Source of the DNA: a virus
Length of the DNA: 64,000 bases
Strand: one strand, 5' to 3'
Virus record (IMG/VR): IMGVR_UViG_3300032157_000001
Coordinates: 248,001-312,000 of that record
The notes under the pieces were generated by a model. That model was given only the letters and a program-made list of their open reading frames with translations. It ran no database searches and was not told where the DNA came from. The position numbers and the translations under genes were made by a program. This document shows, in pieces, positions 1 to 64,000 of the stretch (its first letter is position 1; each line of letters begins with the position of its first letter).

Positions 1-120
1 TCCCGATACTATCAAAAAAGTATCTATTATCTTTACGTCAATGGTCATTACATTAAGTCACACAGGTACTGGTTTAAAGCATACCTACATAAAATACTAA
101 TACACATCTTTGGATTATGA
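1..120 (+). CDS. Partial hypothetical protein (3' end)
   Basis: Frame 1 is open from the window edge to a TGA at 118-120, giving about 39 aromatic and basic residues (the stretch LYVNGHYIKSHRYW is typical of a folded protein). The stop overlaps the next start as ATGA, the coupling seen throughout this window, which supports it as the tail of a gene beginning upstream. Function unknown. Confidence 0.55.
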   Translation, partial: SRYYQKSIYYLYVNGHYIKSHRYWFKAYLHKILIHIFGL

Positions 121-524
121 GAGAATACATAGAACGAATTAAGCAGCTTGAAAAGCTCGTCAAAGAGTTTGAAAAAGAGAACAAAACTCTCCATCGTGAT
201 TTAAGCACCAAGGATGAACAAATCGCCGATCTCAAGGAAGAACTGGCTCTAGCTAAAGATTGGAGATTAGAACTCAAGAAAAAACAAAGTATGCGTTATG
301 CTCTTGAGTATGGTGTAGAGAAATCTGATCCAACACTCTGTGCTCGATGGGAAGACATCTACGACCGAGACGATAAGAAATTCCTTTCTAAAACCGGCTA
401 TGTCAAAAGAGTGATCTTTACCGATCCGGGTAATCCCCGTACTGAAGATAGAGAAGCGTTGAAACTTCTTGTCGGTAAATTGAATGACGCTCATGAGTTG
501 TACCTTAAGGAGGTTAGAAGATAA
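117..524 (+). CDS. Coiled-coil hypothetical protein, 135 aa
   Basis: Residues 1-60 are a heptad-rich Lys/Glu/Leu coiled coil; the second half is a small charged domain ending in AHELYLKEVRR, which resembles the recurrent C-terminal Y-x-x-E-hydrophobic motif found in other small proteins of this window. It overlaps the upstream gene by ATGA and the next by TAATG, so the three are probably co-translated. No recognised family. Confidence 0.8.
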   Translation: MREYIERIKQLEKLVKEFEKENKTLHRDLSTKDEQIADLKEELALAKDWRLELKKKQSMRYALEYGVEKSDPTLCARWEDIYDRDDKKFLSKTGYVKRVIFTDPGNPRTEDREALKLLVGKLNDAHELYLKEVRR

Positions 525-901
525 TGAAGTATAACATAGTATGTAAGCCTCTACCACACGATCATGAAAAAATTTACATTCGTGATTGTACCCAAAAGAA
601 TCGTATAGTTTTTGAATGTGTCCTACTTTCTTACAGAACTGACATCAGAGTAGACATAGATGAATTTGGTATTTTATCTAATTGTAATACTGAACCAAAG
701 GGAGAATCATTAAATGCTTTCCTAACCAAAATCAGAAAAACTCTCGTGTACTGGTGCAGAGAATTTAACGACCATGACGATGATTACCTGACGGCTATCG
801 TAGATGGAATGGATACTCCCGATAGCATGTACAAAAAGTTGTATTGGGTAGAAGAAACACATCGATGGAATGTCGATGAAAATATCCCGATAATGGCCTA
901 G
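524..901 (+). CDS. Hypothetical protein, 125 aa
   Basis: Starts on the last base of the previous stop (TAATG). A soluble alpha/beta-looking protein with an acidic middle (DHDDDYL) and no membrane segment or recognised motif. It meets the opposite-strand gene 898-1209 tail to tail with a 4-nt overlap, so it ends this first rightward operon. Confidence 0.8.
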   Translation: MKYNIVCKPLPHDHEKIYIRDCTQKNRIVFECVLLSYRTDIRVDIDEFGILSNCNTEPKGESLNAFLTKIRKTLVYWCREFNDHDDDYLTAIVDGMDTPDSMYKKLYWVEETHRWNVDENIPIMA

Positions 902-1209
902 ATAGATTTCAAGACACGATGCTTGTATGCTTTGTGAATCCGCTGTGCTTCGTTATTGTAGTCCTTGTCGTAATAAATCATAGTCCCACCACGATCCTGT
1001 CGATCAGATAGATTCTTCTTAAGTCTCTCCGGGAATAGGATGAATTGGATCAATCTCTTGTTCACTTTGAATATCCTTGCAATACCGTTTATAGACGTTC
1101 CCAAGACCTTGTAATGAAAGACGACCATTTCCCGCTGACAAGGTAAAAGTCTCGTCCTGCGGTCTAGGAATGGGTCTTTCAGGGGTATTTTCTCAGTAGT
1201 GTAGGGCAT
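898..1209 (-). CDS. Putative helix-turn-helix protein, 103 aa
   Basis: The only leftward gene in the first 4.8 kb. Residues 36-60 (GTSINGIARIFKVNKRLI) read as a helix-turn-helix resembling homeodomain-like or sigma-4-like recognition helices; the N-terminus is basic and the C-terminus (YYDKDYNNEAQRIHKAYKHR) is a charged helix. This suggests DNA binding, possibly a local regulator or the remnant of a mobile element. Family assignment is inference; coding status rests on composition and the tight fit between neighbours. Confidence 0.65.
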   Translation of the reverse strand: MPYTTEKIPLKDPFLDRRTRLLPCQREMVVFHYKVLGTSINGIARIFKVNKRLIQFILFPERLKKNLSDRQDRGGTMIYYDKDYNNEAQRIHKAYKHRVLKSI

Positions 1210-1282
1210 AAATTAACGTTCAAAATGTTGGCATTTGTCATTGGTTATACGTAATTTCGAGCCATAAAGTTTATCCTCACAC

Positions 1283-1480
1283 ATGAAAAAAAAAGAGCAA
1301 AAGTATCTGGTTGACATCATTGAATCAGAAAGAGGTTGGGGTTCTAAAGTAGATGAGACCCTTGAATTCGATACGGAGCAGGAAGCCAAGGACTATTGCA
1401 AAGAATACAACAAGCGTAACAAAGAAGATGTAGCACCAGATTGGTATACAAGGGCTGATTATGTTGGCCCGAAATCATAA
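1283..1480 (+). CDS. Hypothetical protein, 65 aa
   Basis: Short charged protein (MKKKEQKYLVDIIESERGW) with a compact predicted alpha/beta composition. The 5' leader is A-rich with no Shine-Dalgarno. It lies 31 nt before the next rightward gene. No recognised family. Confidence 0.7.
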   Translation: MKKKEQKYLVDIIESERGWGSKVDETLEFDTEQEAKDYCKEYNKRNKEDVAPDWYTRADYVGPKS

Positions 1481-1511
1481 CACAATTATCTTATAGCAAC
1501 AACAATTATTT

Positions 1512-1964
1512 ATGGCAATCAAAGTTCTCACAAAAAAGTCAACAAAGACTAAAAGAAAAACCACACCACATTACAAACTGGTGTATGATTACATGATCGG
1601 TGATGCAGACGGCTACACCAAAGAAGAAGTACAAATCTCTTTGGATAATCCATACGTCGAAAAATATTGTCGATTACTCAATAAACTCAAACCAGTCAAA
1701 GGTACTTGGGGTTTAATTCTGGATGAAGAGACAATCAAGAAAGCATACAAGGAAAAACAGATTAATGCAAAGGATATGAGTCTTCTTCTTAAACTCATGT
1801 TCGAACCCGACTATGACGATGATCAGGAAGAAGAGGATCAATATGCACAAGAATTCTTTGAGGGTGTTAGATCAGACTCTGAATACACCTTCCTAGTGTT
1901 CCAAGGAGTATCGCTGTACTACATCAACGAATATGGTGAAACACAACAGACCAACATAAAGTAA
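1512..1964 (+). CDS. Hypothetical acidic protein, 150 aa
   Basis: Basic N-terminus (KKSTKTKRKTTPHYK) followed by a globular region and an acidic DDDQEEEDQ stretch near residue 100. The leader AGCAACAACAATTATTT is of the A/C-rich type. Its stop overlaps the next start (TAATG). Function unknown. Confidence 0.8.
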   Translation: MAIKVLTKKSTKTKRKTTPHYKLVYDYMIGDADGYTKEEVQISLDNPYVEKYCRLLNKLKPVKGTWGLILDEETIKKAYKEKQINAKDMSLLLKLMFEPDYDDDQEEEDQYAQEFFEGVRSDSEYTFLVFQGVSLYYINEYGETQQTNIK

Positions 1965-2302
1965 TGGGAATACAAACACATCATCAAGTCGCACAAGATT
2001 TCCTTAAGAAATACAATAGAGCCATGACTTATCAAGAAGCAGTTGAAGAAGCTGATCTTACTGACATAACCGACCCCAACGTAATCATGAAGATATTCAC
2101 TGATTCAATTAGATTAGATGAAGCCAATAGAATGCTAAAGAAAATCAACGTATTCCTTGACCCCGATTACAGACCACACAGAGTATGCTTTAAGATTGGT
2201 GTTCAAACATTTCACGTATGTGAACGTGAGGAAATCGTTGAAGCAGAATGGTATGAGAAACAATTGAACACAGCATTTAATAATCTCAGATACAACTTTT
2301 AA
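1964..2302 (+). CDS. Hypothetical protein, 112 aa
   Basis: Begins inside the previous stop codon, so it is translationally coupled. Mostly helical first half, with HVCEREEIVEAEWYEKQLNTAF at the C-terminal side (key residues C, E, W). No recognised motif; followed 5 nt later by another small gene. Confidence 0.78.
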   Translation: MGIQTHHQVAQDFLKKYNRAMTYQEAVEEADLTDITDPNVIMKIFTDSIRLDEANRMLKKINVFLDPDYRPHRVCFKIGVQTFHVCEREEIVEAEWYEKQLNTAFNNLRYNF

Positions 2303-2306
2303 TCGT

Positions 2307-2495
2307 ATGATATTCAAAAAGAACGCACGTATAAGCACCAGCGACTTTCTATACGATTTGTTCGATGGTGGCTACATCAAACCGGAGAAACTACTCAAAA
2401 ACAAAGACGATATAAACAGAGTAAATGAAGCGATGAAAGTAATCGAAGAATTCATTGATGCTGCCGAGGCTCAGGATGTCGTTGAATACAGATAA
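2307..2495 (+). CDS. Hypothetical protein, 62 aa
   Basis: Small helical protein (MIFKKNARISTSDFLYDLFD) tightly packed between neighbours, 5 nt after one gene and 3 nt before the next, which supports co-transcription. Function unknown. Confidence 0.7.
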   Translation: MIFKKNARISTSDFLYDLFDGGYIKPEKLLKNKDDINRVNEAMKVIEEFIDAAEAQDVVEYR

Positions 2496-2497
2496 TC

Positions 2498-2746
2498 ATG
2501 GACTCTTTTAGATTAAGCAAGAAGGGAGAATTCTACAGAATATTCATCAATGGTCACCTGCACCTTGCTGTCCGCAAAAGCGATGTTATCGCTGTACAGT
2601 CGTGGATAGCTACTGGTACTACAGACTGTCCATATACCATTGAGTTCTATTTGAAATCCGGCAACATCAAATTGGAATACGACACTGAAGAGAAGTGGAA
2701 AGAAATCCTTACCTTGGTCGATAAAATGATTCTGACATTAAAATAG
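2498..2746 (+). CDS. Hypothetical protein, 82 aa
   Basis: Beta-rich composition (EFYRIFINGHLHLAVRKSDV, then VQSWIATGTTDCPYTIEFY) looks like a small beta-sandwich or SH3-like fold. Part of the 2.3-3.7 kb small-gene operon. No family recognised. Confidence 0.72.
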   Translation: MDSFRLSKKGEFYRIFINGHLHLAVRKSDVIAVQSWIATGTTDCPYTIEFYLKSGNIKLEYDTEEKWKEILTLVDKMILTLK

Positions 2747-2783
2747 CATCACTTTTAATGTTTACTCAAATTTTGACATCAAA

Positions 2784-3119
2784 ATGACACCACGATATAG
2801 CCTCAAGTTACTGGTGATCATGCATGTCGACATTGATCATAAGGAGTGGATACCTTCTGTTCTCATTTTAAACAATTCGAATGAGTGGTATGATGTATGT
2901 TCAGAAAATGGTGTTTCATATCTAAATAGAATTCTGTATGTGAAATGGGTTGTGTGGGACAATATCACAAAAAATGTACACAAGATTTTTAATATAAAGC
3001 TTATGATACATACCGACAACACACCAATCACATTTGTACACGAACTCAACGATCATGAATCTTACAACAAACTTATAACCGAATACACAAATGAAAAAGA
3101 AAAAGGAAGTACAATTTAA
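2784..3119 (+). CDS. Hypothetical protein with Y-x-x-(L)-I-x-x-Y tail, 111 aa
   Basis: Beta-rich body with a C-terminal helix HESYNKLITEYTNEK that matches the short C-terminal motif shared by many small proteins here. It overlaps the next gene by 29 nt in another frame. Function unknown. Confidence 0.72.
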   Translation: MTPRYSLKLLVIMHVDIDHKEWIPSVLILNNSNEWYDVCSENGVSYLNRILYVKWVVWDNITKNVHKIFNIKLMIHTDNTPITFVHELNDHESYNKLITEYTNEKEKGSTI

Positions 3120-3372
3120 ACCCGATGACCGAGTTGTGTTAGTCAGACGTGATGGTGATGATGAACCAGAAGACTTTGGTGCAAGCGGATTCGCAATACC
3201 TTCTACCATAGGGAGATTTGGTCATAGGATCAACGATACATTCTATTACTTTGGAGGAATCGTTGAGTACCCCGAATGGTGTGTCATTTCCACAACCACC
3301 GCAGTAACTGACTCAACCAGACACTTCGCAATAAGAAAAGAAAACATTAAACTAGTGAAAGATGACCACTAA
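3091..3372 (+). CDS. Hypothetical small beta-barrel-like protein, 93 aa
   Basis: The opening KPDDRVVLVRRDGDDEPEDFG followed by GRFGHRINDTFYYFGG resembles KOW/SH3-like small barrels, but this is a fold impression only. Overlaps neighbours on both sides (29 nt and 11 nt), consistent with coupled translation. Confidence 0.72.
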   Translation: MKKKKEVQFKPDDRVVLVRRDGDDEPEDFGASGFAIPSTIGRFGHRINDTFYYFGGIVEYPEWCVISTTTAVTDSTRHFAIRKENIKLVKDDH

Positions 3373-3730
3373 AAATCGTATGACCAGAGAAGAATTCAAG
3401 GAGCTATCCAAATTAGAGATAGTTAAAGCATTGCGTATCGTAGAACATATTGCTTTGGATCAAGCACAGATGTCAGATTATTTATTTTCCGGAGACAAAG
3501 ACACCTTGTTCTATGCTTGTGAAGTTGTTGGTAAAAGACACAAGCACCCAACACCACAAGACTATGCACTCATGGGTAAACTATATCCAACGGAGGTTCA
3601 AGAACAAGTGCAAAATCTAGTCGAGAAAGGAAAGACAGACAAAATGTTCTTTGATCTTCTTGAAGAATTCATTCAATACAACCTTCTTTCTTACGAAAGA
3701 GTAAATAACACAACAGAAGTCTCTAGCTAA
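3362..3730 (+). CDS. Hypothetical helical protein, 122 aa
   Basis: Almost entirely alpha-helical and charged. It overlaps the previous gene by 11 nt and ends 1 nt before the PTH2 gene, so it is in that operon. No motif recognised. Confidence 0.75.
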   Translation: MTTKNRMTREEFKELSKLEIVKALRIVEHIALDQAQMSDYLFSGDKDTLFYACEVVGKRHKHPTPQDYALMGKLYPTEVQEQVQNLVEKGKTDKMFFDLLEEFIQYNLLSYERVNNTTEVSS

Positions 3731-3731
3731 T

Positions 3732-4190
3732 ATGGAAAACCCAAGGAAAAGCAAACAAGTAATCGTCATGAGGAAATCCTTCATGATCGACGGCAAGAAG
3801 ATAACACCACGCAAAGGTAAGTACATAGCCCAAGGTGCACACTCTTGTCTCAAAGCTATCCTTGATCAAATGGTTACTAACAGTAACTTCAAATATATCT
3901 CATCTCAAGGTCAGGATGGTGAAATAACATACAGCCTTACTCTACAAGCTGGTAGTGCTATCCATGATTGGATTACTAACCAATTCACTAAAGTATGTTG
4001 TGTGGTAGAGACTGAAGAGGAATTAATGGCCATCTACAACAAAGCTAAAGAGAAAGGACTCGTATGTTCTTTGATTGAGGACAAGGGTCATACTGAATTC
4101 AACGGCATCCCAACCATAACCTGTTGCGCTATCGGGCCATGTTGGAGTGATGAATTAGATGAGATTACTGGTAAATTAGAATTGTTTTAA
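3732..4190 (+). CDS. Peptidyl-tRNA hydrolase 2 (PTH2) family protein
   Basis: 152 residues, the usual PTH2 length plus a short N-terminal tail. PTH2 enzymes cleave peptidyl-tRNA released from stalled ribosomes and recycle the tRNA. Signatures seen: an N-terminal strand KQVIVMRKS, the RKGKYIAQGAHS segment (catalytic Lys and His positions of the family), CCVVETEEELMAIYNKAKEKGLVCSLIEDKGHTEF, and the C-terminal IGP-x-x-x-DELDEITGKLELF. This is the most canonical of three PTH2-fold proteins in the window. Last large gene of the first rightward operon. The family call is firm; activity is inferred. Confidence 0.85.
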   Translation: MENPRKSKQVIVMRKSFMIDGKKITPRKGKYIAQGAHSCLKAILDQMVTNSNFKYISSQGQDGEITYSLTLQAGSAIHDWITNQFTKVCCVVETEEELMAIYNKAKEKGLVCSLIEDKGHTEFNGIPTITCCAIGPCWSDELDEITGKLELF

Positions 4191-4210
4191 TCTGGTACTG
4201 GTCTAAATCC

Positions 4211-4240
4211 AACAAATACCCTCAATTTTACGTATAATAG
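4211..4240 (+). promoter_or_regulatory. ECF-like promoter for 4245
   Basis: AAC at 4211-4213, 17 bp, then CGTATAATA from 4231. A CTGGTACTGG half-palindrome lies just upstream. Confidence 0.65.
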
Positions 4241-4244
4241 TATT

Positions 4245-4529
4245 ATGCCAACCAAGAAAGTAAAGACTCGAAAAATAGATTGGGATCGATTCATCGATGA
4301 TAGAAACGTCGAGAATTTTATTAGTCTCTATGAGCCTAATGTTTGGTATGAAACCACTGCTGAAGAGCATTGTATTGTCTTGGAGGATGTGGAACATGAT
4401 TATTTTGTTGTTAAAATAACAGATGATCTACATGGGCATTTCGAAATATTTACTCCAATGACATATCTATCTATGAATAGTCATGTAATGGCTGTAATCA
4501 ATAGAGAAGTGGCTTTCATTTGTCGTTAA
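4245..4529 (+). CDS. Hypothetical protein, 94 aa
   Basis: Basic start (MPTKKVKTRKIDW) then an acidic, aromatic-rich body (LYEPNVWYETTAEEHCIVLEDVEHD is split over residues 29-51). It has its own AAC-N17-CGT promoter 5 nt before the start, so its transcript is nearly leaderless, and it is followed by a perfect CCAGTACTGG at 4533-4542. Function unknown. Confidence 0.75.
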   Translation: MPTKKVKTRKIDWDRFIDDRNVENFISLYEPNVWYETTAEEHCIVLEDVEHDYFVVKITDDLHGHFEIFTPMTYLSMNSHVMAVINREVAFICR

Positions 4530-4556
4530 TAACCAGTACTGGCCCCATAAACTGAT

Positions 4557-4769
4557 ATGAAAAACAAAGGTAGAAGACATAAAGCTGGTAGCGACCAAAA
4601 GCTAACCGGTATGTCAAATTGCAAGAGCAACATAGCTCACCTCACCAGACCCATCGAAAGCATGTCGTCAAAAGGATTTGGCTTCGGTAGATTCGAAAAA
4701 AAGAAATGGACAAAAAGAGTCAGAGGCTATAATAAAAGCCAGACTAAAAACATACTCACTGATGAATGA
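4557..4769 (+). CDS. Very basic hypothetical protein, 70 aa
   Basis: Rich in Lys, Arg, Ser and Gly throughout (MKNKGRRHKAGSDQ; later GFGFGRFEKKKWTKR), with no hydrophobic core, suggesting nucleic-acid binding or a disordered peptide. It is bracketed by two perfect CCAGTACTGG copies (4533, 4772) and is the last gene before the repeat-rich gap. Confidence 0.6.
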   Translation: MKNKGRRHKAGSDQKLTGMSNCKSNIAHLTRPIESMSSKGFGFGRFEKKKWTKRVRGYNKSQTKNILTDE

Positions 4770-4771
4770 GG

Positions 4772-5347
4772 CCAGTACTGGCTGCAGCTAACGACCATGT
4801 ACCGGAATAAGCCATTATGTATGGTTTTGTCCTAGTACTGGCTTTTATAAAATCCTGTAAATTATAGTAAATAAACGGTAATTTTTATAAGGACACTGTC
4901 CGGTCATCCCAAAAAGACCCACCCTCTACCACTTTGTACCACCTGACGTACATTGTACCCAATAGTTTTTGGTGATTCAGGTACTGGTTTGTAGGCCCGA
5001 CATGCGACGATTGCCAGTACTGGACAATTTCTCAAATTTCTAAACTGGTTCCAGTACTAGACAAAAGCCCCTTTCTGGTCTCTATTCCCATTATGAGGTA
5101 ACCAGTACTGGTCAAAAGCTATGTACTTTAATTCATGGTCATAATCTTAATTAACTCTAGTACTGGTAACGTACATTGTACTATGGGATACATAGACATG
5201 ATGTCTAGGTTGGTGTCTATGTCCAGTACTGGTATTAGCGGCAGCAGATCGTACAATGTGCCGATTTATAGTCTTACGACAGTTTACTGTTTACAGTCAA
5301 TAGTAAACCAGACCAGTACTGGTCTCATGGTGATGCTAGTACTGGCT
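4772..5347. repeat. Iteron-like cluster of CCAGTACTGG palindromes in a non-coding gap
   Basis: Between converging gene blocks lie five perfect copies of the 10-bp palindrome (4772, 5014, 5102, 5223, 5313) and degenerate copies near 4831, 4978, 5052, 5157 and 5336. Two copies of a second palindrome, GTACATTGTAC, sit at 4948-4958 and 5171-5181. No convincing gene is present. Spacing varies from about 20 to 150 bp. Candidate protein-binding region: replication origin, segregation or packaging site, or a regulatory hub. The role is inference. Confidence 0.75.
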
Positions 5348-5353
5348 TAATGA

Positions 5354-5638
5354 TTACAAGGGAGATATTTTAGTGTCGGTGAATTCTTCGACAGCGTTAA
5401 GGTAGAGGATTTCTTCTTTGGGTGTTAGTATCCAGTAGTATGGATCGACGAACCGTACAATGTGCGCTCTCTCAAGTCTATCGAGAGCGTATGACCATCC
5501 GGTTTCGGATATGTGCTTCTTAAGTTTTGATTCGAGGTATAATTCGTGTTGAGTCCAAACGGTATTTTTTGGATTGTTTTCCATTACATCCACTATGTCC
5601 AAACCTATCCTGATTAGCTGCTTGGTGAGATCATTCAT
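5354..5638 (-). CDS. Putative winged-helix-like protein, 94 aa
   Basis: Helices followed by GWSYALDRLERAHIVRF and a beta turn (VDPYYWILT) suggest a small winged helix. The C-terminus EEILYLNAVEEFTDTKIS matches the recurrent Y-L-x-E/A-hydrophobic-x-x-F/Y tail motif. It is flanked by CCAGTACTGG at 5640-5649. Last gene of a leftward run. Fold call tentative. Confidence 0.68.
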   Translation of the reverse strand: MNDLTKQLIRIGLDIVDVMENNPKNTVWTQHELYLESKLKKHISETGWSYALDRLERAHIVRFVDPYYWILTPKEEILYLNAVEEFTDTKISPL

Positions 5639-5674
5639 TCCAGTACTGGCTTACGTACATTGTTCCGGTACTGG

Positions 5675-5914
5675 TTAAGAGAGATCGGGTTCGTTTACTT
5701 CAGACCAAGCTTCAACTGTTGCATCACCCCGGAAGCCATCGAAGCTCCAATGGTTTGATTCGTGAAAGTACTGACCGAAGCAGATGATCTTTGATCTGGT
5801 TTGAGTTGAGGTTAAGGCAACCAGAAGTCTCTTGGACATTTTGTTTAGTTTGTTGAAGGAATCATCCTCATCCACGGGAGGAACATATTCGGGAAAGTAT
5901 TTCCAGACTATCAT
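5675..5914 (-). CDS. Hypothetical protein, 79 aa
   Basis: Soluble protein with aromatic residues (KYFPEYVPP; ICFGQYFHESNHWSF). The start overlaps the upstream gene's stop (ATGA at 5911-5914). No family recognised. Confidence 0.7.
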   Translation of the reverse strand: MIVWKYFPEYVPPVDEDDSFNKLNKMSKRLLVALTSTQTRSKIICFGQYFHESNHWSFDGFRGDATVEAWSEVNEPDLS

Positions 5915-6135
5915 TGGTTCTTTTGTTTTTCTTCCTCAAGCTGCAGGTCGATACCGGCAACAAGGGATTTTGTGAAATTTGTGAATCCTTCCATGCCTCT
6001 CAGGAATCCGAATACGATCAGAGACCATATGAATCCAAGGATGTAGAACGGAGAGCTTATCAGGAATGTTAGATAGCCGACCAGTACCAGAGCTAGGATT
6101 TTAATCAGGATGAGAATATTCTTAAGGGTTTTCAT
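5911..6135 (-). CDS. Small two-helix membrane protein, 74 aa
   Basis: Two hydrophobic segments (about residues 6-26 and 29-48, the latter with FYILGFIWSLIVFGFL) and a charged C-terminal tail (LQLEEEKQKNQ). It probably sits in the inner membrane. It is coupled to 5675-5914 by a 4-nt overlap and starts 2 nt after the end of the preceding gene. Confidence 0.75.
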   Translation of the reverse strand: MKTLKNILILIKILALVLVGYLTFLISSPFYILGFIWSLIVFGFLRGMEGFTNFTKSLVAGIDLQLEEEKQKNQ

Positions 6136-6136
6136 A

Positions 6137-6331
6137 TTACATTTGGGCGTTATGTCTTCTGATTAGGAATTCGAAAGTTTTAAGTAGCACGGTGTCATCG
6201 AGCTTACTGAAGTCGACAGTATGAATTGGTTCACCTTCAATCTTATAGTCTCTCCAACGCATTGCACCTTGGTTGAAACCATTATGGTAATCTTTGATCT
6301 CTTGTATACGTTGAAGGATTAGCTCTCTCAT
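6137..6331 (-). CDS. Hypothetical protein, 64 aa
   Basis: Helical protein (MRELILQRIQEIKDYHNGFN). First gene of the 6331-5354 leftward operon; an AAC-N17-CGT promoter lies directly upstream with only a few bases of leader. Confidence 0.7.
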   Translation of the reverse strand: MRELILQRIQEIKDYHNGFNQGAMRWRDYKIEGEPIHTVDFSKLDDTVLLKTFEFLIRRHNAQM

Positions 6332-6336
6332 ATACG

Positions 6337-6366
6337 GTCTTATACGTAATGGAGGTGTGAATTGTT
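6337..6366 (-). promoter_or_regulatory. ECF-like promoter for 6331 operon
   Basis: Read leftwards: AAC (6366-6364), 17 bp, CGTATAAGAC from 6346. The -10 resembles those of the RNAs at 7420 and 9537. Confidence 0.6.
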
Positions 6367-6424
6367 AATAAGATAATGGGATATATTACGTTTATCTTTA
6401 TAATATTTTACAATTACTCTAGTA

Positions 6425-6503
6425 CTGGATAGATGGATTTTTACTTTTGATCAGCCTCTCGTTTCCTTTTTGTCGGCTCTCCTACTTGCTACTGCTTTCG
6501 TAA
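6425..6503 (-). ncRNA. Small RNA family member A
   Basis: A promoter-proximal segment without a start codon, containing the family core GCAAGTAGGAGAGCCGA followed by AAAGGAAACGAGAGGCTGATC. AGCC and GGCT can close a hairpin around the core. It shares TGATCAAAAGTAAAAATCC with member B at 15020-15105 and the core with members C and D. A reading frame is open in some members but shifted in D, which argues for RNA rather than peptide. Confidence 0.5.
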
Positions 6504-6534
6504 GTATATTAACGAGCCAGTACTGGTTAAGGTT
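6503..6534 (-). promoter_or_regulatory. ECF-like promoter with CCAGTACTGG for small RNA A
   Basis: Leftward AACCTTAA, palindrome CCAGTACTGG (6517-6526), then CGTTAATATAC. AAC-to-CGT spacing is 17 bp. The -10 variant CGTTAATATAC is shared with RNA family members C and D. Confidence 0.7.
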
Positions 6535-7010
6535 ACGCATAATGTAAAATACTTTTAACAAAAGTGTGAGCTTTTGTAAAGAATATTTAACGTTATGAGA
6601 GGGAGTCTTAATTCGGACTATTGGTATGTGGGGCAAATGTAATGACTACAAGATACCAGTACCAGTACCAGTATCATTGCTATTAACATCAGGATGTAGG
6701 TTATTAGTCTCATGCAGGTAAATAGTGTGGAGAATAAAAAAAGGCCAGTACTGGAAACCCTTAACCAGCACTGACCAATTTTTGTTTCGACAGTGATTGC
6801 TCACTATCGGGGCTGGTAGCCTTCGTGAGAAGGTTATCGCGTCCACCATCCAATCTTATTTGCAGAAGGATTGGAGACTTCTGGCCTCAAGGAATGAGGA
6901 CTTCAACCCATAAACCAAACCTATATCAAATGTCGTGAGAATAGTTGACAAAATCAAGTACTGGTTTAAAATTGTTGACAACCCGTCGACAACCCATGCA
7001 GATCGCAATA
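6535..7010. other. Non-coding stretch with hairpins
   Basis: No convincing gene. It holds a CCAGTACTGG (6745-6754), an ACCAGTACCAGTACCAGTA direct repeat near 6656, and adjacent perfect hairpins around 6790-6930: AGTGA/TCACT, CCTTC/GAAGG, TCCAAT/ATTGGA and CCTC/GAGG. A short direct repeat GACAACCCGTCGACAACCC lies near 6976. It could be a second structured RNA; strand undetermined. Confidence 0.45.
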
Positions 7011-7011
7011 T

Positions 7012-7420
7012 GGTAAAAAAAAAGAGACCAGCGTCCTTTCGGGTACACTGATCTCTATAACCCCTCGCACATGTGCTATCGGCACAGTGGTGGTCATGTG
7101 GGGTTTGTTTTGTCAATGAAGCCATATTTATCCGGGCGCTTCATCGGGAGCCATCCCATACCGTAACTGGAATTACGATGTTGCCCGTTTACCCAAGTAT
7201 TCCAGTACTGGTTATCGGGACTTGTTCACCACGGCTTGGCTTTCTTAAAACACCGATGGGATTGGCTACCCACATTATATTCTCCTTTAGAGGGAGATGC
7301 TTATTAAGCTACAGTGCTAAGGTGTGAGCGGGGTTGTCACCCGCTTTTACTACACTAAACGTGCAGCAAGTTTTAACATCCTCTCTAAACTATCTCCACA
7401 CCTTACCGTGACTACTATTG
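7012..7420 (-). ncRNA. Candidate ~400-nt structured RNA with promoter and intrinsic terminator
   Basis: Leftward transcript beginning at an AAC-N17-CGT promoter and ending at a textbook terminator (AGAGA-CAG/CTG-TCTCT stem with a GAAA-containing loop, then nine T). Long-range and local helices: AAGGTGTG/CACACCTT (7319-7326 with 7397-7404), AGCGGG/CCCGCT (7327-7345), TCTCC/GGAGA near 7281-7297, AACCCC/GGGGTT enclosing CACATG/CATGTG (7059-7105). A CCAGTACTGG sits at 7202. No ORF is convincing on this strand. It lacks tmRNA and RNase P consensus elements. Class unknown. Confidence 0.6.
7015..7056 (-). terminator. Intrinsic terminator of the 7012-7420 RNA
   Basis: On the minus strand an interrupted stem (AGAGA, CAG / CTG, TCTCT) is followed immediately by nine T residues. 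Confidence 0.8.
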
Positions 7421-7449
7421 ACTTATACGTACCGACCTCACAAAAAGTT
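7420..7449 (-). promoter_or_regulatory. ECF-like promoter of the 7012-7420 RNA
   Basis: Leftward AAC (7449-7447), 17 bp, CGTATAAGTCAATAG. The extended -10 is nearly identical to that of the 9463-9537 RNA (CGTATAAGTCATTAG). Confidence 0.7.
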
Positions 7450-7465
7450 TGGGTCAGTACTGGCT

Positions 7466-7687
7466 TTATTTTGCGCAGGTGCTATTATCGGAAGCGTAGC
7501 GTACATTGTACCCTCTGTTCTGAAAGTCCTTTATATGGTCGTTTAACACGGCCCTGAACTCTTGTCCTCTGAGACCAGACTGATCTCTCTTTGGGCCGAC
7601 ATTATCTGCTGGCCATTGGAGCGTGAAGGATTGTTTACCTTCAAGGTCTGGTTTAGAGTGAACGGTTACAATGACGTACTTTTCCAT
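7466..7687 (-). CDS. Hypothetical protein, 73 aa
   Basis: Begins MEKYVIVTVHSKPDLEGKQS; a small alpha/beta protein with DQSGLRGQEFRAVLNDHIKDF. Last gene of the 8237-7466 leftward operon, 14 nt after the preceding gene. No family recognised. Confidence 0.7.
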   Translation of the reverse strand: MEKYVIVTVHSKPDLEGKQSFTLQWPADNVGPKRDQSGLRGQEFRAVLNDHIKDFQNRGYNVRYASDNSTCAK

Positions 7688-7701
7688 TGGTGATGGGAGT
7701 C

Positions 7702-7923
7702 TTACGATTTAAAGGCTCCGCGAGTTGCCTTTGAAGCAAAGTTTCCTTTACTCTTCCGGGATACCTTGATGGCTGCAGAACCACGCACATATTCGCGTCT
7801 GGTTGCATAGCCATTGGAGCCAACGATTATAACGTGGAGGACTGGCTGAGTGAGCTTGTCCAATTCTTGTTGGGCTTCAGCCTTCTTGGCTGTCCAGTAC
7901 TTGATTTTCTGTTCGTGTGTCAT
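7702..7923 (-). CDS. Hypothetical protein, 73 aa
   Basis: N-terminal charged helix (MTHEQKIKYWTAKKAEAQQE) then a Gly/Ser/Arg-rich basic C-terminal half (SRKSKGNFASKATRGAFKS). It starts 2 nt after the stop of 7926-8237. Possibly nucleic-acid binding; function unknown. Confidence 0.7.
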   Translation of the reverse strand: MTHEQKIKYWTAKKAEAQQELDKLTQPVLHVIIVGSNGYATRREYVRGSAAIKVSRKSKGNFASKATRGAFKS

Positions 7924-7925
7924 GG

Positions 7926-8237
7926 TTATTTCAGGATTGATAAGATTGCGGTCATTTGTTCGATGTACATCTTGCGATCATTCTCCACTGAATATCCGGA
8001 GATTCTGAAAGATGTCTGCAGTACTGGTGCACTATCGTCTTCAAAATCGACGTACACATCTACAGCCACTTCGTTTAATTTATCGTAGTGCGGTGTGGCT
8101 ATAACCGCTGTCTTTATGTCCTTCTTGGTTATGAAGCCAATTGGTTTGTGGCTCCACAGGACAGTACCATCAGGACACAAACTGGAATTCCAGTTTCCGA
8201 TCTTCAGGTTGACTACATCTTTGCTGCTCAGTTTCAT
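7926..8237 (-). CDS. Hypothetical protein, 103 aa
   Basis: Beta-rich N-terminal half (LKIGNWNSSLCPDGTVLW) and an acidic middle (VDVYVDFEDDSAPVLQTS). First gene of a three-gene leftward operon. The coding sequence contains a CAGTACTGG repeat remnant near 8021. Confidence 0.72.
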   Translation of the reverse strand: MKLSSKDVVNLKIGNWNSSLCPDGTVLWSHKPIGFITKKDIKTAVIATPHYDKLNEVAVDVYVDFEDDSAPVLQTSFRISGYSVENDRKMYIEQMTAILSILK

Positions 8238-8262
8238 TTTGGGTTTTTGTTTTATTGTTTAA

Positions 8263-8293
8263 GTATGCTAACGTACATTGTCCGGTTAAGGTT
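8263..8293 (-). promoter_or_regulatory. ECF-like promoter (GTACATTGT class) for 8237 operon
   Basis: Leftward AACCTTAACCGGACAATGTACGT: AAC-to-CGT spacing is 17 bp and the spacer carries the second operator-like element instead of CCAGTACTGG. A separate CCAGTACTGG sits upstream at 8326-8335. Confidence 0.7.
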
Positions 8294-8339
8294 ACGCTGT
8301 TTATACAGTTTGTTTAAAAATGTAACCAGTACTGGACTC

Positions 8340-8660
8340 TTAATTCAGGGTGATAGATTTGCTGAATATAGCAATGGCAATAGCTTTGGCGAACACTTCT
8401 GGTGAAGGTATTCTTGGCCAGCGTACATTGTCCGGGTCAATAGCCGTTACCGGTATTCTGTCCGGGAACGATGGGTCATAAGCCAGTACAGCTTGCCACA
8501 CAGTGGAGGTCTTACCAGTACTGATGACTGTGCTGTAGATGTCATTCCAGTTATCTTGTGTTGGAAATTCAACGTAATTGTACAGTGCTGACTTGATATG
8601 TGAGGGCAATAGGCCCACGTAGTTCTTAGCGAACTCTATAGCTGGTGCGATTGGTTTCAT
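8340..8660 (-). CDS. Hypothetical protein, 106 aa
   Basis: The start is taken at the ATG of MKPIAPAIEFAKNYVG because it lies 1 nt after the preceding gene's stop; the longer reading frame would run into that gene. The central STGKTSTVWQ is P-loop-like but is encoded by a repeat copy and lacks the rest of a Walker A context, so no ATPase is claimed. Last gene of the 9377-8340 operon. Confidence 0.7.
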   Translation of the reverse strand: MKPIAPAIEFAKNYVGLLPSHIKSALYNYVEFPTQDNWNDIYSTVISTGKTSTVWQAVLAYDPSFPDRIPVTAIDPDNVRWPRIPSPEVFAKAIAIAIFSKSITLN

Positions 8661-8661
8661 T

Positions 8662-9165
8662 TTAGTCTTTGAGCTTAGTGAGTGTGTTGCCGTAGCGTTC
8701 TGTGGCCTCCTTGGCAACAGCTTGGATGTTGTTGGTGGTCTTGTAGAACTCACACCATTCGGCATCAGCGTCGACCATCGTGTTGGTATCTGAGTACCTT
8801 GTGATAAGCCACTTCACGAAGTTGAGCTTGCTGTGCATATAGAACTCACGACCCGGATTCAGGATGCCCAATTCAGTCTGCAGGTCAGATAGATGGCTCA
8901 TCATGATGATGCGAATCGATGTTCCACCAACCAGTACTGGCCTTGGTGAAATGAAATCACAGATGTTCTTTGCTTCGACGACATTCATTTCCTCAAGCGT
9001 GTTGGGATACGCAGCCTTGTGCTCATTAGACAAGTCCCTGAGATATTTGCATGCATAGAGCTTGCTTTCGATTGTCATTATCTGTACGATTTCCTTGTGC
9101 ACCTTGGCAGTATACCATATGGGCAGCAGCGGAAACTCTGCTTTTGTTTCAATAAAGGTTTTCAT
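8662..9165 (-). CDS. Hypothetical protein, 167 aa
   Basis: Mostly helical soluble protein. SIRIIMMSHLSDLQ and EFYMHSKLNFVKWLITRY are the most hydrophobic parts but too short for membrane helices. A perfect CCAGTACTGG lies inside the gene (8931-8940). It overlaps 9162-9377 by ATGA. Function unknown. Confidence 0.75.
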   Translation of the reverse strand: MKTFIETKAEFPLLPIWYTAKVHKEIVQIMTIESKLYACKYLRDLSNEHKAAYPNTLEEMNVVEAKNICDFISPRPVLVGGTSIRIIMMSHLSDLQTELGILNPGREFYMHSKLNFVKWLITRYSDTNTMVDADAEWCEFYKTTNNIQAVAKEATERYGNTLTKLKD

Positions 9166-9377
9166 GCGTGGAGTTGTTTGTAGTATTTCTGTGCGGTTTC
9201 GAATCTCAGTTTGAATTCTTCAGCTAAGAGGTGTCCTCTCCTATTCACTTTCTTGGTGAGGTCTCTGATGATCTTTTGCTCTTCAGCGGTGCCGAACTTA
9301 TCGACCAAGAGTTGTGCTGCTTTGTTGTGCTCGTTTGCGGCTTCAAGCTTTTGATATACTTTCAGTAGTTGTTTCAT
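9162..9377 (-). CDS. Hypothetical helical protein, 71 aa
   Basis: Charged, entirely alpha-helical (MKQLLKVYQKLEAANEHNK), possibly a coiled coil. First gene of a three-gene leftward operon with its own promoter and CCAGTACTGG (9391-9400). Confidence 0.72.
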   Translation of the reverse strand: MKQLLKVYQKLEAANEHNKAAQLLVDKFGTAEEQKIIRDLTKKVNRRGHLLAEEFKLRFETAQKYYKQLHA

Positions 9378-9378
9378 G

Positions 9379-9409
9379 GTATTGATACGGCCAGTACTGG
9401 CTTAAGGTT
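9379..9409 (-). promoter_or_regulatory. ECF-like promoter with CCAGTACTGG for 9377 operon
   Basis: Leftward AACCTTAAGCCAGTACTGG then CGTATCAATACC; 17-bp AAC-to-CGT spacing; start codon close behind. Confidence 0.75.
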
Positions 9410-9462
9410 TCGTTGATTAGAGAATTATTAGAGATTTATTAGACCCTTAATTCAGGATGGAC

Positions 9463-9537
9463 AGAAAACCAAAAGGCCTCGGATTTCTCCGAAGCCTTAA
9501 GTAACCAAAGGAAACAACAACAGATTTGGTAACTAAT
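9463..9537 (-). ncRNA. Candidate antisense sRNA with loop complementary to the ACAACAACA leader
   Basis: Leftward transcript of about 75 nt. Hairpin 1 has the stem GUUACCAAA/UUUGGUUAC (one U-U mismatch) presenting the 15-nt loop UCUGUUGUUGUUUCC. Hairpin 2 is a 10-bp terminator stem AAGGCTTCGG/CCGAGGCCTT followed by TTTTGGTTTT. The loop is the exact complement of 9-13 nt in mRNA leaders of this region: 13 nt in the leader of 11182-11535, 11 nt at 18874, 19637 and 20410, 9 nt at 17250, 17815, 19125 and 20111. No ORF. Regulation in trans is inference. Confidence 0.6.
9472..9497 (-). terminator. Intrinsic terminator of the 9463-9537 RNA
   Basis: 10-bp stem with a 6-nt loop (AGAAAT on the minus strand), followed on the minus strand by a T-rich run. 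Confidence 0.75.
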
Positions 9538-9567
9538 GACTTATACGTAAACTCTGGTGAAATTGTT
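9538..9567 (-). promoter_or_regulatory. ECF-like promoter of the candidate sRNA
   Basis: Leftward AAC (9567-9565), 17 bp, CGTATAAGTCATTAG. Confidence 0.7.
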
Positions 9568-9589
9568 TAACGATAGTCGAAATTTCTTT

Positions 9590-9913
9590 TTAGACCATTC
9601 CAAGATGGCCAGACGGCTTAGACATCATCTTCAGAGTTGCACCTGTGAAGCCTTGTGCCTCCATGTCCTTTTCAAGCAGGGACATAATCTTCTTGCACAT
9701 TTCGTGTGCATCCTGATTGCGTGGATCGAAACGATAGTCCTCGCTGGCCACATGCTCTAACCATGCGAACATCAGTCGGGTAAAGCTTTGCTGATTGGTT
9801 CTGTGAAGACGTGACATCTCTTCGATGAACTGGTCAGTCCGTTTCCCCATGTTCAATACGTTCACGTAATTCTCAAGGGCATTGGCGAGTTTAAGAGCTT
9901 CTGAATTTTCCAT
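9590..9913 (-). CDS. Hypothetical helical protein, 107 aa
   Basis: Charged helical protein (MENSEALKLANALENYVN) with a C-terminal MMSKPSGHLGMV tail. Its start overlaps the upstream stop by one base. Function unknown. Confidence 0.75.
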   Translation of the reverse strand: MENSEALKLANALENYVNVLNMGKRTDQFIEEMSRLHRTNQQSFTRLMFAWLEHVASEDYRFDPRNQDAHEMCKKIMSLLEKDMEAQGFTGATLKMMSKPSGHLGMV

Positions 9914-10080
9914 TAGTCTTCTATTATTTTGTGTGCAATTTTGTTGTCAATTAAGAATTGTTCTAGTACTGGTGAATGTCTCATCACATTCCAATATCCT
10001 GAACGGTAAGCATTTTCAAATGGAAAACCTTTCTTCAGGTCTTGAAACTTCAGGTACTCGATGATAACAATCTTTTTCAT
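9913..10080 (-). CDS. Hypothetical protein, 55 aa
   Basis: Reads MKKIVIIEYLKFQDLKKGF and ends in FLIDNKIAHKIIED. It overlaps the next gene's start (TAATG), and part of it carries a CTAGTACTGG-like repeat copy. A small globular protein of unknown role. Confidence 0.65.
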   Translation of the reverse strand: MKKIVIIEYLKFQDLKKGFPFENAYRSGYWNVMRHSPVLEQFLIDNKIAHKIIED

Positions 10081-10087
10081 AGTTTTA

Positions 10088-10140
10088 AAGTTAAGAGAGT
10101 TGTGAGGACTTATTATAACTGCCTCACCACGAGGTTATGC
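10088..10140. terminator. Possible hairpin terminator between 10152 and 10080
   Basis: GTGAGG and CCTCAC pair across about 14 nt. A T-containing but not uniform tract follows leftward, so termination is uncertain. Confidence 0.35.
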
Positions 10141-10151
10141 TCTATGTGGGG

Positions 10152-10313
10152 TCATTCCCCGAAACTCGCTATATTGTTTTCTTCCATCCATTCTGTGACG
10201 ATGCGTTCAGCTTCTTCTCTGCACACACCCATCTCTCCCAATCCGAATTCAGGATTAGAAATTAGACTCTCGTAGATTTTTGTTACTAGATTATTGCGTT
10301 GTGCTTCAGTCAT
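10152..10313 (-). CDS. Hypothetical protein, 53 aa
   Basis: Reads MTEAQRNNLVTKIYESLISN, later GVCREEAERIVTEWMEEN; a small helical protein. It has a dedicated promoter 10 nt upstream. Function unknown. Confidence 0.65.
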   Translation of the reverse strand: MTEAQRNNLVTKIYESLISNPEFGLGEMGVCREEAERIVTEWMEENNIASFGE

Positions 10314-10314
10314 G

Positions 10315-10345
10315 GTATTAGAACGTACATTGTCCGGTTAAGGTT
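10315..10345 (-). promoter_or_regulatory. ECF-like promoter (GTACATTGT class) for 10313
   Basis: Leftward GCAACCTTAACCGGACAATGTACGTTCTAATAC split as AAC-N17-CGT. It overlaps the 3' end of gene 10338-10574. Confidence 0.7.
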
Positions 10346-10574
10346 GCGCGACCAGTACTGGTTTTTGTCTTTTAAATCTGAACACACCACTTTTGATTTC
10401 GCTGTAGGTCAGAACAAGCATGCCTCCTTGGAAGACATTTAGTTGTACCTGCTTGTCATCACACCATGCTACTTCAGCCGTCCTGTTAAGGATATTGGCC
10501 AGTACTTGAGGTGTTTGAGTGATGGTCAGCTTTGTCCCCACTTTGTAGGGAATTGTCTTTTTCTTGCTTTTCAT
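10338..10574 (-). CDS. Hypothetical small beta-rich protein, 78 aa
   Basis: Lys-rich start (MKSKKKTIPYKVGTKLTITQ) then beta strands; it resembles small SH3-like barrels. It follows the sigma-factor gene by 4 nt and is presumably co-transcribed with it, so a role with the sigma factor is possible but unproven. It contains a CCAGTACTGG copy (10352-10361). Confidence 0.7.
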   Translation of the reverse strand: MKSKKKTIPYKVGTKLTITQTPQVLANILNRTAEVAWCDDKQVQLNVFQGGMLVLTYSEIKSGVFRFKRQKPVLVAQP

Positions 10575-10578
10575 GGTC

Positions 10579-11112
10579 TTATGCGTGTACTGGTTTATTG
10601 AAGTATTCTTTCATCCTGTTCCGTGCGAAGTGCATCTTTGCCTTTACTGTTCCGATGGGTATACCCAACTCGGTAGCGATGTCCTCATAAGAGAATCCCA
10701 ATGCATACTGAGAGATGATCTCACCATCAGTGGCTGACAAGGTTTTGATTGCCTTGGTGATTTTTTCTTGAGACTCGTTTGTGATCAACTGATCCAGAGG
10801 ACTTGCCTCATCGGATGCAAAATCCATTTGGGCGTTGTCATGTTCAGAGTCGCTGATCATGTCAAACATTGACTTTGTTTCCAGCTTACGCTTTCTCAGG
10901 TAGTCGATGGTCGCATTGGTTGCGATATTGAAGACCCACGTTTTCATGGTTGCTTTTGTGGGATCGAACTTGTGCATATTGTGATACACTTTCACGAAGA
11001 CATCATTCACCAATTCTTCAGCGACCAACTGGTCATGAGTCTTTTTGAAGATGAAATTTTGAACTGATCTTTTGTTCTCTTTGTAGAACTTGTCGAAGAT
11101 TGTGGTTTCCAT
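10579..11112 (-). CDS. ECF-type RNA polymerase sigma factor
   Basis: 177 aa, typical for ECF sigma factors, which carry only the sigma2 and sigma4 regions. Sigma2 spans about residues 10-95 (AEELVNDVFVKVYHNMHKFDP, then TWVFNIATNATIDYLRKRK, the classic -10-binding helix). Sigma4 spans about 120-172 (LGFSYEDIATELGIPIGTVKAKMHFAR, a helix-turn-helix for the -35 element). It would redirect host RNA polymerase. Its own promoter belongs to the AAC-N17-CGT set, suggesting positive autoregulation. The sigma call is firm; the match to the promoter set is inferred. Confidence 0.92.
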   Translation of the reverse strand: METTIFDKFYKENKRSVQNFIFKKTHDQLVAEELVNDVFVKVYHNMHKFDPTKATMKTWVFNIATNATIDYLRKRKLETKSMFDMISDSEHDNAQMDFASDEASPLDQLITNESQEKITKAIKTLSATDGEIISQYALGFSYEDIATELGIPIGTVKAKMHFARNRMKEYFNKPVHA

Positions 11113-11141
11113 TAGATTATTTTCTGTTTATTGTTTCCTGA

Positions 11142-11172
11142 GTATTGATACGGCCAGTACTGGCTTAAGGTT
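11142..11172 (-). promoter_or_regulatory. ECF-like promoter with CCAGTACTGG for the sigma gene
   Basis: Leftward GTAACCTTAAGCCAGTACTGG then CGTATCAATAC; 17-bp spacing; palindrome at 11154-11163. Confidence 0.75.
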
Positions 11173-11181
11173 ACACCGAAG

Positions 11182-11535
11182 TTAATCTTCGTCGGGTAAA
11201 TTTGTCCTAAATGAATGATCTTCATCAGCTTCTTCGCTGTAGCTTTCGCGATCCTGATCATCAGTATAGCTTTCACGGTCTTGACCATCATCATCGATGT
11301 CGTTACCATCCATATCCATATTGAAGAATTCGGGATCACTACCTTGAGCTTTTACTGCTCTTACGGCATCCATACCTGTCAGGCTTTCATTGAATGTTTC
11401 ACCATCCAAGAATCTTCCAGACCAAGCACCTTCATTGCATTCTGCTGCAATACTCTCAAGAGATTGACTTTCGTCGATTGGTTCTTCGCTAAGAATTTCA
11501 AAGCGAATTACTGTGCGATAGATTTTCTTTTCCAT
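11182..11535 (-). CDS. Acidic hypothetical protein, 117 aa
   Basis: N-terminal MEKKIYRTVIRFEILSEEP strand, then an extremely acidic C-terminal third with repeated D-R-E-S-Y units (DDDGQDRESYTDDQDRESYS). Such tails are typical of nucleic-acid mimics or protein-binding disordered regions. Its leader AAACAACAACAGACAAATG has the longest match (13 nt) to the loop of the 9463-9537 RNA. Confidence 0.75.
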   Translation of the reverse strand: MEKKIYRTVIRFEILSEEPIDESQSLESIAAECNEGAWSGRFLDGETFNESLTGMDAVRAVKAQGSDPEFFNMDMDGNDIDDDGQDRESYTDDQDRESYSEEADEDHSFRTNLPDED

Positions 11536-11555
11536 TTGTCTGTTGTTGTTTGATA

Positions 11556-11586
11556 GTATTGATACGGCCAGTACTGGCTTAAGGTT
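11556..11586 (-). promoter_or_regulatory. ECF-like promoter with CCAGTACTGG for 11535
   Basis: Leftward AACCTTAAGCCAGTACTGG then CGTATCAATAC; 17-bp spacing; palindrome at 11568-11577. Confidence 0.75.
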
Positions 11587-11601
11587 TCATGATAAAATAA
11601 A

Positions 11602-11629
11602 AAAGACCAGAAAAAATCCTGGCCTTAAT
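11602..11629 (-). terminator. Intrinsic terminator after the 11658 gene
   Basis: On the minus strand GGCCAG and CTGGTC pair around a T-rich loop and are followed by TTTTTTATTTT. Confidence 0.75.
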
Positions 11630-11657
11630 TAAGAGAGGGAACGTACATTGTCCGGGT

Positions 11658-11819
11658 TTAGTCTCTGGACGTTGGAGCGGTGATTGCTCTTGCATGAGCT
11701 TTGGTATTCTTTGCGTGTACCTTGCTCTTGTGATACTTTCCGGACTGGACAGTAACAATCTGAGGGCCACACGAAGTCAATACCAATAAAACGATGACGA
11801 AGGATAAAAGGGTTTTCAT
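11658..11819 (-). CDS. Small lipoprotein, 53 aa
   Basis: Signal segment LLSFVIVLLVLTSCGP ends in a lipobox (L-T-S-C), so Cys 18 is the likely lipidated residue. The mature part is short, basic and Lys/His/Ala-rich (KYHKSKVHAKNTKAHARA). It probably sits in the envelope of the infected cell. It follows 11832-12095 by 12 nt in the same operon. Function unknown; superinfection exclusion or envelope modification are possibilities only. Confidence 0.68.
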   Translation of the reverse strand: MKTLLSFVIVLLVLTSCGPQIVTVQSGKYHKSKVHAKNTKAHARAITAPTSRD

Positions 11820-11831
11820 ATTAAAAAGGGT

Positions 11832-12095
11832 TTATTTGTTACCACTTAAAGACGGCTGTGGATATTTAAATTCCAGATGCCATCCGTTGAATTGCTGATC
11901 GAAGTTCATGCCTCCGATAATGTCACCACGATACCACACCACGACATTCCAGCCCGGAGTTGATGTAACGTCTGTACATTGTACCTCTGTTACTTCCAGC
12001 TTGTAGGTTGAATACTTCATTGTACCAACTTCCAGCTTGAGTTCACCACGTTGAATGAGGGTGAACAGATTTTCGATTCGTGTTGTTGTCTTCAT
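11832..12095 (-). CDS. Hypothetical protein, 87 aa
   Basis: Beta-rich, with aromatic residues (GWNVVVWYRGDIIGGMNF). First gene of a two-gene operon with the lipoprotein. The coding sequence contains a GTACAATGTAC palindrome (11974-11984). Confidence 0.72.
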   Translation of the reverse strand: MKTTTRIENLFTLIQRGELKLEVGTMKYSTYKLEVTEVQCTDVTSTPGWNVVVWYRGDIIGGMNFDQQFNGWHLEFKYPQPSLSGNK

Positions 12096-12096
12096 G

Positions 12097-12127
12097 GTAT
12101 TATTACGAACATTGTCCGGTTAAGGTT
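12097..12127 (-). promoter_or_regulatory. ECF-like promoter (GTACATTGT class) for 12095
   Basis: Leftward AACCTTAACCGGACAATGTTCGT: 17-bp AAC-to-CGT spacing. Confidence 0.7.
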
Positions 12128-12572
12128 ACACGATCTTTTCACAGATCATTGTACCCTCTCTGACCTTCAATCTTTCGATTTCACGTTCAAAGAATTCTCT
12201 ATGACTCTTATTGATAGGGTGACGAAATTCGTATTCAGCAAACCCAACTTCAACCACTTTCTTTGTGATTAGATCGGTAGCTCTTGCTCTGCGATTTTCA
12301 GACCAGTACGGGTGAAAGCCTTCGGCAAGGGATTGCTCATAGTGCTCTCTGCGTTTGGTCATTCCATCCTGCCAAATTTGCATCATTTCAGATACTGATC
12401 TATTGGGCTGGAAAGCTTCAAGTTGTGGAGGTGTGAATTCAACGCTTGCCGATGTACCATCAGCATAACGAAAATGAAACATTGCATGGTAGTCGTATGT
12501 TTGCATAACGTATTGCTGCAATTCGGTTGCTTGTACTACCTTGTACTGATCTTGTTTGAGATTGAATACCAT
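12126..12572 (-). CDS. Hypothetical protein, 148 aa
   Basis: Alpha/beta protein with an aromatic middle (YDYHAMFHFRYADGTSASVE) and a long charged C-terminal helix. It follows 12577-12873 by 4 nt. No family recognised. Confidence 0.75.
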   Translation of the reverse strand: MVFNLKQDQYKVVQATELQQYVMQTYDYHAMFHFRYADGTSASVEFTPPQLEAFQPNRSVSEMMQIWQDGMTKRREHYEQSLAEGFHPYWSENRRARATDLITKKVVEVGFAEYEFRHPINKSHREFFEREIERLKVREGTMICEKIV

Positions 12573-12576
12573 GACT

Positions 12577-12873
12577 TTAAGATTTTGCTTTTAATTCACC
12601 AATAAGAAATAAGCCAATGATCCTGAGAGGACGACCGCAATTAGGATTCTCATACCAGTACTTGGCAGAGTCCAGCCATTGTTCTTTTGTGAACGTTGAC
12701 TTGTCGTAAGCTTCAAGGAATTCTTTGTAGTTCAGGCAAGTACCATAAGAGTCGGTATGCCTTGAGGACATTTCGTCCATCATCCAGCAGAAGACTGGTC
12801 GTCCAGTACTGGACTCATACCCTTGCAGGTAGTCTTCCATTTCCCATGCGTCTTTTCCTATTATTGTTTCCAT
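12577..12873 (-). CDS. Hypothetical protein, 98 aa
   Basis: Aromatic and acidic protein (MEDYLQGYESSTGRPVFCWM; later WLDSAKYWYENPNCGRPL). It contains CCAGTACTGG (12803-12812) in frame, encoding an S-S-T-G turn. First gene of a two-gene operon. Function unknown. Confidence 0.75.
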   Translation of the reverse strand: METIIGKDAWEMEDYLQGYESSTGRPVFCWMMDEMSSRHTDSYGTCLNYKEFLEAYDKSTFTKEQWLDSAKYWYENPNCGRPLRIIGLFLIGELKAKS

Positions 12874-12874
12874 A

Positions 12875-12905
12875 GTATTAATACGCAGGGTACTATCTTA
12901 AGGTT
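12875..12905 (-). promoter_or_regulatory. ECF-like promoter for 12873
   Basis: Leftward GCAACCTTAAGATAGTACCC then CGTATTAATAC; 17-bp AAC-to-CGT spacing; the spacer holds a diverged palindrome. Confidence 0.72.
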
Positions 12906-13092
12906 GCATTTTCTTTTTAAGTACTTGCAATGTTTGCCAGTCTTGATTCATTTTCTTTCGAGACTTGAAACTATAGTGATGCCTAGTCGTTCCATCGAAG
13001 CCAACTATTTCATTTGTAGCTTCACGTCTCTCCCATCTCATAGAGAGAAACCTTTGATCTTTTAGATCGTGTGTTAGATTCGTATTGTTCAT
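12898..13092 (-). CDS. Hypothetical basic protein, 64 aa
   Basis: Start taken at the ATG of MNNTNLTHDLKDQRF, 10 nt after the promoter, rather than an upstream non-ATG codon. Lys/Arg-rich C-terminus (SFKSRKKMNQDWQTLQVLKK). Function unknown. Confidence 0.68.
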   Translation of the reverse strand: MNNTNLTHDLKDQRFLSMRWERREATNEIVGFDGTTRHHYSFKSRKKMNQDWQTLQVLKKKMQP

Positions 13093-13093
13093 A

Positions 13094-13124
13094 CTGATCA
13101 AACGTACATTGTCCGGTTAAGGTT
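13094..13124 (-). promoter_or_regulatory. ECF-like promoter (GTACATTGT class) for 13092
   Basis: Leftward CAACCTTAACCGGACAATGTACGT; 17-bp AAC-to-CGT spacing. Confidence 0.7.
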
Positions 13125-13437
13125 GTGTTTTGCCGAATTCAATAGCAAGATTAAACAAGGTTGAGGTTGAAATGTCATACACAATTAGGTTGCGTCCTTT
13201 CAATTCAAACTTAATCCCTTTGAGTGCAAAGAATTCTCTGAGTTCTTTACGATCAACTATTGTGTGTGTCATTTTTGTACATTGTACATTGTCCAACACT
13301 TCGCGAACGTGTGTCATCATTAAATGTGACTCATGATCTGAATGCACAGGTAAACCGTGCTCATAGCTATCGTAATCAACAGCTATTCGATGCAGCCCTG
13401 TAATAATTTGATCGATTTCTACATCAGTGATTTTCAT
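13117..13437 (-). CDS. Hypothetical protein, 106 aa
   Basis: Helical N-terminal half with clustered His (HSDHESHLMMTHVREVL) and an alpha/beta C-terminal half (LKGIKFELKGRNLIVYD). It overlaps 13434-13670 by ATGA. A tandem GTACATTGTACATTGTCC sits inside the gene at about 13277-13294. Confidence 0.73.
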   Translation of the reverse strand: MKITDVEIDQIITGLHRIAVDYDSYEHGLPVHSDHESHLMMTHVREVLDNVQCTKMTHTIVDRKELREFFALKGIKFELKGRNLIVYDISTSTLFNLAIEFGKTQP

Positions 13438-13670
13438 TGTACATTGTCCGTTTTAGGTACAAAGTAAGAGCCATTCAAACGGCCAACATCGGTAACACCT
13501 TCCATTGCATAGGTCAATCTCACAGAGCAGTTTATTCCGTCCGCAATCCCTTGTGCAACCTCTGTAGGGTTTGGAATGTTTAGTGTTATTGGTTTTATGT
13601 CATCCCAAACTTGTGCGTTAGGATTTAGTTCTTTATTCCAAATTTGAATATTAACTTTTGTTGATTCCAT
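13434..13670 (-). CDS. Hypothetical protein, 78 aa
   Basis: Beta-rich (STKVNIQIWNKELNPNAQVW). Leader ATAAACAACAAGACAATG. First gene of a two-gene operon. A GTACATTGTCC element lies at its 3' end. Function unknown. Confidence 0.7.
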   Translation of the reverse strand: MESTKVNIQIWNKELNPNAQVWDDIKPITLNIPNPTEVAQGIADGINCSVRLTYAMEGVTDVGRLNGSYFVPKTDNVQ

Positions 13671-13686
13671 TGTCTTGTTGTTTATA

Positions 13687-13717
13687 GTATTAGAACGTAC
13701 ATTGTCCGGTTAAGGTT
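13687..13717 (-). promoter_or_regulatory. ECF-like promoter (GTACATTGT class) for 13670
   Basis: Leftward GTAACCTTAACCGGACAATGTACGTTCTAATAC read as AAC-N17-CGT. Confidence 0.7.
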
Positions 13718-13720
13718 ACG

Positions 13721-13921
13721 TTATCCGAAAATTGCTTTACGATTAAATTGCTTGGCGTATTCACGTGCAGTTTTCTTATCAGGTACTGGAACTTCCGTGA
13801 GTGTCCCGAACTCATACATTTTGTTTGGGTTAATCGGTTGGTTGTCCTGCGTTAGCTTCGTGATATAGAAGCCACCTTCGTCTTTGAAGAACATTGTTAA
13901 TTCAGTGTCAGTTGTTTTCAT
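13721..13921 (-). CDS. Hypothetical protein, 66 aa
   Basis: Small alpha/beta protein (TELTMFFKDEGGFYITKLTQ). Start overlaps the upstream gene by ATGA. Function unknown. Confidence 0.7.
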   Translation of the reverse strand: MKTTDTELTMFFKDEGGFYITKLTQDNQPINPNKMYEFGTLTEVPVPDKKTAREYAKQFNRKAIFG

Positions 13922-14139
13922 TGTGCGTAAGTGTTAGAAGTTATTAAATGTACATTGTCCGAAGTCTCATAGGTCAGTCCCTTTATTGGTTGTGTATACT
14001 CGATAACCCAACGACCAAAGCCAGTACTTAATTCAGACATGTAGTCGATAGCTGTTTGCAGATCGACTGCAGCAACAAGGGCAATACCACTACCGTATTC
14101 AACGTCATAGGTAAATTCCCATACTTGTAAGGTTCTCAT
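13918..14139 (-). CDS. Hypothetical protein, 73 aa
   Basis: Start taken at MRTLQVWEFTYDVEYGSG, 5 nt after the GP88-family gene's stop; the longer frame would overlap that gene. A compact alpha/beta protein (ALVAAVDLQTAIDYMSEL). GTACATTGTCC elements flank it at about 13950 and 14162. Probably co-transcribed with 14144-14944. Confidence 0.7.
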   Translation of the reverse strand: MRTLQVWEFTYDVEYGSGIALVAAVDLQTAIDYMSELSTGFGRWVIEYTQPIKGLTYETSDNVHLITSNTYAQ

Positions 14140-14143
14140 TGTC

Positions 14144-14944
14144 TTAAGCGTTAACAGTTTGTACATTGTCCGTTATCGTTACGTGAGTCAGGTTGTTAAC
14201 CTGAATCACGAACTTACTCTTTTGCATAGCGATATTGTTTTCGCGGTTTGCGATATGTTTCCAACGCAAGCCAACGATAGTGCCTTGTTCATCCATTGGT
14301 CTGTAGTCGGTTAAGTCACCATCGATAACCTTAACACCGTTGAAAGTTTCCGGCAAAGCTTTGCCCTTCTTAGTGTCAAAGATGGCTGCAATGTTAATAC
14401 CTTGCGCCAAAGCTTGCTCACATTCGTTCCAATTGTAACCAGTATAGGAGAAAGTTAAGTGATAATTTTTGTACTTCGATACCAACCGTGAACGGTTAAG
14501 GACTTTCGTATAGTCATAGAATTGCACGTCCGGAAACACTTCGAGAATGTTTTGGCCAAAGAACTTGAAAATTTCAGGATTAAGATCAGACGTTCCGTTC
14601 AAACGGATTGCAAACTCCATGCCTTTACGTTGTGCCTTGTTTTTTGCCAAGGTAATTTCCCTGACAAGTAAGTTCATAAATGCATCCCTTTGCTCATAAA
14701 AAGCTTTGGTTCTGTTAATACGTGCGTTAACGATAGTCCCTTTTTTGTCCATCTTAACACGTCCGGACGTATTTAAACAGCCCATAATGCACTCTTTTGT
14801 TGCCTTGGCACAAACGTTGTGACCAGACAAGTCATAAGGTGCAAAGTAAATTGCATAGGTAGCAAGGTTAATACTTTTACCCTTTGCGATTTTGGCAGTT
14901 AAGTTTGTTCCGCCAATGTAAGAAAAATTGAAGTTGTGTTTCAT
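14144..14944 (-). CDS. GP88-family-like phage protein, 266 aa
   Basis: Start chosen at MKHNFNFSYIGGTN because the ACAACAACAAAACA leader precedes it. Seen: LTAKIAKGKSINLATYAIYFAP, a Cys cluster HNVCAKATKECIMGCLNTSGR (split here, C-x6-C-x3-C), then NRTKAFYEQRDAFMNLL and RLNGTSDLN. The same order (Cys cluster, N/Q-R-T-x-x, R-x-N-x-x-x-D) occurs in the longer protein at 26827-28014, so the two are distant relatives of the phage gene product 88 family, whose function is not established. The Cys residues could bind a metal or Fe-S centre. Confidence 0.65.
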   Translation of the reverse strand: MKHNFNFSYIGGTNLTAKIAKGKSINLATYAIYFAPYDLSGHNVCAKATKECIMGCLNTSGRVKMDKKGTIVNARINRTKAFYEQRDAFMNLLVREITLAKNKAQRKGMEFAIRLNGTSDLNPEIFKFFGQNILEVFPDVQFYDYTKVLNRSRLVSKYKNYHLTFSYTGYNWNECEQALAQGINIAAIFDTKKGKALPETFNGVKVIDGDLTDYRPMDEQGTIVGLRWKHIANRENNIAMQKSKFVIQVNNLTHVTITDNVQTVNA

Positions 14945-14963
14945 TGTTTTGTTGTTGTCGTTG

Positions 14964-14994
14964 GTATTGATACGCACTGCAGATTCTTAAGGTT
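14964..14994 (-). promoter_or_regulatory. ECF-like promoter for 14944
   Basis: Leftward GCAACCTTAAGAATCTGCAG then CGTATCAATACC; 17-bp AAC-to-CGT spacing; the spacer is a third type, shared with the promoter at 15105-15135. Confidence 0.75.
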
Positions 14995-15019
14995 GCAAAA
15001 TAACTGCAGTATTTTTATC

Positions 15020-15105
15020 GATATGAATTAGATGGATTTTTACTTTTGATCATCCTCTCCTTTGGTTTTCGTCCCCTCTCTTACTTGCCTTTCGAGCGTT
15101 CATAG
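15020..15105 (-). ncRNA. Small RNA family member B
   Basis: Leftward segment aligned to member A: GCAAGTAAGAGAGG core and an identical TGATCAAAAGTAAAAATCC tail. It contains a 17-codon ORF starting ATGAACGCTCGAAAG, so a micropeptide remains possible for this member. Confidence 0.45.
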
Positions 15106-15135
15106 TATTAATACGCAAAGCAGATTCTTAAGGTT
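15105..15135 (-). promoter_or_regulatory. ECF-like promoter for small RNA B
   Basis: Leftward CAACCTTAAGAATCTGCTTTG then CGTATTAATAC; 17-bp spacing. Confidence 0.7.
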
Positions 15136-15161
15136 GTCTTAATTAAGAAAAAGATTTTTGA

Positions 15162-15192
15162 AACCTTAAGACCAGTACTGGCGTATCAATAC
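15162..15192 (+). promoter_or_regulatory. ECF-like promoter with CCAGTACTGG for 15194
   Basis: AACCTTAAGACCAGTACTGG then CGTATCAATACC; 17-bp spacing; palindrome at 15172-15181. It faces away from the leftward block, so divergent transcription starts here. Confidence 0.75.
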
Positions 15193-15193
15193 C

Positions 15194-15271
15194 ATGAGAC
15201 ACAAGATAATAACCTTCGCAATCTTCGCAACGATGGTAATAGTTACTATGCTGTGCGGAATTAATTTTTAA
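15194..15271 (+). CDS. Membrane micropeptide, 25 aa
   Basis: MRHKIITFAIFATMVIVTML followed by CGINF. One hydrophobic helix with a Cys near the end. It has its own promoter directly before the ATG, which supports real expression despite its size. It could be an inner-membrane micropeptide. Confidence 0.5.
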   Translation: MRHKIITFAIFATMVIVTMLCGINF

Positions 15272-15279
15272 AACAACGT

Positions 15280-15310
15280 AACCTTAACAACGGTCTGACC
15301 GTTTCAATAC
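15280..15310 (+). promoter_or_regulatory. ECF-like promoter for 15312
   Basis: AACCTTAACAACGGTCTGAC then CGTTTCAATAC; 17-bp spacing. Confidence 0.7.
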
Positions 15311-15311
15311 T

Positions 15312-15866
15312 ATGACAACAATAATTCTAACAACCGACGAAGTAAAAGCAAGGCTTTTTACTTTGCTTGCTGGCCAAGTAACACCTAAGTTCATATCTGT
15401 AAAGAACTACATGAACAACGATGGTGAACTTTCAAACTACGTTATCAACATTGGTGTTGACTATGGCAAAGCCAAAGAATCAGATACCGAAACTTTGAGG
15501 GATGCAAAGAACTTCGAAGGAATTGATTTCGGTAAGGTGAAAGCTTACAGCGAGGACGCGAGAATCGCATTGCTCACGGCTATTTTAAAGCCCTCCAATC
15601 AAAGTGCTGCACAATCGGACGCATATACTACAATTTGCCCGAACGTGCGTCTCCACAATGAAACCGGACGTATATACGTCTCTGGTTTTAAGATTTCAAA
15701 ATCTGTTTTGGTTGCTACCGACTACGGAGCGGACACAAGGCAAAACCTGACAATCGCAAAGGACAAAATTCGTGCTACCTTGAAAGCCACACAATTTAGA
15801 CAATTCTGCTTTGACAAGCTTGTCGAAATCCGGATGAACGGTGAAACTTTGGAGTTCGATTTTTAA
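15312..15866 (+). CDS. Hypothetical protein, 184 aa
   Basis: Alpha/beta protein without membrane segments. Beta-strand-like parts VRLHNETGRIYVSGFKISKS lie in the second half. It has its own promoter. First substantial gene of the rightward block. No family recognised. Confidence 0.78.
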   Translation: MTTIILTTDEVKARLFTLLAGQVTPKFISVKNYMNNDGELSNYVINIGVDYGKAKESDTETLRDAKNFEGIDFGKVKAYSEDARIALLTAILKPSNQSAAQSDAYTTICPNVRLHNETGRIYVSGFKISKSVLVATDYGADTRQNLTIAKDKIRATLKATQFRQFCFDKLVEIRMNGETLEFDF

Positions 15867-15887
15867 AAAATGTGTGAGTCCCCTTGC

Positions 15888-15918
15888 AACCTTAGCGAGG
15901 GGACTTGCGTATTAATAC
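15888..15918 (+). promoter_or_regulatory. ECF-like promoter for 15938
   Basis: AACCTTAGCGAGGGGACTTG then CGTATTAATAC; 17-bp spacing. It lies within a CCCCT/AGGGG hairpin that may also terminate 15312. Confidence 0.7.
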
Positions 15919-15937
15919 TATGAACAACAACAAAACA

Positions 15938-16270
15938 ATGGAACACTTCAATTTTGAAAAGCATACCTGCCGTCAATTCGATGACGTGAAAGGTTTAATG
16001 GGATTCTTCAACGCACACAAAGCTATCGTGTGGTCATGGGCTGCACGTGGTTGGACGGTCGATAAAGACCACAAGGTATTGAGACTTCGCGTTAGCGGTC
16101 ACCACCATAAAGGGTATGTGTGGATAACCGTAAACGGCTCTGACTTGTTTGACATCTACTTCACAAACCTGAAGGGAGAAATCAAGAAAGAAGCTAAAGA
16201 CGTTTACCTTGACATGCTTATCGATACCATTGACGTACACGTCGAACGGATAGCGGCATACGTTCGCTAA
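15938..16270 (+). CDS. Hypothetical protein, 110 aa
   Basis: Start chosen at MEHFNFEKHTCRQF because the ACAACAACAAAACA leader precedes it; an in-frame ATG at 15920 lies in that leader. Aromatic alpha/beta protein (IVWSWAARGWTVDKDHKVLR; HHHKGYVWITVNGSD). Function unknown. Confidence 0.75.
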   Translation: MEHFNFEKHTCRQFDDVKGLMGFFNAHKAIVWSWAARGWTVDKDHKVLRLRVSGHHHKGYVWITVNGSDLFDIYFTNLKGEIKKEAKDVYLDMLIDTIDVHVERIAAYVR

Positions 16271-16274
16271 ACTT

Positions 16275-16315
16275 AAAATTGCATAATAACTCAAGGGGAG
16301 TTATTGTGCAATTTT
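16275..16315. terminator. Bidirectional terminator
   Basis: An 18-bp stem (AAAATTGCATAATAACTC pairing with GAGTTATTGTGCAATTTT) around a 5-nt loop, A-rich on one side and T-rich on the other. It serves the rightward gene 15938 and the leftward small RNA C. Confidence 0.85.
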
Positions 16316-16415
16316 CGGTTTATTATGTTGAAGGCGAACAAGATACACCTCTGAAAAATTCTCCGCTCGGTTTTCCTTGGCTCGGCTCTCCTACTTGCAT
16401 TGTGTGCGTTCGTAT
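16316..16415 (-). ncRNA. Small RNA family member C
   Basis: Leftward segment with the core GCAAGTAGGAGAGCCGAGCC, then AAGGAAAACCGAGCGGAG and TTTTTCAGAG, aligned almost base for base to member D on the opposite strand at 19940-20035. It runs into the bidirectional terminator at 16275-16315. Confidence 0.55.
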
Positions 16416-16446
16416 GTATATTAACGGCTCATCCCTAATTAAGGTT
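16416..16446 (-). promoter_or_regulatory. ECF-like promoter for small RNA C
   Basis: Leftward GTAACCTTAATTAGGGATGAG then CGTTAATATAC; 17-bp spacing and the RNA-family -10 variant. Confidence 0.72.
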
Positions 16447-16472
16447 ACATGAAAAAATAAAAATCTTTATGA

Positions 16473-16503
16473 AACCTTAAGCCAGTACTGGCCGTATTAA
16501 TAC
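16473..16503 (+). promoter_or_regulatory. ECF-like promoter with CCAGTACTGG for 16505
   Basis: AACCTTAAGCCAGTACTGG then CGTATTAATACC; 17-bp spacing; palindrome at 16482-16491. Confidence 0.75.
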
Positions 16504-16504
16504 C

Positions 16505-16771
16505 ATGAGATTCAAGAAAATAGTAGGTGCAAAGAGATTCACCCAAAAGGCAATAACCAAAACAACAAGGACGTGGGCATTCTACTACGTCATTGATCGT
16601 GGTGCCGACTTGCAAGTCCTTAACACGTTTGAGTGCAAACAACCTGCACGGACTAACGTATACAAACAACTTCAAAAGAAGTGGAACGACAAAGGAGTAA
16701 CAGCAATCGGTTATACTACCGACCTGAACGATCCTTTTTTAGTGTGGCCACAAACTCAAATGAAACCTTAA
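16505..16771 (+). CDS. Hypothetical basic protein, 88 aa
   Basis: Basic N-terminus (MRFKKIVGAKRFTQKAITK) and aromatic beta-rich body (RTWAFYYVIDRGADLQV). It has its own promoter 1 nt upstream of the start region, so the transcript is nearly leaderless. Function unknown. Confidence 0.73.
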   Translation: MRFKKIVGAKRFTQKAITKTTRTWAFYYVIDRGADLQVLNTFECKQPARTNVYKQLQKKWNDKGVTAIGYTTDLNDPFLVWPQTQMKP

Positions 16772-16794
16772 GCCAGTACTGGCCGTATTAATAC
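16764..16794 (+). promoter_or_regulatory. ECF-like promoter with CCAGTACTGG for 16797
   Basis: AACCTTAAGCCAGTACTGG then CGTATTAATAC; 17-bp spacing; the -35 overlaps the 3' end of 16505; palindrome at 16773-16782. Confidence 0.75.
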
Positions 16795-16796
16795 GT

Positions 16797-16979
16797 ATGG
16801 AAACAGTCTTAAAACATATCTCTTCAATAGTCGCTGGTGATACCATCATTCACAATGGAGAAATGAAAACAGTATCCGGCAATAACATCAAGTTTGATTC
16901 TTGCATGGGTAAGACCTTGTTTGGAGATAGCTATAATTTAGGACATAAGAAAGTAATAAAGGTAACAGTAATAGGATGA
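16797..16979 (+). CDS. Hypothetical protein, 60 aa
   Basis: METVLKHISSIVAGDTIIHN then GEMKTVSGNNIKFDS: a small beta-rich, SH3- or hint-like module. Its stop overlaps the next start (ATGA). Function unknown. Confidence 0.68.
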   Translation: METVLKHISSIVAGDTIIHNGEMKTVSGNNIKFDSCMGKTLFGDSYNLGHKKVIKVTVIG

Positions 16980-17200
16980 CACAAGCTACAACCAAATTAA
17001 GACCAGCACATGAGTTTAATGTGGGTGACAACATAACTGTATTCGATCCGCATACATCAGTTGCTCCCTTTATGTGGCCGACTGCTTGTTACGTTCAAGC
17101 TATTGACGGTGACTATTACATAATGCGCAAGCGATCATTCACCGATACTCAAACTTTTCGTGTCGGCAAATATTATCCGCACATGCAAAAAGAATCGTAA
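16976..17200 (+). CDS. Hypothetical small beta-rich protein, 74 aa
   Basis: Contains FNVGDNITVFDPHTSVAPFM, which parallels VAGDTIIHN of the preceding gene and VRVGKEYTFNPVMWD of the next; the three may be diverged copies of one small beta-barrel fold. Coupled to 16797 by a 4-nt overlap. Confidence 0.68.
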   Translation: MTQATTKLRPAHEFNVGDNITVFDPHTSVAPFMWPTACYVQAIDGDYYIMRKRSFTDTQTFRVGKYYPHMQKES

Positions 17201-17229
17201 CCTTAAGATCAGTACCTGCGTATCAATAC
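17199..17229 (+). promoter_or_regulatory. ECF-like promoter for 17250
   Basis: AACCTTAAGATCAGTACCTG then CGTATCAATACC; 17-bp spacing; diverged palindrome in the spacer. Confidence 0.73.
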
Positions 17230-17249
17230 CATAAGACAACAACAAAACA

Positions 17250-17468
17250 ATGGCAACAATCAACAAAGTAAGAGTCGGGAAAGAATACACTTTCAATCCC
17301 GTAATGTGGGACGTATGCGATCCAAAGACTACCCTGAAAAAAGGCGACAAGGTAACCGTGGTAAATCTTCGTGGTTGTCCTCCCGCTAACACTATGGGTC
17401 ACTGTCACGTGAACTTCAACGGTCAGTTTGCTGGTTTGGTTCATTGCAACTCTTTAATAGACGAATAG
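17250..17468 (+). CDS. Hypothetical small beta-rich protein, 72 aa
   Basis: Leader AAGACAACAACAAAACAATG. Body VRVGKEYTFNPVMWDVCD and KKGDKVTVVNLRGCPPAN suggests a small beta barrel with two Cys. Function unknown. Confidence 0.7.
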   Translation: MATINKVRVGKEYTFNPVMWDVCDPKTTLKKGDKVTVVNLRGCPPANTMGHCHVNFNGQFAGLVHCNSLIDE

Positions 17469-17470
17469 TC

Positions 17471-17767
17471 ATGTATCCAAATTACGATACTTCGTCTCCC
17501 GGAAGTCCAATAGCTGAGAATCAAAAACTTCCTTCTGAATTAATAGAAGGACACGTACAACGATTCATAATGATTCAGATTGAAGCATTGGCATACGGTA
17601 TGGCCAAACCTGCAAAGGTTAAAAGTGATTTGCAAGGAGTTGCTTACTTCATTAGATGTTGTGCTGGTGTGCATGCACGGTTAGCCGTATCGAATGAAGT
17701 CGATAGGTTGTGCAGACTGACCAATAAACAATTAGTCGCAGCAGCAAAAAAAACTTTTAAAGGTTAG
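17471..17767 (+). CDS. Hypothetical helical protein, 98 aa
   Basis: Start taken at MYPNYDTSSPGSPI, 2 nt after the previous stop. Mostly helical (RFIMIQIEALAYGMAKPAKV) with GVAYFIRCCAGVHARLAV in the middle. Same operon as 17250. Function unknown. Confidence 0.72.
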   Translation: MYPNYDTSSPGSPIAENQKLPSELIEGHVQRFIMIQIEALAYGMAKPAKVKSDLQGVAYFIRCCAGVHARLAVSNEVDRLCRLTNKQLVAAAKKTFKG

Positions 17768-17768
17768 T

Positions 17769-17799
17769 AACCTTACCAGTACCTGACTCGTATCAATAC
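17769..17799 (+). promoter_or_regulatory. ECF-like promoter for 17815
   Basis: AACCTTACCAGTACCTGACT then CGTATCAATACC; 17-bp spacing. Confidence 0.73.
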
Positions 17800-17814
17800 C
17801 ATAAGACAACAACA

Positions 17815-18153
17815 ATGGAAAAAATAACACAACCGAACCCTGAGAAAGATGCGATAGTCGCACGGGTTCTAATTCACACTAACAACTTCAAATTGCTCAA
17901 AGCTCAAAAGGCTCTGCTTGTAAACATGCAAAGCAAAAAGAGCACGACCGAGGCAGAATGGAACGCTATTGAAGGAATCGTGAACATGATTGACGCGATA
18001 CAGGATATTGCTTGCGATCATTACAACTTTGATCCTAACGAAGTTTTTAACTTCACCAATGAAGTCGACACTACCGTTAAAATGTCACTCGCAGAATGCC
18101 GCAAGGTCGTTATGAGTGAAGATGATGGGGACGAATACTTCAACTGGAAATAA
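17815..18153 (+). CDS. Hypothetical helical protein, 112 aa
   Basis: Helical and acidic (EKDAIVARVLIHTNNFKLLK; later VNMIDAIQDIACDHYNFDP). Leader AAGACAACAACAATGG. Followed by a structured RNA element (18156-18259) and a terminator. Function unknown. Confidence 0.75.
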   Translation: MEKITQPNPEKDAIVARVLIHTNNFKLLKAQKALLVNMQSKKSTTEAEWNAIEGIVNMIDAIQDIACDHYNFDPNEVFNFTNEVDTTVKMSLAECRKVVMSEDDGDEYFNWK

Positions 18154-18155
18154 GA

Positions 18156-18259
18156 CTTGCAGCCCGTTTATTTGTAAACGTCAAACGATGCAAGAAACGC
18201 AAGGCCAGCCATAGGCTGGAAAGTAGTGGGCTGTTTTATCGTGATCCCACTAACGGGCT
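18156..18259 (+). ncRNA. Structured 3'-UTR RNA with pseudoknot potential
   Basis: CTTGCA (18156) pairs with TGCAAG (18189). Inside that loop GCCCG (18162-18166) can pair with CGGGC (18254-18258), an H-type pseudoknot. Two perfect hairpins lie between: CCAGCC/GGCTGG with an ATA loop (18205-18219) and AGTGGG/CCCACT (18225-18251). It lies between a stop codon and an intrinsic terminator, so it is transcribed with 17815. No known class recognised. Confidence 0.55.
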
Positions 18260-18282
18260 AAAATATTGTTGTTTTGTTGTCT

Positions 18283-18313
18283 AAAGGGGAGCTTGTTACT
18301 CCCCTTTTCTTTT
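18283..18313 (+). terminator. Intrinsic terminator
   Basis: AAAGGGGAG and CTCCCCTTT pair around a 7-nt loop, followed by TTCTTTTT. Confidence 0.85.
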
Positions 18314-18371
18314 TATACCCGATCAGGTATAATACCTTACCAATACTGGAAAGATATACCCGAACGGGTGC

Positions 18372-18402
18372 AACCTTAATTCAGGATGCATCGTATTAAT
18401 AC
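18372..18402 (+). promoter_or_regulatory. ECF-like promoter for 18405
   Basis: AACCTTAATTCAGGATGCAT then CGTATTAATACC; 17-bp spacing; the spacer element TTCAGGATG recurs at 9450 and as TTCAGACTG at 20071. Confidence 0.72.
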
Positions 18403-18404
18403 CT

Positions 18405-18503
18405 ATGAAGACAACAACAATTATCTTTCTAATGATCGCACTAGGCATGAGATACTTTAACTATGTCATGTGGTTTGTAACAACTTTCATTTGCAGACCG
18501 TAA
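18405..18503 (+). CDS. Membrane micropeptide, 32 aa
   Basis: MKTTTIIFLMIALGMRYFNY then VMWFVTTFICRP: one or two short hydrophobic segments. Own promoter; its stop codon is part of the -35 of the next promoter. Role unknown. Confidence 0.5.
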   Translation: MKTTTIIFLMIALGMRYFNYVMWFVTTFICRP

Positions 18504-18532
18504 CCTTAAGCCAGTACTGGACGTATCAATAC
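18502..18532 (+). promoter_or_regulatory. ECF-like promoter with CCAGTACTGG for 18548
   Basis: AACCTTAAGCCAGTACTGG then CGTATCAATACC; 17-bp spacing; palindrome at 18511-18520. Confidence 0.75.
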
Positions 18533-18547
18533 CATAACAACAAAACA

Positions 18548-18826
18548 ATGGAAACAACAATCGCAACTCTCCCCGACTTTTCAAAGATGACCATCGCCGA
18601 AATCGCTTGCCGTATTGATGCGGATTGGAGAAAGCAAAAGGGTGGCATCAGTATCTATGCCAAAGAGCAATTAAAGGCTATGCTTTGGATTCAGCAAATC
18701 ACTGACAAGTATATCTCTGATGACGGTTATGGCGTAGTGGGTAGCTTCTTATGCAATGCCACAACGTGGAAAGGTGAAACCGCAAGGGCAATAAAAAAAG
18801 AATTGAACAAAAGACTGAAAGCGTAA
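18548..18826 (+). CDS. Hypothetical protein, 92 aa
   Basis: Start taken at METTIATLPDFSKMT after an ACAACAAAACA leader; an upstream extension would run through the promoter. Helical body (IACRIDADWRKQKGGISIYA) with a basic C-terminal end. Function unknown. Confidence 0.75.
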   Translation: METTIATLPDFSKMTIAEIACRIDADWRKQKGGISIYAKEQLKAMLWIQQITDKYISDDGYGVVGSFLCNATTWKGETARAIKKELNKRLKA

Positions 18827-18855
18827 CCTTACGCTTTCTCTCTCCGTATCAATAC
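18825..18855 (+). promoter_or_regulatory. ECF-like promoter for 18874
   Basis: AACCTTACGCTTTCTCTCTC then CGTATCAATAC; 17-bp spacing. Confidence 0.72.
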
Positions 18856-18873
18856 TATAAAACAACAACAAAA

Positions 18874-18963
18874 ATGAAAACGACCTTTTATAAACTCCTT
18901 GGCCTAGTGATAATGCTCGGCTCTGCAAGCGTAACGATCTCACTTATCGTATTAGCGTTATGA
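18874..18963 (+). CDS. Membrane micropeptide, 29 aa
   Basis: MKTTFYKLLGLVIMLGSASV followed by TISLIVLAL: a single hydrophobic helix. Leader AAAACAACAACAAAAATG. The stop overlaps the next micropeptide's ATG (ATGA), so the two are coupled. Confidence 0.52.
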   Translation: MKTTFYKLLGLVIMLGSASVTISLIVLAL

Positions 18964-19040
18964 CACAAAAAATTAAAGAACGATTGCTTGGCCTAGTCAT
19001 TGCGATCTTCGATCTGATTTTCATCTTAATCATGTACTAA
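18960..19040 (+). CDS. Membrane micropeptide, 26 aa
   Basis: MTQKIKERLLGLVIAIFDLI followed by FILIMY: an amphipathic start and a hydrophobic helix. LLGLVI also occurs in the preceding peptide (LLGLVIM), hinting at duplication. It could act as a two-peptide membrane unit. Followed by a strong terminator. Confidence 0.5.
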   Translation: MTQKIKERLLGLVIAIFDLIFILIMY

Positions 19041-19045
19041 CTTAA

Positions 19046-19078
19046 ACAAGGGGACGAAATAGTCCCCTTTTTTTTTGT
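19046..19078 (+). terminator. Intrinsic terminator
   Basis: AAGGGGAC and GTCCCCTT pair around a short loop, followed by a run of T. Confidence 0.85.
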
Positions 19079-19109
19079 AACCTTAAGCCAGTACTGGCCG
19101 TATTAATAC
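19079..19109 (+). promoter_or_regulatory. ECF-like promoter with CCAGTACTGG for 19125
   Basis: AACCTTAAGCCAGTACTGG then CGTATTAATACC; 17-bp spacing; palindrome at 19088-19097. Confidence 0.75.
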
Positions 19110-19124
19110 CATAAGACAACAACA

Positions 19125-19379
19125 ATGAAAACTAAATCACTTATCAACAAAACAGCCAAAGCAGTCCGGAAGGAATTTGCTGCGACTATGCCCAAAGATG
19201 CGACACTGATTGACATCATTTGGAGCTTGCCCACAATAGCCGTAAACCTCCCTAATGGCTCAGAGTACTTCTTCCAAGGTGAAGAAGCTGCTGGTATGCT
19301 TGAAGCTGCTGTAGAGGCCTCTAATGAGTTCCAGTGCAACGTTGAAGACGTGATACTATTCATGTCTAAATCTTGGTAG
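19125..19379 (+). CDS. Hypothetical protein, 84 aa
   Basis: Leader AAGACAACAACAATG. Mixed alpha/beta (KDATLIDIIWSLPTIAVNLP) then a helical Ala-rich end (EEAAGMLEAAVEASNEF). Two nt before the next gene. Function unknown. Confidence 0.73.
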   Translation: MKTKSLINKTAKAVRKEFAATMPKDATLIDIIWSLPTIAVNLPNGSEYFFQGEEAAGMLEAAVEASNEFQCNVEDVILFMSKSW

Positions 19380-19381
19380 TC

Positions 19382-19597
19382 ATGGTAAAATACATCGTAC
19401 AAAAAGAAGACATTGGTAAAGGAGGATTAACACCTCTTATAACTACTTGCAAATGTTGTGGTGTAATATCGACAACCAGACCATTCGAACCCCTTGGACG
19501 TGTTCAAGCTTGTGACGTTGGCAAAATGCTTAAGCTTGTAAATGGTATTTGGTATGCTGAAAATAACGAACAATTCAAAAAGAGAACGCAACCTTAA
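19382..19597 (+). CDS. Hypothetical protein with CxCC motif, 71 aa
   Basis: Start at MVKYIVQKEDIGKGG. The segment TTCKCCGVISTT with a later Cys (QACDVG) could be a minimal zinc-binding knuckle. Operon with 19125. Function unknown. Confidence 0.7.
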   Translation: MVKYIVQKEDIGKGGLTPLITTCKCCGVISTTRPFEPLGRVQACDVGKMLKLVNGIWYAENNEQFKKRTQP

Positions 19598-19620
19598 GCC
19601 AGTACTGGACGTATCAATAC
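19590..19620 (+). promoter_or_regulatory. ECF-like promoter with CCAGTACTGG for 19637
   Basis: AACCTTAAGCCAGTACTGG then CGTATCAATAC; 17-bp spacing; palindrome at 19599-19608; overlaps the end of 19382. Confidence 0.75.
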
Positions 19621-19636
19621 TATAAACAACAACAAT

Positions 19637-19897
19637 ATGTTAAGCATTGAAATCGTATCACTCACAAGCTTCATGCAGGTTGAACCAGTACTGAGATACT
19701 TGGTAGCAAATCACCCGAAGTACAAAGCACGTGCAGAGCAAAAAAGAATCATCGCTCTCCCTTGCCGTCAGTATACAATCGGTGACAATCCCGCACACTT
19801 CTACAAAGTGGAAGACATTAAGAACTGGTTAAAAGAACCTCAATTTGTCCGGGAGATGGAATGCGAAGTAACCACTCATATGGTAAAAGAAGCTTAA
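19637..19897 (+). CDS. Hypothetical protein, 86 aa
   Basis: Leader AAACAACAACAATATG (11-nt match to the sRNA loop). Body VEPVLRYLVANHPKYKARAE and PCRQYTIGDNPAHFYKVED. Function unknown. Confidence 0.73.
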   Translation: MLSIEIVSLTSFMQVEPVLRYLVANHPKYKARAEQKRIIALPCRQYTIGDNPAHFYKVEDIKNWLKEPQFVREMECEVTTHMVKEA

Positions 19898-19917
19898 AGA
19901 AATCTAACGGGTGACGT

Positions 19918-19948
19918 AACCTTAACCGGAACGTCCCCGTTAATATAC
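19918..19948 (+). promoter_or_regulatory. ECF-like promoter for small RNA D
   Basis: AACCTTAACCGGAACGTCCC then CGTTAATATAC; 17-bp spacing and the RNA-family -10 variant. Confidence 0.72.
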
Positions 19949-20035
19949 TTACCAACGCAGTAACACTGATAAGGGAGAGCCGAACCAAGGACATTCGAGC
20001 AGAGGATTTCTCAGAGAACCGTCCTTTAAAAAAAA
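19940..20035 (+). ncRNA. Small RNA family member D
   Basis: Contains GGGAGAGCCGAACCAAGGAC, GAGCAGAGGATTTCTCAGAG and a terminator-like pairing AAGGAC/GTCCTT followed by an A-run. Homologous to member C. No start codon near the promoter. The following CCAGTACTGG is at 20049-20058. Confidence 0.55.
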
Positions 20036-20062
20036 GTCGAAAATATATCCAGTACTGGACGC

Positions 20063-20093
20063 AACCTTAATTCAGACTGAGCCGTATTAATAC
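20063..20093 (+). promoter_or_regulatory. ECF-like promoter for 20111
   Basis: AACCTTAATTCAGACTGAGC then CGTATTAATAC; 17-bp spacing. Confidence 0.73.
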
Positions 20094-20110
20094 TATAAGA
20101 CAACAACAAT

Positions 20111-20398
20111 ATGAAAACTTGGACAACCGACGAAATCAAAAACCTGCTTCAGACCAATGACAAGATGGTAATGAAGTCAGTAGTGAAAATCTACGAGCGC
20201 CAAACAGTGGACGAAAAAATCACTTCCACAACTAACGAGAACAACGGCAAAGGCTTCAATGGAACGGACGCTTTCATCATGACCAAATTTGCAGAGTTTT
20301 ACCTTAACAAAGGTTATCTCACTGAAAAGCAAATGGCCATTGCCCGGAAGAAAATCATGAAGTATGCAAAGCAATTAACTATCGTCGCAAACGCTTAA
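20111..20398 (+). CDS. Hypothetical protein, 95 aa
   Basis: Leader AAGACAACAACAATATG. N-terminal MKTWTTDEIKNLLQTNDKMV and a helical C-terminal region (YLTEKQMAIARKKIMKYAKQ). Operon with 20410. Function unknown. Confidence 0.75.
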   Translation: MKTWTTDEIKNLLQTNDKMVMKSVVKIYERQTVDEKITSTTNENNGKGFNGTDAFIMTKFAEFYLNKGYLTEKQMAIARKKIMKYAKQLTIVANA

Positions 20399-20409
20399 AC
20401 AACAACAAT

Positions 20410-20847
20410 ATGAAATCCGTATCGAACCAGAAACTTCACCTTATCAAAGCTCATGTTTGTGCCTTCCTTGAAAGCGTAAACTATGGCGCTGAATGGATCG
20501 CAAAGCTTAAAGAGGATTTCAGACAAGATAATGATCTTGCCTTTAATACCCTTATGCTTGCCAACTATATTTCTTGGCATATGCGTCACAATGGTATTCA
20601 CCTTGGCGAAGGGGAAGACTCAGTACTGGCCGACTACCATGCTGGTCAGGCTGTTATGTATGCCCTGAATGAAATCGTGGGCGAACCAGAGGTAACAACC
20701 GACAACGAAGTTGAAGCCTTCGCAAACGACAATGCTATCGAATCTCAAGCCTTCGAAAACTATGCCTTTATAGCCAATTGCGTCAAAGATGACGATATGG
20801 ACGACGAAGAGCTTCAGGGCATCATGGACGATATTTATGACAAATAG
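20410..20847 (+). CDS. Hypothetical helical protein, 145 aa
   Basis: Leader AAACAACAACAATATG lies between this gene and the previous stop. Helical with an acidic C-terminus (DDDMDDEELQGIMDDIYD). Function unknown. Confidence 0.75.
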   Translation: MKSVSNQKLHLIKAHVCAFLESVNYGAEWIAKLKEDFRQDNDLAFNTLMLANYISWHMRHNGIHLGEGEDSVLADYHAGQAVMYALNEIVGEPEVTTDNEVEAFANDNAIESQAFENYAFIANCVKDDDMDDEELQGIMDDIYDK

Positions 20848-20870
20848 TGTCACTCTGGATTAAGACTCAC

Positions 20871-20901
20871 AACCTTAATCCAGAGTTTTACGTATAATAC
20901 C
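20871..20901 (+). promoter_or_regulatory. ECF-like promoter for 20921
   Basis: AACCTTAATCCAGAGTTTTA then CGTATAATACC; 17-bp spacing; links the CGTATNAATAC and CGTATAAT variants. Confidence 0.73.
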
Positions 20902-20920
20902 TTAAGAAACACAAAACAAT

Positions 20921-21847
20921 ATGAAACTGAAATCTGATTTAGAACGAATTTGCTTCCCGGTTGAAAAAATCCCAACTATCGAACTCATGAAGGACGATAA
21001 GATGGAATTTAACTCCGAGAACTCTTTTGCCATCGTGGGCACAATTGGCGACCGTAAAAAAACCCTGAACTTCTGTTCTTCGGTTTATGCGCTCGTCGAA
21101 AACGTGCACGTACTTGAGCCGCTTATTCCAGTACTGGAAGGAACTTTTAAGTCGTTAGACATTAAAGCTTTCTCTGAGAAAGATGCACAATTCTTTGTGC
21201 GTATGTCCCCGACTATCCCTTCGGTTAGTCCTAACGTCGAAGTTATTAAACCGGCTCTTACTTTCCGGAACTCTTATGACGGTAAAATCCTTGCACAAGC
21301 TACTGGTGGCCTTGTACGCTACTTTGTAGATGAGAAGGGTACAGTGAACCAGACTTATGCATCGTTCCTTAAAGGCCTCTCCTTCTCGTATACGTTCAAG
21401 CATTCAAACGAGAACATCTATTCGATGCATGGTATTGCCGCTGAACTTGAGAAGTATGTTGCTAACTTCGGAACAGTTGAGAAACAAATTGAGTTTCTTA
21501 AGGCTGTCAATATCGAGAAAGCTACGACCAACAAGTTAGAGAAGCTTATCCGTGTATTCTCCAAAGGTGCAATGTTTCCCCTTAAGGAAATCGAAGAAAC
21601 AATCGACCGTATACATTACGAAGGATTGATCTTCGACACTGACCCTAACCTTTGGTCAATCTATAATGCAATGAACTATATCTTGGAAACCTCTGAGTCA
21701 GCCCTCACTAAGAAAATGAGAATCGACGCTGACGCAAAGATATTCGAGAACATCGTTGAGTTTGTTGCGACCAAAGAGAAGAAAGCAAAGAAGTCCGCAC
21801 AGGTTGTGGAGCAGGTACTGGCCATTAATCCAGAAGAAGAAGCTTAA
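20921..21847 (+). CDS. DUF932-like phage/plasmid protein, 308 aa
   Basis: Largest gene of the 15-22 kb block. Features resemble the DUF932 family of phage and plasmid proteins: KKTLNFCSSVYALVENVHVL near residue 50, a central TFRNSYDGKILAQATGGLVR, then GLSFSYTFKHSNENIYSMHG and a helical C-terminal half ending in a Lys/Glu-rich tail. DUF932 proteins have no agreed function. It has its own promoter and is closed by a strong hairpin. In-frame CCAGTACTGG at 21128-21137. Confidence 0.6.
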   Translation: MKLKSDLERICFPVEKIPTIELMKDDKMEFNSENSFAIVGTIGDRKKTLNFCSSVYALVENVHVLEPLIPVLEGTFKSLDIKAFSEKDAQFFVRMSPTIPSVSPNVEVIKPALTFRNSYDGKILAQATGGLVRYFVDEKGTVNQTYASFLKGLSFSYTFKHSNENIYSMHGIAAELEKYVANFGTVEKQIEFLKAVNIEKATTNKLEKLIRVFSKGAMFPLKEIEETIDRIHYEGLIFDTDPNLWSIYNAMNYILETSESALTKKMRIDADAKIFENIVEFVATKEKKAKKSAQVVEQVLAINPEEEA

Positions 21848-21859
21848 TTAATACCAGAC

Positions 21860-21887
21860 ACCCTTCCCATACCGGGAGGGGTGTCCC
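21860..21887 (+). terminator. GC-rich hairpin after 20921 gene
   Basis: GACACCC-TCCC and GGGA-GGGTGTC pair around a short loop. A C-rich rather than T-rich tract follows, so termination is likely but not classical. Confidence 0.65.
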
Positions 21888-21963
21888 CCTTTGGCCCCCC
21901 TGTCCCACCCCGGTATCCCCCCCTTGGAACCCCCTCTATCCCCCCCTCCTTTATAGAGGGGTC
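21881..21963. other. C-tract region (G-quadruplex potential on minus strand)
   Basis: Seven or more C-runs of 3-7 within about 80 bp in an otherwise AT-rich sequence, so the minus strand carries successive G-runs. A CCCCTCTA/TAGAGGGG stem (21931-21938, 21954-21961) closes its right end. Non-coding. Confidence 0.7.
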
Positions 21964-22035
21964 GGCCCTACATGTTTCAAATTTTTAGTGTTGAAATTAA
22001 TGCCATTTGTGGGTTTATAAATTTTTATAATTTTT

Positions 22036-22227
22036 TTGGAAAATGATTTGAGTATCAGAGAGTTATCTCTTAAAAAATTTCCGGAAAAAATTTTGAACTC
22101 TGAAAAATTAAGGGATGTTTTAAGGGAATTGTCGGTGTTGGTTTTCTGGTACTGGCAAACGAATTGTGGCCCATCTATAGTACAAATTTGGGACAAAGTA
22201 AAACCTTTTTGGGACAAATTCGTATAA
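22036..22227 (+). CDS. Possible hypothetical protein, 63 aa
   Basis: Only a TTG start is available (TTGGAAAATGATTTG). Composition is plausible (SIRELSLKKFPEKILNSEKL, later FWYWQTNCGPSIVQIWDKV), but there is no clear promoter and the upstream sequence is low complexity. Confidence 0.35.
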   Translation: MENDLSIRELSLKKFPEKILNSEKLRDVLRELSVLVFWYWQTNCGPSIVQIWDKVKPFWDKFV

Positions 22228-22281
22228 GGTATTGAAGCCAATGATCTGAGCAAACCTTGGCACACATTAAACCCAAATTTT

Positions 22282-22374
22282 ATGTCTATCTATCGTGTAA
22301 TTCCTCGCTTGCTTATCTTGGCAGCTTATGTTGTTGCCATCATAGTTGAACTGGTTGAAAGAATAATCTGCTGA
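22282..22374 (+). CDS. Membrane micropeptide, 30 aa
   Basis: MSIYRVIPRLLILAAYVVAI then IVELVERIIC: a single transmembrane helix. It lies just before the 22391 promoter. Coding status rests on its clean hydrophobic pattern only. Confidence 0.42.
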   Translation: MSIYRVIPRLLILAAYVVAIIVELVERIIC

Positions 22375-22390
22375 CCCACTTTCGACTTAC

Positions 22391-22420
22391 AACCTTTCTA
22401 CCGTAATTTGCGTACAATAC
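22391..22420 (+). promoter_or_regulatory. ECF-like promoter for 22441 operon
   Basis: AACCTTTCTACCGTAATTTG then CGTACAATAC; 17-bp spacing. It starts the 22.4-26.8 kb rightward operon. Confidence 0.7.
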
Positions 22421-22440
22421 AGAAATCAAATTACCAAATA

Positions 22441-22728
22441 ATGAGTACCACAACACGTGCACTTTTAGAAAACATCGCTATAATAGTAATAGTGGTGATT
22501 GCAATGATTGCCATTTTGAAATACATCATCTTCGCAGGTCATGATTTTAAGGTGGGAGATGAATTCATCGACAAACGATGGGGCCAACACAAACTTGTGA
22601 TCTTGGAATTCGCCAAAGACGGTAGCGGACTGATCAGAGTTCAGAAAAGCAACGTTGCTGCTCAGAAAGTGATAATAGAAGTCACCGCTTCTACTCTCTA
22701 CGAGTATTATACGAAAATTGAGAAATAA
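22441..22728 (+). CDS. Membrane-anchored hypothetical protein, 95 aa
   Basis: Start at MSTTTRALLENIAIIVIVVI; one transmembrane helix (about residues 9-31), then a small beta-rich domain (KVGDEFIDKRWGQHKLVILE) and a C-terminal helix. First gene of the operon. Function unknown. Confidence 0.75.
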   Translation: MSTTTRALLENIAIIVIVVIAMIAILKYIIFAGHDFKVGDEFIDKRWGQHKLVILEFAKDGSGLIRVQKSNVAAQKVIIEVTASTLYEYYTKIEK

Positions 22729-22730
22729 TA

Positions 22731-23198
22731 ATGACAATCTTCGAAAAAATAAAACTCGACATAGAGAAGAAAACGCTTTGGCGTGAACACTCCATCGAGT
22801 TTTTAATCGTGAATAATCTTCACAACTGGATTGAGGGTAAATCAACCGCCCATTTTAATATTTGGGGTAAATTATTAACTGATGACAAGGCAGTAATGTT
22901 CGAGTTGAATAGCATGCTCAATCTGTCGATAAAAGATGCTAACGTTGCGGTGGCAGTTTTTATTGGTGTTGATAGAATTAATAGAACGGGTCTTACCATT
23001 CCTGATCTTGCAAAACTCTATCACCATACCATCTTGGAAATCCTTACCCACTATCAAGATTATTATTACGGACAACGTAGTTTTGAGGCATATGAAAAAG
23101 AACTGAACCAATATATTAACCCCATTTCCGGTTTCCCGACCGAATACATTCGCCCAAAACCCAAGAACTCCAAATCCGGTACTGGCCTCAAATTATGA
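22731..23198 (+). CDS. Hypothetical protein with AYEKEL tail motif, 155 aa
   Basis: Alpha/beta body, then RSFEAYEKELNQYI at about residues 121-134, the clearest example of the shared tail motif, and a Lys/Pro-rich end whose SGTG is encoded by a GGTACTGG repeat. Overlaps the next gene by 4 nt. Confidence 0.75.
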   Translation: MTIFEKIKLDIEKKTLWREHSIEFLIVNNLHNWIEGKSTAHFNIWGKLLTDDKAVMFELNSMLNLSIKDANVAVAVFIGVDRINRTGLTIPDLAKLYHHTILEILTHYQDYYYGQRSFEAYEKELNQYINPISGFPTEYIRPKPKNSKSGTGLKL

Positions 23199-23449
23199 CC
23201 AACACTAATAACACATTGCCCCCAATCCCCCAAGTCGGCACTAAAGAGTATTATGCCTTTAGAAAATACGTGTGGGAGATCGAAGGATTTCATACTCGTA
23301 TGAGGCTAACGTCTTTAAAAACGGAGTACTTAAACCGGTACTGGACAGACTTCAACAAATTAAAAAAAATATTCGTACCTTTAACCAGCAATGTTATCGT
23401 TGTGGAAGTGGAGAAGGTAATGGAATCACCAGTAAGCCAAAATAATTAA
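23195..23449 (+). CDS. Hypothetical protein, 84 aa
   Basis: N-terminal TKEYYAFRKYVWEIEGF resembles the shared AY-x-x-x-x-x-E motif, here near the N-terminus. The rest is helical and basic. Coupled to its neighbours by overlap and a 1-nt gap. Confidence 0.72.
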   Translation: MTNTNNTLPPIPQVGTKEYYAFRKYVWEIEGFHTRMRLTSLKTEYLNRYWTDFNKLKKIFVPLTSNVIVVEVEKVMESPVSQNN

Positions 23450-23450
23450 T

Positions 23451-23732
23451 ATGAACAAAGAAACTATTCTACTAGGTGAAGAGCTTGTACGTGACATCAT
23501 TTGGGAACACAAGAATAAGAATTGGTCGCTGATCATGGAAAGTATCACGGACACTGATAATGACACCAACACAAGGGAATATGTGGTCAGGAGAAATGAC
23601 GATGGTCGGTACTTTAAGTTTGAAGTCATGCACTGCGAACATCTGGATATTGGGCATAAAAATTTAAATACATTCCCATTGGAAGGTAAACAAGTTATGC
23701 CAAAGGTAATCACATCAATCATCTTTGAATAA
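23451..23732 (+). CDS. Hypothetical protein, 93 aa
   Basis: Charged N-terminal helix then beta-rich part (TREYVVRRNDDGRYFKFEVM) with HCEHLDIGH. Possible small beta domain; function unknown. Confidence 0.72.
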   Translation: MNKETILLGEELVRDIIWEHKNKNWSLIMESITDTDNDTNTREYVVRRNDDGRYFKFEVMHCEHLDIGHKNLNTFPLEGKQVMPKVITSIIFE

Positions 23733-23757
23733 TCACTAAACCAAAATAATTATCACA

Positions 23758-24057
23758 ATGAAAGTCGTATCGGGAAAAAATCAAAGGGGCTATTTGCCCT
23801 TCTTCCAAACGTTGACCCTTGTACTGGCCCTCTCCCATTTCCACGCACCGGAATGGTTGTGGGGTGCTCTTGCTCCCTTTGTAATCCTATGGTGGATTGC
23901 TGGCTTTATAAAGATTTACAAGCAAGAAGAAACTGACGTGTTTAAAGATAAGATTGACCTTGCCTCAATGTCACCAGAAGTAAAGTCAAGATTCCAGCAG
24001 AAATTGGAGGAAGCTATGCAACGAGCGCATGGTGAAAATAATAAAGAATCAAATTAA
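23758..24057 (+). CDS. Membrane protein, 99 aa
   Basis: Two hydrophobic segments (FFQTLTLVLALSHF and WGALAPFVILWWIAGFI) followed by a cytoplasmic helical tail (FQQKLEEAMQRAHGENNK). A holin-like size and shape, but no evidence of that role. Followed within 5 nt by another membrane gene. Confidence 0.72.
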   Translation: MKVVSGKNQRGYLPFFQTLTLVLALSHFHAPEWLWGALAPFVILWWIAGFIKIYKQEETDVFKDKIDLASMSPEVKSRFQQKLEEAMQRAHGENNKESN

Positions 24058-24061
24058 AATC

Positions 24062-24454
24062 ATGAAGAAAAAAAATAAGCCATTAATCATTGTTGGAATT
24101 ATTCTGATAATCATTAGCGTAAAATTGTGGAACATTGCCTTTGAGCAAAAAATCTATTGTGGAACGATCACCCATAAGATCAACGCCCTAGAGTACAATA
24201 AACATAACGCCACTCCTGATCCCATACTGATCGTGAAATTCGATGGGTATGGTAAGCATGAGATACACACAAATTGGATTACCTTTATGGATCATGAAGT
24301 TGGTTCCAGAGTTTGCTTTACAAAAAAAGTATCAGAAGTGGAGGATACTCCAATGGAAGGAGGTCTATCCTTGCTTCTATCGGTGTTTGCGTTCATTGTG
24401 GGAGTTGTGTTGATCTTATGGGGTTTTGGAGTAATTAGTATGGATTCAGAATAA
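24062..24454 (+). CDS. DUF3592-like membrane protein, 130 aa
   Basis: Start at MKKKNKPLIIVGIILIIISV. Transmembrane helices at about residues 8-25 and 103-123 flank an external beta-rich domain containing IYCGTITHKINALEY and ILIVKFDGYGKHEI. This resembles the DUF3592 layout (two helices around a small domain). Family assignment tentative. Confidence 0.6.
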   Translation: MKKKNKPLIIVGIILIIISVKLWNIAFEQKIYCGTITHKINALEYNKHNATPDPILIVKFDGYGKHEIHTNWITFMDHEVGSRVCFTKKVSEVEDTPMEGGLSLLLSVFAFIVGVVLILWGFGVISMDSE

Positions 24455-24476
24455 TTAACTATAAAAAATTACTAAC

Positions 24477-25043
24477 ATGCAAGAACAAGACCCAAAAGAA
24501 TTTACAGCAGAGCAAGCCGAAGAAATGGCCATGCAGTTTGGATTAATCGTTGGTAGCCAAAAAATGCCGGAGGGGCCGTGGAGATTCACTTTCAGAAAAA
24601 TGGTGATGGATAAGATGCGTAAAGAGATTGAATCCGAAACTAAAGCCAGTACTATAGTTAATGAAACCAGTACTGGTTCTAATGGTGATGCGGGTACTAG
24701 CTCTAATAAATCAGGTACTGGTGCTGAGGGTCTACTCACCTTAACACCTTGCAAAGCTTATGCTATGGAGAATCCCGATGACGAATGGCGTTCTTCCATC
24801 AAAGGTTATTATCACGACTTTAACGAAGCCACCAATGCCGCTAAGGGATCGGGATGGTGGGGAGCTAATGGCACCGTTAAAACGGTCACCTTGCATACTG
24901 ACGGCAAACAACTCTACAAGGTAAAACCTCTTGGCAACTATAAAGATGTGGCCGATAAGAAGAGAGCCGATATGAAAGAGAAGATCAAGTCTAAGTTAAG
25001 TGAGGAAGAATTGGATTTCCTTAAGAAAGAAGAACTTGATTAA
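24477..25043 (+). CDS. Hypothetical protein with repeat-encoded Ser/Thr/Gly linker, 188 aa
   Basis: N-terminal helical domain (residues 1-57), a linker of about 25 residues (TSTGSNGDAGTSSNKSGTG) and a C-terminal domain. The linker DNA is built from four copies of the palindrome or derivatives (24649, 24667 perfect, 24691, 24714). The C-terminal part (PCKAYAMENPDDEW, later GSGWWGANGTVKTVTLHTDG) is unassigned. Overlaps the next gene (TAATG). Confidence 0.75.
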   Translation: MQEQDPKEFTAEQAEEMAMQFGLIVGSQKMPEGPWRFTFRKMVMDKMRKEIESETKASTIVNETSTGSNGDAGTSSNKSGTGAEGLLTLTPCKAYAMENPDDEWRSSIKGYYHDFNEATNAAKGSGWWGANGTVKTVTLHTDGKQLYKVKPLGNYKDVADKKRADMKEKIKSKLSEEELDFLKKEELD

Positions 25044-25222
25044 TGAGCAAAAAGAATAAAGAGGTACAAGTCACCATCTTGACAAATTTCGATGTTCTCG
25101 TTGATGGGTGGAAGAAAGACCGTGAGGGCTATTTGCTTAGAGCTAGGGAATTAGAACTAGAAGGTCAGGATATTTTAGCTTACGAAAAGGAAGTAGACGA
25201 TTTTATAAAAAATGATAAATAA
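25043..25222 (+). CDS. Hypothetical protein with AYEKEV tail motif, 59 aa
   Basis: Reads MSKKNKEVQVTILTNFDVLV and ends DILAYEKEVDDFIKNDK, matching the shared C-terminal motif. It starts on the last base of the previous stop (TAATG). Function unknown. Confidence 0.72.
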   Translation: MSKKNKEVQVTILTNFDVLVDGWKKDREGYLLRARELELEGQDILAYEKEVDDFIKNDK

Positions 25223-25275
25223 TTCTAGTACTAGCATCACCATTAAACCAATACCTTCATAACCATTAAACCAGT

Positions 25276-25611
25276 ATGAAAATATATGATAAAATGTATA
25301 TGGACATGCTGGTACTGGAAGATTGTCCATATGAGAGGCTTGAGGATCATCATAAGAGTCTAATGATGCGTGACCTGTTGAAAATCTTAGCTAAAGATAC
25401 TGACAAGACCAATGAGGGGATGATAAAGCAGATGCGGGTAATGATGGGTCTATTTAAGTTAAGCATGCATACTCGTGCAGATAACTATCTTTACCAGCGT
25501 TACCGGATCATGGAAGAGTACCTTATATTGTATGAGGATTGGGTCTCTTATGATAATTCAATAAAAGAGTTTCTTGATATTAAACCAGTACTGGTATGCT
25601 TACTCAATTGA
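25276..25611 (+). CDS. Hypothetical helical protein, 111 aa
   Basis: Helical, Met-rich (KIYDKMYMDMLVLEDCPYER; later KQMRVMMGLFKLSMHTRADN). The last codons run through CCAGTACTGG (25585-25594) and overlap the next gene by 16 nt. Function unknown. Confidence 0.73.
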   Translation: MKIYDKMYMDMLVLEDCPYERLEDHHKSLMMRDLLKILAKDTDKTNEGMIKQMRVMMGLFKLSMHTRADNYLYQRYRIMEEYLILYEDWVSYDNSIKEFLDIKPVLVCLLN

Positions 25612-26108
25612 AAAATAATATTAGTATCATCTTAACTGTCGCTCTTGGCGTTAGCATCGGGTCTAATTTCTATTTGGTAAACAAGATAGATAAGGTGCCC
25701 ACAGAGGTTTCGGTTCAAGTTGATTCTTCCGTTCAAAAAATCTATAAGGCTATTAAAGAGGCCCACAAACCAGTTAAGGTAGTAACGGCAAATCTCCAAC
25801 ATAAGGGTGGAGCGTTTTTCTATTTCGAAGGCAAGCTCAAGGAGAAGTCTATCAAAATAACCGACAATTATCAATATGACGTTAATTATCCTAATGAAGT
25901 TTGGGACGGGTACTGGACGTATGCGGAAGGAACTAATGGAACCGAGTTTTATGTGTGGTCTGCAGAGAAGTTGGAGATGGTCGATAGGAATTTGGCCGGT
26001 TGGTTTCTTACTGACGGTCTCAACGTCATAGAGCATATTATCAAAAGGGATACTGCATATCTACAGGTGATATATCCCATTGTTGAAAGAAAAAGCTTTA
26101 TTAAATAA
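25596..26108 (+). CDS. Membrane-anchored hypothetical protein, 170 aa
   Basis: N-terminal helix NISIILTVALGVSIGSNFYL (residues 8-27) is a membrane anchor. The large domain that follows is probably periplasmic, beta-rich and aromatic (GGAFFYFEGKLKEKSIKITD; EVWDGYWTYAEGTNGTEFYV). Function unknown. Confidence 0.75.
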   Translation: MLTQLKNNISIILTVALGVSIGSNFYLVNKIDKVPTEVSVQVDSSVQKIYKAIKEAHKPVKVVTANLQHKGGAFFYFEGKLKEKSIKITDNYQYDVNYPNEVWDGYWTYAEGTNGTEFYVWSAEKLEMVDRNLAGWFLTDGLNVIEHIIKRDTAYLQVIYPIVERKSFIK

Positions 26109-26120
26109 TAACCATTAAGC

Positions 26121-26567
26121 ATGAATAAAGACATTACTTTTGATGAGGCCAGTACTGGTCTCAGAGTTAATTACAAAGGTATCTACAAGGGTCGTATTAT
26201 TTTAGTTGACGGCAAGTACGAATATCAGGAGAAGAACTATTCTCGTTATCAGTATATGTACGATCCACCCAAGTTCAATTCTATTGAGAAGGCAAAAAAG
26301 GACACCGCTGCTCTCTTAGGAATCCAAATGTCTTTTAGGAAAGAGTATTCTATAGATGGACTTACTTCTAAGGGCAAGAAGTTTTTATTAAAGTTTGGCG
26401 ATAAGCCAGTACTGAGGAAAACTTTGTCGAAGGAAGAACTTAAGATCGCTAATATGTTTGTCGATAGAGGTGTATTGGAGAAGTCTGTGGTCGGGAAGAA
26501 ATACAGCCCTATAGTTTATCACCTTCCCGATGATGTTCGGTTACAAATACAAGATTACATACCCTAA
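26121..26567 (+). CDS. Hypothetical protein, 148 aa
   Basis: Basic alpha/beta protein. CCAGTACTGG (26149-26158) near its start encodes A-S-T-G; a second, degenerate copy near 26405. The C-terminal half (LSKEELKIANMFVDRGVLEK) could contain a small helical DNA-binding region. Function unknown. Confidence 0.73.
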   Translation: MNKDITFDEASTGLRVNYKGIYKGRIILVDGKYEYQEKNYSRYQYMYDPPKFNSIEKAKKDTAALLGIQMSFRKEYSIDGLTSKGKKFLLKFGDKPVLRKTLSKEELKIANMFVDRGVLEKSVVGKKYSPIVYHLPDDVRLQIQDYIP

Positions 26568-26572
26568 AGCTG

Positions 26573-26818
26573 GTGCGATACTTCCAACGATATGATCATC
26601 GTCACAGGACTCATAATAATACCTATTTAATAGTAGGTTGGTGCTTTGTTGTTGGTATAGTAATTTTATCTTATTTTATTGTATTATTTTTTGAAGCCGA
26701 GAAGAAGATTGAGAAGCAACGACAATTCTACTTTAAACACGAGAGGAAGAAAAGAATAACTAAACCCAAAGACTACTTAGTTTATAGCCAGTACCAGTAT
26801 CACAACACATCATCCTAG
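26573..26818 (+). CDS. Membrane protein, 81 aa (GTG start)
   Basis: Only a GTG start fits. One hydrophobic helix (YLIVGWCFVVGIVILSYFIV) followed by a strongly basic tail (KKIEKQRQFYFKHERKKRIT). Ends the operon beside GTACTGG repeats. The start is uncertain. Confidence 0.55.
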   Translation: MRYFQRYDHRHRTHNNTYLIVGWCFVVGIVILSYFIVLFFEAEKKIEKQRQFYFKHERKKRITKPKDYLVYSQYQYHNTSS

Positions 26819-26826
26819 TACTGGTC

Positions 26827-28014
26827 TTAATGAACCAGAAGGAAAGTAATCTGCACATCTCTTCTTTGGGCACTTACGTCACCATCACCGAAGGGCATCA
26901 CTATAACGTTCCACTTGGGTTGGTTGCCTTCGGGAATAGAGAGCATCTTATCATAGGTGATGATCGTTGATTTATCCACACCATATTTTTCTGCTAGTCT
27001 TTGTTTGAGGGTATCTAATCCGGATGCTTTTACGAATTTGGGTTTACCGTTAACCTTTGTGAGGTGAGCACCATCACGAGCGAGAAGATCGGCGAATAAT
27101 TCTTTTGGTACGATCACAGATTTCTTCACAGTAGAAGTATCAACCTTACCGGTTTCCTTTTTATTAGCGTCATCGGAAAAGTTAATAGTAAAGTCATCGG
27201 GTCTGGTTGGATCGTTAACGACATCAGACATTTTAGAATAGCCATAGGATTTGAAATTGTATCCTTTATCCTGTAAGCTTTTAGTAACAGCTTTTGCTAT
27301 TTCAAAATATTTTTTGGTAAAGAAGTCACCGGCATCATTCCATCTGAATACAACCTCAGTACCTTTGTTTCTAATTAGTTCTAACTGTAATTCAGATTCC
27401 ACAATATTTTGAAACATTGCGGGGTCGTTCAATAACAGGTTTAGAATTCTTGTTTGCTTAACGAACACGTCTTTAAACATTACATAGCTTCCTTTACGAG
27501 CATAGCATATAACGGCACAGGTTCCAGCACCGGGGCAAGTATTAACGTAGTAGAATTGTTTTCCATCAAGGTCATACACTAGACCTCTAAGGGCGGGAAT
27601 ACCAATGTTAACCATTACTTGATTCTCAGTCTGCGACTTCTGCATCTTGGTATTCTTACTGAGTATTTTGTTTGGAAGCTGAGTAATATTTTCTATGAAT
27701 GCGGGGATGTCAATTTCTCCGAATTCATCTTGTTGGATTGCTCCACCGTGTACGATTGGTTTATCAGCACTGAATTTTTGTTTGTCTTTTATTTTTGCCG
27801 CTTGATTGGCAAGTATGTCATTGAGGTATTGCTTGAGTTGTTCTGGCGGAATGCAAGTTTTCTTTACATCGGCAAAGTCACCAGACCAATCGATCTCATT
27901 TAGTTGTTGTTCTAATTCATCATGTTCTTTAAGCAAACCACCAACCTTAGTTCCGGTGACGGTTTCAAAAAGCTTAACCATGTTCCATTTTGACATATTA
28001 TCCGCAATTTCCAT
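26827..28014 (-). CDS. GP88-family phage protein, 395 aa
   Basis: Start taken at MEIADNMSKWNMVKLFETVTG; MSKWN (27996) is an alternative. N-terminal helical region (1-110), then the GP88-like core: NTCPGAGTCAVICYARKGS (Cys cluster), QTRILNLLLNDPAMF and RWNDAGDFFTKKYFEIA, followed by a C-terminal part with GVDKSTIITYDKMLSIPEGN. The family is common in phages and its function is not established; the conserved Cys and the R-W-N-D-x-G-D-F motif imply a catalytic or metal-binding site. Isolated leftward gene between two rightward operons. Confidence 0.72.
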   Translation of the reverse strand: MEIADNMSKWNMVKLFETVTGTKVGGLLKEHDELEQQLNEIDWSGDFADVKKTCIPPEQLKQYLNDILANQAAKIKDKQKFSADKPIVHGGAIQQDEFGEIDIPAFIENITQLPNKILSKNTKMQKSQTENQVMVNIGIPALRGLVYDLDGKQFYYVNTCPGAGTCAVICYARKGSYVMFKDVFVKQTRILNLLLNDPAMFQNIVESELQLELIRNKGTEVVFRWNDAGDFFTKKYFEIAKAVTKSLQDKGYNFKSYGYSKMSDVVNDPTRPDDFTINFSDDANKKETGKVDTSTVKKSVIVPKELFADLLARDGAHLTKVNGKPKFVKASGLDTLKQRLAEKYGVDKSTIITYDKMLSIPEGNQPKWNVIVMPFGDGDVSAQRRDVQITFLLVH

Positions 28015-28079
28015 ATAAATACCTGAGAAAGGGTATAAAATCACATTTTCATTGCTGAACATTCCTTTTTTGAAATGAC

Positions 28080-28109
28080 AACTTTTTGGCGTAAATTGCC
28101 GTATAATAC
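28080..28109 (+). promoter_or_regulatory. ECF-like promoter for 28130 operon
   Basis: AACTTTTTGGCGTAAATTGC then CGTATAATAC; 17-bp spacing. It starts the 28.1-31.0 kb rightward operon. Confidence 0.68.
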
Positions 28110-28129
28110 AATGGTAAACAACCATTTCT

Positions 28130-28399
28130 ATGAGAGTATATGCAAAATTCAGTCAAGAGGTCGAAGTTGATCCTATTGATGTCCTGAAGAAAATCAACAT
28201 CATTCCGGAAGGGGATTGGATCAGACCCGAAGAAACAAAAAATGGTTTGGTTTATAGCCATTATGAGGAAGTTGGTGCGGGTAGTCATTCTTTCGAAAGA
28301 AAGGTTGGGGAAATCACTAAAGAGAAGTATGACTTGTATATGGCTAAGATCATGTTGATTAATCATTTGGAAAAGCTTCAAGACCAGAAAAGAAAATGA
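28130..28399 (+). CDS. Hypothetical protein, 89 aa
   Basis: MRVYAKFSQEVEVDPIDVLK opens a small domain; the C-terminal helix contains KEKYDLYMAKIMLINHLEKL, weakly like the shared tail motif. Overlaps the next gene by ATGA. Confidence 0.74.
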   Translation: MRVYAKFSQEVEVDPIDVLKKINIIPEGDWIRPEETKNGLVYSHYEEVGAGSHSFERKVGEITKEKYDLYMAKIMLINHLEKLQDQKRK

Positions 28400-28869
28400 A
28401 TCGAATAGAAATACAACAAAACATTGGTAACAAAGTTATTCTTGATGGCCGTGGAGACTTGGGTATGGATGGTGATTTACGTCCATTGATCTATAATAAG
28501 ACTCCCTTGACTATCATTGGTTTGACTAAGGGTGGCAAAGCTTATTTGCGTGAAGATATTATCTCTACCGAAATGGTTCATGGTGTTATCCCTCGCAGCA
28601 CAAAAATCAAATACTACAGTGTCCCGCCACGTAACGTGAACTTGATTGAGGTATTGACTCCGGCAGCACCAACAACCGAAGAAACAATTAAGGGTGTGGG
28701 GTACTCTGATCTTGCAAATCGAATTAGTGACATCATTCACGAAACATTGTATATCGAAAACGTACCTTACAGTATGGATGATGGCGACCGACAAATAAAC
28801 ACAGAGTCACGTGAGGATGCTGCCGCTAAAATTGTTGCCCTTTTAAAAGATTTAAAAATACTAGAATGA
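28396..28869 (+). CDS. Hypothetical protein, 157 aa
   Basis: Beta-rich first half (GNKVILDGRGDLGMDGDLRP; LTIIGLTKGGKAYLREDI) then a helical C-terminal half. Overlaps both neighbours by 4 nt. Function unknown. Confidence 0.75.
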   Translation: MNRIEIQQNIGNKVILDGRGDLGMDGDLRPLIYNKTPLTIIGLTKGGKAYLREDIISTEMVHGVIPRSTKIKYYSVPPRNVNLIEVLTPAAPTTEETIKGVGYSDLANRISDIIHETLYIENVPYSMDDGDRQINTESREDAAAKIVALLKDLKILE

Positions 28870-29198
28870 TAATGGACAAATCAAAATTGATGAACGACAA
28901 AGGTGACTTGATTAAGATCACCCCGGCGTGGACTTCCCCTATCGCAAAGGGAACACTCGTTGGTTTCATGGGCCTTGGATTTGGTAAGATCACAGCAGCC
29001 TATCAAGTCTACCGTGTGAACCTTGAGAAGAGAACCATCGAATTTGTTCTGTATACCAGTACGGGTGGTCGGCCTTGTTTGGATATTGCGACAATGGATC
29101 ATTCTGATTTGTATATCAACAACGAACCAATTATTGTCGACGTGGTAGAAGGATTACCCTTCACGGTCGTTGATCGTATAAAAGAACTTTTACCTTAA
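28866..29198 (+). CDS. Hypothetical protein, 110 aa
   Basis: Beta-rich (PIAKGTLVGFMGLGFGKITA), similar in style to the first half of 28396-28869, possibly a related small barrel. ATGA overlap with the preceding gene. Function unknown. Confidence 0.73.
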   Translation: MIMDKSKLMNDKGDLIKITPAWTSPIAKGTLVGFMGLGFGKITAAYQVYRVNLEKRTIEFVLYTSTGGRPCLDIATMDHSDLYINNEPIIVDVVEGLPFTVVDRIKELLP

Positions 29199-29202
29199 AA
29201 AT

Positions 29203-29520
29203 ATGAACAAGTCATTACAAAATTTTCTTTCGGGAACATTTATTTTTAGCATTATCGTCGGTTTATTAATTTGGGCTGTGGTGGTGTCATGTGAACCTTC
29301 GTCACCTTGTGATCAAACATCAAAGACAGTAGCCAGTACCAGTACGGGTATGGAGTATAAAATTCCACGTGATGGGAATGTGCACGTTTTATATGTGGAT
29401 AGATTTGGCCGTAAGATTAAGGGTAAGTGCATTGAAGTTGGTAACTCATACACCACTCACATTGTATGGATTGAGAACAGCGATGGGGCGATCATTGATG
29501 GTTCGGTATCAACCCACTAA
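29203..29520 (+). CDS. Putative lipoprotein, 105 aa
   Basis: Hydrophobic N-terminus GTFIFSIIVGLLIWAVVV followed by S-C-E: the V-V-S-C sequence fits a lipobox with Cys 30 lipidated, or a simple anchor. Mature domain is small and beta-rich (VHVLYVDRFGRKIKGKCIEV). S-T-S-T-G is repeat-encoded. Confidence 0.65.
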   Translation: MNKSLQNFLSGTFIFSIIVGLLIWAVVVSCEPSSPCDQTSKTVASTSTGMEYKIPRDGNVHVLYVDRFGRKIKGKCIEVGNSYTTHIVWIENSDGAIIDGSVSTH

Positions 29521-29537
29521 CTACGTTGGATGGGGCA

Positions 29538-29738
29538 ATGGATTCATTTTATGTTAGGATTGTTAAAATTATCGACAAGGAACGGAGAATTTATTTTGAG
29601 TTGGTAAAAGAATATACTGGTCGCAACCCAAACGATATACCGATCAACATATATTGGGCAGGAGAAAAAGAAAGGCGAGAAAACGTTGAAGATGAGATGT
29701 TGAAATCAGAAATAAATAAAATACTCGAAGATTTATAA
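29538..29738 (+). CDS. Hypothetical protein, 66 aa
   Basis: Start at MDSFYVRIVKIIDKERRIYF; the ATG is preferred to the upstream TTG. Charged alpha/beta protein. Function unknown. Confidence 0.68.
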   Translation: MDSFYVRIVKIIDKERRIYFELVKEYTGRNPNDIPINIYWAGEKERRENVEDEMLKSEINKILEDL

Positions 29739-29741
29739 ATC

Positions 29742-30125
29742 ATGACAACCTTTGAATCCTTTATAAGTGAATTTTATCCTGAAGCTTTTGACAAGTATCA
29801 ATTGCACATGCTTGTAACGCATTGTCCGGAATCTTTAATTGGTGTTGAAGTTGTCGCTATCCGCTCCGGATTCAGTTGTGGCTCTGAGGGTGCAACTCAA
29901 ATGACTATAGAAAGTTATAATGGTAGTGGGGGTTTGAATGGTGATAAAGGACAATTCCATTTATCCTCCAATAAACGAACAGACCCTTGGCAATTGAGAC
30001 GTGATAATTTAGGTTGGGGTTGTGATGCTGATGATTTGATTAACAGTGTTAGACTGTATGATCCACAGGTTGCATATATTTTGTGGGCCGACATTAAAGA
30101 AAAACTTAAATCTGTAGCAGTATGA
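29742..30125 (+). CDS. Hypothetical protein, 127 aa
   Basis: Helical ends with a Gly/Ser-rich middle (RSGFSCGSEGATQMTIESYN). Overlaps the next gene by ATGA. No family recognised. Confidence 0.73.
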   Translation: MTTFESFISEFYPEAFDKYQLHMLVTHCPESLIGVEVVAIRSGFSCGSEGATQMTIESYNGSGGLNGDKGQFHLSSNKRTDPWQLRRDNLGWGCDADDLINSVRLYDPQVAYILWADIKEKLKSVAV

Positions 30126-30673
30126 ACGAAGACGAACAATCAATCCAGTCTATCATTTATGAGAGCCTTGATTATGCTAACATTATCAGAACAGCCGTAC
30201 AAAGAGTAACAGATGGCATGCTTGCTACTCTTGCAAAAATAGAAGAACAACAAAAAAAAGATAAAGAGGAAAAGTTGGCTGCACTCAATAAAATAAAAGA
30301 CGACAATCTTTATCTCGATGAGCTTTCATCTTTGGTGGAAGTTTCTTTGAAGCAACACAAGACTGTTCTTACTGAGCCTAGAAAACTTAATGGCCTATAC
30401 GGTATTATAGATCAAGAGTATCAAATAAGGGTTCAAGAATTTGTTGAGAGAGGACAGCCAAGCGTTCCAGCCGTTGCGTACAATTATAACGGCATGCTCA
30501 TAGATGGTCATCACCGAGTAGCCATGATGAAAGCAAGAGATAAACAGAAAATGACTAAAAAATCAAAACAAACTTACATCGATCTTGAAACTGCACCTCT
30601 TGGTTCAAGCATGTTTGATTTACATACGGGTGGTATTGATTTTGGACATGAAACAAATGAAAATGACACGTAA
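30122..30673 (+). CDS. ParB/Srx-like domain protein, 183 aa
   Basis: Long coiled-coil-like N-terminal helix (residues 20-60), then a domain with GMLIDGHHRVAMMKARDKQK. The D-G-H-H-R motif is the hallmark of the ParB N-terminal/sulfiredoxin-like fold (nucleotide-binding, CTPase or nuclease in various members). In the family the motif lies near conserved acidic residues as here. DNA segregation or nuclease activity cannot be told from sequence. Confidence 0.65.
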   Translation: MNEDEQSIQSIIYESLDYANIIRTAVQRVTDGMLATLAKIEEQQKKDKEEKLAALNKIKDDNLYLDELSSLVEVSLKQHKTVLTEPRKLNGLYGIIDQEYQIRVQEFVERGQPSVPAVAYNYNGMLIDGHHRVAMMKARDKQKMTKKSKQTYIDLETAPLGSSMFDLHTGGIDFGHETNENDT

Positions 30674-31019
30674 ATTATATTGGGGTGTTTTGAGCAACGG
30701 ACAATTCTATGTTGCTGACGCTGACTTTAAAATATTGGATGAATGCCGAGCTTATTCTAAAAACGGTAATTTCAGTCCTCTCACCAGAGAGCTTGGGATT
30801 AAGTATGATATTAATCTCAAGGATTTCTCTTTGATGAAAACCGAATCAACCATCGAAGAACTTCGTGAGAATGTTGAACGGTATGAAGGTTTAATTCGAA
30901 AGGTTAAATTAAGAAACGCTTGTGCTCAAGCTCAAGAGGTACTGTCTGATTGTCTGAATTACAATACTGAAGTTTGCAAAAACGTGTGTTTAGGATGCGA
31001 AAAAGAGGTGACAACTTGA
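30657..31019 (+). CDS. Cys-rich-tail hypothetical protein, 120 aa
   Basis: Start taken at MKMTRKLYWGVLSNGQFYVA, overlapping the previous gene by 17 nt. The C-terminal region has five Cys (ACAQAQEVLSDCLNY, VCKNVCLGCEKE), possibly a zinc site. Last gene before the 31024 promoter. Confidence 0.7.
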   Translation: MKMTRKLYWGVLSNGQFYVADADFKILDECRAYSKNGNFSPLTRELGIKYDINLKDFSLMKTESTIEELRENVERYEGLIRKVKLRNACAQAQEVLSDCLNYNTEVCKNVCLGCEKEVTT

Positions 31020-31023
31020 CGTA

Positions 31024-31053
31024 AACAAATTTGTTTACTTTTACGTATAATCT
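31024..31053 (+). promoter_or_regulatory. ECF-like promoter for 31084 operon
   Basis: AAC (31024-31026), 17 bp, CGTATAATC; the -35 side reads GTAAACAAATTTG, as at 45173. Confidence 0.7.
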
Positions 31054-31057
31054 TACA

Positions 31058-31087
31058 ATGAAGAGTTTTAATCCCAAAAATGTATGA
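31058..31087 (+). CDS. Possible 9-codon leader peptide
   Basis: ATGAAGAGTTTTAATCCC encodes MKSFNP, continuing KNV, and stops in TGA that overlaps the ATG of the next gene (ATGA). Its position between promoter and gene suggests a coupled upstream ORF. Confidence 0.35.
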   Translation: MKSFNPKNV

Positions 31088-31470
31088 AATGGTTAAAGGA
31101 ATTATTCACCATTCACGAATGGTATGTCGGTGATTACTCACTGAACGTAAGAAGCAAATACACGGGTGATCTGATCGGAAGAATTGAGCGTCATTGTCTT
31201 AACTGTCCGCTAAAACAACTCTCCATATCAAACTTGAGTGTTGAGAGCAAGGATGAGATCATAAAGATTCTCGGCAAGCGTGACTGGTACACCTACGTAG
31301 AAGGTGACTGGTTGGATTCTTTCACGAGAAGAAAATTAACCGTTGGCAGTATTGCTGTTGAAATTGATAGCGGAATCATCGACATCCCCCACGTCGATCA
31401 TATCGACGACGAGTTAGATCAGGAGTATGTCGAGCTTTCAGATTTGAAAAGAAATCATAACTTTATATAA
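31084..31470 (+). CDS. Hypothetical protein, 128 aa
   Basis: Alpha/beta protein with aromatic start (MKWLKELFTIHEWYVGDYSL), a C-x-x-C-like HCLNCPLKQ, and an acidic C-terminus (HVDHIDDELDQEYVELSDL). Function unknown. Confidence 0.73.
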   Translation: MKWLKELFTIHEWYVGDYSLNVRSKYTGDLIGRIERHCLNCPLKQLSISNLSVESKDEIIKILGKRDWYTYVEGDWLDSFTRRKLTVGSIAVEIDSGIIDIPHVDHIDDELDQEYVELSDLKRNHNFI

Positions 31471-31471
31471 G

Positions 31472-31609
31472 ATGTCATCACAAAGTGATTTTATTATGAA
31501 GTCTCTTCCAGACCCGGATGGTTGCGTTGTTGGACTTATTAAATTGATAGTATGCAGTTTGATTGTCTCTATGATCATTGGTATTGTCATCGGTCACTAT
31601 TTCTTTTAA
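31472..31609 (+). CDS. Small membrane protein, 45 aa
   Basis: C-terminal transmembrane helix LIKLIVCSLIVSMIIGIVIG after a soluble 20-residue N-terminus. Its stop overlaps the next ATG (TAATG). Role unknown. Confidence 0.6.
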   Translation: MSSQSDFIMKSLPDPDGCVVGLIKLIVCSLIVSMIIGIVIGHYFF

Positions 31610-31788
31610 TGATGGAAAAGAAACCACAGGTAGCACTTACTTCAATAGAGGAATTCAACAAAATATCGGATTTACGGCCATATTTGTTGTGTCATCCCGA
31701 TAAGGAAATGGTACGTGCAAGCTGCTTACATTATCTCGGAGATAAATTTCAGAAGTTTGACAACGAACAAAAACAAAACGAAAAATAA
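31609..31788 (+). CDS. Hypothetical protein, 59 aa
   Basis: MMEKKPQVALTSIEEFNKIS then a helix; two tandem ATGs, the first overlapping the previous stop. HPDKEMVRASCLHYLGDKF in the middle. Function unknown. Confidence 0.65.
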   Translation: MMEKKPQVALTSIEEFNKISDLRPYLLCHPDKEMVRASCLHYLGDKFQKFDNEQKQNEK

Positions 31789-31822
31789 AATAGTGTTTCT
31801 GCACATTGCAGCGATACTAGGT

Positions 31823-32239
31823 ATGTTCTCCAAAGCGGCATACGAAAATAGGGATAGTCGTTGGTTTTTAACAGACGCAACCTTTCTTACGGTAATTGAA
31901 CACTTCAACAAACATTATCGTACTCCGGAGACTTACATCACAGAGCAAGATGCAATGGATGAAATGGTGAAGACCAACACTTATGAATTTACTCGATGGG
32001 CCAATGGATGGCATATTGCTGAGTTGATGTCTCTTGAAAGATATGCTGTTACCAATCTATCATATGACATTAACCAAAGTAAAAACATAATGAAGGTTGA
32101 TGTTATTGACACTTTTCTTAGGAGGAATATGAAATTAATGGATGGTGATCGTAACGATTGTGAGAAAATTGCTCACCAAATGAATAAAGATTTTTTTGTA
32201 TATGATCTTCTAGTTACTGACTACGTTATAAGCACATAG
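31823..32239 (+). CDS. Hypothetical protein, 138 aa
   Basis: Start taken at MFSKAAYENRDSRWFLTDAT; a GTG at 31790 is an alternative. Helical soluble protein (TRWANGWHIAELMSLERYAV). Function unknown. Confidence 0.68.
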   Translation: MFSKAAYENRDSRWFLTDATFLTVIEHFNKHYRTPETYITEQDAMDEMVKTNTYEFTRWANGWHIAELMSLERYAVTNLSYDINQSKNIMKVDVIDTFLRRNMKLMDGDRNDCEKIAHQMNKDFFVYDLLVTDYVIST

Positions 32240-32242
32240 TTT

Positions 32243-32590
32243 ATGGATAAGAATACAGATAAAAATACGGACAGGGCTAAAGTGAAGCAATCTAAGCTTG
32301 ATTACGTTCGTGCCAATCTTCAACTATTCACAGATGCATATAGTGAATTCCGAGTAAGGATTCATCGTCGTCACAAGTTTAAATCAGCCATCAACAACTA
32401 CACAAAATTTGTCGAGCAAGCAAGAAAAGATTTCAATTATTCGGAGAAAACCGGTAGTCGGGACATCTTTAACCAGTTTGTGTTTACCGAAATAATTATG
32501 ACCATCCACTACAACGAACAGAAGAAAAGGCTCAAAGAACCCGGAATTCAACGTGCTTTGGGCTATGTTTCACCAACCGCCAGAAATTAA
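32243..32590 (+). CDS. Basic hypothetical protein, 115 aa
   Basis: Starts with a D/N/T-K repeat (MDKNTDKNTDRAKVKQSKLD), then a basic helical domain (FRVRIHRRHKFKSAINNYTK). Possible nucleic-acid binding. Ends the operon. Confidence 0.73.
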   Translation: MDKNTDKNTDRAKVKQSKLDYVRANLQLFTDAYSEFRVRIHRRHKFKSAINNYTKFVEQARKDFNYSEKTGSRDIFNQFVFTEIIMTIHYNEQKKRLKEPGIQRALGYVSPTARN

Positions 32591-32632
32591 AAAAAAATAT
32601 TACACAACTCTGGCACTTAAGTAAGAAAATTG

Positions 32633-32640
32633 TATATTTG
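32633..32640 (+). promoter_or_regulatory. Host-type (TAnnTTTG) promoter for the envelope cluster
   Basis: TATATTTG exactly matches the Bacteroidota vegetative -7 consensus TAnnTTTG, 33 bp before gene 32674. No clear -33 TTG is visible. This contrasts with the ECF-like promoters elsewhere. Confidence 0.5.
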
Positions 32641-32673
32641 TCAAAGATTCTACAAAACTAAACTATAGAAATC

Positions 32674-33327
32674 ATGGCTCTGAAAGATTTATTCTTCAAA
32701 GAAACTACCGAAGAACAGACACCTAAAAAGGTGTCAAAAGGTAGTATCACCAACCAATCATTTTCAACACCAACAAGTCTCGGCTCAAATACAGTAGCGA
32801 CTGTTTCTAACGCAGAGAAAAATGAATTCCTTGACTTCTTGAATGAAGTTTACCAAAAAGGAAATTTCCCCGGCCCCGACTATCAAGAATACACCGATGC
32901 CATTAAGGGTTTGGATAACGAACCGATGGATGAGAAGACAAAATTCAATGCGGTCTTCGCCGGTTTCAAAGTACAGGGAGTAACAAAAACACGCCTGATT
33001 GACACTGCTCAAAAATATATTTCACTTATCGAAGGACAAGCGAAAGATTTTTCAAAAGAAATTGACGGAATTCTCTCAACCGAAATTGCACAGAAGCAAG
33101 CACAGTGCACAAAGTATGCACAAGAAAATGCCGACATTGAAAAGCAAATGATCGCGCTCACGGAGAAGAAGAACAAGAACAATGAGATCATCACAAAAAC
33201 AACTGGTGAGATTAACGAGCAGGTTTCTACTCTGAACATTAAGAAGACTTCGTTTGAATCTGCAGCCTCTGACTTTATCGGAAGAGTTCAATTGAACATA
33301 ACAAAGATCAACCAGTACCTGTCTTAA
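32674..33327 (+). CDS. Coiled-coil protein, 217 aa
   Basis: A Ser/Thr-rich N-terminus, a small helical domain (NEFLDFLNEVYQKGNFPGPD) and a long coiled coil from about residue 105 to the end (QKQAQCTKYAQENADIEKQM). No membrane segment. First gene of a cluster with two membrane proteins and an ABC transporter, so probably a cytoplasmic scaffold or adaptor of that system. Confidence 0.75.
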   Translation: MALKDLFFKETTEEQTPKKVSKGSITNQSFSTPTSLGSNTVATVSNAEKNEFLDFLNEVYQKGNFPGPDYQEYTDAIKGLDNEPMDEKTKFNAVFAGFKVQGVTKTRLIDTAQKYISLIEGQAKDFSKEIDGILSTEIAQKQAQCTKYAQENADIEKQMIALTEKKNKNNEIITKTTGEINEQVSTLNIKKTSFESAASDFIGRVQLNITKINQYLS

Positions 33328-33334
33328 AACTTCG

Positions 33335-33505
33335 ATGTTGCTTATTCCACTACTATCCGTTATCGTTCTTTTCTTGGGGGTTTACTTCATGATTAAAGCG
33401 GGGTATTATTTGGACAAAGCACTTCGGCTCATGAGACAAGAAAAGGCGTTCACGTTTCGCGAATATCTAAAAGATCGATTTGTGAATATCTTTAAAAGAA
33501 ACTAA
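33335..33505 (+). CDS. Small membrane protein, 56 aa
   Basis: MLLIPLLSVIVLFLGVYFMI is a membrane helix, followed by a basic amphipathic tail (FREYLKDRFVNIFKRN). Seven nt after 32674's stop. Its layout (helix, then basic amphipathic tail) resembles the small protein at 37245-37418 in the same cluster. Confidence 0.65.
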   Translation: MLLIPLLSVIVLFLGVYFMIKAGYYLDKALRLMRQEKAFTFREYLKDRFVNIFKRN

Positions 33506-33520
33506 ATTCAAATAAATAAA

Positions 33521-34534
33521 ATGCAAATGTTAAATTCACCCAACGAACATCCATCGGAAAAATTTGTCCGTTGGATTATACCGATAGGTGCTATCGGTGC
33601 TGGACTCTTGTTCTTCAACAAGATTGCCGGATTTCTTACTGGTACTTTTGATAAGCTGACTGATCTATTTACAAGCATCATGGGCGCTGCTGCCAGCATG
33701 GCCGCTGCTTTTGTAGTGGTTCTCGTTGTGGGTCTTCCGATCCTGTACGTCATTCAACATCCCGATCTTGTATCGATGTGGTGGAAAGGTGTTTGTCGTA
33801 AAATTACATCGGCTTTCATAAAGCTTGATCCTTTAAGCTTCATGGATGCTTTCGTCGAAAAGTTAGTAGAGAAACTTTCTAATCTTAGAAGAGTGAAGAC
33901 TATTCTTGAAGGTAAAAAAGTTAAACTTGAGCGTAAAATTCATCTGCTAATGGAGCAGGTTGACCAGAATATGAAGAGAGCTTCTGCTGCACAACAGCAA
34001 GGTAAAAAAGATGTCGCTACCATGCTTGCTCGTAAAGCGCAAGGTGATACCGAATCAATAAAACTTTACAAGCCAATGTATGACCGGATGGTAAAGTATC
34101 TCACTCTATTTGAGAAGCTTGATGAAAATTGGAGTCTTTCTATCGAAGGAACCAAGTATGAAGTTGAGCGTAAGCGTGAAGAGTTCGAGATCATAAAGGA
34201 AATGCACAAAGGTTTGTCTGCTGCTGAAATTTTCACCAACACTGACAATGAGCAAGTACAAATTTTCCAAATGTCTGTGAAGGCACTTGAGGAAAGTGTT
34301 ACTCAAAAGATTGCATACATCGACGATTTTGAAAAGAGATCGAAGTCTATGATGGACGGAATTGACATCGACAAGCAAATGATGGATGACGAAGGGTTGC
34401 GCATGCTTGAAGAGTATCAACAAAACGGAAATCAGATTTTCTTTGACACAAAGAGAACTGAGGATGGTCGGGTGACAATACTCACACCAACAATTTCAAA
34501 GAACACTTCTTTTGACAAATTCTTAAGAAAATAA
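33521..34534 (+). CDS. Membrane-anchored PspA-like coiled-coil protein, 337 aa
   Basis: Two hydrophobic segments (IIPIGAIGAGLLFFNKIAGF; SMAAAFVVVLVVGLPILYVI) followed by about 240 residues of coiled coil containing RVKTILEGKKVKLERKIHLL, ATMLARKAQGDTES and MVKYLTLFEKLDENW. The helical part recalls PspA/IM30-type membrane-remodelling proteins, although here it is tethered. It may support the envelope complex encoded next to it. Family assignment is inference. Confidence 0.65.
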   Translation: MQMLNSPNEHPSEKFVRWIIPIGAIGAGLLFFNKIAGFLTGTFDKLTDLFTSIMGAAASMAAAFVVVLVVGLPILYVIQHPDLVSMWWKGVCRKITSAFIKLDPLSFMDAFVEKLVEKLSNLRRVKTILEGKKVKLERKIHLLMEQVDQNMKRASAAQQQGKKDVATMLARKAQGDTESIKLYKPMYDRMVKYLTLFEKLDENWSLSIEGTKYEVERKREEFEIIKEMHKGLSAAEIFTNTDNEQVQIFQMSVKALEESVTQKIAYIDDFEKRSKSMMDGIDIDKQMMDDEGLRMLEEYQQNGNQIFFDTKRTEDGRVTILTPTISKNTSFDKFLRK

Positions 34535-34576
34535 TTTTAACAATAATTTTAACAGTAAACTAAATTCAAAAAACAA

Positions 34577-36376
34577 ATGGCAAATTTTTTTAAAAACGCA
34601 ACGTTGCTCACCAAAATATTAATGTTGGTAGCCGTGTTCCTCGTAGGATGGGGAGTAAAATGGGCTTGGGTTGACAGTGGTCTTGTACCCAAGAAGGTTA
34701 AGAAGGCTGAGGTTGTAACCGTTAACGATCTTCCTCCATTGGAGTATGACAAGACCGCAAATGCACCTCTTTCTGACCTTCCTTCAAAAGAAGTATCAGA
34801 TCAGGTTGGTGGTGAAATTCGTGCCGGTATCATGGGCTGGATTGCACAATCATCAGTTATCTATGCAAATGGTGGTATTGTAACCACAAAAGGTTCTTTC
34901 ATGGAAGAGCAAGGTATTAAGCTGAGACTTATCAATCAGAATAACTGTACCGAGCAAGCAAATCAATTGTATGCTTTCATTGAAGATTATGCAAAAGGTA
35001 ACGTAAATTCTAACAAAGGTTATCAAATGATCGCTTGGATGGGTGACGGTGTTCCCGGCCTCGTAACTGGCGTGAATGAAAAGATAGCTAAAGACCTTGG
35101 TGAAGAATATATCATCAAAGTGTTCTACGCTGGTGGTGCTTCTTTCGGTGAAGATAAATTCTTAGGTCGTCCTTCAGCAAAGCGTGATCCTCAGAACCTT
35201 CGCGGTTCATTGGTTGCCGGAGTTGTACTTGATGGTGACTGGAATATCTTGATGAAGTATTGTTCTGACAATAGCATTCCAGTTAACAACGACCTTTCTA
35301 CTTATGACCCAACAGCCGTTAACATCCTTGGTGTTGATGACTACTTGAAAGCTTCTGAGCTTTACATTGCGGGTACTAAAGAAAAGCGTCCCGTGGTTAT
35401 TGCTGGTAAACGTACTGGCCGTGACACAACAGTTGTTGTTGATGGTGTTGTAACTTGGACTCCCGGTGACGTAACTGCGGTTACTCAAAAGGGTGGACTC
35501 GTATCTCTTGCTTCAACAAAAGACTATGGTGCTCAAATGCCGAACGCATGGCTTGCTTCCAACAAATGGTTGCAAGATAACAGTAAGAAAGTTAAGGGTT
35601 TCATCAAAGCTTCCGCTCTTGGTGGTGACCAAGTAAAGTCACACAGTCGTGCACTTACTCACGCTACAGAAATCGCTGCTGAATTGTTTGGTGGTCTTAC
35701 TGCTCAAGAATGGGAAAAGTATTTCAGAGGCTTTACAGTAACTGACGTACAAGGTAACATGGTTGAGCTTGGTGGATCGCGAGTATTCAACTTAGCAGAT
35801 AACGCAGTATACTTCGGTTTAAATGGTGGTATCAATAAGTATGAAGCAGTTTACACTGCATTCGGTGACATTGCTGTGCAAGCATATCCTGAAAGACTTC
35901 CATCATACCGTCCAGTTAGCGACATCCTTGATCTGTCTTATCTTCAAGCGGTTTATGCCGAAAGCAAAACAGATACTCGTATGACTGGTGCCAGCGAGAC
36001 TAAGTTCAAAGCTGGTGAGACTATGAGTACTCTTGTTAGTGCTAAGAACGTAACGATTGAGTTCCAGACTGGTAGTGCAATTATCTCTCCCGCATCTAAT
36101 GTGACTCTTGAGAAAATTACCAGAGACCTTGTTGTTGCAGAAGGTTTGCTTGTTGCCATCAATGGTCACACAGACAATACCGGTAATGCACAAGGTAATT
36201 TAGAATTGTCAGAAGCTCGTGCTGCTGCAGTTCGTGCTTGGTTGGTGGCTAAGAACCCCGACTTCGCAAACAAAATTACTTCAAAAGGGTTTGGTCAAGA
36301 TGTGCCAATCGCAGATAACACAACTTCTGCTGGCCGTGCAAAGAACAGACGTGTTGAGATCAAATTAGGTCGATAA
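34577..36376 (+). CDS. ABC-type substrate-binding protein fused to OmpA-like domain, 599 aa
   Basis: N-terminal membrane anchor (LLTKILMLVAVFLVGWGV), then a periplasmic NitT/TauT-like (SsuA-type) binding domain over residues 75-450 (VYANGGIVTTKGSFMEEQGI is its start; GDGVPGLVTGVNEK follows), then a C-terminal OmpA peptidoglycan-binding domain at about 485-599 (VAINGHTDNTGNAQGNLELS, SEARAAAVRAWL, GRAKNRRVEI). The fusion would tie substrate capture to the cell wall. Followed by permease, ATPase and outer-membrane genes. Substrate unknown. Confidence 0.82.
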   Translation: MANFFKNATLLTKILMLVAVFLVGWGVKWAWVDSGLVPKKVKKAEVVTVNDLPPLEYDKTANAPLSDLPSKEVSDQVGGEIRAGIMGWIAQSSVIYANGGIVTTKGSFMEEQGIKLRLINQNNCTEQANQLYAFIEDYAKGNVNSNKGYQMIAWMGDGVPGLVTGVNEKIAKDLGEEYIIKVFYAGGASFGEDKFLGRPSAKRDPQNLRGSLVAGVVLDGDWNILMKYCSDNSIPVNNDLSTYDPTAVNILGVDDYLKASELYIAGTKEKRPVVIAGKRTGRDTTVVVDGVVTWTPGDVTAVTQKGGLVSLASTKDYGAQMPNAWLASNKWLQDNSKKVKGFIKASALGGDQVKSHSRALTHATEIAAELFGGLTAQEWEKYFRGFTVTDVQGNMVELGGSRVFNLADNAVYFGLNGGINKYEAVYTAFGDIAVQAYPERLPSYRPVSDILDLSYLQAVYAESKTDTRMTGASETKFKAGETMSTLVSAKNVTIEFQTGSAIISPASNVTLEKITRDLVVAEGLLVAINGHTDNTGNAQGNLELSEARAAAVRAWLVAKNPDFANKITSKGFGQDVPIADNTTSAGRAKNRRVEIKLGR

Positions 36377-36451
36377 AGATTTGGGTTTAGTTTAGGGGTG
36401 TGGAGGATTGTTTACAGTTTCTTCGCACCCCTTTTTTATAAAATCAATTAC

Positions 36452-37240
36452 ATGAAAACATTAAAAAATTTATTTACCCCGAACAAATCAATAACGAGCA
36501 ACACATCGTTGATTCTTATTTTGATTTGGGTTGTTGGTACTATCACGTTGTGGACATTAAATGGTCATAGCTTATTTCCAGCACCTCACGAAATACTTGC
36601 TGCTTCTAAGAAGCTTGTTATCGAACAGGACTTCATATCACACCTTCTTATAAGTACCGTACTATGTATTAAAGCAATTTTTTATGCGATCATTGTATCT
36701 TTGATTGTAACTGTTATGTCTACCCTACCGGTATTCAGACCATTTACAAATATTGTCAGCAAGGCAAGATTCCTTTCAACGGTTGGTCTTACTTTTATCT
36801 TTGCAGCATTAACACCAGACACAAATTCACTAAAGGTGTCACTGTTGGTATTTGCAATTTTCATATTCATGGTCACTTCATTTTTGGGGATTGTATTTGA
36901 GATTAAGCGTGATGAATTTGATTATGCTAGAACACTTAAACTTGGCCCTTGGCAATCGATTTGGGAAGTGGTCATAAAAGGAAGAGCCGATCAATTTCTT
37001 GAAGCGATAAAGCAAAACTTTGCAATAGCGTGGATGATGCTTGCAATGGTTGAGAATCTGTGTCGTGCAGAAGGTGGTATTGGCGTAATTCTATTTCAGG
37101 AGAATAAACAATTCCATTTGGATTCTGTGTATGCAATTCAATTGATGGTGTTGTTTGTGGGTGTTGGCCTAGACTGGTCGCTAGGATTTATTCGGCAAAT
37201 TTTCTGTCCTTACTCAGTGATAACCTTAGAAAAAAAATAA
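36452..37240 (+). CDS. NitT/TauT-type ABC transporter permease, 262 aa
   Basis: Start at MKTLKNLFTPNKSI. About six membrane helices. The EAA loop contacting the ATPase is seen in DEFDYARTLKLGPWQSIWEV, followed by GRADQFLEAIKQNFAIAWMM, as in SsuC/TauC permeases; a C-terminal RAEGGIGVIL also fits. It partners with 38114-38938 (ATPase) and 34577-36376 (binding protein). Confidence 0.85.
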   Translation: MKTLKNLFTPNKSITSNTSLILILIWVVGTITLWTLNGHSLFPAPHEILAASKKLVIEQDFISHLLISTVLCIKAIFYAIIVSLIVTVMSTLPVFRPFTNIVSKARFLSTVGLTFIFAALTPDTNSLKVSLLVFAIFIFMVTSFLGIVFEIKRDEFDYARTLKLGPWQSIWEVVIKGRADQFLEAIKQNFAIAWMMLAMVENLCRAEGGIGVILFQENKQFHLDSVYAIQLMVLFVGVGLDWSLGFIRQIFCPYSVITLEKK

Positions 37241-37244
37241 TCAT

Positions 37245-37418
37245 ATGTGGACAACAATAGCATTAATCTTTTTGACAATCATTGCGTTGTTTCTTTTGGG
37301 TGTGTATCTTATTATGTTGAAGATTGGCAATTCAGTTTCCGGCGTTCCTAAGTATGCGGTCAAGGAAGTTTTCAAAATTATAAGAAGTAAACTTTTTAAA
37401 GAGAACAAAGTCGAGTAG
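37245..37418 (+). CDS. Small membrane protein, 57 aa
   Basis: MWTTIALIFLTIIALFLLGV plus YLIMLKI form one membrane helix; a basic tail follows (KEVFKIIRSKLFKENK). It lies 4 nt after the permease gene, so it may be an accessory subunit. Resembles 33335-33505 in layout. Confidence 0.65.
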   Translation: MWTTIALIFLTIIALFLLGVYLIMLKIGNSVSGVPKYAVKEVFKIIRSKLFKENKVE

Positions 37419-37424
37419 TCCGCA

Positions 37425-37565
37425 GGATGCAGAGAACACGATGAGTGCTGCACTTGACTTGGTTGAAGGGGTTAGTGGTAGTCTTAAGGAGATATATTGA
37501 AAGGGTCGTCCAGTTGGTTGGATTACGCAAGTAGAGGTGCAAGTCCTCGGTCTGCTATCACAATT
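37425..37565 (+). other. Non-coding stretch with T-loop hairpin
   Basis: Contains GAGGTGCAAGTCCTC, a 4-bp stem with a 7-nt TGCAAGT loop that resembles a tRNA T-arm or the T-loop of cobalamin-type riboswitches, preceded by a TCCA/TGGA hairpin. GCAGGAT upstream could partly pair with GGTCTGC downstream. The elements do not assemble into a full tRNA or riboswitch by eye. A 19-codon ORF (37441-37500) is also present. Confidence 0.35.
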
Positions 37566-37588
37566 TCCCCGGATTAAATGTTAGAATT

Positions 37589-37828
37589 ATGAACAAAGAG
37601 CAGAAAGAAAAATTTTTTAAATTTGAGATGGGCGCAAAAGTTAAAATATTACCCGCTCTCAACCTTGGAACATCCACAGTTCTCGACGTTGTAATGGCTC
37701 ATGGATTTGCAATGTTGGATATGAGTGGCATGACAACATTTTATCCTTCACGTAGACTTGAACGTTTGCAAGCTGCTGATGATAGGATGTATCTGGCTGA
37801 AGTTACCAACTACACCAATCCAACATAA
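37589..37828 (+). CDS. Hypothetical protein with DRMYLAEV tail, 79 aa
   Basis: Beta-rich body (FEMGAKVKILPALNLGTSTV) and C-terminal ADDRMYLAEVTNYT, matching the shared tail motif. One nt before the next gene. Within the transporter cluster; role unknown. Confidence 0.72.
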   Translation: MNKEQKEKFFKFEMGAKVKILPALNLGTSTVLDVVMAHGFAMLDMSGMTTFYPSRRLERLQAADDRMYLAEVTNYTNPT

Positions 37829-37829
37829 G

Positions 37830-38093
37830 ATGAAAAAGATTCCTGACGAACAATTACGTGCCGTTTCCCAAACTCATGGATTTAACGCACAGACTGATCT
37901 TGAACTTAGAGCCATCGCAAGCAATTCATTTTATATGGGTGCTATGGCCATGAAACACGAATTAAAACAATTGGACTCTAAGACTGTTCGTCAAAAGGCA
38001 AGAAAATATTCAAAAGAGTGTTATTACTCATCTGATCGACAAGAGATCGCTGAAAGATCATACGTTGCAGGTGCAGCATATATGTTTGTTTAA
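37830..38093 (+). CDS. Hypothetical helical protein, 87 aa
   Basis: Start at MKKIPDEQLRAVSQTHGFNA, 1 nt after the previous stop. Helical and basic; YMGAMAMKHELKQLDSKTVR in the middle. Similar basic helical proteins occur at 51000-51206. Function unknown. Confidence 0.7.
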   Translation: MKKIPDEQLRAVSQTHGFNAQTDLELRAIASNSFYMGAMAMKHELKQLDSKTVRQKARKYSKECYYSSDRQEIAERSYVAGAAYMFV

Positions 38094-38113
38094 ATAATTT
38101 AATACTAAACCCA

Positions 38114-38938
38114 ATGAAACAAGAATATCAAGTACTGGATGTAGAAATTCTCAAAGTTGAGAATGTATCTCTTCAATTTGGAGATAAACTCATCCTTCGT
38201 AATATTAACGTAACCGTTAACGACATTGTCAGAAAGAGTGCAGTAACTGGTCAGGTTGTTGGATTTCTTGGGCCATCAGGTCGTGGAAAGACTCAACTGT
38301 TCCGGATTCTTGCTGGACTAAATAAGCCAACCACTGGAACAGTGCATGTACACGGAAAACCAGTACAGGCTGGTGACGTGGGTGTCGTCGCACAGAACTA
38401 TCCCCTATTCATGCACAAAACGGTTCAGAGCAACCTTGAATTAGGGGCCAGTAAAACAAAGCTATCCCCAAAGGACAGGCTTGACAAAATTTCCATGTAT
38501 TTGGAGAAATTCAAGCTTTCTGACAAGAAGGACTTCTACCCCGCTTCCCTGTCTGGTGGGCAGCGTCAAAGGGTGGCCATTATGCAGCAATTGCTTTGCT
38601 CTGAGAGCTTCCTTTTATTGGATGAACCTTTCTCCGGTCTGGACGTGAACATGGTCGCAGAGGTCTCAGATGTGATCCTAGAGATCGCTTCTCTGGACGA
38701 GTTGAATACCGTTATTCTGGTCTCCCACGACATCCCTTCCACGGTGGCTATTTCGACCAATCTCTGGATTCTTGGGTATGAGTTTGATCAGGAGGGTAAT
38801 CAAATCCCCGGAGCCACAATCAAGCACATTGAGGACTTGATGGCACAAGGTATTGCTTGGCAATATCCTCAAATATTTGACGAGCCGGATTTCATTAATT
38901 TGGTGAGAAAAATTCGCGGAGCATTTAAAACTTTGTAG
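38114..38938 (+). CDS. ABC transporter ATP-binding protein, 274 aa
   Basis: All nucleotide-binding motifs are intact: Walker A FLGPSGRGKTQL, Q-loop QNYPLFMHKTVQ, signature LSGGQRQRVAIMQQLL, Walker B FLLLDEPFSGLD and H-loop VILVSHD. Residues 1-60 carry an insertion before Walker A relative to typical TauB/SsuB. Expected to power the 36452 permease. Codon use looks slightly more GC-rich (GGGCC, CTGTCTGGTGGGCAG) than its neighbours, hinting at a separate origin. Confidence 0.9.
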   Translation: MKQEYQVLDVEILKVENVSLQFGDKLILRNINVTVNDIVRKSAVTGQVVGFLGPSGRGKTQLFRILAGLNKPTTGTVHVHGKPVQAGDVGVVAQNYPLFMHKTVQSNLELGASKTKLSPKDRLDKISMYLEKFKLSDKKDFYPASLSGGQRQRVAIMQQLLCSESFLLLDEPFSGLDVNMVAEVSDVILEIASLDELNTVILVSHDIPSTVAISTNLWILGYEFDQEGNQIPGATIKHIEDLMAQGIAWQYPQIFDEPDFINLVRKIRGAFKTL

Positions 38939-38939
38939 T

Positions 38940-39125
38940 ATGAAAATGTGGATTTGGCTTGCAAAACATGTGCTACCTATTATTGGTGGTATGTTCATTG
39001 GATTTTCGTTGCCTTTGGGCGTAGCAATATTTTCTCGGTCAACCGATATGTTGTTCTTTCCGGTTGGTGTAATTTTATTAGGATTGTCGTATTATTACGG
39101 CTTCATCCATAAAGAAAAACAATGA
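38940..39125 (+). CDS. Small two-helix membrane protein, 61 aa
   Basis: Two membrane helices (HVLPIIGGMFIGFSLPLGVA; FFPVGVILLGLSYYYGFI). It starts 1 nt after the ATPase stop and overlaps the next gene by ATGA, so it is an integral part of the transporter operon. Confidence 0.72.
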   Translation: MKMWIWLAKHVLPIIGGMFIGFSLPLGVAIFSRSTDMLFFPVGVILLGLSYYYGFIHKEKQ

Positions 39126-39886
39126 GAAAACTTTTACTACCAGTACTGTTATTTATCTCCGTCCTTGCTTCGGCACAGGACTCCACCAATCAACAAATCG
39201 ATACCACAACTGTTGTTAGACAACAACATTTGGTAGCCAACATTAGCATGGCAACCAAAAATTATTGGAGAGGTAACGTATATGGTGATAATCTTCCAAT
39301 GATCTCTGGAACGTTTGGTTATGCTTTCAGAGGTATTGAATTTGGCGTTATCGGAACATCACCCCTTAATGGTTCCCGTACTGGCTATGGTATTTGGGCT
39401 GAGGCATATGTTTCGGTGAAACTTCCTGAGCATTTCACGGTAACGCTTGATGACTATTATTTTTTCGCACCATACGATTCAATGAATAATTATTTTGATT
39501 GGTATGAAGAGACTACCGGACATTTTCTTGAATATCGTGTGAAGTATGAGGTTGATCGATTTTCCTTGATGGGTAGTCTTGTCGTGTACAGCAACATACT
39601 TGCATATAACTCACCATATTTTGAAGGCGAGTATTACATTCTATTAAAGAAGTTGTCAGTAACAATGGGCGTTGTGTGTGGAGAGAGCGAACTTAATTTC
39701 TTTGAGAAGGGTGGTATTGCTATGGTTGGTGTTAATGGGTATCGTGATCTTGAGTTCAGCGAGAACTTCTCTATTCCATTCAAAATTTCTGTGATGACCA
39801 GCCCGAATTATAAGCATGCGTATAAGTCTCCATATCCCGGATTCACACAAAACGCATTGAATATTATTATTGGGTTTTCTCTCTAG
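39122..39886 (+). CDS. Putative outer-membrane beta-barrel protein, 254 aa
   Basis: Cleavable signal peptide MRKLLLPVLLFISVLASAQ with cleavage after A-S-A. The mature protein is made of alternating amphipathic strands rich in Tyr and Phe (NYWRGNVYGDNLPMISGTFG) and ends in NIIIGFSL, like the C-terminal strand of outer-membrane barrels. It would place the transporter cluster across both membranes. Ends with a 4-nt tail-to-tail overlap with 39883. Confidence 0.72.
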   Translation: MRKLLLPVLLFISVLASAQDSTNQQIDTTTVVRQQHLVANISMATKNYWRGNVYGDNLPMISGTFGYAFRGIEFGVIGTSPLNGSRTGYGIWAEAYVSVKLPEHFTVTLDDYYFFAPYDSMNNYFDWYEETTGHFLEYRVKYEVDRFSLMGSLVVYSNILAYNSPYFEGEYYILLKKLSVTMGVVCGESELNFFEKGGIAMVGVNGYRDLEFSENFSIPFKISVMTSPNYKHAYKSPYPGFTQNALNIIIGFSL

Positions 39887-40032
39887 CCAATCAAGTATTC
39901 TAGGAGTACAAGGTTGTAGGCATGACGATTTGCTTCTTCTGCGTCTAGCATTATCTTTCGCATTCTAACCTTATCAGGACTTGGATTATCAGTAAAGAAG
40001 ATTCCGGGACTTCTGAATATGAATTCCTTCAT
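39883..40032 (-). CDS. Small protein with AY-x-x-x-L-x-E-Y-L tail, 49 aa
   Basis: Start taken at MKEFIFRSPGIFF, 4 nt after the upstream stop; a longer frame from 40086 overlaps that gene. It ends NRHAYNLVLLEYLIG, the shared tail at the extreme C-terminus. Last gene of a twelve-gene leftward array. Confidence 0.62.
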   Translation of the reverse strand: MKEFIFRSPGIFFTDNPSPDKVRMRKIMLDAEEANRHAYNLVLLEYLIG

Positions 40033-40036
40033 TACT

Positions 40037-40309
40037 TTATCGTAGATCGATATATTTGACGTTATTTTTTTGTATTGCTGTTTCACGAATAATTCTATCT
40101 ATCATATCTTCTTGTGATTCATACTCCTGATAGACATAGTCGATCAGGATATTTTTGTACATCTCTCGTTCCTCAATACTTAACTGAACTTCTTTACACC
40201 ATAAGATAGTGTTATCTCGTTCAAGAAATTCAACACTAACAATTATGTCTTGCTCTTGTATTGAGTTTATGATGGCCAAATCATCTATGGTGAGATTTTT
40301 CTTTTTCAT
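40037..40309 (-). CDS. Small protein of the tail-motif array, 90 aa
   Basis: Begins MKKKNLTIDDLAIINSIQEQ; central SIEEREMYKNILIDYVYQEY carries a variant of the motif. Overlaps the upstream gene by 29 nt. Function unknown. Confidence 0.68.
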   Translation of the reverse strand: MKKKNLTIDDLAIINSIQEQDIIVSVEFLERDNTILWCKEVQLSIEEREMYKNILIDYVYQEYESQEDMIDRIIRETAIQKNNVKYIDLR

Positions 40310-40466
40310 GAATGTTTACAACATATTCTCTTTGCTGAAGAATGTCGAGAAATTTGTTTTCCCACTTTCTTTTTGTAATTGATGGTCGTTCAAGATCGCA
40401 GAAGGCATAAACCTCATCAATGTATCTATCTCGATCTTCTTGCTTGAGTTCTTTTATATCCCTCAC
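40281..40466 (-). CDS. Small protein of the tail-motif array, 61 aa
   Basis: The motif is near the N-terminus (EDRDRYIDEVYAFCDL), followed by a basic helical tail. ATGA overlap with the upstream gene. Function unknown. Confidence 0.65.
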   Translation of the reverse strand: MRDIKELKQEDRDRYIDEVYAFCDLERPSITKRKWENKFLDILQQREYVVNIHEKEKSHHR

Positions 40467-40657
40467 AAGTCATTTATTTCAATAAGGTAACGTCTGCGAT
40501 CTCTATATTTTTCGATGTTTGCGAGACCTTCCAGTCTTTGTTGGGATTCTATTGGATAGACACTAATTAACGCTCTCATCTCACTTTCATATCCATCAGG
40601 ACTAAGATTAAAAATATCAGCGTCTTCAAATTGATCGTCTTTATTTTTTTCTTTCAT
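40463..40657 (-). CDS. Small protein of the tail-motif array, 64 aa
   Basis: Acidic N-terminus and a C-terminus YRDRRRYLIEINDL, a clear variant of the D-R-x-x-Y-L-x-E-I tail. Overlaps 40641-40835 by 17 nt. Confidence 0.67.
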   Translation of the reverse strand: MKEKNKDDQFEDADIFNLSPDGYESEMRALISVYPIESQQRLEGLANIEKYRDRRRYLIEINDL

Positions 40658-40835
40658 TGATGAATTTCATTATTGTAAATTGAGTAACTTCTTCGAGATG
40701 GTGTTTTAGTGGTGGTGTTTTTTTGATGGCTCTAAAATATTCCTCATGACCAATAAATTCTTTGAGTTCATTGTTGTATGCATAATATTCATTGAACCCA
40801 CCTATATACTCAGCAGCATTATGATTTCTGTTCAT
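40641..40835 (-). CDS. Small protein of the tail-motif array, 64 aa
   Basis: Contains NEYYAYNNELKEFIGHEEYF near the N-terminus, close to the motif in 40819-41070 (EFYAYDEELRIYVG). The rest is helical and basic. Function unknown. Confidence 0.65.
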   Translation of the reverse strand: MNRNHNAAEYIGGFNEYYAYNNELKEFIGHEEYFRAIKKTPPLKHHLEEVTQFTIMKFINERKK

Positions 40836-41070
40836 GCTTTTTTAAATATTTTGGATATAATTCCTCCCCAACATAAATACGCAATTCCTCATCATATGCA
40901 TAGAATTCATCACGATCATAATATTTGGTTCTGTTGGGTACTGATACACCAAAATCCATATAGAACAATTGTCCTCTCGGCGCACCCAAGGGCTGAACGG
41001 AGACTAATTCACTTGCAAGAAGTAATCCGTGTCCTCTTTTAATTGTTGGTGCTTGTAGTTGTTCCATCAA
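40819..41070 (-). CDS. Small protein of the tail-motif array, 83 aa
   Basis: Body VQPLGAPRGQLFYMDFGVSV and tail RDEFYAYDEELRIYVGEELY. Overlaps both neighbours (17 and 32 nt). Function unknown. Confidence 0.67.
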   Translation of the reverse strand: MMEQLQAPTIKRGHGLLLASELVSVQPLGAPRGQLFYMDFGVSVPNRTKYYDRDEFYAYDEELRIYVGEELYPKYLKKHEQKS

Positions 41071-41296
41071 TATTTTTTATGTCAGCGAAATCACTTATTT
41101 TGTAACCGGAGTATTTTTGTATTTCCTTAAGATAGAGCATACGATCCAACTCAGCGTTCTTGGCCATAGCCATTGACTTAATGCGATTAGTTACTTCTTT
41201 GAAGCTGTTGCTAGTCTGGTCTAGTGACTCAGCAATTCCCTCAATTGCGTTTGCAAATTTTATATATGCTTTTGTCGCTGATCTAAGATGCTCCAT
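41039..41296 (-). CDS. Small coiled-coil protein of the tail-motif array, 85 aa
   Basis: Start at MEHLRSATKAYIKFANAIEG. Helical; C-terminal ELDRMLYLKEIQKYSGYKIS resembles the tails of 37589 (DRMYLAEV) and 5354 (ILYLNAVEEF...KIS). Function unknown. Confidence 0.65.
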   Translation of the reverse strand: MEHLRSATKAYIKFANAIEGIAESLDQTSNSFKEVTNRIKSMAMAKNAELDRMLYLKEIQKYSGYKISDFADIKNIDGTTTSTNN

Positions 41297-41603
41297 TACC
41301 AATATATTCTTTCAAAATAATTTCATATGCTTCCTTCTCTCTCTTCTCAACAATTAATGGAAGAAAATCTTGATAAATTTCCGTCAAAGTTCTCCATTTA
41401 AAATTACCGTTGGATGGACAGAAAGCAATTCCAACACCCTCTATATCGTGAATTAAGACTAAGTCGCTAACAACAGGAAATTCTTTTGTTAGAACCTCAT
41501 ATATTCCCCTGTCGTTATCATTAGCTCTCAATTCAACCGAAGTAAGATTTTTTTTGATTTTATTTATAAGTTCTTTAGTTAGTATTTTTTTTCTCCTTAA
41601 CAT
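41283..41603 (-). CDS. Hypothetical protein of the tail-motif array, 106 aa
   Basis: Alpha/beta body (YEVLTKEFPVVSDLVLIHDI) and C-terminus EKREKEAYEIILKEYIG. Overlaps 41575-41955 by 29 nt. Function unknown. Confidence 0.7.
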   Translation of the reverse strand: MLRRKKILTKELINKIKKNLTSVELRANDNDRGIYEVLTKEFPVVSDLVLIHDIEGVGIAFCPSNGNFKWRTLTEIYQDFLPLIVEKREKEAYEIILKEYIGNGAS

Positions 41604-41955
41604 AATTAGTCATTTCATTTTCATAAGCATTAAACTCTCCCCTCTTATTCAGTTCAGGAATTATATAATCATGAATTAATTCATACAATCCAATATGACC
41701 AAACCAATCGACGATTCTGACACTATCATAATGTTCATATTCAATTATTGATGCATACAGATTTCGAATAACACCACTGCTGAGGTACGGTATCATTTGG
41801 ATGATGTCTCGGATATTGTGGTAACCATCACCAATAGCGTCTGAACTGATGGAGAGAGCATAGTCTTTAACACGAGGGAGATAATTTTCTGTAATTCCAT
41901 CATTACTATTAATCGTATCATATGGCATGTTAATGCTGATCGCAATTCTACCCAT
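41575..41955 (-). CDS. Hypothetical protein of the tail-motif array, 126 aa
   Basis: Helical body and C-terminus NKRGEFNAYENEMTNYVKEK, a canonical copy of the shared tail. Immediately follows 41956-42306. Function unknown. Confidence 0.7.
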   Translation of the reverse strand: MGRIAISINMPYDTINSNDGITENYLPRVKDYALSISSDAIGDGYHNIRDIIQMIPYLSSGVIRNLYASIIEYEHYDSVRIVDWFGHIGLYELIHDYIIPELNKRGEFNAYENEMTNYVKEKKNTN

Positions 41956-42306
41956 TTAATTTAAAGCCCCGCCATTTCCTTTTTCTATCGATATATCGGC
42001 CCAATCCTCAATTTCTTTAATGTAGATTCTACGGTCTTTATAACGACTTCTTTTTGCAATTGATTTCTCTATTCTGATCTGCATATCTTGCCACATATGT
42101 GTAAGTTCATGACCAATTTCAACATTTTGAAAAGCATGTAGGTCTTGTGCAAGCTCAGGTGTCCACAGTGCTCTCATTCTTCTTGTTTCAGCAACAACCG
42201 GAACTGAACTCAATTCAAGTTCAATTTCAAAAATGTCGCGCTTACTAGTGGGTTTAGTAAACATGTCAATAACACTGCTCCGAATTTGATTAAAATCTAT
42301 TAACAT
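41956..42306 (-). CDS. Hypothetical protein of the tail-motif array, 116 aa
   Basis: Contains GHELTHMWQDMQIRIEKS, where H-E-L-T-H formally matches the zincin H-E-x-x-H motif in a helical context; a metalloprotease is possible but there is no other support. Tail DRRIYIKEIEDWADIS is a variant of the shared motif. Confidence 0.68.
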   Translation of the reverse strand: MLIDFNQIRSSVIDMFTKPTSKRDIFEIELELSSVPVVAETRRMRALWTPELAQDLHAFQNVEIGHELTHMWQDMQIRIEKSIAKRSRYKDRRIYIKEIEDWADISIEKGNGGALN

Positions 42307-42318
42307 ACCAATAAATAG

Positions 42319-42609
42319 TCATTTCATGTGGTTAAATCTTATTTTATGTTGAATGAATATGAGTGCCACATTACTCCTATACTCAACATATTGGTGAATA
42401 TCCACCAATTCAATATTTTTGCTTTTATAATATTTCCCTACCTGAATCCTCTTACTTGAACTTTTCAACCCGTTAACAAAATGATCGAGTATTTTGTCTG
42501 ATAGGTCTCCAAGATATAAACTCATCTCGGATTCTTTAAACCCCAATTTTTTTTCATCAATCCATTTACCTTCTTCATCATAATATTCATACACTAATGT
42601 TGTATTCAT
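42319..42609 (-). CDS. Hypothetical protein, 96 aa (paralogue of 42627)
   Basis: TTLVYEYYDEEGKWI and LVDIHQYVEYRSNVALIFIQ align with TTICYEFYDENDDLL and LIDFFVDYENRGTYYVVYFQ of the adjacent gene, so the two arose by tandem duplication. Function unknown. Confidence 0.7.
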   Translation of the reverse strand: MNTTLVYEYYDEEGKWIDEKKLGFKESEMSLYLGDLSDKILDHFVNGLKSSSKRIQVGKYYKSKNIELVDIHQYVEYRSNVALIFIQHKIRFNHMK

Positions 42610-42626
42610 ATTTCTGGTAATTTTTA

Positions 42627-51206: not shown

Positions 51207-52069
51207 TATTCGAATATATTATATACTGACACAAAAGATTCGTCCAGCATTGCGTGATCCTTTGGAATGTATTCATCCTTTCTGCTGTTTGTTGTGAACA
51301 ATCTTTCAAAATATTGAGATAGTTCGGTGAATCCATTGCTGAATATTCCGTGAGAAACTGCAAGGTAAAGTTTACCCACATTTCGCTCTTTCAATTTTTT
51401 TGCAAGTTCAACAAATGTTCTTCCGCCAATACATATGTCGTCAACGATAAGAACATCTTTACCTTCAAAATCTTGTTTTGAAAGTTCAATTGAGTCGATG
51501 TTGCCGCTTGAGATGGAGCGTGATTTATTTGCAGATGCTACCTCACCTTTGAATTTTATCTTGTCGGCGAGTTTATAAATCTTTTTGTATGCACCAGCAT
51601 CTGGTGATAAGAGCACAACGTTTTCGGGGAGAGATAACATAACACTACTGATATAGCTGCTGTTGTCAACGACTCTGCAGTTCTTGAGTAGTCCCGGACT
51701 CACTTCTGAGTGTGGATCATAAAGTGTATATCTATCAACGGGAAGTGCATTAAAAATATTGGTGATCGTTTTCAAACTGAAACATTCCCCCGTACTGAAG
51801 TCACGGTCAGCTTGCATGTAGGGCATGTATGGAATGAAAACATTTATTTTACGATCAGGCCAGTCCTTCTTTAATGTATCGACTGTCAACACTAACAACA
51901 TAATGTCGTCAGAACTGTTTAATCTTGTGATGATATAAAAATCATCATACTCATAATCTTTGGAACTGAAATCAATTTTGAATTTGATGTGGATTTCTCC
52001 ACCGGGAAATTTAAATGCTTTGTACTGGTCGTTATCGGTAATGCCGTTAGTAAGTTTGATCGTGAGCAT
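51206..52069 (-). CDS. prs: Ribose-phosphate pyrophosphokinase (Prs family)
   Basis: 287 aa, slightly shorter than bacterial Prs. Seen: FKFPGGEIHIKF at the N-terminus, YMPYMQADRDFSTGE (ATP-binding flexible-loop region), LYDPHSEVSPG (the D-P-H-S motif) and the PRPP-binding loop VLIVDDICIGGRTF. Prs makes PRPP from ribose 5-phosphate and ATP; the phage NARP1 homologue (Adps) pyrophosphorylates ADP-ribose instead. Operon with nadV. Confidence 0.9.
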   Translation of the reverse strand: MLTIKLTNGITDNDQYKAFKFPGGEIHIKFKIDFSSKDYEYDDFYIITRLNSSDDIMLLVLTVDTLKKDWPDRKINVFIPYMPYMQADRDFSTGECFSLKTITNIFNALPVDRYTLYDPHSEVSPGLLKNCRVVDNSSYISSVMLSLPENVVLLSPDAGAYKKIYKLADKIKFKGEVASANKSRSISSGNIDSIELSKQDFEGKDVLIVDDICIGGRTFVELAKKLKERNVGKLYLAVSHGIFSNGFTELSQYFERLFTTNSRKDEYIPKDHAMLDESFVSVYNIFE

Positions 52070-52075
52070 AAGAAT

Positions 52076-52297
52076 TTATATGATTTGTTTTTCGTGTCGC
52101 ACTAAAAAGATGTGTCGAATTTGGACATCTGGATTGTTAGTAAACTGGTCAATGATTTTTCTCACAGAAAAAGAACCAGCATCATTGAGGTGTATTATAA
52201 CATCACCAAACTTGCTTGTTGGTAGTTCATAAATAAAATCAACTTTGTGTTCTATGTTTGTCTCACCTTCGTTGAATTTAAATATGGTGTGTTTCAT
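52076..52297 (-). CDS. Prs-like N-terminal domain fragment, 73 aa
   Basis: TIFKFNEGETNIEHKVDFIY aligns with AFKFPGGEIHIKFKIDF of the neighbouring Prs, and the following strand/helix order also agrees, but the catalytic D-P-H-S and PRPP loops are absent. Either a decayed tandem duplicate or a regulatory partner of Prs. It lies 6 nt before prs. Confidence 0.6.
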   Translation of the reverse strand: MKHTIFKFNEGETNIEHKVDFIYELPTSKFGDVIIHLNDAGSFSVRKIIDQFTNNPDVQIRHIFLVRHEKQII

Positions 52298-52367
52298 GTC
52301 TCAAATTTAATGTTTTCCTTGGTATAAACAAACTATTGTCTTATTTTTGAGAACAATTTTTAGCATT

Positions 52368-53267
52368 ATGAAAGACGAGATTGGCGACAGAATGAAAGAC
52401 TTCTACGAAGATAGAACCAGAGTCTATCTGCCACGTAGAACTTACACTATTATAAGGATAGACGGGAAGGCATTTCACACGTATACGAAAGGCTTGCCAC
52501 GCCCGTTTGATGAAGCCTTAATTCAGGATATGAACAAAACTGCCGAATACCTCTGTAAAATGATACAAGGGGCCAAACTGGCGTATGTCCAATCTGACGA
52601 AATATCGATAATTGTGACCGATTTTGATAATCTCACGACCTCTGCATGGTTTGATGGAAACATCCAAAAGATGACATCTATTTCGGCCAGTATGGCTACC
52701 GCCATATTCAACCAGTTAAGAACCGAGAGATTGTTAACGTCTTCTTGGAAGAGCTATGTCTATGGAAGAGGTCAGGATGATGAACCGTTTTTTTTAAAAT
52801 GGGATTTTAGTGTGACATTGGAAGAGGTTAGGTTGGCACACTTCGACTCTAGGGTCTTCTCAATTCCTTCTCGTGAAGAAGTGTTGAATTATCTGATATG
52901 GAGACAACAAGATGCTACCAGAAATTCCATTTCCTCCGTTGCACAATCTTTATACTCACACCAACAACTGGAAGGTGTGACGACCGGAGACATGCAGGAA
53001 CTTATATTCCAAAAAGGTAAGAACTGGAATGACTATCCTATTGGTCAAAAGAGAGGACGAATTGTGTTGAAAAATTATGTGCTCAAGGAGTCCACTAAAG
53101 AAAGGTATGATCAATCTACCGATAAAGACGGATGGGTCGTAAGAGAAGGTGAGAAAGGTTTATCCTATTGGGTAACCCGCAGCGTTTGGACTGCTATCGA
53201 TCCTCCAATTTTTACTCAGGAGAAAAATTTTCTTAGAGAGATTATTCCAGCATTAGATAGCGAATGA
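52368..53267 (+). CDS. Thg1-like protein (3'-5' polymerase family), 299 aa
   Basis: Start at MKDEIGDRMKDFYEDRTRVY. Motifs: IIRIDGKAFHTYTKG (first catalytic Asp), YVQSDEISIIVTDF (second), ISASMATAIFNQL, HFDSRVFSIPSREEV and WRQQDATRNSISSVAQSL. Thg1 adds G-1 to tRNA-His; bacterial and phage Thg1-like proteins extend truncated tRNA 5' ends in the 3'-5' direction. The T-R-N-S segment replaces the H-I-N-N-L-Y-N of true Thg1, favouring the Thg1-like type. The only rightward gene between 46.2 and 64 kb, so separately transcribed. Confidence 0.88.
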   Translation: MKDEIGDRMKDFYEDRTRVYLPRRTYTIIRIDGKAFHTYTKGLPRPFDEALIQDMNKTAEYLCKMIQGAKLAYVQSDEISIIVTDFDNLTTSAWFDGNIQKMTSISASMATAIFNQLRTERLLTSSWKSYVYGRGQDDEPFFLKWDFSVTLEEVRLAHFDSRVFSIPSREEVLNYLIWRQQDATRNSISSVAQSLYSHQQLEGVTTGDMQELIFQKGKNWNDYPIGQKRGRIVLKNYVLKESTKERYDQSTDKDGWVVREGEKGLSYWVTRSVWTAIDPPIFTQEKNFLREIIPALDSE

Positions 53268-53281
53268 TGATTTACGTTGGG

Positions 53282-53701
53282 TTAGATAATGAACTCAACG
53301 TAAATTTTTCTTTCTTGGGTTGCAACGTAGATGCTTTCAATGAATACCTGTACGTCCGGTATATCACCATTCTTGGTTTTTCTAATAACAAAATCAAATC
53401 CATTGAAGTTTAGTGGGCCGCTCTGTACTTCAGAGCTTTTCTCTTCGTCGCTGTTAGCTGTCATTGATTTCACATCAATGGTCATTCCATAGACCCCGTC
53501 ATTATGTAACTCAAGCTTCCCAATCCATTTTACGATAACACTATTCTTATCGATTTTAACTAACGGCAAATCAATATCTATGGTGGTAATGTCTTTTCCA
53601 AGCGTAACAAATCGATGACCATCAAAGATGGAATCCTCATCCATTTTCAATTTTTTGTTAATCGCTTCATTGATATTTGTGTTGATATTTCGGACTTTCA
53701 T
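53282..53701 (-). CDS. Hypothetical protein, 139 aa
   Basis: N-terminal helix (NINTNINEAINKKLKMDED) then a beta-rich domain (RFVTLGKDITTIDIDLPLVK; GKLELHNDGVYGMTIDVKSM). Could be a small virion or neck component; no family recognised. Confidence 0.73.
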   Translation of the reverse strand: MKVRNINTNINEAINKKLKMDEDSIFDGHRFVTLGKDITTIDIDLPLVKIDKNSVIVKWIGKLELHNDGVYGMTIDVKSMTANSDEEKSSEVQSGPLNFNGFDFVIRKTKNGDIPDVQVFIESIYVATQERKIYVEFII

Positions 53702-53723
53702 ATACTATAAATACTAAAAAAAA

Positions 53724-53743
53724 GAGGAATCAATTGATTCCTC
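53724..53743 (-). terminator. Intrinsic terminator after the IPT/TIG gene
   Basis: A perfect 20-nt inverted repeat (GAGGAATCAA/TTGATTCCTC), followed leftward by eight T. Confidence 0.85.
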
Positions 53744-53774
53744 CCACTTTTTGACTTGGATTCTTATAATCAAA

Positions 53775-54641
53775 TTAGATGCTTTGTATGTTAAATACAA
53801 CAGTGTAGTCACAATCTATCTTTACTGATGAAGATGTTGTTAATTGTTTTGATGCACCACTACTAAAACCACTAATCGAAAAGGAGTTTGGATAGATGGA
53901 GTTAAAGTCAATGTCTCCATATACTCTAGCTTTACCAGAAGTTTTGATGAATGTTGCTCTGTATGACATAAGATCATTTTTACCAACTTTAATTACTGTT
54001 GTGAATGGTGTCCAAGCACCACCATTTCTTGAGTATTCAACATTAGTTATTGTTCCGCCACCCTCACCATAATGTAATTCTTTTCCAACCGTCCAATATT
54101 CTACGGTGTAATAAGTTGGAGATGGTGCACTTGTAGTCCAATCAGCATAAAATATTTCAACTGTATGTGCACCCAATGATGCACCGTAAGGTACAGTTGC
54201 AATCATTCTTGTTGTAGATAAAACATTTGCTTGGACGAATATTCCGCTAGGATAGTAAAATGTAACTGATGCATTTGGATAAAAATTTACACCTCTAATA
54301 TCAACATTAGTACCAAACGTACCTGTTGTTGGTGCCACTATTTCTGTGATTTTTGGTACTGCTATTTTAAAATAAAAACTTGCAGTTGTTGGACTACTAA
54401 GATTTTTAATAAAAAATTCTACATTACTACCAATTTTTAGCCCTTTTGGTATATCCATTCCAATTGACTGAACATTACTATATTGTGGGGTTACATAAAT
54501 GATGTTTCCTCCTTTATAATAATAAACTTGTGGGTTGGTTTCAAATGTTCCATATATAGTAATACTTGTGCCAGTCATACCGGATGATATTAACTGGTAT
54601 GTTGATGACTCTCTAACTGATGTGATTATTGGTGCTGCCAT
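53775..54641 (-). CDS. IPT/TIG Ig-like domain protein, 288 aa
   Basis: Beta-rich throughout. Two IPT/TIG-like repeats: PIITSVRESSTYQLISSGMT-GTSITIYG (residues 4-31) and PKITEIVAPTTGTFGTNVDI-RGVNFY, with following VTFYYPSGIFVQANVLSTT and ATVPYGASLGAHTVEI. Such domains decorate phage capsids, tails and adhesins. The C-terminal part (GGGTITNVEYSRNGGAWTPF) is another Ig-like strand set. A virion surface protein is the likeliest role, by inference. Confidence 0.75.
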   Translation of the reverse strand: MAAPIITSVRESSTYQLISSGMTGTSITIYGTFETNPQVYYYKGGNIIYVTPQYSNVQSIGMDIPKGLKIGSNVEFFIKNLSSPTTASFYFKIAVPKITEIVAPTTGTFGTNVDIRGVNFYPNASVTFYYPSGIFVQANVLSTTRMIATVPYGASLGAHTVEIFYADWTTSAPSPTYYTVEYWTVGKELHYGEGGGTITNVEYSRNGGAWTPFTTVIKVGKNDLMSYRATFIKTSGKARVYGDIDFNSIYPNSFSISGFSSGASKQLTTSSSVKIDCDYTVVFNIQSI

Positions 54642-54724
54642 ATTTTTTTTGTTTGTAAATGAGTTTATATAAAACTAAATACAAACAATAACAAGATTCT
54701 GGCGCTTACGATTGATGTTTATTT

Positions 54725-54988
54725 TTATTGAGGATATGTCAGGTTGAGATATTCTTTTGTCATGCTCTCTGACATGTAATATTCGCTACACAAATCAACA
54801 AACTTTCTTATGTCATGCTCATTCCATATAGCACAAGATGTTCTGGCGCGAAGAGTATACTCACAATATGCGGGGTTGATTAACTCTCTCTTCTCAATGA
54901 TTTGATAAAAGTATGATGTACAGTCTTCACATCTAATGGATAGACATGCGAATAGGAATAGAATAAAAATACGAGATAGGAATTTCAT
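54725..54988 (-). CDS. Exported Cys-rich small protein, 87 aa
   Basis: Start at MKFLSRIFILFLFACLSIRC, overlapping the preceding stop (TAATG). Signal peptide or lipobox-like N-terminus, then six Cys (DCTSYFYQ, PAYCEY, TSCAIW, DLCSEYY) that could form disulphides. It probably acts in the periplasm. Function unknown. Confidence 0.7.
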   Translation of the reverse strand: MKFLSRIFILFLFACLSIRCEDCTSYFYQIIEKRELINPAYCEYTLRARTSCAIWNEHDIRKFVDLCSEYYMSESMTKEYLNLTYPQ

Positions 54989-55302
54989 TAGGCAGTGATT
55001 ACAGCACCACTCATTGTGCAACCACAAAGTCCACTACCGCCGTTAGCGGGGTTACATGAGCATCGTTGTGCAAAATCTGCTCTTTTCTCTAATTCATCGT
55101 TAATCCATCTTTGTTTCTGATCAACAAACTGAGGAATATTTGACGGCATTGGGGCCGGTGATGGGTAATCTTGTATGAACGGCAAGTAAGGAACAATGAA
55201 ATGCTGTTCAGTCAGCAAGTCCAAGGCTTCGTCTTGTGTTATCTCTTTCTTTTCAAGTAGTCGGTCGATAATTACTCTTTTTCTGCTGTTTGGCGGAGTC
55301 AT
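54988..55302 (-). CDS. Hypothetical protein with Cys-rich end, 104 aa
   Basis: N-terminal helices (RVIIDRLLEKKEITQDEALD), a Pro-rich middle (PLPFIQDYPSPAPMP-like) and a C-terminal CSCNPANGGSGLCGCTMSG knot. Overlaps both neighbours. Function unknown. Confidence 0.73.
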   Translation of the reverse strand: MTPPNSRKRVIIDRLLEKKEITQDEALDLLTEQHFIVPYLPFIQDYPSPAPMPSNIPQFVDQKQRWINDELEKRADFAQRCSCNPANGGSGLCGCTMSGAVITA

Positions 55303-55712
55303 ATTTCAACGAATTGGAATAAGCTAATGTCAGATATAAATACTGACCCGACCAGCTTCATCCGTCCTCGTTTCATCCGAATATAGTCCTGAACCGTAGA
55401 AACGTAGATTTTGAAGAGTTTATCCACTATTTCCTCCCCGACCGGAACTTCGTCCAAACCCATCTCAATCACGTACAGGGCCACAGAATTGAGCATCACC
55501 ACATTTTCCCATCTTTCTATCTCGCTGATTCTGTTGGAGTTAACTTTTTTTACGTAATTTATAAGAATATTTTCTACTTCATCGATGGTATTGTCGTATT
55601 CGCGCAGCCATTTCCCGAAATCGGATATACCTCTTTCATTAAGGTCAACAACGATACCATTGACAATTTTCTCAATTTCTTGAGCCACTTCGGACTTATT
55701 TTCTACTATCAT
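55299..55712 (-). CDS. Hypothetical helical protein, 137 aa
   Basis: Charged, helical (EVAQEIEKIVNGIVVDLNER). First gene of the 55712-53775 operon with its own promoter. Function unknown. Confidence 0.75.
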   Translation of the reverse strand: MIVENKSEVAQEIEKIVNGIVVDLNERGISDFGKWLREYDNTIDEVENILINYVKKVNSNRISEIERWENVVMLNSVALYVIEMGLDEVPVGEEIVDKLFKIYVSTVQDYIRMKRGRMKLVGSVFISDISLFQFVEI

Positions 55713-55731
55713 AACACGGTTCTTTAACCTT

Positions 55732-55761
55732 ATGTTATACGTAAAATCGATGAAATTTGTT
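55732..55761 (-). promoter_or_regulatory. ECF-like promoter for 55712
   Basis: Leftward CAACAAATTTCATCGATTTTA then CGTATAAC; 17-bp AAC-to-CGT spacing. Confidence 0.68.
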
Positions 55762-55768
55762 GTATATG

Positions 55769-56098
55769 TTAGCTACTACGAGCCTTACACTTCTTTTTGA
55801 GGACAACCCTCTTGTAAACTTCTTTTAAGACAGCCGTTTTCTTGTCTCGAACAAGAATCCAACGAAAATTCTTCGGATCATAGTTGATCACATACTTACT
55901 TCCATCCAATTCAACCTCATCTTTAAAATATAAATCCTTATTGTTTGAGTCTTTATATTCTGTATTGACTACCGTTTTCAGAAATATGGGTGTCTCTGTT
56001 GTTAATGGTATTCCTTTGTTCTCTACTGGTTTAATTGGTGATATGAAGTCTGATTTCAAATATGGATGTATTCCGGCATTAGTGCTTGCTTTCCCCAT
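55769..56098 (-). CDS. Hypothetical protein, 109 aa
   Basis: Beta-rich domain (DLYFKDEVELDGSKYVINYD, NFRWILVRDKKTAVLKEV) with a basic C-terminus (VVLKKKCKARSS). One nt after the IMPDH/GMPR-like gene, so co-transcribed. Function unknown. Confidence 0.72.
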   Translation of the reverse strand: MGKASTNAGIHPYLKSDFISPIKPVENKGIPLTTETPIFLKTVVNTEYKDSNNKDLYFKDEVELDGSKYVINYDPKNFRWILVRDKKTAVLKEVYKRVVLKKKCKARSS

Positions 56099-56099
56099 G

Positions 56100-57272
56100 T
56101 TACTTGTTGTATCTGTTGTATGCGTTCTGTGTAATGATATTGAACTTAACTTTCCCGACGAATTCCGCCGATGATTTACAGTTTGTGTAGCTCAGTGCGG
56201 TTCTATAGTACGATTCGAAATTTTTTGCCCACGTATCAAGAGTATATTCCACAATCTGTTTCTTCACCACACCCTCAGATGTACGCATTTTTGTGTTACC
56301 CATCAACTCTTGAGATTTTTTGGTACTCATACCACGAAATTCCTTCGTTAATGTAAAACCCTTCTTGAACATCCATCTTGCGATTGCTTTTGGTAGTTTT
56401 ATACCATGCCAATATGTTGGAGCAGCACTTTCCAAGGCTTTGTTGAAGATGCTTCCGAGCATTACATAGTCTGCTCCTAGAGCCAGTGCTCTAATGATGT
56501 CGGAGTATTTCTTCATTCCACCGTCAGCAACAATCTTTGTTGCGTTTGGAAATTGACTTTTTATTTCGTTGCATTCGGCAATTAGACTCCCCATAGGATA
56601 GCCAACACCAGTTTGCTGTGTGGTAAGACATCCATTTCCATTTCCTATACCAACACGTGCATAGTCGATAGCACCAGATTCACAATATAAACGATATGTT
56701 TCAGGATTGGCGATATTACCGGCCATAATCACAATGTTGGGATTGCGCTGCTTTGCTAATTTTGCATATCGAATGACTTTACTCATATGTCCATTCGCAA
56801 TATCAATAAGAACATACCAAGTTCCATCTGCTGGTGACATTTTAAGAAGCTCTTTTTCAAATTCCTCAAGACCAAAAGAATTGAATCCATGATCTAGTCT
56901 TTTGTTCTTCTCAGTACGGGGGTAAACAACATAAATAAGAGATTCATGGAAATCAAACCAATTTTTTTTGCTAGTAACAGTGTCCATTGGCGCAGCAAAA
57001 AGAGGAAGATACCCATTTGTGTATGGATTTATCTCATCGTACCTAGATTCAATGTGTGTTTGCTTTGTCGGAACAATTAATATGTCGTCAAAATCATATT
57101 TCATTTCAATACCGGAATTATCAATATAGTTTTTAATTACCGGTACACCCACTTCTTTTGGTATGGGCGGTTCTTCAACAATTTGTGTTCTGTGGGCCAG
57201 TACTGATGCTGGCGGCTCTTTCTTTACTACATTTTCTCTTTCTAGTCCTTTGACTGATCGTGTTGATGGCAT
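56100..57272 (-). CDS. IMP dehydrogenase / GMP reductase family protein, 390 aa
   Basis: TIM-barrel enzyme without CBS domains. Signs: MKYDFDDILIVPTKQTHIES, PLFAAPMDTV, LIDIANGHMSKVI, NPNIVIMAGNIANPETYRL, the catalytic Cys loop RVGIGNGNGCLTTQQTGVGY, KIVADGGMKKYSDI and the GADYVMLGSIFN phosphate site. Length and lack of CBS favour GMP reductase (GMP to IMP), consistent with purine remodelling, but the G-N-G-C loop differs from the usual G-P/I-G-S-x-C. First ~45 residues are an extra, low-complexity lead. Confidence 0.83.
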   Translation of the reverse strand: MPSTRSVKGLERENVVKKEPPASVLAHRTQIVEEPPIPKEVGVPVIKNYIDNSGIEMKYDFDDILIVPTKQTHIESRYDEINPYTNGYLPLFAAPMDTVTSKKNWFDFHESLIYVVYPRTEKNKRLDHGFNSFGLEEFEKELLKMSPADGTWYVLIDIANGHMSKVIRYAKLAKQRNPNIVIMAGNIANPETYRLYCESGAIDYARVGIGNGNGCLTTQQTGVGYPMGSLIAECNEIKSQFPNATKIVADGGMKKYSDIIRALALGADYVMLGSIFNKALESAAPTYWHGIKLPKAIARWMFKKGFTLTKEFRGMSTKKSQELMGNTKMRTSEGVVKKQIVEYTLDTWAKNFESYYRTALSYTNCKSSAEFVGKVKFNIITQNAYNRYNK

Positions 57273-57276
57273 AGTG

Positions 57277-57735
57277 TTATGCTAATTTAAACTTAGGTAA
57301 GAATGATCTCAAAAAGAGGTTGTGTTTTCCACCAACCATTTTTTCAAACTCCGTGGGTTCTGTTGGTTTTACAACCATATCAATAAATGTTTGAAAAGTT
57401 ACTTCGGGGTCTGGATATTTTTTGCGATCCCAAACTCTTTCATCGACAAGAAAACACATTGACGTTATAATGTTGTCCAAATCTGGTTCATGAAATACTT
57501 GGAAAGTCATTTGGTTTATCGCCAATTCGTGAAGAGCTTCCTTCATTTGAATTGATCCCCCCGGAGTCAGGATGATTGTCGTTTCATCATTGTTGATCCA
57601 AGCTTTACAGTTCGGATTGTCGCCGTAGTTTTTTTGATACCTTGATATTGCATGCTGTGCTTGAATTCCTTTTTGGATTCCGGAAAGCTGGTAGAGCACC
57701 AGAGCATACATTTTGTAGTGTAATTGTTCTTCCAT
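57277..57735 (-). CDS. PTH2-fold (peptidyl-tRNA hydrolase-like) protein, 152 aa
   Basis: MYALVLYQLSGIQKGIQAQH matches the first strand and K-G-x-x-x-x-Q-x-x-H region of PTH2; KAWINNDETTIILTPGGSIQ, HELAINQMTFQVFHEPDLDN and ITSMCFLVDERVWD follow the fold. The C-terminal G-P...I-T-G end is replaced by an extension. A diverged member, catalysis uncertain. Directly downstream of the RNase P RNA candidate on the same strand. Confidence 0.7.
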   Translation of the reverse strand: MEEQLHYKMYALVLYQLSGIQKGIQAQHAISRYQKNYGDNPNCKAWINNDETTIILTPGGSIQMKEALHELAINQMTFQVFHEPDLDNIITSMCFLVDERVWDRKKYPDPEVTFQTFIDMVVKPTEPTEFEKMVGGKHNLFLRSFLPKFKLA

Positions 57736-57746
57736 ATTTAAGAAGA

Positions 57747-57958
57747 TTGTGAAATAAAGTGAGCGTACCCCGAATTCTGTTTTATTGTGTCATTTATCTG
57801 TCTGCTGCTACCTCGTTATACTGTGGGTATTGGTCAACCCGGATAACTGTTTTGCATTGCATCGTTCGTGGTGATAACGACCGAGGTCTCCCACAAGCCA
57901 ATAGTGATGTTCAAGGTTCCTCTCCGTGGAGCGACACATCCTCTATTTTATTTCACAA
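57747..57958 (-). ncRNA. rnpB: Compact RNase P RNA candidate
   Basis: Leftward, about 212 nt. Perfect 12-bp closing helix TTGTGAAATAAA/TTTATTTCACAA (P1). CR-I-like GAGGAACCTTGAA (57922-57910). CR-IV AGATAAATGAC (57799-57789; bacterial consensus AGATGAATGAC), then 8 nt, then CR-V ACAGAA (57780-57775), the same spacing as in Escherichia coli. P4 forms between CCTTGAA and TTCGGGG. Further helices: GTGGG/CCCAC and ACCT..CGTTAT/ATAACGAGGT. About half the length of bacterial RNase P RNA, so much of the specificity domain must be reduced. It lies upstream of a PTH2-fold gene. Confidence 0.72.
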
Positions 57959-58360
57959 CCCACAAATTTTAATTAGTATAAGCAAATATACAAAAAAACA
58001 GACAAGAATTTTTATACAAAACAATAATTCTGGTATATAATATGATCTTCCAACAATTCGTTCATAAATTATGTTGAAAATTAGAAGACTTGTGTGGTGT
58101 ATCCAAAACCCCGCAAAAAATCCTCCAAAAAACCACAAGTAATAAATATACGATCTAATTAATAATCTAAAAAGACCATACTGCTTGAATATCAATATGC
58201 TTAGTTGATTTTTTCTCTCTGCAGATGTTTCCGGCAATATTGATTCCCGCTCTTTCATAGCCATATTGTAACTGTAGTCAAAATTAAATATGACATACAA
58301 TATCTCTATCAGTATCACCACTAAAAGAGAAGTATACCCTACGTTGAATGCTGTATGCAT
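57953..58360 (-). CDS. Membrane protein, 135 aa
   Basis: Three or four hydrophobic helices (TSLLVVILIEILYVIF; YIYYLWFFGGFFAGFW; LLFCIKILVCFFVYLLILIK). Overlaps the upstream gene by 22 nt and its 3' end by a few bases with the RNase P RNA candidate. Function unknown. Confidence 0.7.
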   Translation of the reverse strand: MHTAFNVGYTSLLVVILIEILYVIFNFDYSYNMAMKERESILPETSAERKNQLSILIFKQYGLFRLLIRSYIYYLWFFGGFFAGFWIHHTSLLIFNIIYERIVGRSYYIPELLFCIKILVCFFVYLLILIKICGL

Positions 58361-59109
58361 GGAAGCTCGTGTAAAGATTTAATTCTTTTGAACCCTACAT
58401 TATACCTTTGATTGTGTGGAGCATCGAATAAATAACAACAAATATTGTGCTCATTAAATTCTCTGAAGTTTTCGTATCTGTCGTCAACAAACACCTCAAC
58501 CCCCGCTTTCTTTGCCACTTCAATCTTTGAGTGTCCGACATCAACAGTGAATACTGGTCTTGCTGGAAATCCATGCATGTCTAACCATTTTTGTGTTACT
58601 TCAGTACTGACGGGTCTTGATGTGATGTAACACACAGGCTCAAACGGTAAGTCATGACCATTGATCTTTGGTTTGAGAGAAAGATAAAAGTTGTCAAGGG
58701 TTCCATTCGCTCTCATCTCTTCGAATCTTTCAACTATATTACGATCAAAATACCAAGATGTTGGTCTTGGTAATTGGTATAGGTCAATCCAAGGAGTAAC
58801 CCAATCCGCAAGTACTTCATCAATATCCAAACCAATTTTTGGTATCGTCATGTACTTGTGCAAACGATCATCACCAGAGTGATTAGTCTTATAATATTCA
58901 GTCAGGATTGAAGAATAGTACTGGATATGAACGCTGTGAAGAACGCCTTCAAAGTAATCATCACCATTTTCAATTGCTGTCAAATGAAAATTTAGTTTGG
59001 CGAGAATAGCACTCCACTTAACTTTATTGGAAAGAAGACTTTCTTTTGTCTTTAGTAGAGTTTGAAGTGATCTTTTTGCAATTGGTAATTCCAGATCAAT
59101 TGTTTTCAT
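58339..59109 (-). CDS. HAD-family 5'-nucleotidase-like protein, 256 aa
   Basis: N-terminal helical region (1-90), then the HAD core: IGLDIDEVLADWVTPW (nucleophile D-x-D), CYITSRPVSTEV (motif II), GHSKIEVAKKAGVEVFVDDR (Lys and motif IV Asp pair). Matches the NT5C-type deoxyribonucleotidases found in phages, which dephosphorylate nucleoside monophosphates. ATGA overlap with the dNMP kinase gene suggests joint control of nucleotide pools. Confidence 0.8.
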   Translation of the reverse strand: MKTIDLELPIAKRSLQTLLKTKESLLSNKVKWSAILAKLNFHLTAIENGDDYFEGVLHSVHIQYYSSILTEYYKTNHSGDDRLHKYMTIPKIGLDIDEVLADWVTPWIDLYQLPRPTSWYFDRNIVERFEEMRANGTLDNFYLSLKPKINGHDLPFEPVCYITSRPVSTEVTQKWLDMHGFPARPVFTVDVGHSKIEVAKKAGVEVFVDDRYENFREFNEHNICCYLFDAPHNQRYNVGFKRIKSLHELPCIQHST

Positions 59110-59840
59110 GAAACAAGTTGTGAAGTGAGAAATTCCGAAAGTTGTTGTTGTAAATCAACGACAGACCCCGTGTTGTCTATGACCAAATCAAACTCATTGT
59201 AACCATCAAGTCCGGTTTCAGATGGATGAATTAATTTGTGGTGAAGATCGAGATTAGCCCTTTCTCCAATCGTTAGCCAAGTTACAAAATCACCTTCTGA
59301 TGGTCTTGAGTATGTTGAGTCGCCAAGATGAATTGCAATGTATTCTTTTGATTTTAGGTATTCTGCCCATATCTCAGGATAGATGAGGGAGAATGGCCGG
59401 TTAATTCTAATTAAGAGTCCGCCCATTTTCTTTATCGCATCAGCTTCGTTAGAAAAGCGTACATCTGACACGATCCAATTAGGATATAATTCTTCTGTTC
59501 TTAATGAAAACCCCGCAGCCCTTGCTAATGTTTCTCCGTCATAAGTAGGTTTGTAGTCTGCAAAAAGAGACTTGATCCAAACTTCGTCATGGAAATGATT
59601 TCTCAGACTCTCAGTTCCAAGTTGTTGCAACATTTTACGTCTTGTCATTCCCCAATCCTCAAGCATTCCCTCTTTACCTTCTTGAGTCTCAAACAATTTG
59701 ATGTCATCACCAGTTAAGATTGATGCAATCAGCTTCAATTTGTATGCAAAGTATTTTTCAACAAATGGAAAATTTTCTTTGATGAATGTTGCTGCGGTAG
59801 ACTTACCGCTTTTAATGTGACCCGATAATCCAATAATCAT
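59106..59840 (-). CDS. Deoxynucleoside monophosphate kinase (P-loop), 244 aa
   Basis: Walker A IIGLSGHIKSGKSTAATF at the N-terminus; LQQLGTESLRNHFHDEVWIK and NWIVSDVRFSNEADAIKKMG are characteristic of phage dNMP kinases related to T4 gp1, which convert dNMPs to dNDPs. Leader AAAACAACAACATATG carries the sRNA-complementary sequence. Confidence 0.85.
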   Translation of the reverse strand: MIIGLSGHIKSGKSTAATFIKENFPFVEKYFAYKLKLIASILTGDDIKLFETQEGKEGMLEDWGMTRRKMLQQLGTESLRNHFHDEVWIKSLFADYKPTYDGETLARAAGFSLRTEELYPNWIVSDVRFSNEADAIKKMGGLLIRINRPFSLIYPEIWAEYLKSKEYIAIHLGDSTYSRPSEGDFVTWLTIGERANLDLHHKLIHPSETGLDGYNEFDLVIDNTGSVVDLQQQLSEFLTSQLVS

Positions 59841-59851
59841 ATGTTGTTGTT

Positions 59852-60208
59852 TTAATTGAATACTTTAACGCCGTATGTCTTCTCTAATTGGTAGAGCGGC
59901 CCTTGATCATTAGTTTCCCACATTTCAAGATGCTCATCAATTGAATAGATTTCAAGTTCTTCTTTTGATATGTCGTGATTAACAACGGTTTCCTCAATTT
60001 CCTGTTGGGTTTTTGGTGTTCTCTTCGTTACAATTGAACAGTACGCCCTGACATGGCCGGGAGGTAAATCTGGATGGCTTACGATTCGAAGACTTCCATG
60101 AGGACGTGGGTCGTTGTCAGCAAACAAAACCCATCTTGCATCAATTTTGTGTTCTGATACAAAACCAAATTTTCGTTTCCACTTTTTTTGTATTACTACT
60201 TCAGCCAT
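59852..60208 (-). CDS. Hypothetical protein, 118 aa
   Basis: Basic N-terminus (VVIQKKWKRKFGFVSEHKID) then a beta-rich middle and an acidic helical C-terminus. Two nt after 60211. Function unknown. Confidence 0.73.
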   Translation of the reverse strand: MAEVVIQKKWKRKFGFVSEHKIDARWVLFADNDPRPHGSLRIVSHPDLPPGHVRAYCSIVTKRTPKTQQEIEETVVNHDISKEELEIYSIDEHLEMWETNDQGPLYQLEKTYGVKVFN

Positions 60209-60210
60209 GA

Positions 60211-60567
60211 TTAACGATTAGCTTTCCGAGATTGACTTGTCAGTCTTCTTTTAGCTTTAATCTTTTTCTTTTGAGTTGGGGTGTAGTCTGTGCCAGTATA
60301 ACGTTGCTTTGGCAATCTCAAAGTTGCCCATGCGATTCTTTTTTTATCATCTTCAGTCAGTTCTTCCTTTTCAATTAGGAAAAGTGTTTCTGTCTGCTTT
60401 GGAGTCAACACTTTTTGTGGTGGTAGTGCTCTGACTTTTTCGATTGCCAGCTTTAGTTGTAAAGCTTGTGCTTCTTCAATTTTTTGAAGAAGTTCTTGTG
60501 CATCGTAATTTTCGTTGGTGTCTTTTTGATTTTTCGCATCTTCCGATGCGTTGTTCTGTTCGTTCAT
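60211..60567 (-). CDS. Hypothetical helical protein, 118 aa
   Basis: Acidic N-terminal half, long helix (AQELLQKIEEAQALQLKLAI), and a strongly basic end (KKKIKAKRRLTSQSRKANR), a layout typical of nucleic-acid- or scaffold-binding small phage proteins. Function unknown. Confidence 0.72.
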   Translation of the reverse strand: MNEQNNASEDAKNQKDTNENYDAQELLQKIEEAQALQLKLAIEKVRALPPQKVLTPKQTETLFLIEKEELTEDDKKRIAWATLRLPKQRYTGTDYTPTQKKKIKAKRRLTSQSRKANR

Positions 60568-60635
60568 GTGTTGTTTCCATATACGATAAGATTATTTCAC
60601 TGTAAATCTATTTAATAGCATTGCAAATTGCAAAT

Positions 60636-60932
60636 TTATTTGTCTTTAATCCCAAAAATAAATTCCCGAACTAAAGCAAAATTCTCGAAAGAACTACACA
60701 TAGTTTTGAACTGATCGTTATCTTTCCCCGCTTGATAAATGTACTTCTCATTTGGGAGAATGGTCTTCCGTAATTTAGTGGTATCTATCCCCCACCCCGC
60801 TCTCTGTTCTTCTGTGGTGTTCTCTATGAGGTACTTATAAGCATCGCAATCCCGCTCATATTGCGATGTGGGGTAGGTTCGTTTGAGATGTATGAATTCC
60901 TTCATAGAAGGTAAATATACGCAATTTAGCAT
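60636..60932 (-). CDS. Hypothetical protein, 98 aa
   Basis: Tyr-rich helical protein (RTYPTSQYERDCDAYKYLIE) with GWGIDTTKLRKTILPNEKYI. Between the HD-domain gene and 60211. Function unknown. Confidence 0.7.
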   Translation of the reverse strand: MLNCVYLPSMKEFIHLKRTYPTSQYERDCDAYKYLIENTTEEQRAGWGIDTTKLRKTILPNEKYIYQAGKDNDQFKTMCSSFENFALVREFIFGIKDK

Positions 60933-60944
60933 TAAAAAAGGAGC

Positions 60945-61532
60945 CTAAGCTCCCATTTTATTAAGTACCTGCCTACCCCTTTTGTCGATCTGTTTCCATT
61001 TGATTTTGAAGGAAGTTGACTCCATTCCCCCAAACATGGATGCGTTGGCGTGGACTTCCGATAAGCCCGTGAGCATTAAGGAGACCGCTTGTGGCCGACT
61101 TGCAAACTCATCAACACCCTCGCCTTTCAGACAATGAATATCCATATCTTGGCGAATCATGGTGCCAACAATTGGGTCTTCCACTCTTCCGAAAATATGA
61201 TCCCACACTTCAAATGACTTTGCAGCATGATCCGGAAAGTGTTGCTTCCCTTCAATATCAACAGTCCTGCAATATGGCTTACCACAATCGTGATATATCT
61301 GGTATGCTTTCATGATGTCGTCATCGTATACCTTTGACAAGATCAAATCTTTGTGTCGATAAATCCATTCAGGAAGTAACCAGCCCAATTCTAAAAGATA
61401 ATCATCACGTAAATGTCGCATCAGGTCGTTGTAATATTTGTATACTAACTCTCCGTGTTCCAGTACTGTCATCCCTTTTGTTTGCTCACATGCAGACATA
61501 TCCTTGATAAGCTGCTTCAAATGTAAATCCAT
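60945..61532 (-). CDS. HD-domain phosphohydrolase, 195 aa
   Basis: HD signature AYQIYHDCGKPYCRTV and FPDHAAKSFEVWDHIFG with further His/Asp (MDIHCLKGEGVDEF) supply the metal ligands of the HD fold. Members hydrolyse nucleotides or cyclic nucleotides; a nucleotide role fits the neighbouring kinase and HAD genes. Substrate not predictable. Confidence 0.78.
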   Translation of the reverse strand: MDLHLKQLIKDMSACEQTKGMTVLEHGELVYKYYNDLMRHLRDDYLLELGWLLPEWIYRHKDLILSKVYDDDIMKAYQIYHDCGKPYCRTVDIEGKQHFPDHAAKSFEVWDHIFGRVEDPIVGTMIRQDMDIHCLKGEGVDEFASRPQAVSLMLTGLSEVHANASMFGGMESTSFKIKWKQIDKRGRQVLNKMGA

Positions 61533-61548
61533 CTATAACATGGCTTAA

Positions 61549-62205
61549 TTATTTAATTGACCAATCTTGACCTTTCTCAGGATCGTACTTCCATACATAG
61601 TACTCTCCTTCCTTTTCGTAATAAAATTTTCCGCTGGCTATAACTGCCCAACATTCTCCCTGACAAAACACTTCGTCCTTTTGTCCATTCAGTCCGTATG
61701 CCTTCATGCAATGATAATACCCAATTGGTTTACTAACTGGTTGCTTAACAACAAAGTTGCCACCAAAATAATTGTCAGCCGTCTTTTGTGTCCACTCGAT
61801 GAGTGATGCTTCAGTATGAGTTTTAGCATACCTAGCTTCGTCCTCAATTGATTTCCACATTCTCTCTTCACGATCTGATCGTTGGGATTTTATCGCATAA
61901 TTATCAAACTCGAACCTGAATCTAGGTTTAATGTTTTCCATCTTACCTTCTTCTTCCCACACTATCGACGTGCTATCAATTATGTGAATGTCGACCTTCG
62001 ATCCTAGACTACTCGTAACGAGTCTGGTGTTATCATATGATCTTGGTTTGTTTGGATCGAGAGGTTCCAAGTACTGGTATGGCCCATCCCAATATCCTTC
62101 TTTGTGTTCGGCAAAATATGGTGCTCCACCTCCGGGGAGACGTACATACGCCTCTCCGGATGGGTCTGCTTCTTGGAGCATCTTAATGAAATCTTTTGTC
62201 TTCAT
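61549..62205 (-). CDS. Hypothetical protein, 218 aa
   Basis: Start taken at MKTKDFIKMLQEADPSGEAY, 2 nt after 62207's stop; the longer frame would overlap that gene. The N-terminal domain (YVRLPGGGAPYFAEHKEGYW; YLEPLDPN) matches small phage proteins that begin KDFIKMLQEADPSGE. The C-terminal 100 residues are helical then beta-rich. Function unknown. Confidence 0.75.
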   Translation of the reverse strand: MKTKDFIKMLQEADPSGEAYVRLPGGGAPYFAEHKEGYWDGPYQYLEPLDPNKPRSYDNTRLVTSSLGSKVDIHIIDSTSIVWEEEGKMENIKPRFRFEFDNYAIKSQRSDREERMWKSIEDEARYAKTHTEASLIEWTQKTADNYFGGNFVVKQPVSKPIGYYHCMKAYGLNGQKDEVFCQGECWAVIASGKFYYEKEGEYYVWKYDPEKGQDWSIK

Positions 62206-62206
62206 C

Positions 62207-62641
62207 TTACTTAATTGTCTCTGCTTTTTCAGATAATTTCTTCTTGTAGAAGTCACCCTTCTCAAGTTGATAAGCTTCCTTCGCTTTAAGCATTGCTGCT
62301 CTTGCATCGGTGAATGCTTTTCTCTTTGCTTCGATGTCAAGTTCTTTCTGTGACTTAATGATTCGAATTCTCGAATCAGACTTTAAGAAACTCTTCATGA
62401 AGGTGTGTAGGAATAAGTTGGTGTTCGACAACGTTGGGTGGTTGTTAACTTTCCACATTCCTTTTGCAATCTTCTTCTTCGTTCTACCACTAGCTTTCGC
62501 CAATGCTTCGTTGAATTCTTCCTCAGTGATAGTTCTGAAGATACCTTTGATTTGGTAGTTATTCTCTGCAACGAAATTTTTGATCGTTGCCATTGTGTTT
62601 TTGTATGCTTCGTATGAAGCGGTGTATGTTATGTGTTCCAT
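62207..62641 (-). CDS. Hypothetical basic helical protein, 144 aa
   Basis: Helical with basic patches (KASGRTKKKIAKGMWKVNNH) and a long C-terminal Lys/Ala helix. Possibly nucleic-acid binding. Operon with 61549. Confidence 0.72.
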   Translation of the reverse strand: MEHITYTASYEAYKNTMATIKNFVAENNYQIKGIFRTITEEEFNEALAKASGRTKKKIAKGMWKVNNHPTLSNTNLFLHTFMKSFLKSDSRIRIIKSQKELDIEAKRKAFTDARAAMLKAKEAYQLEKGDFYKKKLSEKAETIK

Positions 62642-62763
62642 AATTGTTTTATACCGTTTTGGTATTGTTTAAGTGTTTTTGTGATTTATTATACTAAATC
62701 CGTATAGTTACGGCTATGTGCTTAACCACAATTATGGAGGTCTCGGATGTATCTATAAGTGTT

Positions 62764-63108
62764 TCATACTGTTTGTGGTTTTAATTTCTTTTCTCTTAGA
62801 GCTAAAGGATAGCTGCTCAACATTTTTCTGATCTCAGGAGTACCGTAAACGCATAGTGCGGTCATCTGATCATCAATGTCAGGTTCTCTAAAGGAAATAA
62901 GATGCGGTGTTAATTTTTCTAACCTTGTGTAAAGGTCGAGCAAGGACTGCTCATCTTTTGCTGCTAACGTAATTACCGAGTTTGATTCGGATTTCCATTG
63001 CCTGAATACCTCATTGTGATGGTAGGCAAATTCTAATGCAGCGTGTTTGGTTTGTGCTACTTGGTAGCCGGGAGTGATGTCTTGTCTCGTTACTGTGACG
63101 AGCTTCAC
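62764..63108 (-). CDS. PTH2-fold (peptidyl-tRNA hydrolase-like) protein, 114 aa
   Basis: LVTVTRQDITPGYQVAQTKH, then SNSVITLAAKDEQSLLDLYT, ISFREPDIDDQMTALCVYG: the strand-helix order and the Q-x-x-H pair of PTH2, with E-P-D-I-D-D as in 57277 (E-P-D-L-D-N). The Lys of K-G-x-x-x-x-Q is missing (T-P-G-Y), so classical catalysis is doubtful. Short version of the fold. Confidence 0.68.
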   Translation of the reverse strand: MKLVTVTRQDITPGYQVAQTKHAALEFAYHHNEVFRQWKSESNSVITLAAKDEQSLLDLYTRLEKLTPHLISFREPDIDDQMTALCVYGTPEIRKMLSSYPLALREKKLKPQTV

Positions 63109-63186
63109 ATCGTTTAGTTTGTTAATCTACAAGTTTTTCATGGTCGTGAAATTTTGTTTTATTTTGGTTTCTCCAATAAATACAAT

Positions 63187-63216
63187 GCAATATACGTATT
63201 GTAACCAATAAAAGTT
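63187..63216 (-). promoter_or_regulatory. ECF-like promoter for 63108
   Basis: Leftward GCAACTTTTATTGGTTACAA, AAC-to-CGT spacing 17 bp, -10 CGTATATTGC. Confidence 0.62.
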
Positions 63217-63232
63217 GCTGAAACTCAAAAAA

Positions 63233-63262
63233 TATTTGGTGGAACCCTAAAATTCCACCAAA
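63233..63262 (-). terminator. Intrinsic terminator of the VWA gene
   Basis: 11-bp stem ATTTGGTGGAA/TTCCACCAAAT with an 8-nt loop, followed leftward by TTTTTT. Confidence 0.85.
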
Positions 63263-63272
63263 TACCGTGTTT

Positions 63273-64000
63273 TTAAACTAAATTATCTTGATCGGCAAGA
63301 GTTTCTTTAGCGTCTGGCTGATCTGTTTCGTCTTCGGCCATCAAATTATTTGAGACTTTTGAGAATGTTTTGCTTCTTACGCTGGTTGAACGATACATTG
63401 TCGCTGCACCCGCTACTGCAGAAAACATTGCTGCATTTCCTTGGGAATCGTTGCTGTACTTATATGTGTTTCCTTTTGAGAAACCAAGGTCTTCTGCAGT
63501 TAATGCAGTGTCCTCAGTAGAACACATAAAGATGAACTGCCAATTTTCTTCTTTACGCTTGAGAACAAGTTTCTTTACTTCATCGATCTTAGTCTTTGGA
63601 TATTCTCTGCTGTCATTCTCTTCACCATCTGTTATAATGACAACCAGAATTTTATCTGGTCTCTTTGATGGCTTCATGTCGTTGACCTTAAGTTTCAATT
63701 TTGACATTGATTGAACCATTGCATCATGCAATGCTGTGGAGCCATACGGAGCATAAGTTTCTTCGGTCAATTCATCAATTTTGCTCACTTCAAGAATCTG
63801 ATCTTCATACAAGTACTGGATTTTATTCCAATCAGAAAACAACACCACGTTCATTGTGGCCTTGTCTTTCAATTTCTTCTGAGACCTCAGAAAGGTGTTG
63901 AACCCATTTATTGCATCCATTCTGACTCTGCTCATAGATGATGACTTATCTATGATCGCAAGAATGTGCGTTTTTTCTACCTTCTTCTTCGACTTTGTTT
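63273..64000 (-). CDS. VWA (von Willebrand factor A) domain protein, partial
   Basis: The frame continues to the window edge, so the true start is outside; an internal ATG at 63935 would delete the metal site. MIDAS residues: AIIDKSSSMSRV (D-x-S-x-S), GSTALHDAM (Thr) and VVIITDGEEND (Asp). VWA domains bind Mg and mediate protein interactions; phage and Ter-type VWA proteins are known. C-terminal tail acidic (ETDQPDAKETLADQDN). Followed by a strong terminator. Confidence 0.82.
   Translation of the reverse strand, partial: TKSKKKVEKTHILAIIDKSSSMSRVRMDAINGFNTFLRSQKKLKDKATMNVVLFSDWNKIQYLYEDQILEVSKIDELTEETYAPYGSTALHDAMVQSMSKLKLKVNDMKPSKRPDKILVVIITDGEENDSREYPKTKIDEVKKLVLKRKEENWQFIFMCSTEDTALTAEDLGFSKGNTYKYSNDSQGNAAMFSAVAGAATMYRSTSVRSKTFSKVSNNLMAEDETDQPDAKETLADQDNLV

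Follow-up and report, generated by a model that had tools for sequence, protein, structure and literature searches.

A candidate small RNA gene of a giant phage with a loop antisense to the leaders of many phage mRNAs

The minus strand of a 371.5-kb virus record carries what appears to be a compact small RNA (sRNA) gene, and the loop of the predicted RNA is complementary to C/A-rich leaders that precede many genes of the same phage. The window analysed here is the 64,000-nt stretch at positions 248001-312000 of this record, and positions are those of the window unless stated otherwise. We consider it probable, at roughly 60%, that the RNA acts in trans as a GcvB-like translational repressor that masks ACA enhancer leaders working independently of a Shine-Dalgarno (SD) sequence, and that it damps the gene programme read from one of two phage promoter classes (class 1). 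The original prediction of an sRNA candidate with a loop antisense to many phage mRNA leaders is supported, as far as the sequence can tell, by the promoter class, the fold, the complementarity, the positions of the targets across the genome and a second element conserved in a relative. Three points were absent from that prediction: the leader of a sigma factor gene as the strongest predicted target, the differing promoter class of the RNA, and the presence of further anti-leader elements. The features are collected in Table 1.

Table 1. Features of the candidate sRNA gene, its predicted targets and related elements (positions in the window)
Feature	Position	Strand	Remark
Class-2 promoter AACAATTTCACCAGAGTTTACGTATAA upstream of the sRNA	9541..9567	-	exact pattern match
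sRNA candidate, ~75-78 nt	9463..9540	-	start near 9540-9537, judging by the promoter
Anti-leader loop UCUGUUGUUGUUUCC, 15 nt	9510..9524	-	unpaired in the MFE and centroid structures
Intrinsic terminator hairpin, 11 pairs	9473..9498	-	U tail interrupted
Class-1 promoter cluster, AACCTTA-N13-CGTATNAATAC	9379..20093	both	leadered genes
Phage ECF-like sigma factor gene (P0001)	10579..11112	-	Pfam Sigma70_r2 and Sigma70_r4_2; PHROG sigma factor
Predicted target: sigma-gene leader GGAAACAATAAACAGA	11123..11138	-	duplex -17.4
Predicted target: AAACAACAACAGA leader of gene 11182-11535 (117 aa)	11539..11551	-	13-nt perfect complement
Predicted target: 5' end and start codon of gene 12577-12873, GGAAACAATAATAGGA	12856..12871	-	best non-self site of the blind scan, -18.2
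Second anti-leader element ATTGTTGTTTTGTTGTCT, directly before a terminator hairpin	18264..18307	+	structured 3' region after gene 17815-18153

The window can be assigned to a giant T4-like phage. Identity between its terminase and the one of a 366-kb relative, labelled G001, is 71%; among named relatives, Flavobacterium phages come closest, with 26% identity. SD-like sequences were found at 1 of 67 starts in the window against a background of 4.7%, and A is enriched at positions -3, -6 and -13 of the starts. A comparable SD depletion with A-rich positions was described for the starts of Flavobacterium johnsoniae (PMC6847099), and because of this resemblance the phage host is likely a member of the Bacteroidota. 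The depletion also lends support to one part of the earlier claim that a leader replaces the SD sequence at the leadered starts. Homologues of the sRNA at the DNA level were found neither in phage records nor in viral contigs, and a search of viral contigs with a neighbouring protein or the sigma factor alone returned no relatives. The exact class-1 promoter pattern occurred in five viral contigs with one match each, which is about the chance expectation, and these were dropped. GP88 relatives in cellular genomes were likewise set aside; in the one from Bacteroidetes, neither these promoters nor the leader cluster are present.

The layout proposed for the sRNA gene, with a promoter, a loop hairpin and a terminator on the minus strand between 9567 and 9463, was confirmed. 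For the minus strand of 9463-9537 the folding energy is -23.9 kcal/mol (z = -4.05), and none of 200 shuffled sequences was equally stable. The loop UCUGUUGUUGUUUCC is closed by stem arms at 9534-9525 and 9509-9500, and the terminator that follows ranks highest by G-C pairs within 5-22 kb. It had been called perfect, which holds for the 11-pair hairpin as a good one and is too strong for the terminator as a whole because its U tract is broken (UUGGUUUUCU). A peptide-coding role was rejected, as the element holds no ORF of useful length; with its own promoter, an intrinsic terminator and no ORF, it has the make-up of a trans-acting sRNA gene. Rfam gave nothing at the gathering threshold in the window and nothing for the sRNA at E values up to 1, and a search by sequence and structure did not place the candidate in the GcvB family.

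No more than about 50 nt separate the element from the end of the leftward gene 9590-9913 (-), which lies upstream on the same strand, and the element could be read as the 3' end and terminator of this gene, a chance hairpin with a low-complexity U/G stretch that has no regulatory role. Intrinsic terminators are ordinary and the motif is of low complexity, as this reading would have it, but an exact class-2 promoter lies between the gene and the hairpin. Together with the results on complementarity that are given below, this makes the reading unlikely.

The AAC-N17-CGT promoter of the candidate is real and specific, as had been predicted. It is one of 8 exact copies of the class-2 pattern AACnnnTTn9TTACGTATAA in the 371-kb record, and when two mismatches are allowed the pattern has 31 sites against 5 for a reversed control. 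The same promoter type is also used in G001. The class-1 pattern is confined almost entirely to the cluster in Table 1, where 22 of its 23 matches in the record fall, and control hits were zero. The mRNAs of this cluster have ACAACAACA leaders or carry ACAACA among their first codons. Since the leadered genes use class-1 promoters and the sRNA a class-2 promoter, the promoter class of the RNA differs from that of its presumed targets.

In the window ACAACAACA has 16 sites, most of which precede an ATG or follow a class-1 promoter. Many class-1 transcripts seem nearly leaderless, with the ATG only a few nucleotides past the expected start (15162, 15280, 16473, 16764, 12905, 9409 and others), and several of these carry the ACAACA in early codons; the position of the element therefore appears to be fixed to the 5' end and not to the ATG. 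The leaders of the predicted targets are nearly unstructured.

A recalculation confirmed the lengths of complementarity given in the original prediction: 13 nt for the gene 11182-11535, 11 nt for those starting at 18874 and 19637, and 9 nt for many others; for 20410, the listing has the same 11-nt AAACAACAACA ahead of the start. Against the 5' ends of 29 class-1 mRNAs the loop has a mean duplex energy of -11.3 kcal/mol, compared with -7.15 +/- 0.84 for shuffled loops, and 0 of 1000 shuffles were as good. This result argues against a hairpin that merely ends gene 9590-9913. Perfect pairing over at least 9 nt was found for 13 of the 29 class-1 5' ends, for none of 14 class-2 leaders and for 1 of 300 random segments. 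When both strands of the 64 kb were scanned blindly, the top three non-self sites were all class-1 5' ends, which make up 0.8% of the windows in that scan: those of gene 12873 (-18.2), the sigma gene 11112 (-17.4) and gene 11535 (-17.0). In a stricter rerun that barred sites with the central 11-mer, and thereby dropped the 11535 site, the loop kept two of its top three sites in class-1 5' ends, a result matched by 1 of 110 shuffles. Chance is thus an unlikely source of the match between loop and leaders. A caveat is that ACAACA leaders are common and of low complexity, so that any U/G-rich stretch matches many of them. A genome-wide search with 14 nt and two mismatches gave 26 hits against 27 for the reversed control, the reversed pattern being itself leader-like, and many of the 9-nt pairings reach about -13 kcal/mol as duplexes, which is modest after the cost of opening the hairpin.

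The strongest predicted target is the ECF-like sigma factor gene, which has a class-1 promoter at 11172, lies 1 kb from the sRNA gene and has an ortholog in G001 that is 38% identical. All 15 bases of the loop can pair with GGAAACAAUAAACAGA of its leader, with one bulge and one G-U pair, and none of 2000 shuffled loops did as well. When the full-length RNA was cofolded with its predicted targets, the sigma leader ranked first at -21.1, compared with -19.9 for the best of 400 random segments. The predicted pairing spans the leaders up to or across the AUG.

Besides the sRNA itself, the 371-kb record has the perfect 13-nt complement AAACAACAACAGA at three places, all of them just ahead of an AUG: the distance is 1 nt for an ORF of 231 aa, 2 nt for one of 485 aa and 3 nt for the 117-aa gene 11535. 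The 231-aa ORF is located directly upstream of a DnaB-like helicase gene, and the 485-aa ORF encodes an SbcD-like exonuclease (PHROG 704, E 1e-75). If positions were random, three of three at starts would have a probability of about 1e-5, but ACAACAACA is enriched in the leaders of this phage (10 of 18), so that the figure makes the result look more significant than it is. That the perfect complement stands only at start codons also speaks against a loop without a regulatory role. The loop matches several leaders, at 259.5, 68.9 and 138.6 kb of the record, and not one adjacent target, unlike cis-antisense RNAs of the c4 and sar type. No exact copy of AAACAACAACAGA is present in G001, where the leader of the SbcD-like gene is CAACAAAGAAACGA. 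A third promoter-like motif, about TATnTTTACGAnnAG, was seen upstream of SbcD-like orthologues (L099 at about 400-465, L117 and L122).

Among the relatives, only G001 offers a region that can be compared, and the 75-nt gene did not turn up there; G001 does possess a class-1 region of its own, in which the leaders are of the AACAAC type. The lack of both the gene and an exact AAACAACAACAGA fits a joint absence, in one relative. A DNA hit at 186063 of G001 was rejected as an sRNA homologue, being a class-2 promoter ahead of an ORF. The second anti-leader element of the window is conserved: 18264-18307 (AUUGUUGUUUUGUUGUCU and the terminator) aligns to G001 165249-165198 at 79%, and the G001 counterpart follows the last gene of a run whose first gene resembles, by eye, the window gene 17815-18153. 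The best site of the G001 copy in 100 kb of that genome is a class-1 leader (-28.6). When 54 terminators of both phages were ranked by leader complementarity, the two window elements came first and second once the entry at 266838, which overlaps a class-1 promoter, had been discarded; this is a further point against an ordinary terminator of gene 9590-9913. The longer 3'UTR elements lacked specificity for class-1 leaders in blind energy scans of the window, and they are therefore used as supporting evidence only.

Anti-leader tails may act mainly in cis or derive from 3'UTRs, by folding back on class-1 leaders or by processing, with 9463-9537 being the copy that gained a promoter. This differs from a trans-acting repressor only in the source of the RNA, and both 18264-18307 and the G001 element at about 165.2 kb do lie in 3' regions directly before terminators. 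However, the RNA at 9463-9537 has its own promoter, and the leaders that match it best are on transcripts other than its own, in some cases at a distance of 120-190 kb; we regard such an origin as rather improbable. Far less credible is that the loop serves as a decoy or sponge, protects or activates phage messages as a stabiliser, or targets host RNAs: a short leader that is paired near its 5' end might be shielded against decay, and phage sRNAs that titrate host sRNAs exist (AgvB against GcvB, PMC12197685), but the pairing reaches or crosses the AUG, where sRNA pairing usually blocks initiation.

As a trans-acting repressor, the RNA would be made as a separate transcript of 9463-9540 (-) from the class-2 phage promoter. 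Its 15-nt G/U-rich loop would find its partners in class-1 mRNAs and a few others, namely their C/A-rich leaders of the ACAACAACA and GGAAACAAUA types, which are short and unstructured. Since such a leader lacks structure and takes up almost the whole 5'UTR, pairing over it to the AUG or beyond would cover the ribosome entry site and block ribosome loading, and the ACA-type element used by mRNAs without an SD sequence would be silenced. Once class-2 transcription is on, the class-1 programme, which is probably early, would be damped or shut off together with the sigma gene. This role appears likely because the sigma gene is the best target and the sRNA has a different promoter class. Production of the transcript, its pairing inside the cell, a repressive and not an activating effect, and the timing are inferred, as is the earlier suggestion that pairing switches translation of a regulon. 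More tentatively, giant phages of this group might possess a regulon-wide anti-leader system in which several short RNAs and 3' tails are antisense to the ACAACA leader that substitutes for the SD sequence, and in which the class-2-driven RNA shuts off the class-1 programme including sigma and tunes replication and repair genes.

If the repressor model is correct, one loop matched to a shared leader would provide post-transcriptional control of a phage gene set that lacks SD sequences, and the RNA would link two phage promoter classes. It would also extend the principle of GcvB and ACA enhancers to phage development and offer a directly testable case of the silencing of SD-less messages. A wider theme is suggested by the second element, which is conserved although the two giant phages have diverged.

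GcvB of enteric bacteria is a chromosomal RNA of about 200 nt that depends on Hfq. It controls amino-acid genes through SD-containing mRNAs, whereas the candidate is 75 nt long, phage-encoded, aimed at the SD-poor leaders of the phage and at a sigma gene, and without an Rfam match. The likeness lies in a G/U-rich single-stranded region that pairs, in the candidate by prediction, with ACA-rich elements by the starts of many mRNAs; the unpaired G/U-rich region of the candidate is complementary to such elements near several start codons. In Salmonella, GcvB masks translation-enhancing ACA motifs by pairing, and initiation can be promoted by ACAA repeats even where an SD sequence is missing (PMC3879156). 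The c4 RNA of phages P1 and P7 blocks translation of a phage mRNA (PMC12197685). The original prediction knew of no described equivalent, a statement that has to be withdrawn as the silencing of ACA motifs by GcvB (PMC3879156) and c4 RNA (PMC12197685) are close analogues. Like the candidate, c4 is a phage-encoded small RNA with loop complementarity, and the region of the phage mRNA to which it pairs surrounds the ribosome binding site. Its one target, in the control of immunity, is the ant mRNA, whereas the candidate matches many leaders of several promoter classes. Gram-positive multi-target sRNAs such as RsaE of Staphylococcus have C-rich (UCCC) anti-SD loops. There too a single exposed loop matches a ribosome-recruiting element common to many mRNAs, but the element is the SD sequence, in contrast to the ACAACA leader here; a UCCC motif is also mentioned for Listeria (PMC12282133). 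The prophage sRNA AgvB is a phage-borne RNA within the GcvB pairing code (PMC12197685), but it mimics the mRNA side and titrates GcvB, while the candidate has the sRNA side.

Several other non-coding and repeat elements were observed nearby. At 7449-7012 (-) a class-2 promoter heads a structured non-coding region of roughly 410 nt with a terminator, which has a homologue in G001 (L078, about 4340-4800). Within it, 7318-7248 is a tRNA-like domain (Rfam tRNA, 37.6 bits, E 1.4e-5), whose D loop is very small and whose anticodon appears to be CUA; this domain was not called by ARAGORN and matched no other Rfam family. Directly after class-1 promoters, both phages carry a short-RNA repeat with the common sequence AAGTAGGAGAGCCGA...AAGGAAA, at 6430-6536 (-), 15029-15136 (-), 16349-16448 (-) and 19915-20016 (+) in the window and at L056 149-270 and L074 near 171.15 and 172.26 kb in G001. 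At least one copy ends in a terminator and SD-like purine runs are present, making the repeat a candidate conserved sRNA family. A palindrome, CCAGTACTGG, occurs in 29 copies, and the motifs GTACATTGT and ACATTGTCC are repeated in promoter spacers and inside ORFs. These three repeats are found at about 4000-28000, most densely at 4000-12000, and are almost absent elsewhere in the window; they are possibly an operator or another recognition site. Additionally, a structured stretch without an ORF at 6740-6930 (-) ends in an inverted repeat of the GGCCAGTACTGG type and a T run, and may be a non-coding RNA.

Follow-up and report, generated by a model that had tools for sequence, protein, structure and literature searches.

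Two ribozymes are nearly universal; RNase P is one of them, and cells were regarded as its only suppliers. The closest described systems are the bacterial type A RNAs (RF00010, E. coli rnpB), the type T/P RNAs of Pyrobaculum (Lai et al. 2010, cited in PMC4919922) and the reduced RNAs of CPR bacteria (PMC8172020). In bacteria, the GGU of L15 pairs with the 3' RCCA of the tRNA (PMC4919922), and the minimal RNase P RNA has hitherto been approached by dissecting the E. coli RNA (PMC5839562). We found no description of a phage or viral RNase P RNA in the open-access literature searched (5.39 million papers; subscription papers and preprints lay outside the search) or in annotations. RNase P is unmentioned in the jumbo-phage reviews, the huge-phage survey and the paper on Stenotrophomonas phage vB_SmaS-DLP_6 (DLP6); the reviews and the survey list tRNAs, synthetases and repair enzymes.

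The window, that is the whole stretch of 64,000 nucleotides analysed here, comprises bases 248,001-312,000 of a 371,504-base IMG/VR virus record. On its minus strand, a 135-aa ORF and a PTH2-like ORF flank an element that an earlier note, made from the sequence alone, had proposed to be an RNase P RNA encoded by a phage. When a covariance model was derived from 19 viral or environmental loci other than the window, using nested helices only (P4 and P6 were excluded), it matched this element at 104.8 bits (E = 4.6e-26, 64 kb searched). With the same model, the runner-up in the 64 kb reached only E = 9.8. Standard searches gave a different picture. An Rfam 15 search of the window returned zero families, either at the gathering cut-off or at E ≤ 5, and RF00010 had zero matches in the window or in the entire virus record. 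The folding energy of the RNA was ordinary (z = -0.85, minimum-free-energy folding), a test that is uninformative here because pseudoknots cannot be folded by that method. Thus, neither Rfam nor folding energy alone would have backed the RNase P reading. A blastn search of the element against phages gave spurious matches of 37 nt only, which were discarded. The model match, together with the covariation and the conserved catalytic residues described below, shows that the element is an RNase P RNA by homology; that it is catalytic is inferred. The features of the locus are collected in the table.

Table. Features of the RNase P RNA locus and of the phage RnpA genes. Positions are those of the window unless a locus is named.
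Feature	Position	Strand	Remarks
Phage-encoded reduced RNase P RNA	57744..57961	-	~218 nt, P1 to P1
Covariance-model match span	57763-57946	-	outer ends added from P1
P1 5' strand GGGUUGUGAAAUAAA	57947..57961	-	pairs with 57758-57744; 13 Watson-Crick + 2 G-U
P1 3' strand UUUAUUUCACAAUCU	57744..57758	-	partner of P1 5' strand
P2 5' strand UGUGUC	57933..57938	-	pairs with GACACA 57791-57786; 98-99% of family cells paired
P3 hairpin CUC-CACG-GAG	57922..57931	-	97% of family cells paired
CR-I GAGGAA (E. coli 61-66)	57917..57922	-	near-invariant, 50 aligned sequences
P4 5' strand ACCUUGAA	57910..57917	-	8 bp with UUCGGGGU at 57774-57767
P5 5' strand CAUC	57906..57909	-	pairs with GAUG 57863-57860; 98.5% of family cells paired, 4/4 pairs covary
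P6 pseudoknot 5' strand UAUUGG, in J5/7	57898..57903	-	pairs with CCAAUA 57833-57828, P17 loop
P7 (UGUGG/CCACG) and short P8-like hairpin	57867..57895	-	sole remnant of specificity domain
J5/15 GCAA (E. coli G246-C247-A248-A249)	57857..57860	-	both A's in 50/50 sequences
P15 (UGC/GCA) around P16 (GUUAU/AUAAC) and P17 (GGGU/ACCC)	57806..57856	-	alignment pairing
L15 GGU (G292-U294 equivalent)	57810..57812	-	47/50 sequences
CR-IV AGAUAAAUGA	57790..57799	-	near-invariant, 50 aligned sequences
CR-V ACAGAA	57775..57780	-	near-invariant, 50 aligned sequences
Upstream ORF, 135 aa	57953..58360	-	no family
Downstream ORF, 152 aa, PTH2-like	57277..57735	-	PHROG 3668 'hydrolase'
Pfam-level PTH2	62764-63108		Pfam
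Thg1-like tRNA 3'-5' polymerase	52347..53267	+	PF04446, 94.8 bits; context only
Phage RnpA, LR756502.1	L200 332-1803, near 525 kb		Pfam + NCBIfam
Phage RnpA, LR745206.1	L201 1465-1812, near 76.6 kb		Pfam + NCBIfam

We compared the RNA with the bacterial type A RNA, verifying E. coli residue numbering on MG1655 rnpB. The two have in common P1-P5, a P6 formed between J5/7 and the P17 loop, P15-P17, a U at the position of U69, A248/A249, GGU 292-294, and CR-IV and CR-V at an identical 8-nt spacing; CR-I, CR-IV and CR-V occur in the window in canonical order. These features show, directly in the sequence, that the catalytic domain is type-A-like. The combination of P6 with a P16/P17 arm, a hallmark of bacterial type A, is present both in the window and in the family. 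The RNAs differ in that the phage family has a P3 of 3 bp and mostly lacks P18, and the window escapes detection by RF00010. The largest difference lies between the P5 strands, a segment of ~42 nt in the window versus ~160-164 nt in E. coli: these ~42 nt stand in place of P8-P14 and the CR-II/CR-III core. CR-II/CR-III and the P7-P14 specificity domain are not present, P7 and a short hairpin alone surviving. P1 consists of TTGTGAAATAAA/TTTATTTCACAA, 12 Watson-Crick pairs that extend to 15 pairs with G-U. As a control, the P1 5' strand was paired with the 3' flanks of other members; these 38 pairings reached at most 10 Watson-Crick pairs versus 13 in the window, and the 15-bp P1 of the window outdid all 38 swapped controls.

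Pyrobaculum type T/P and the phage RNA are alike in being ~200 nt, with the catalytic domain kept and the specificity domain largely gone. However, the Pyrobaculum RNA is archaeal and works with archaeal proteins. The Rfam library, which should include the archaeal type T family, gave no match to the window at E ≤ 5. With their P6 and GGU, the phage RNAs are built like bacterial type A, and we therefore regard the likeness as convergent. The CPR RNAs share with the phage RNAs a reduced form and scores below standard thresholds, but they are cellular and lose helices such as P12-P14 or P18, not the entire specificity domain; some CPR RNAs are without the L15 motif (PMC8172020), whereas the phage family retains GGU.

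Most specifics of the earlier note held. Its P1, CR-I-like GAGGAACCTTGAA, CR-IV AGATAAATGAC, ACAGAA and P4 are all present on the minus strand, the 8-nt distance from CR-IV to CR-V is the same in E. coli rnpB, and its statement that the specificity domain was largely lost is borne out by the surviving P7 and short hairpin. The RNase P RNA identity stands on much stronger grounds than before (model E-value, covariation and catalytic residues), and the claim that it is phage-encoded is supported by its place on a 371.5-kb virus record with a terminase match. The size was revised from ~212 nt at 57747-57958 to ~218 nt at 57961-57744, and P2, P3, P5, the P6 pseudoknot, P7, P15-P17 and the L15 GGU had been overlooked. 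The note had also proposed an Infernal search with RNaseP models; run with the Rfam models, this gave no match. These models are blind to the family, and the check as worded therefore yields a false negative. A lack of P4/P1 covariation in relatives, which it said would refute the reading, was not observed for P4, and the element proved not to be a single case but one of ~57 related loci.

Covariation indicates that the fold is under selection. In a 20-sequence alignment, 93.4% of cells were paired and 33 of the 44 base pairs changed on both sides in a compensatory manner; sliding one strand by 1-3 columns lowered pairing to 32-47%, and shuffles gave 68%. In a 50-sequence alignment made with a sister model, the nested helices were 95.0% paired and 28/31 nested pairs covaried. 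The two pseudoknot helices both lie outside the model, yet P4 was paired in 98.2% of cells with 7/8 pairs covarying, P6 in 89.1% with 5/5 covarying (12/13 for the two together). The column equivalent to U69 is U in all phage-type members, the lone exception, L178, being a misaligned bacterial RNA. The median identity of the members to the window is 55%. The P6 of the window itself forms six perfect pairs, yet its sequence is unlike that of its relatives' P6.

The window departs from the family in P4. Its 5' strand is 1 nt shorter than the family's, and its most stable pairing, an 8-bp helix of -6.6 kcal/mol versus -1.2 kcal/mol for the bulged form, has no bulge where U69 would lie. The U69 column nevertheless holds a U in the window too, despite the bulge-less pairing. 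An exact search for a sister genome in which P4 could be compared returned none. As this is a single metagenomic copy, an assembly error, a tolerated change, and an altered or lost activity are each possible. Without the universal bulge, and in the absence of activity or expression data, the activity of the window copy is uncertain; catalysis is here an inference.

We asked who carries this RNA. An initial scan of viral sequences by CR-IV/CR-V alone gave largely coding sequence and was abandoned. Two degenerate DNA patterns drawn from conserved blocks, run against 2.9 million viral contigs, gave about 30 to 40 loci with the same block order and similar length. A third pattern, drawn from the core and independent of these two, recovered 22 loci, and the 7 among them not previously scored all reached 82-133 bits with the model. 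In total, ~57 related loci were collected, mostly on phage contigs and often within tRNA arrays. An independent recovery set was obtained by picking records solely by IMPDH protein similarity and then searching the whole record for the RNA. It was found in LR756502 (642 kb, E 5e-31), LR745206 (635 kb, E 6e-30), LR756500 (462 kb, E 2e-17) and G003 (321 kb, E 1e-38), and in LR756508 (484 kb, E 7e-20), which was searched subsequently. A direct synteny between the RNA and IMPDH was discarded, as the RNA of the relatives sits elsewhere in the genome. A blastn lead added LR756503/LR756501 (735 kb) and the cultured phage DLP6; the carriers thus include phages of 462-735 kb. In DLP6, the RNA (86 bits; KU682439.2 105,778-106,009, to which P1 adds the ends) occupies the gap between the CDS AAY80_165 and the tRNA-Arg AAY80_166, in a 12-kb stretch with 29 tRNAs (ARAGORN). 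As a separate observation, ARAGORN predicts a tmRNA in DLP6 (L190 2836-3179) that is unannotated in its record.

The family is not found in all large phages: a model search gave no credible match in Lak-A1, Lak-B9, XacN1, RAS14, Atu_ph04 or phage G. Weak matches in LR756504 (19.6 bits) and Bacillus phage G (17.5 bits) were rejected, being without the 5' half and in surroundings that look coding, as was a blastn match in Agrobacterium phage Atu_ph04. The two weak matches set a noise ceiling of ~20 bits, and the score of E. coli rnpB (17.7 bits) was therefore not counted. Run against cellular genomes (84,980 species of bacteria and archaea), the second pattern matched just four times: in a canonical WOR-3 rnpB, in two short metagenome-bin contigs and in one Achromobacter contig. 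The last, a 487-kb contig of Achromobacter anxifer (L179 1460-8000), carries more than 30 tRNAs in less than 7 kb, along with an RNase P RNA of reduced form (89 bits); it is probably a phage or phage-like element inside an isolate genome. Host contamination as the source of the family is unlikely given these four cellular matches only, a terminase-family match in 17 of the 23 carrier records tested (the window's own record included), and the fact that the LR records are published huge-phage genomes.

Members of the family and their fuller relatives form a size series. At one end, L172 is a complete type A RNA on a viral contig (RF00010, 255 bits), specificity domain included. L146 and L150 are intermediate, scoring 118 and 146 bits with RF00010 and 43 and 39 bits with the phage model; their recognition by both models ties the phage family to bacterial RNase P. 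These three fuller RNAs likewise lie between or near tRNAs, on viral contigs of 191-340 kb; the RNA of the window falls among the strongly reduced forms. L029, L034 and L035 have a P18-like hairpin, and AT-rich insertions interrupt the stem replacing the specificity domain in L170, L173 and L175. In L171 (807-1042, minus strand), the replacement stem contains a degenerate tRNA-like insert with a T-arm GTAAAGTTCGAATCTTTAC, in which ARAGORN finds no tRNA. At the other end, P7/P8 are gone entirely from L223 (7661-7806), L226 (9791-9939) and L227 (1548-1703), RNAs of ~156 nt with P1. In these three, the P5 loop GUUGAG appears to make P6 with CUCAAC of the P15 arm. L227 measures 156 nt from P1 to P1, and a tRNA-Gln starts 5 nt after P1; in all three, as in L129 and L144, only a few nucleotides separate the RNA from tRNA genes. 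The series from L172 through L146 and L150 to the window (~218 nt) and L227 (~156 nt) is a natural one that bears on the minimal RNA need of a bacterial-type RNase P.

A bacterial-type RNase P RNA works with RnpA, and we looked for this protein in carriers. Two of the 23 carriers tested, LR756502 and LR745206, have an RnpA that passes the cut-offs of both Pfam and the NCBIfam equivalog and bears the motif KRAVDRNR-KRLMRE; a protein weakly matching CCA-adding enzymes lies beside the RnpA of LR756502. No RnpA was detected in the window's own virus record, for which host RnpA must therefore be assumed. Host RnpA is the probable partner in most carrier phages, and in at least two a fully viral RNase P could form.

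Potential substrates are abundant. The earlier note had suggested looking for phage tRNAs elsewhere in the genome, and ~47-49 are present: 49 above the Rfam cut-off, mostly at 312-349 kb of the record, and 47 by ARAGORN, in three regions. The RNA gene is separated from the main tRNA cluster by 6.6 kb or more. CCA is encoded in just 4/46 of these tRNAs, so that use of the GGU would need CCA to be added before cleavage. Two side observations concern the tRNAs themselves. Two of them have a CUA anticodon (G000 315,769-315,840 and 190,087-190,159) and are amber-suppressor-like, making TAG recoding possible; and a tRNA-like match at 7248-7318 of the window (minus strand; RF00005, 37.6 bits) is not reported by ARAGORN.

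Immediately around the RNA, the ATG of the downstream ORF begins 8 nt below the final P1 base. This is the gene that the earlier note called PTH2-fold; it has no Pfam match, and its PHROG annotation is 'hydrolase'. The stop codon of the upstream ORF (57955-57953) falls within the P1 5' strand, and the RNA is therefore probably not a stand-alone transcript. The Thg1-like gene named in the note was confirmed, and in L143 and L149 the distance between a Thg1 homologue and the RNase P RNA is ~0.3-1.2 kb. A specific partnership was rejected: Thg1 is equally present in the jumbo phages Lak, XacN1, RAS14 and phage G, which are without a credible RNA.

The explanation that we favor, and consider likely, is that the locus is a phage RNase P RNA gene that has kept the type A catalytic domain, has nearly lost the specificity domain, and matures phage tRNAs. 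The sequences show homology, fold, the presence of catalytic and tRNA-3'-end-binding residues, the spread in tRNA-rich large phages and the co-location with tRNA arrays in relatives, whereas transcription, protein binding and cleavage rest on inference. In an infected cell, the RNA would be excised from a longer transcript and join RnpA, which would come from the host in most phages and from the phage itself in LR756502 and LR745206. The complex would then remove the 5' leaders of the phage's many tRNAs. In relatives with tRNAs only a few nucleotides away, processing these neighbours would also create the RNA's own end. Loss of the specificity domain may have exchanged affinity for a compact gene, with recognition perhaps achieved via the acceptor stem and the protein. 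Such a private enzyme would allow phage tRNA maturation to continue if host RNase P were saturated, decayed or blocked.

Unlikely among the alternatives is a decoy or inhibitor that binds host RnpA or pre-tRNA and restrains host RNase P without cutting. In its favor, P2, P3 and CR-IV/CR-V, the part that carries RnpA, are kept while the substrate-binding domain is lost, and the P4 of the window is altered. However, the U69 position, A248 and the GGU would be unnecessary for a decoy yet are near-invariant, pairing in P4, the helix that binds metal, is strongly constrained, and two phages supply their own RnpA. Moreover, in relatives the RNA sits in tRNA arrays, where blocked tRNA maturation would harm the phage. 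Also unlikely is that the RNA is a relic, a captured host rnpB in decay, with the bulge-less P4 of the window as a sign of lost function. The strong divergence and the difference of the window P4 from the family speak for it, but compensatory changes in nearly all nested and pseudoknot pairs point to selection, not decay, and the window retains every other helix, including a perfectly paired P6 of unlike sequence; for the copy in the window alone, a relic cannot be excluded. That the RNA matures other phage RNAs (mRNA, tmRNA-like or small RNAs) instead of tRNAs is very unlikely: 4.5S, tmRNA and some mRNAs are further substrates of bacterial RNase P (PMC4919922) and the gene in the window's phage lies outside the tRNA cluster, but in many relatives it is in or near tRNA arrays, and the L15 GGU, specific for tRNA 3' ends, is retained.

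Taking the phage RNase P reading further, we think it probable that these loci represent a viral lineage of their own, composed of RNase P ribozymes that consist of the catalytic domain only and start at ~156 nt, which would provide large tRNA-rich phages with their own tRNA 5' maturation and would sometimes be complete with a phage RnpA; catalysis remains inferred. If this is true, they are the smallest of all natural RNase P RNAs of bacterial type, no RNase P ribozyme was known from viruses before them, and phages with dozens of tRNAs could mature these tRNAs without depending on the host. Rfam currently misses the family, and the cultured DLP6 makes it open to experiment. Elsewhere in the window (48999-52069, minus strand), a nicotinamide phosphoribosyltransferase gene (PHROG 448) adjoins a ribose-phosphate pyrophosphokinase-like gene. 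Such a pair resembles the phage NAD+ reconstitution pathway, and we note it as a lead only.
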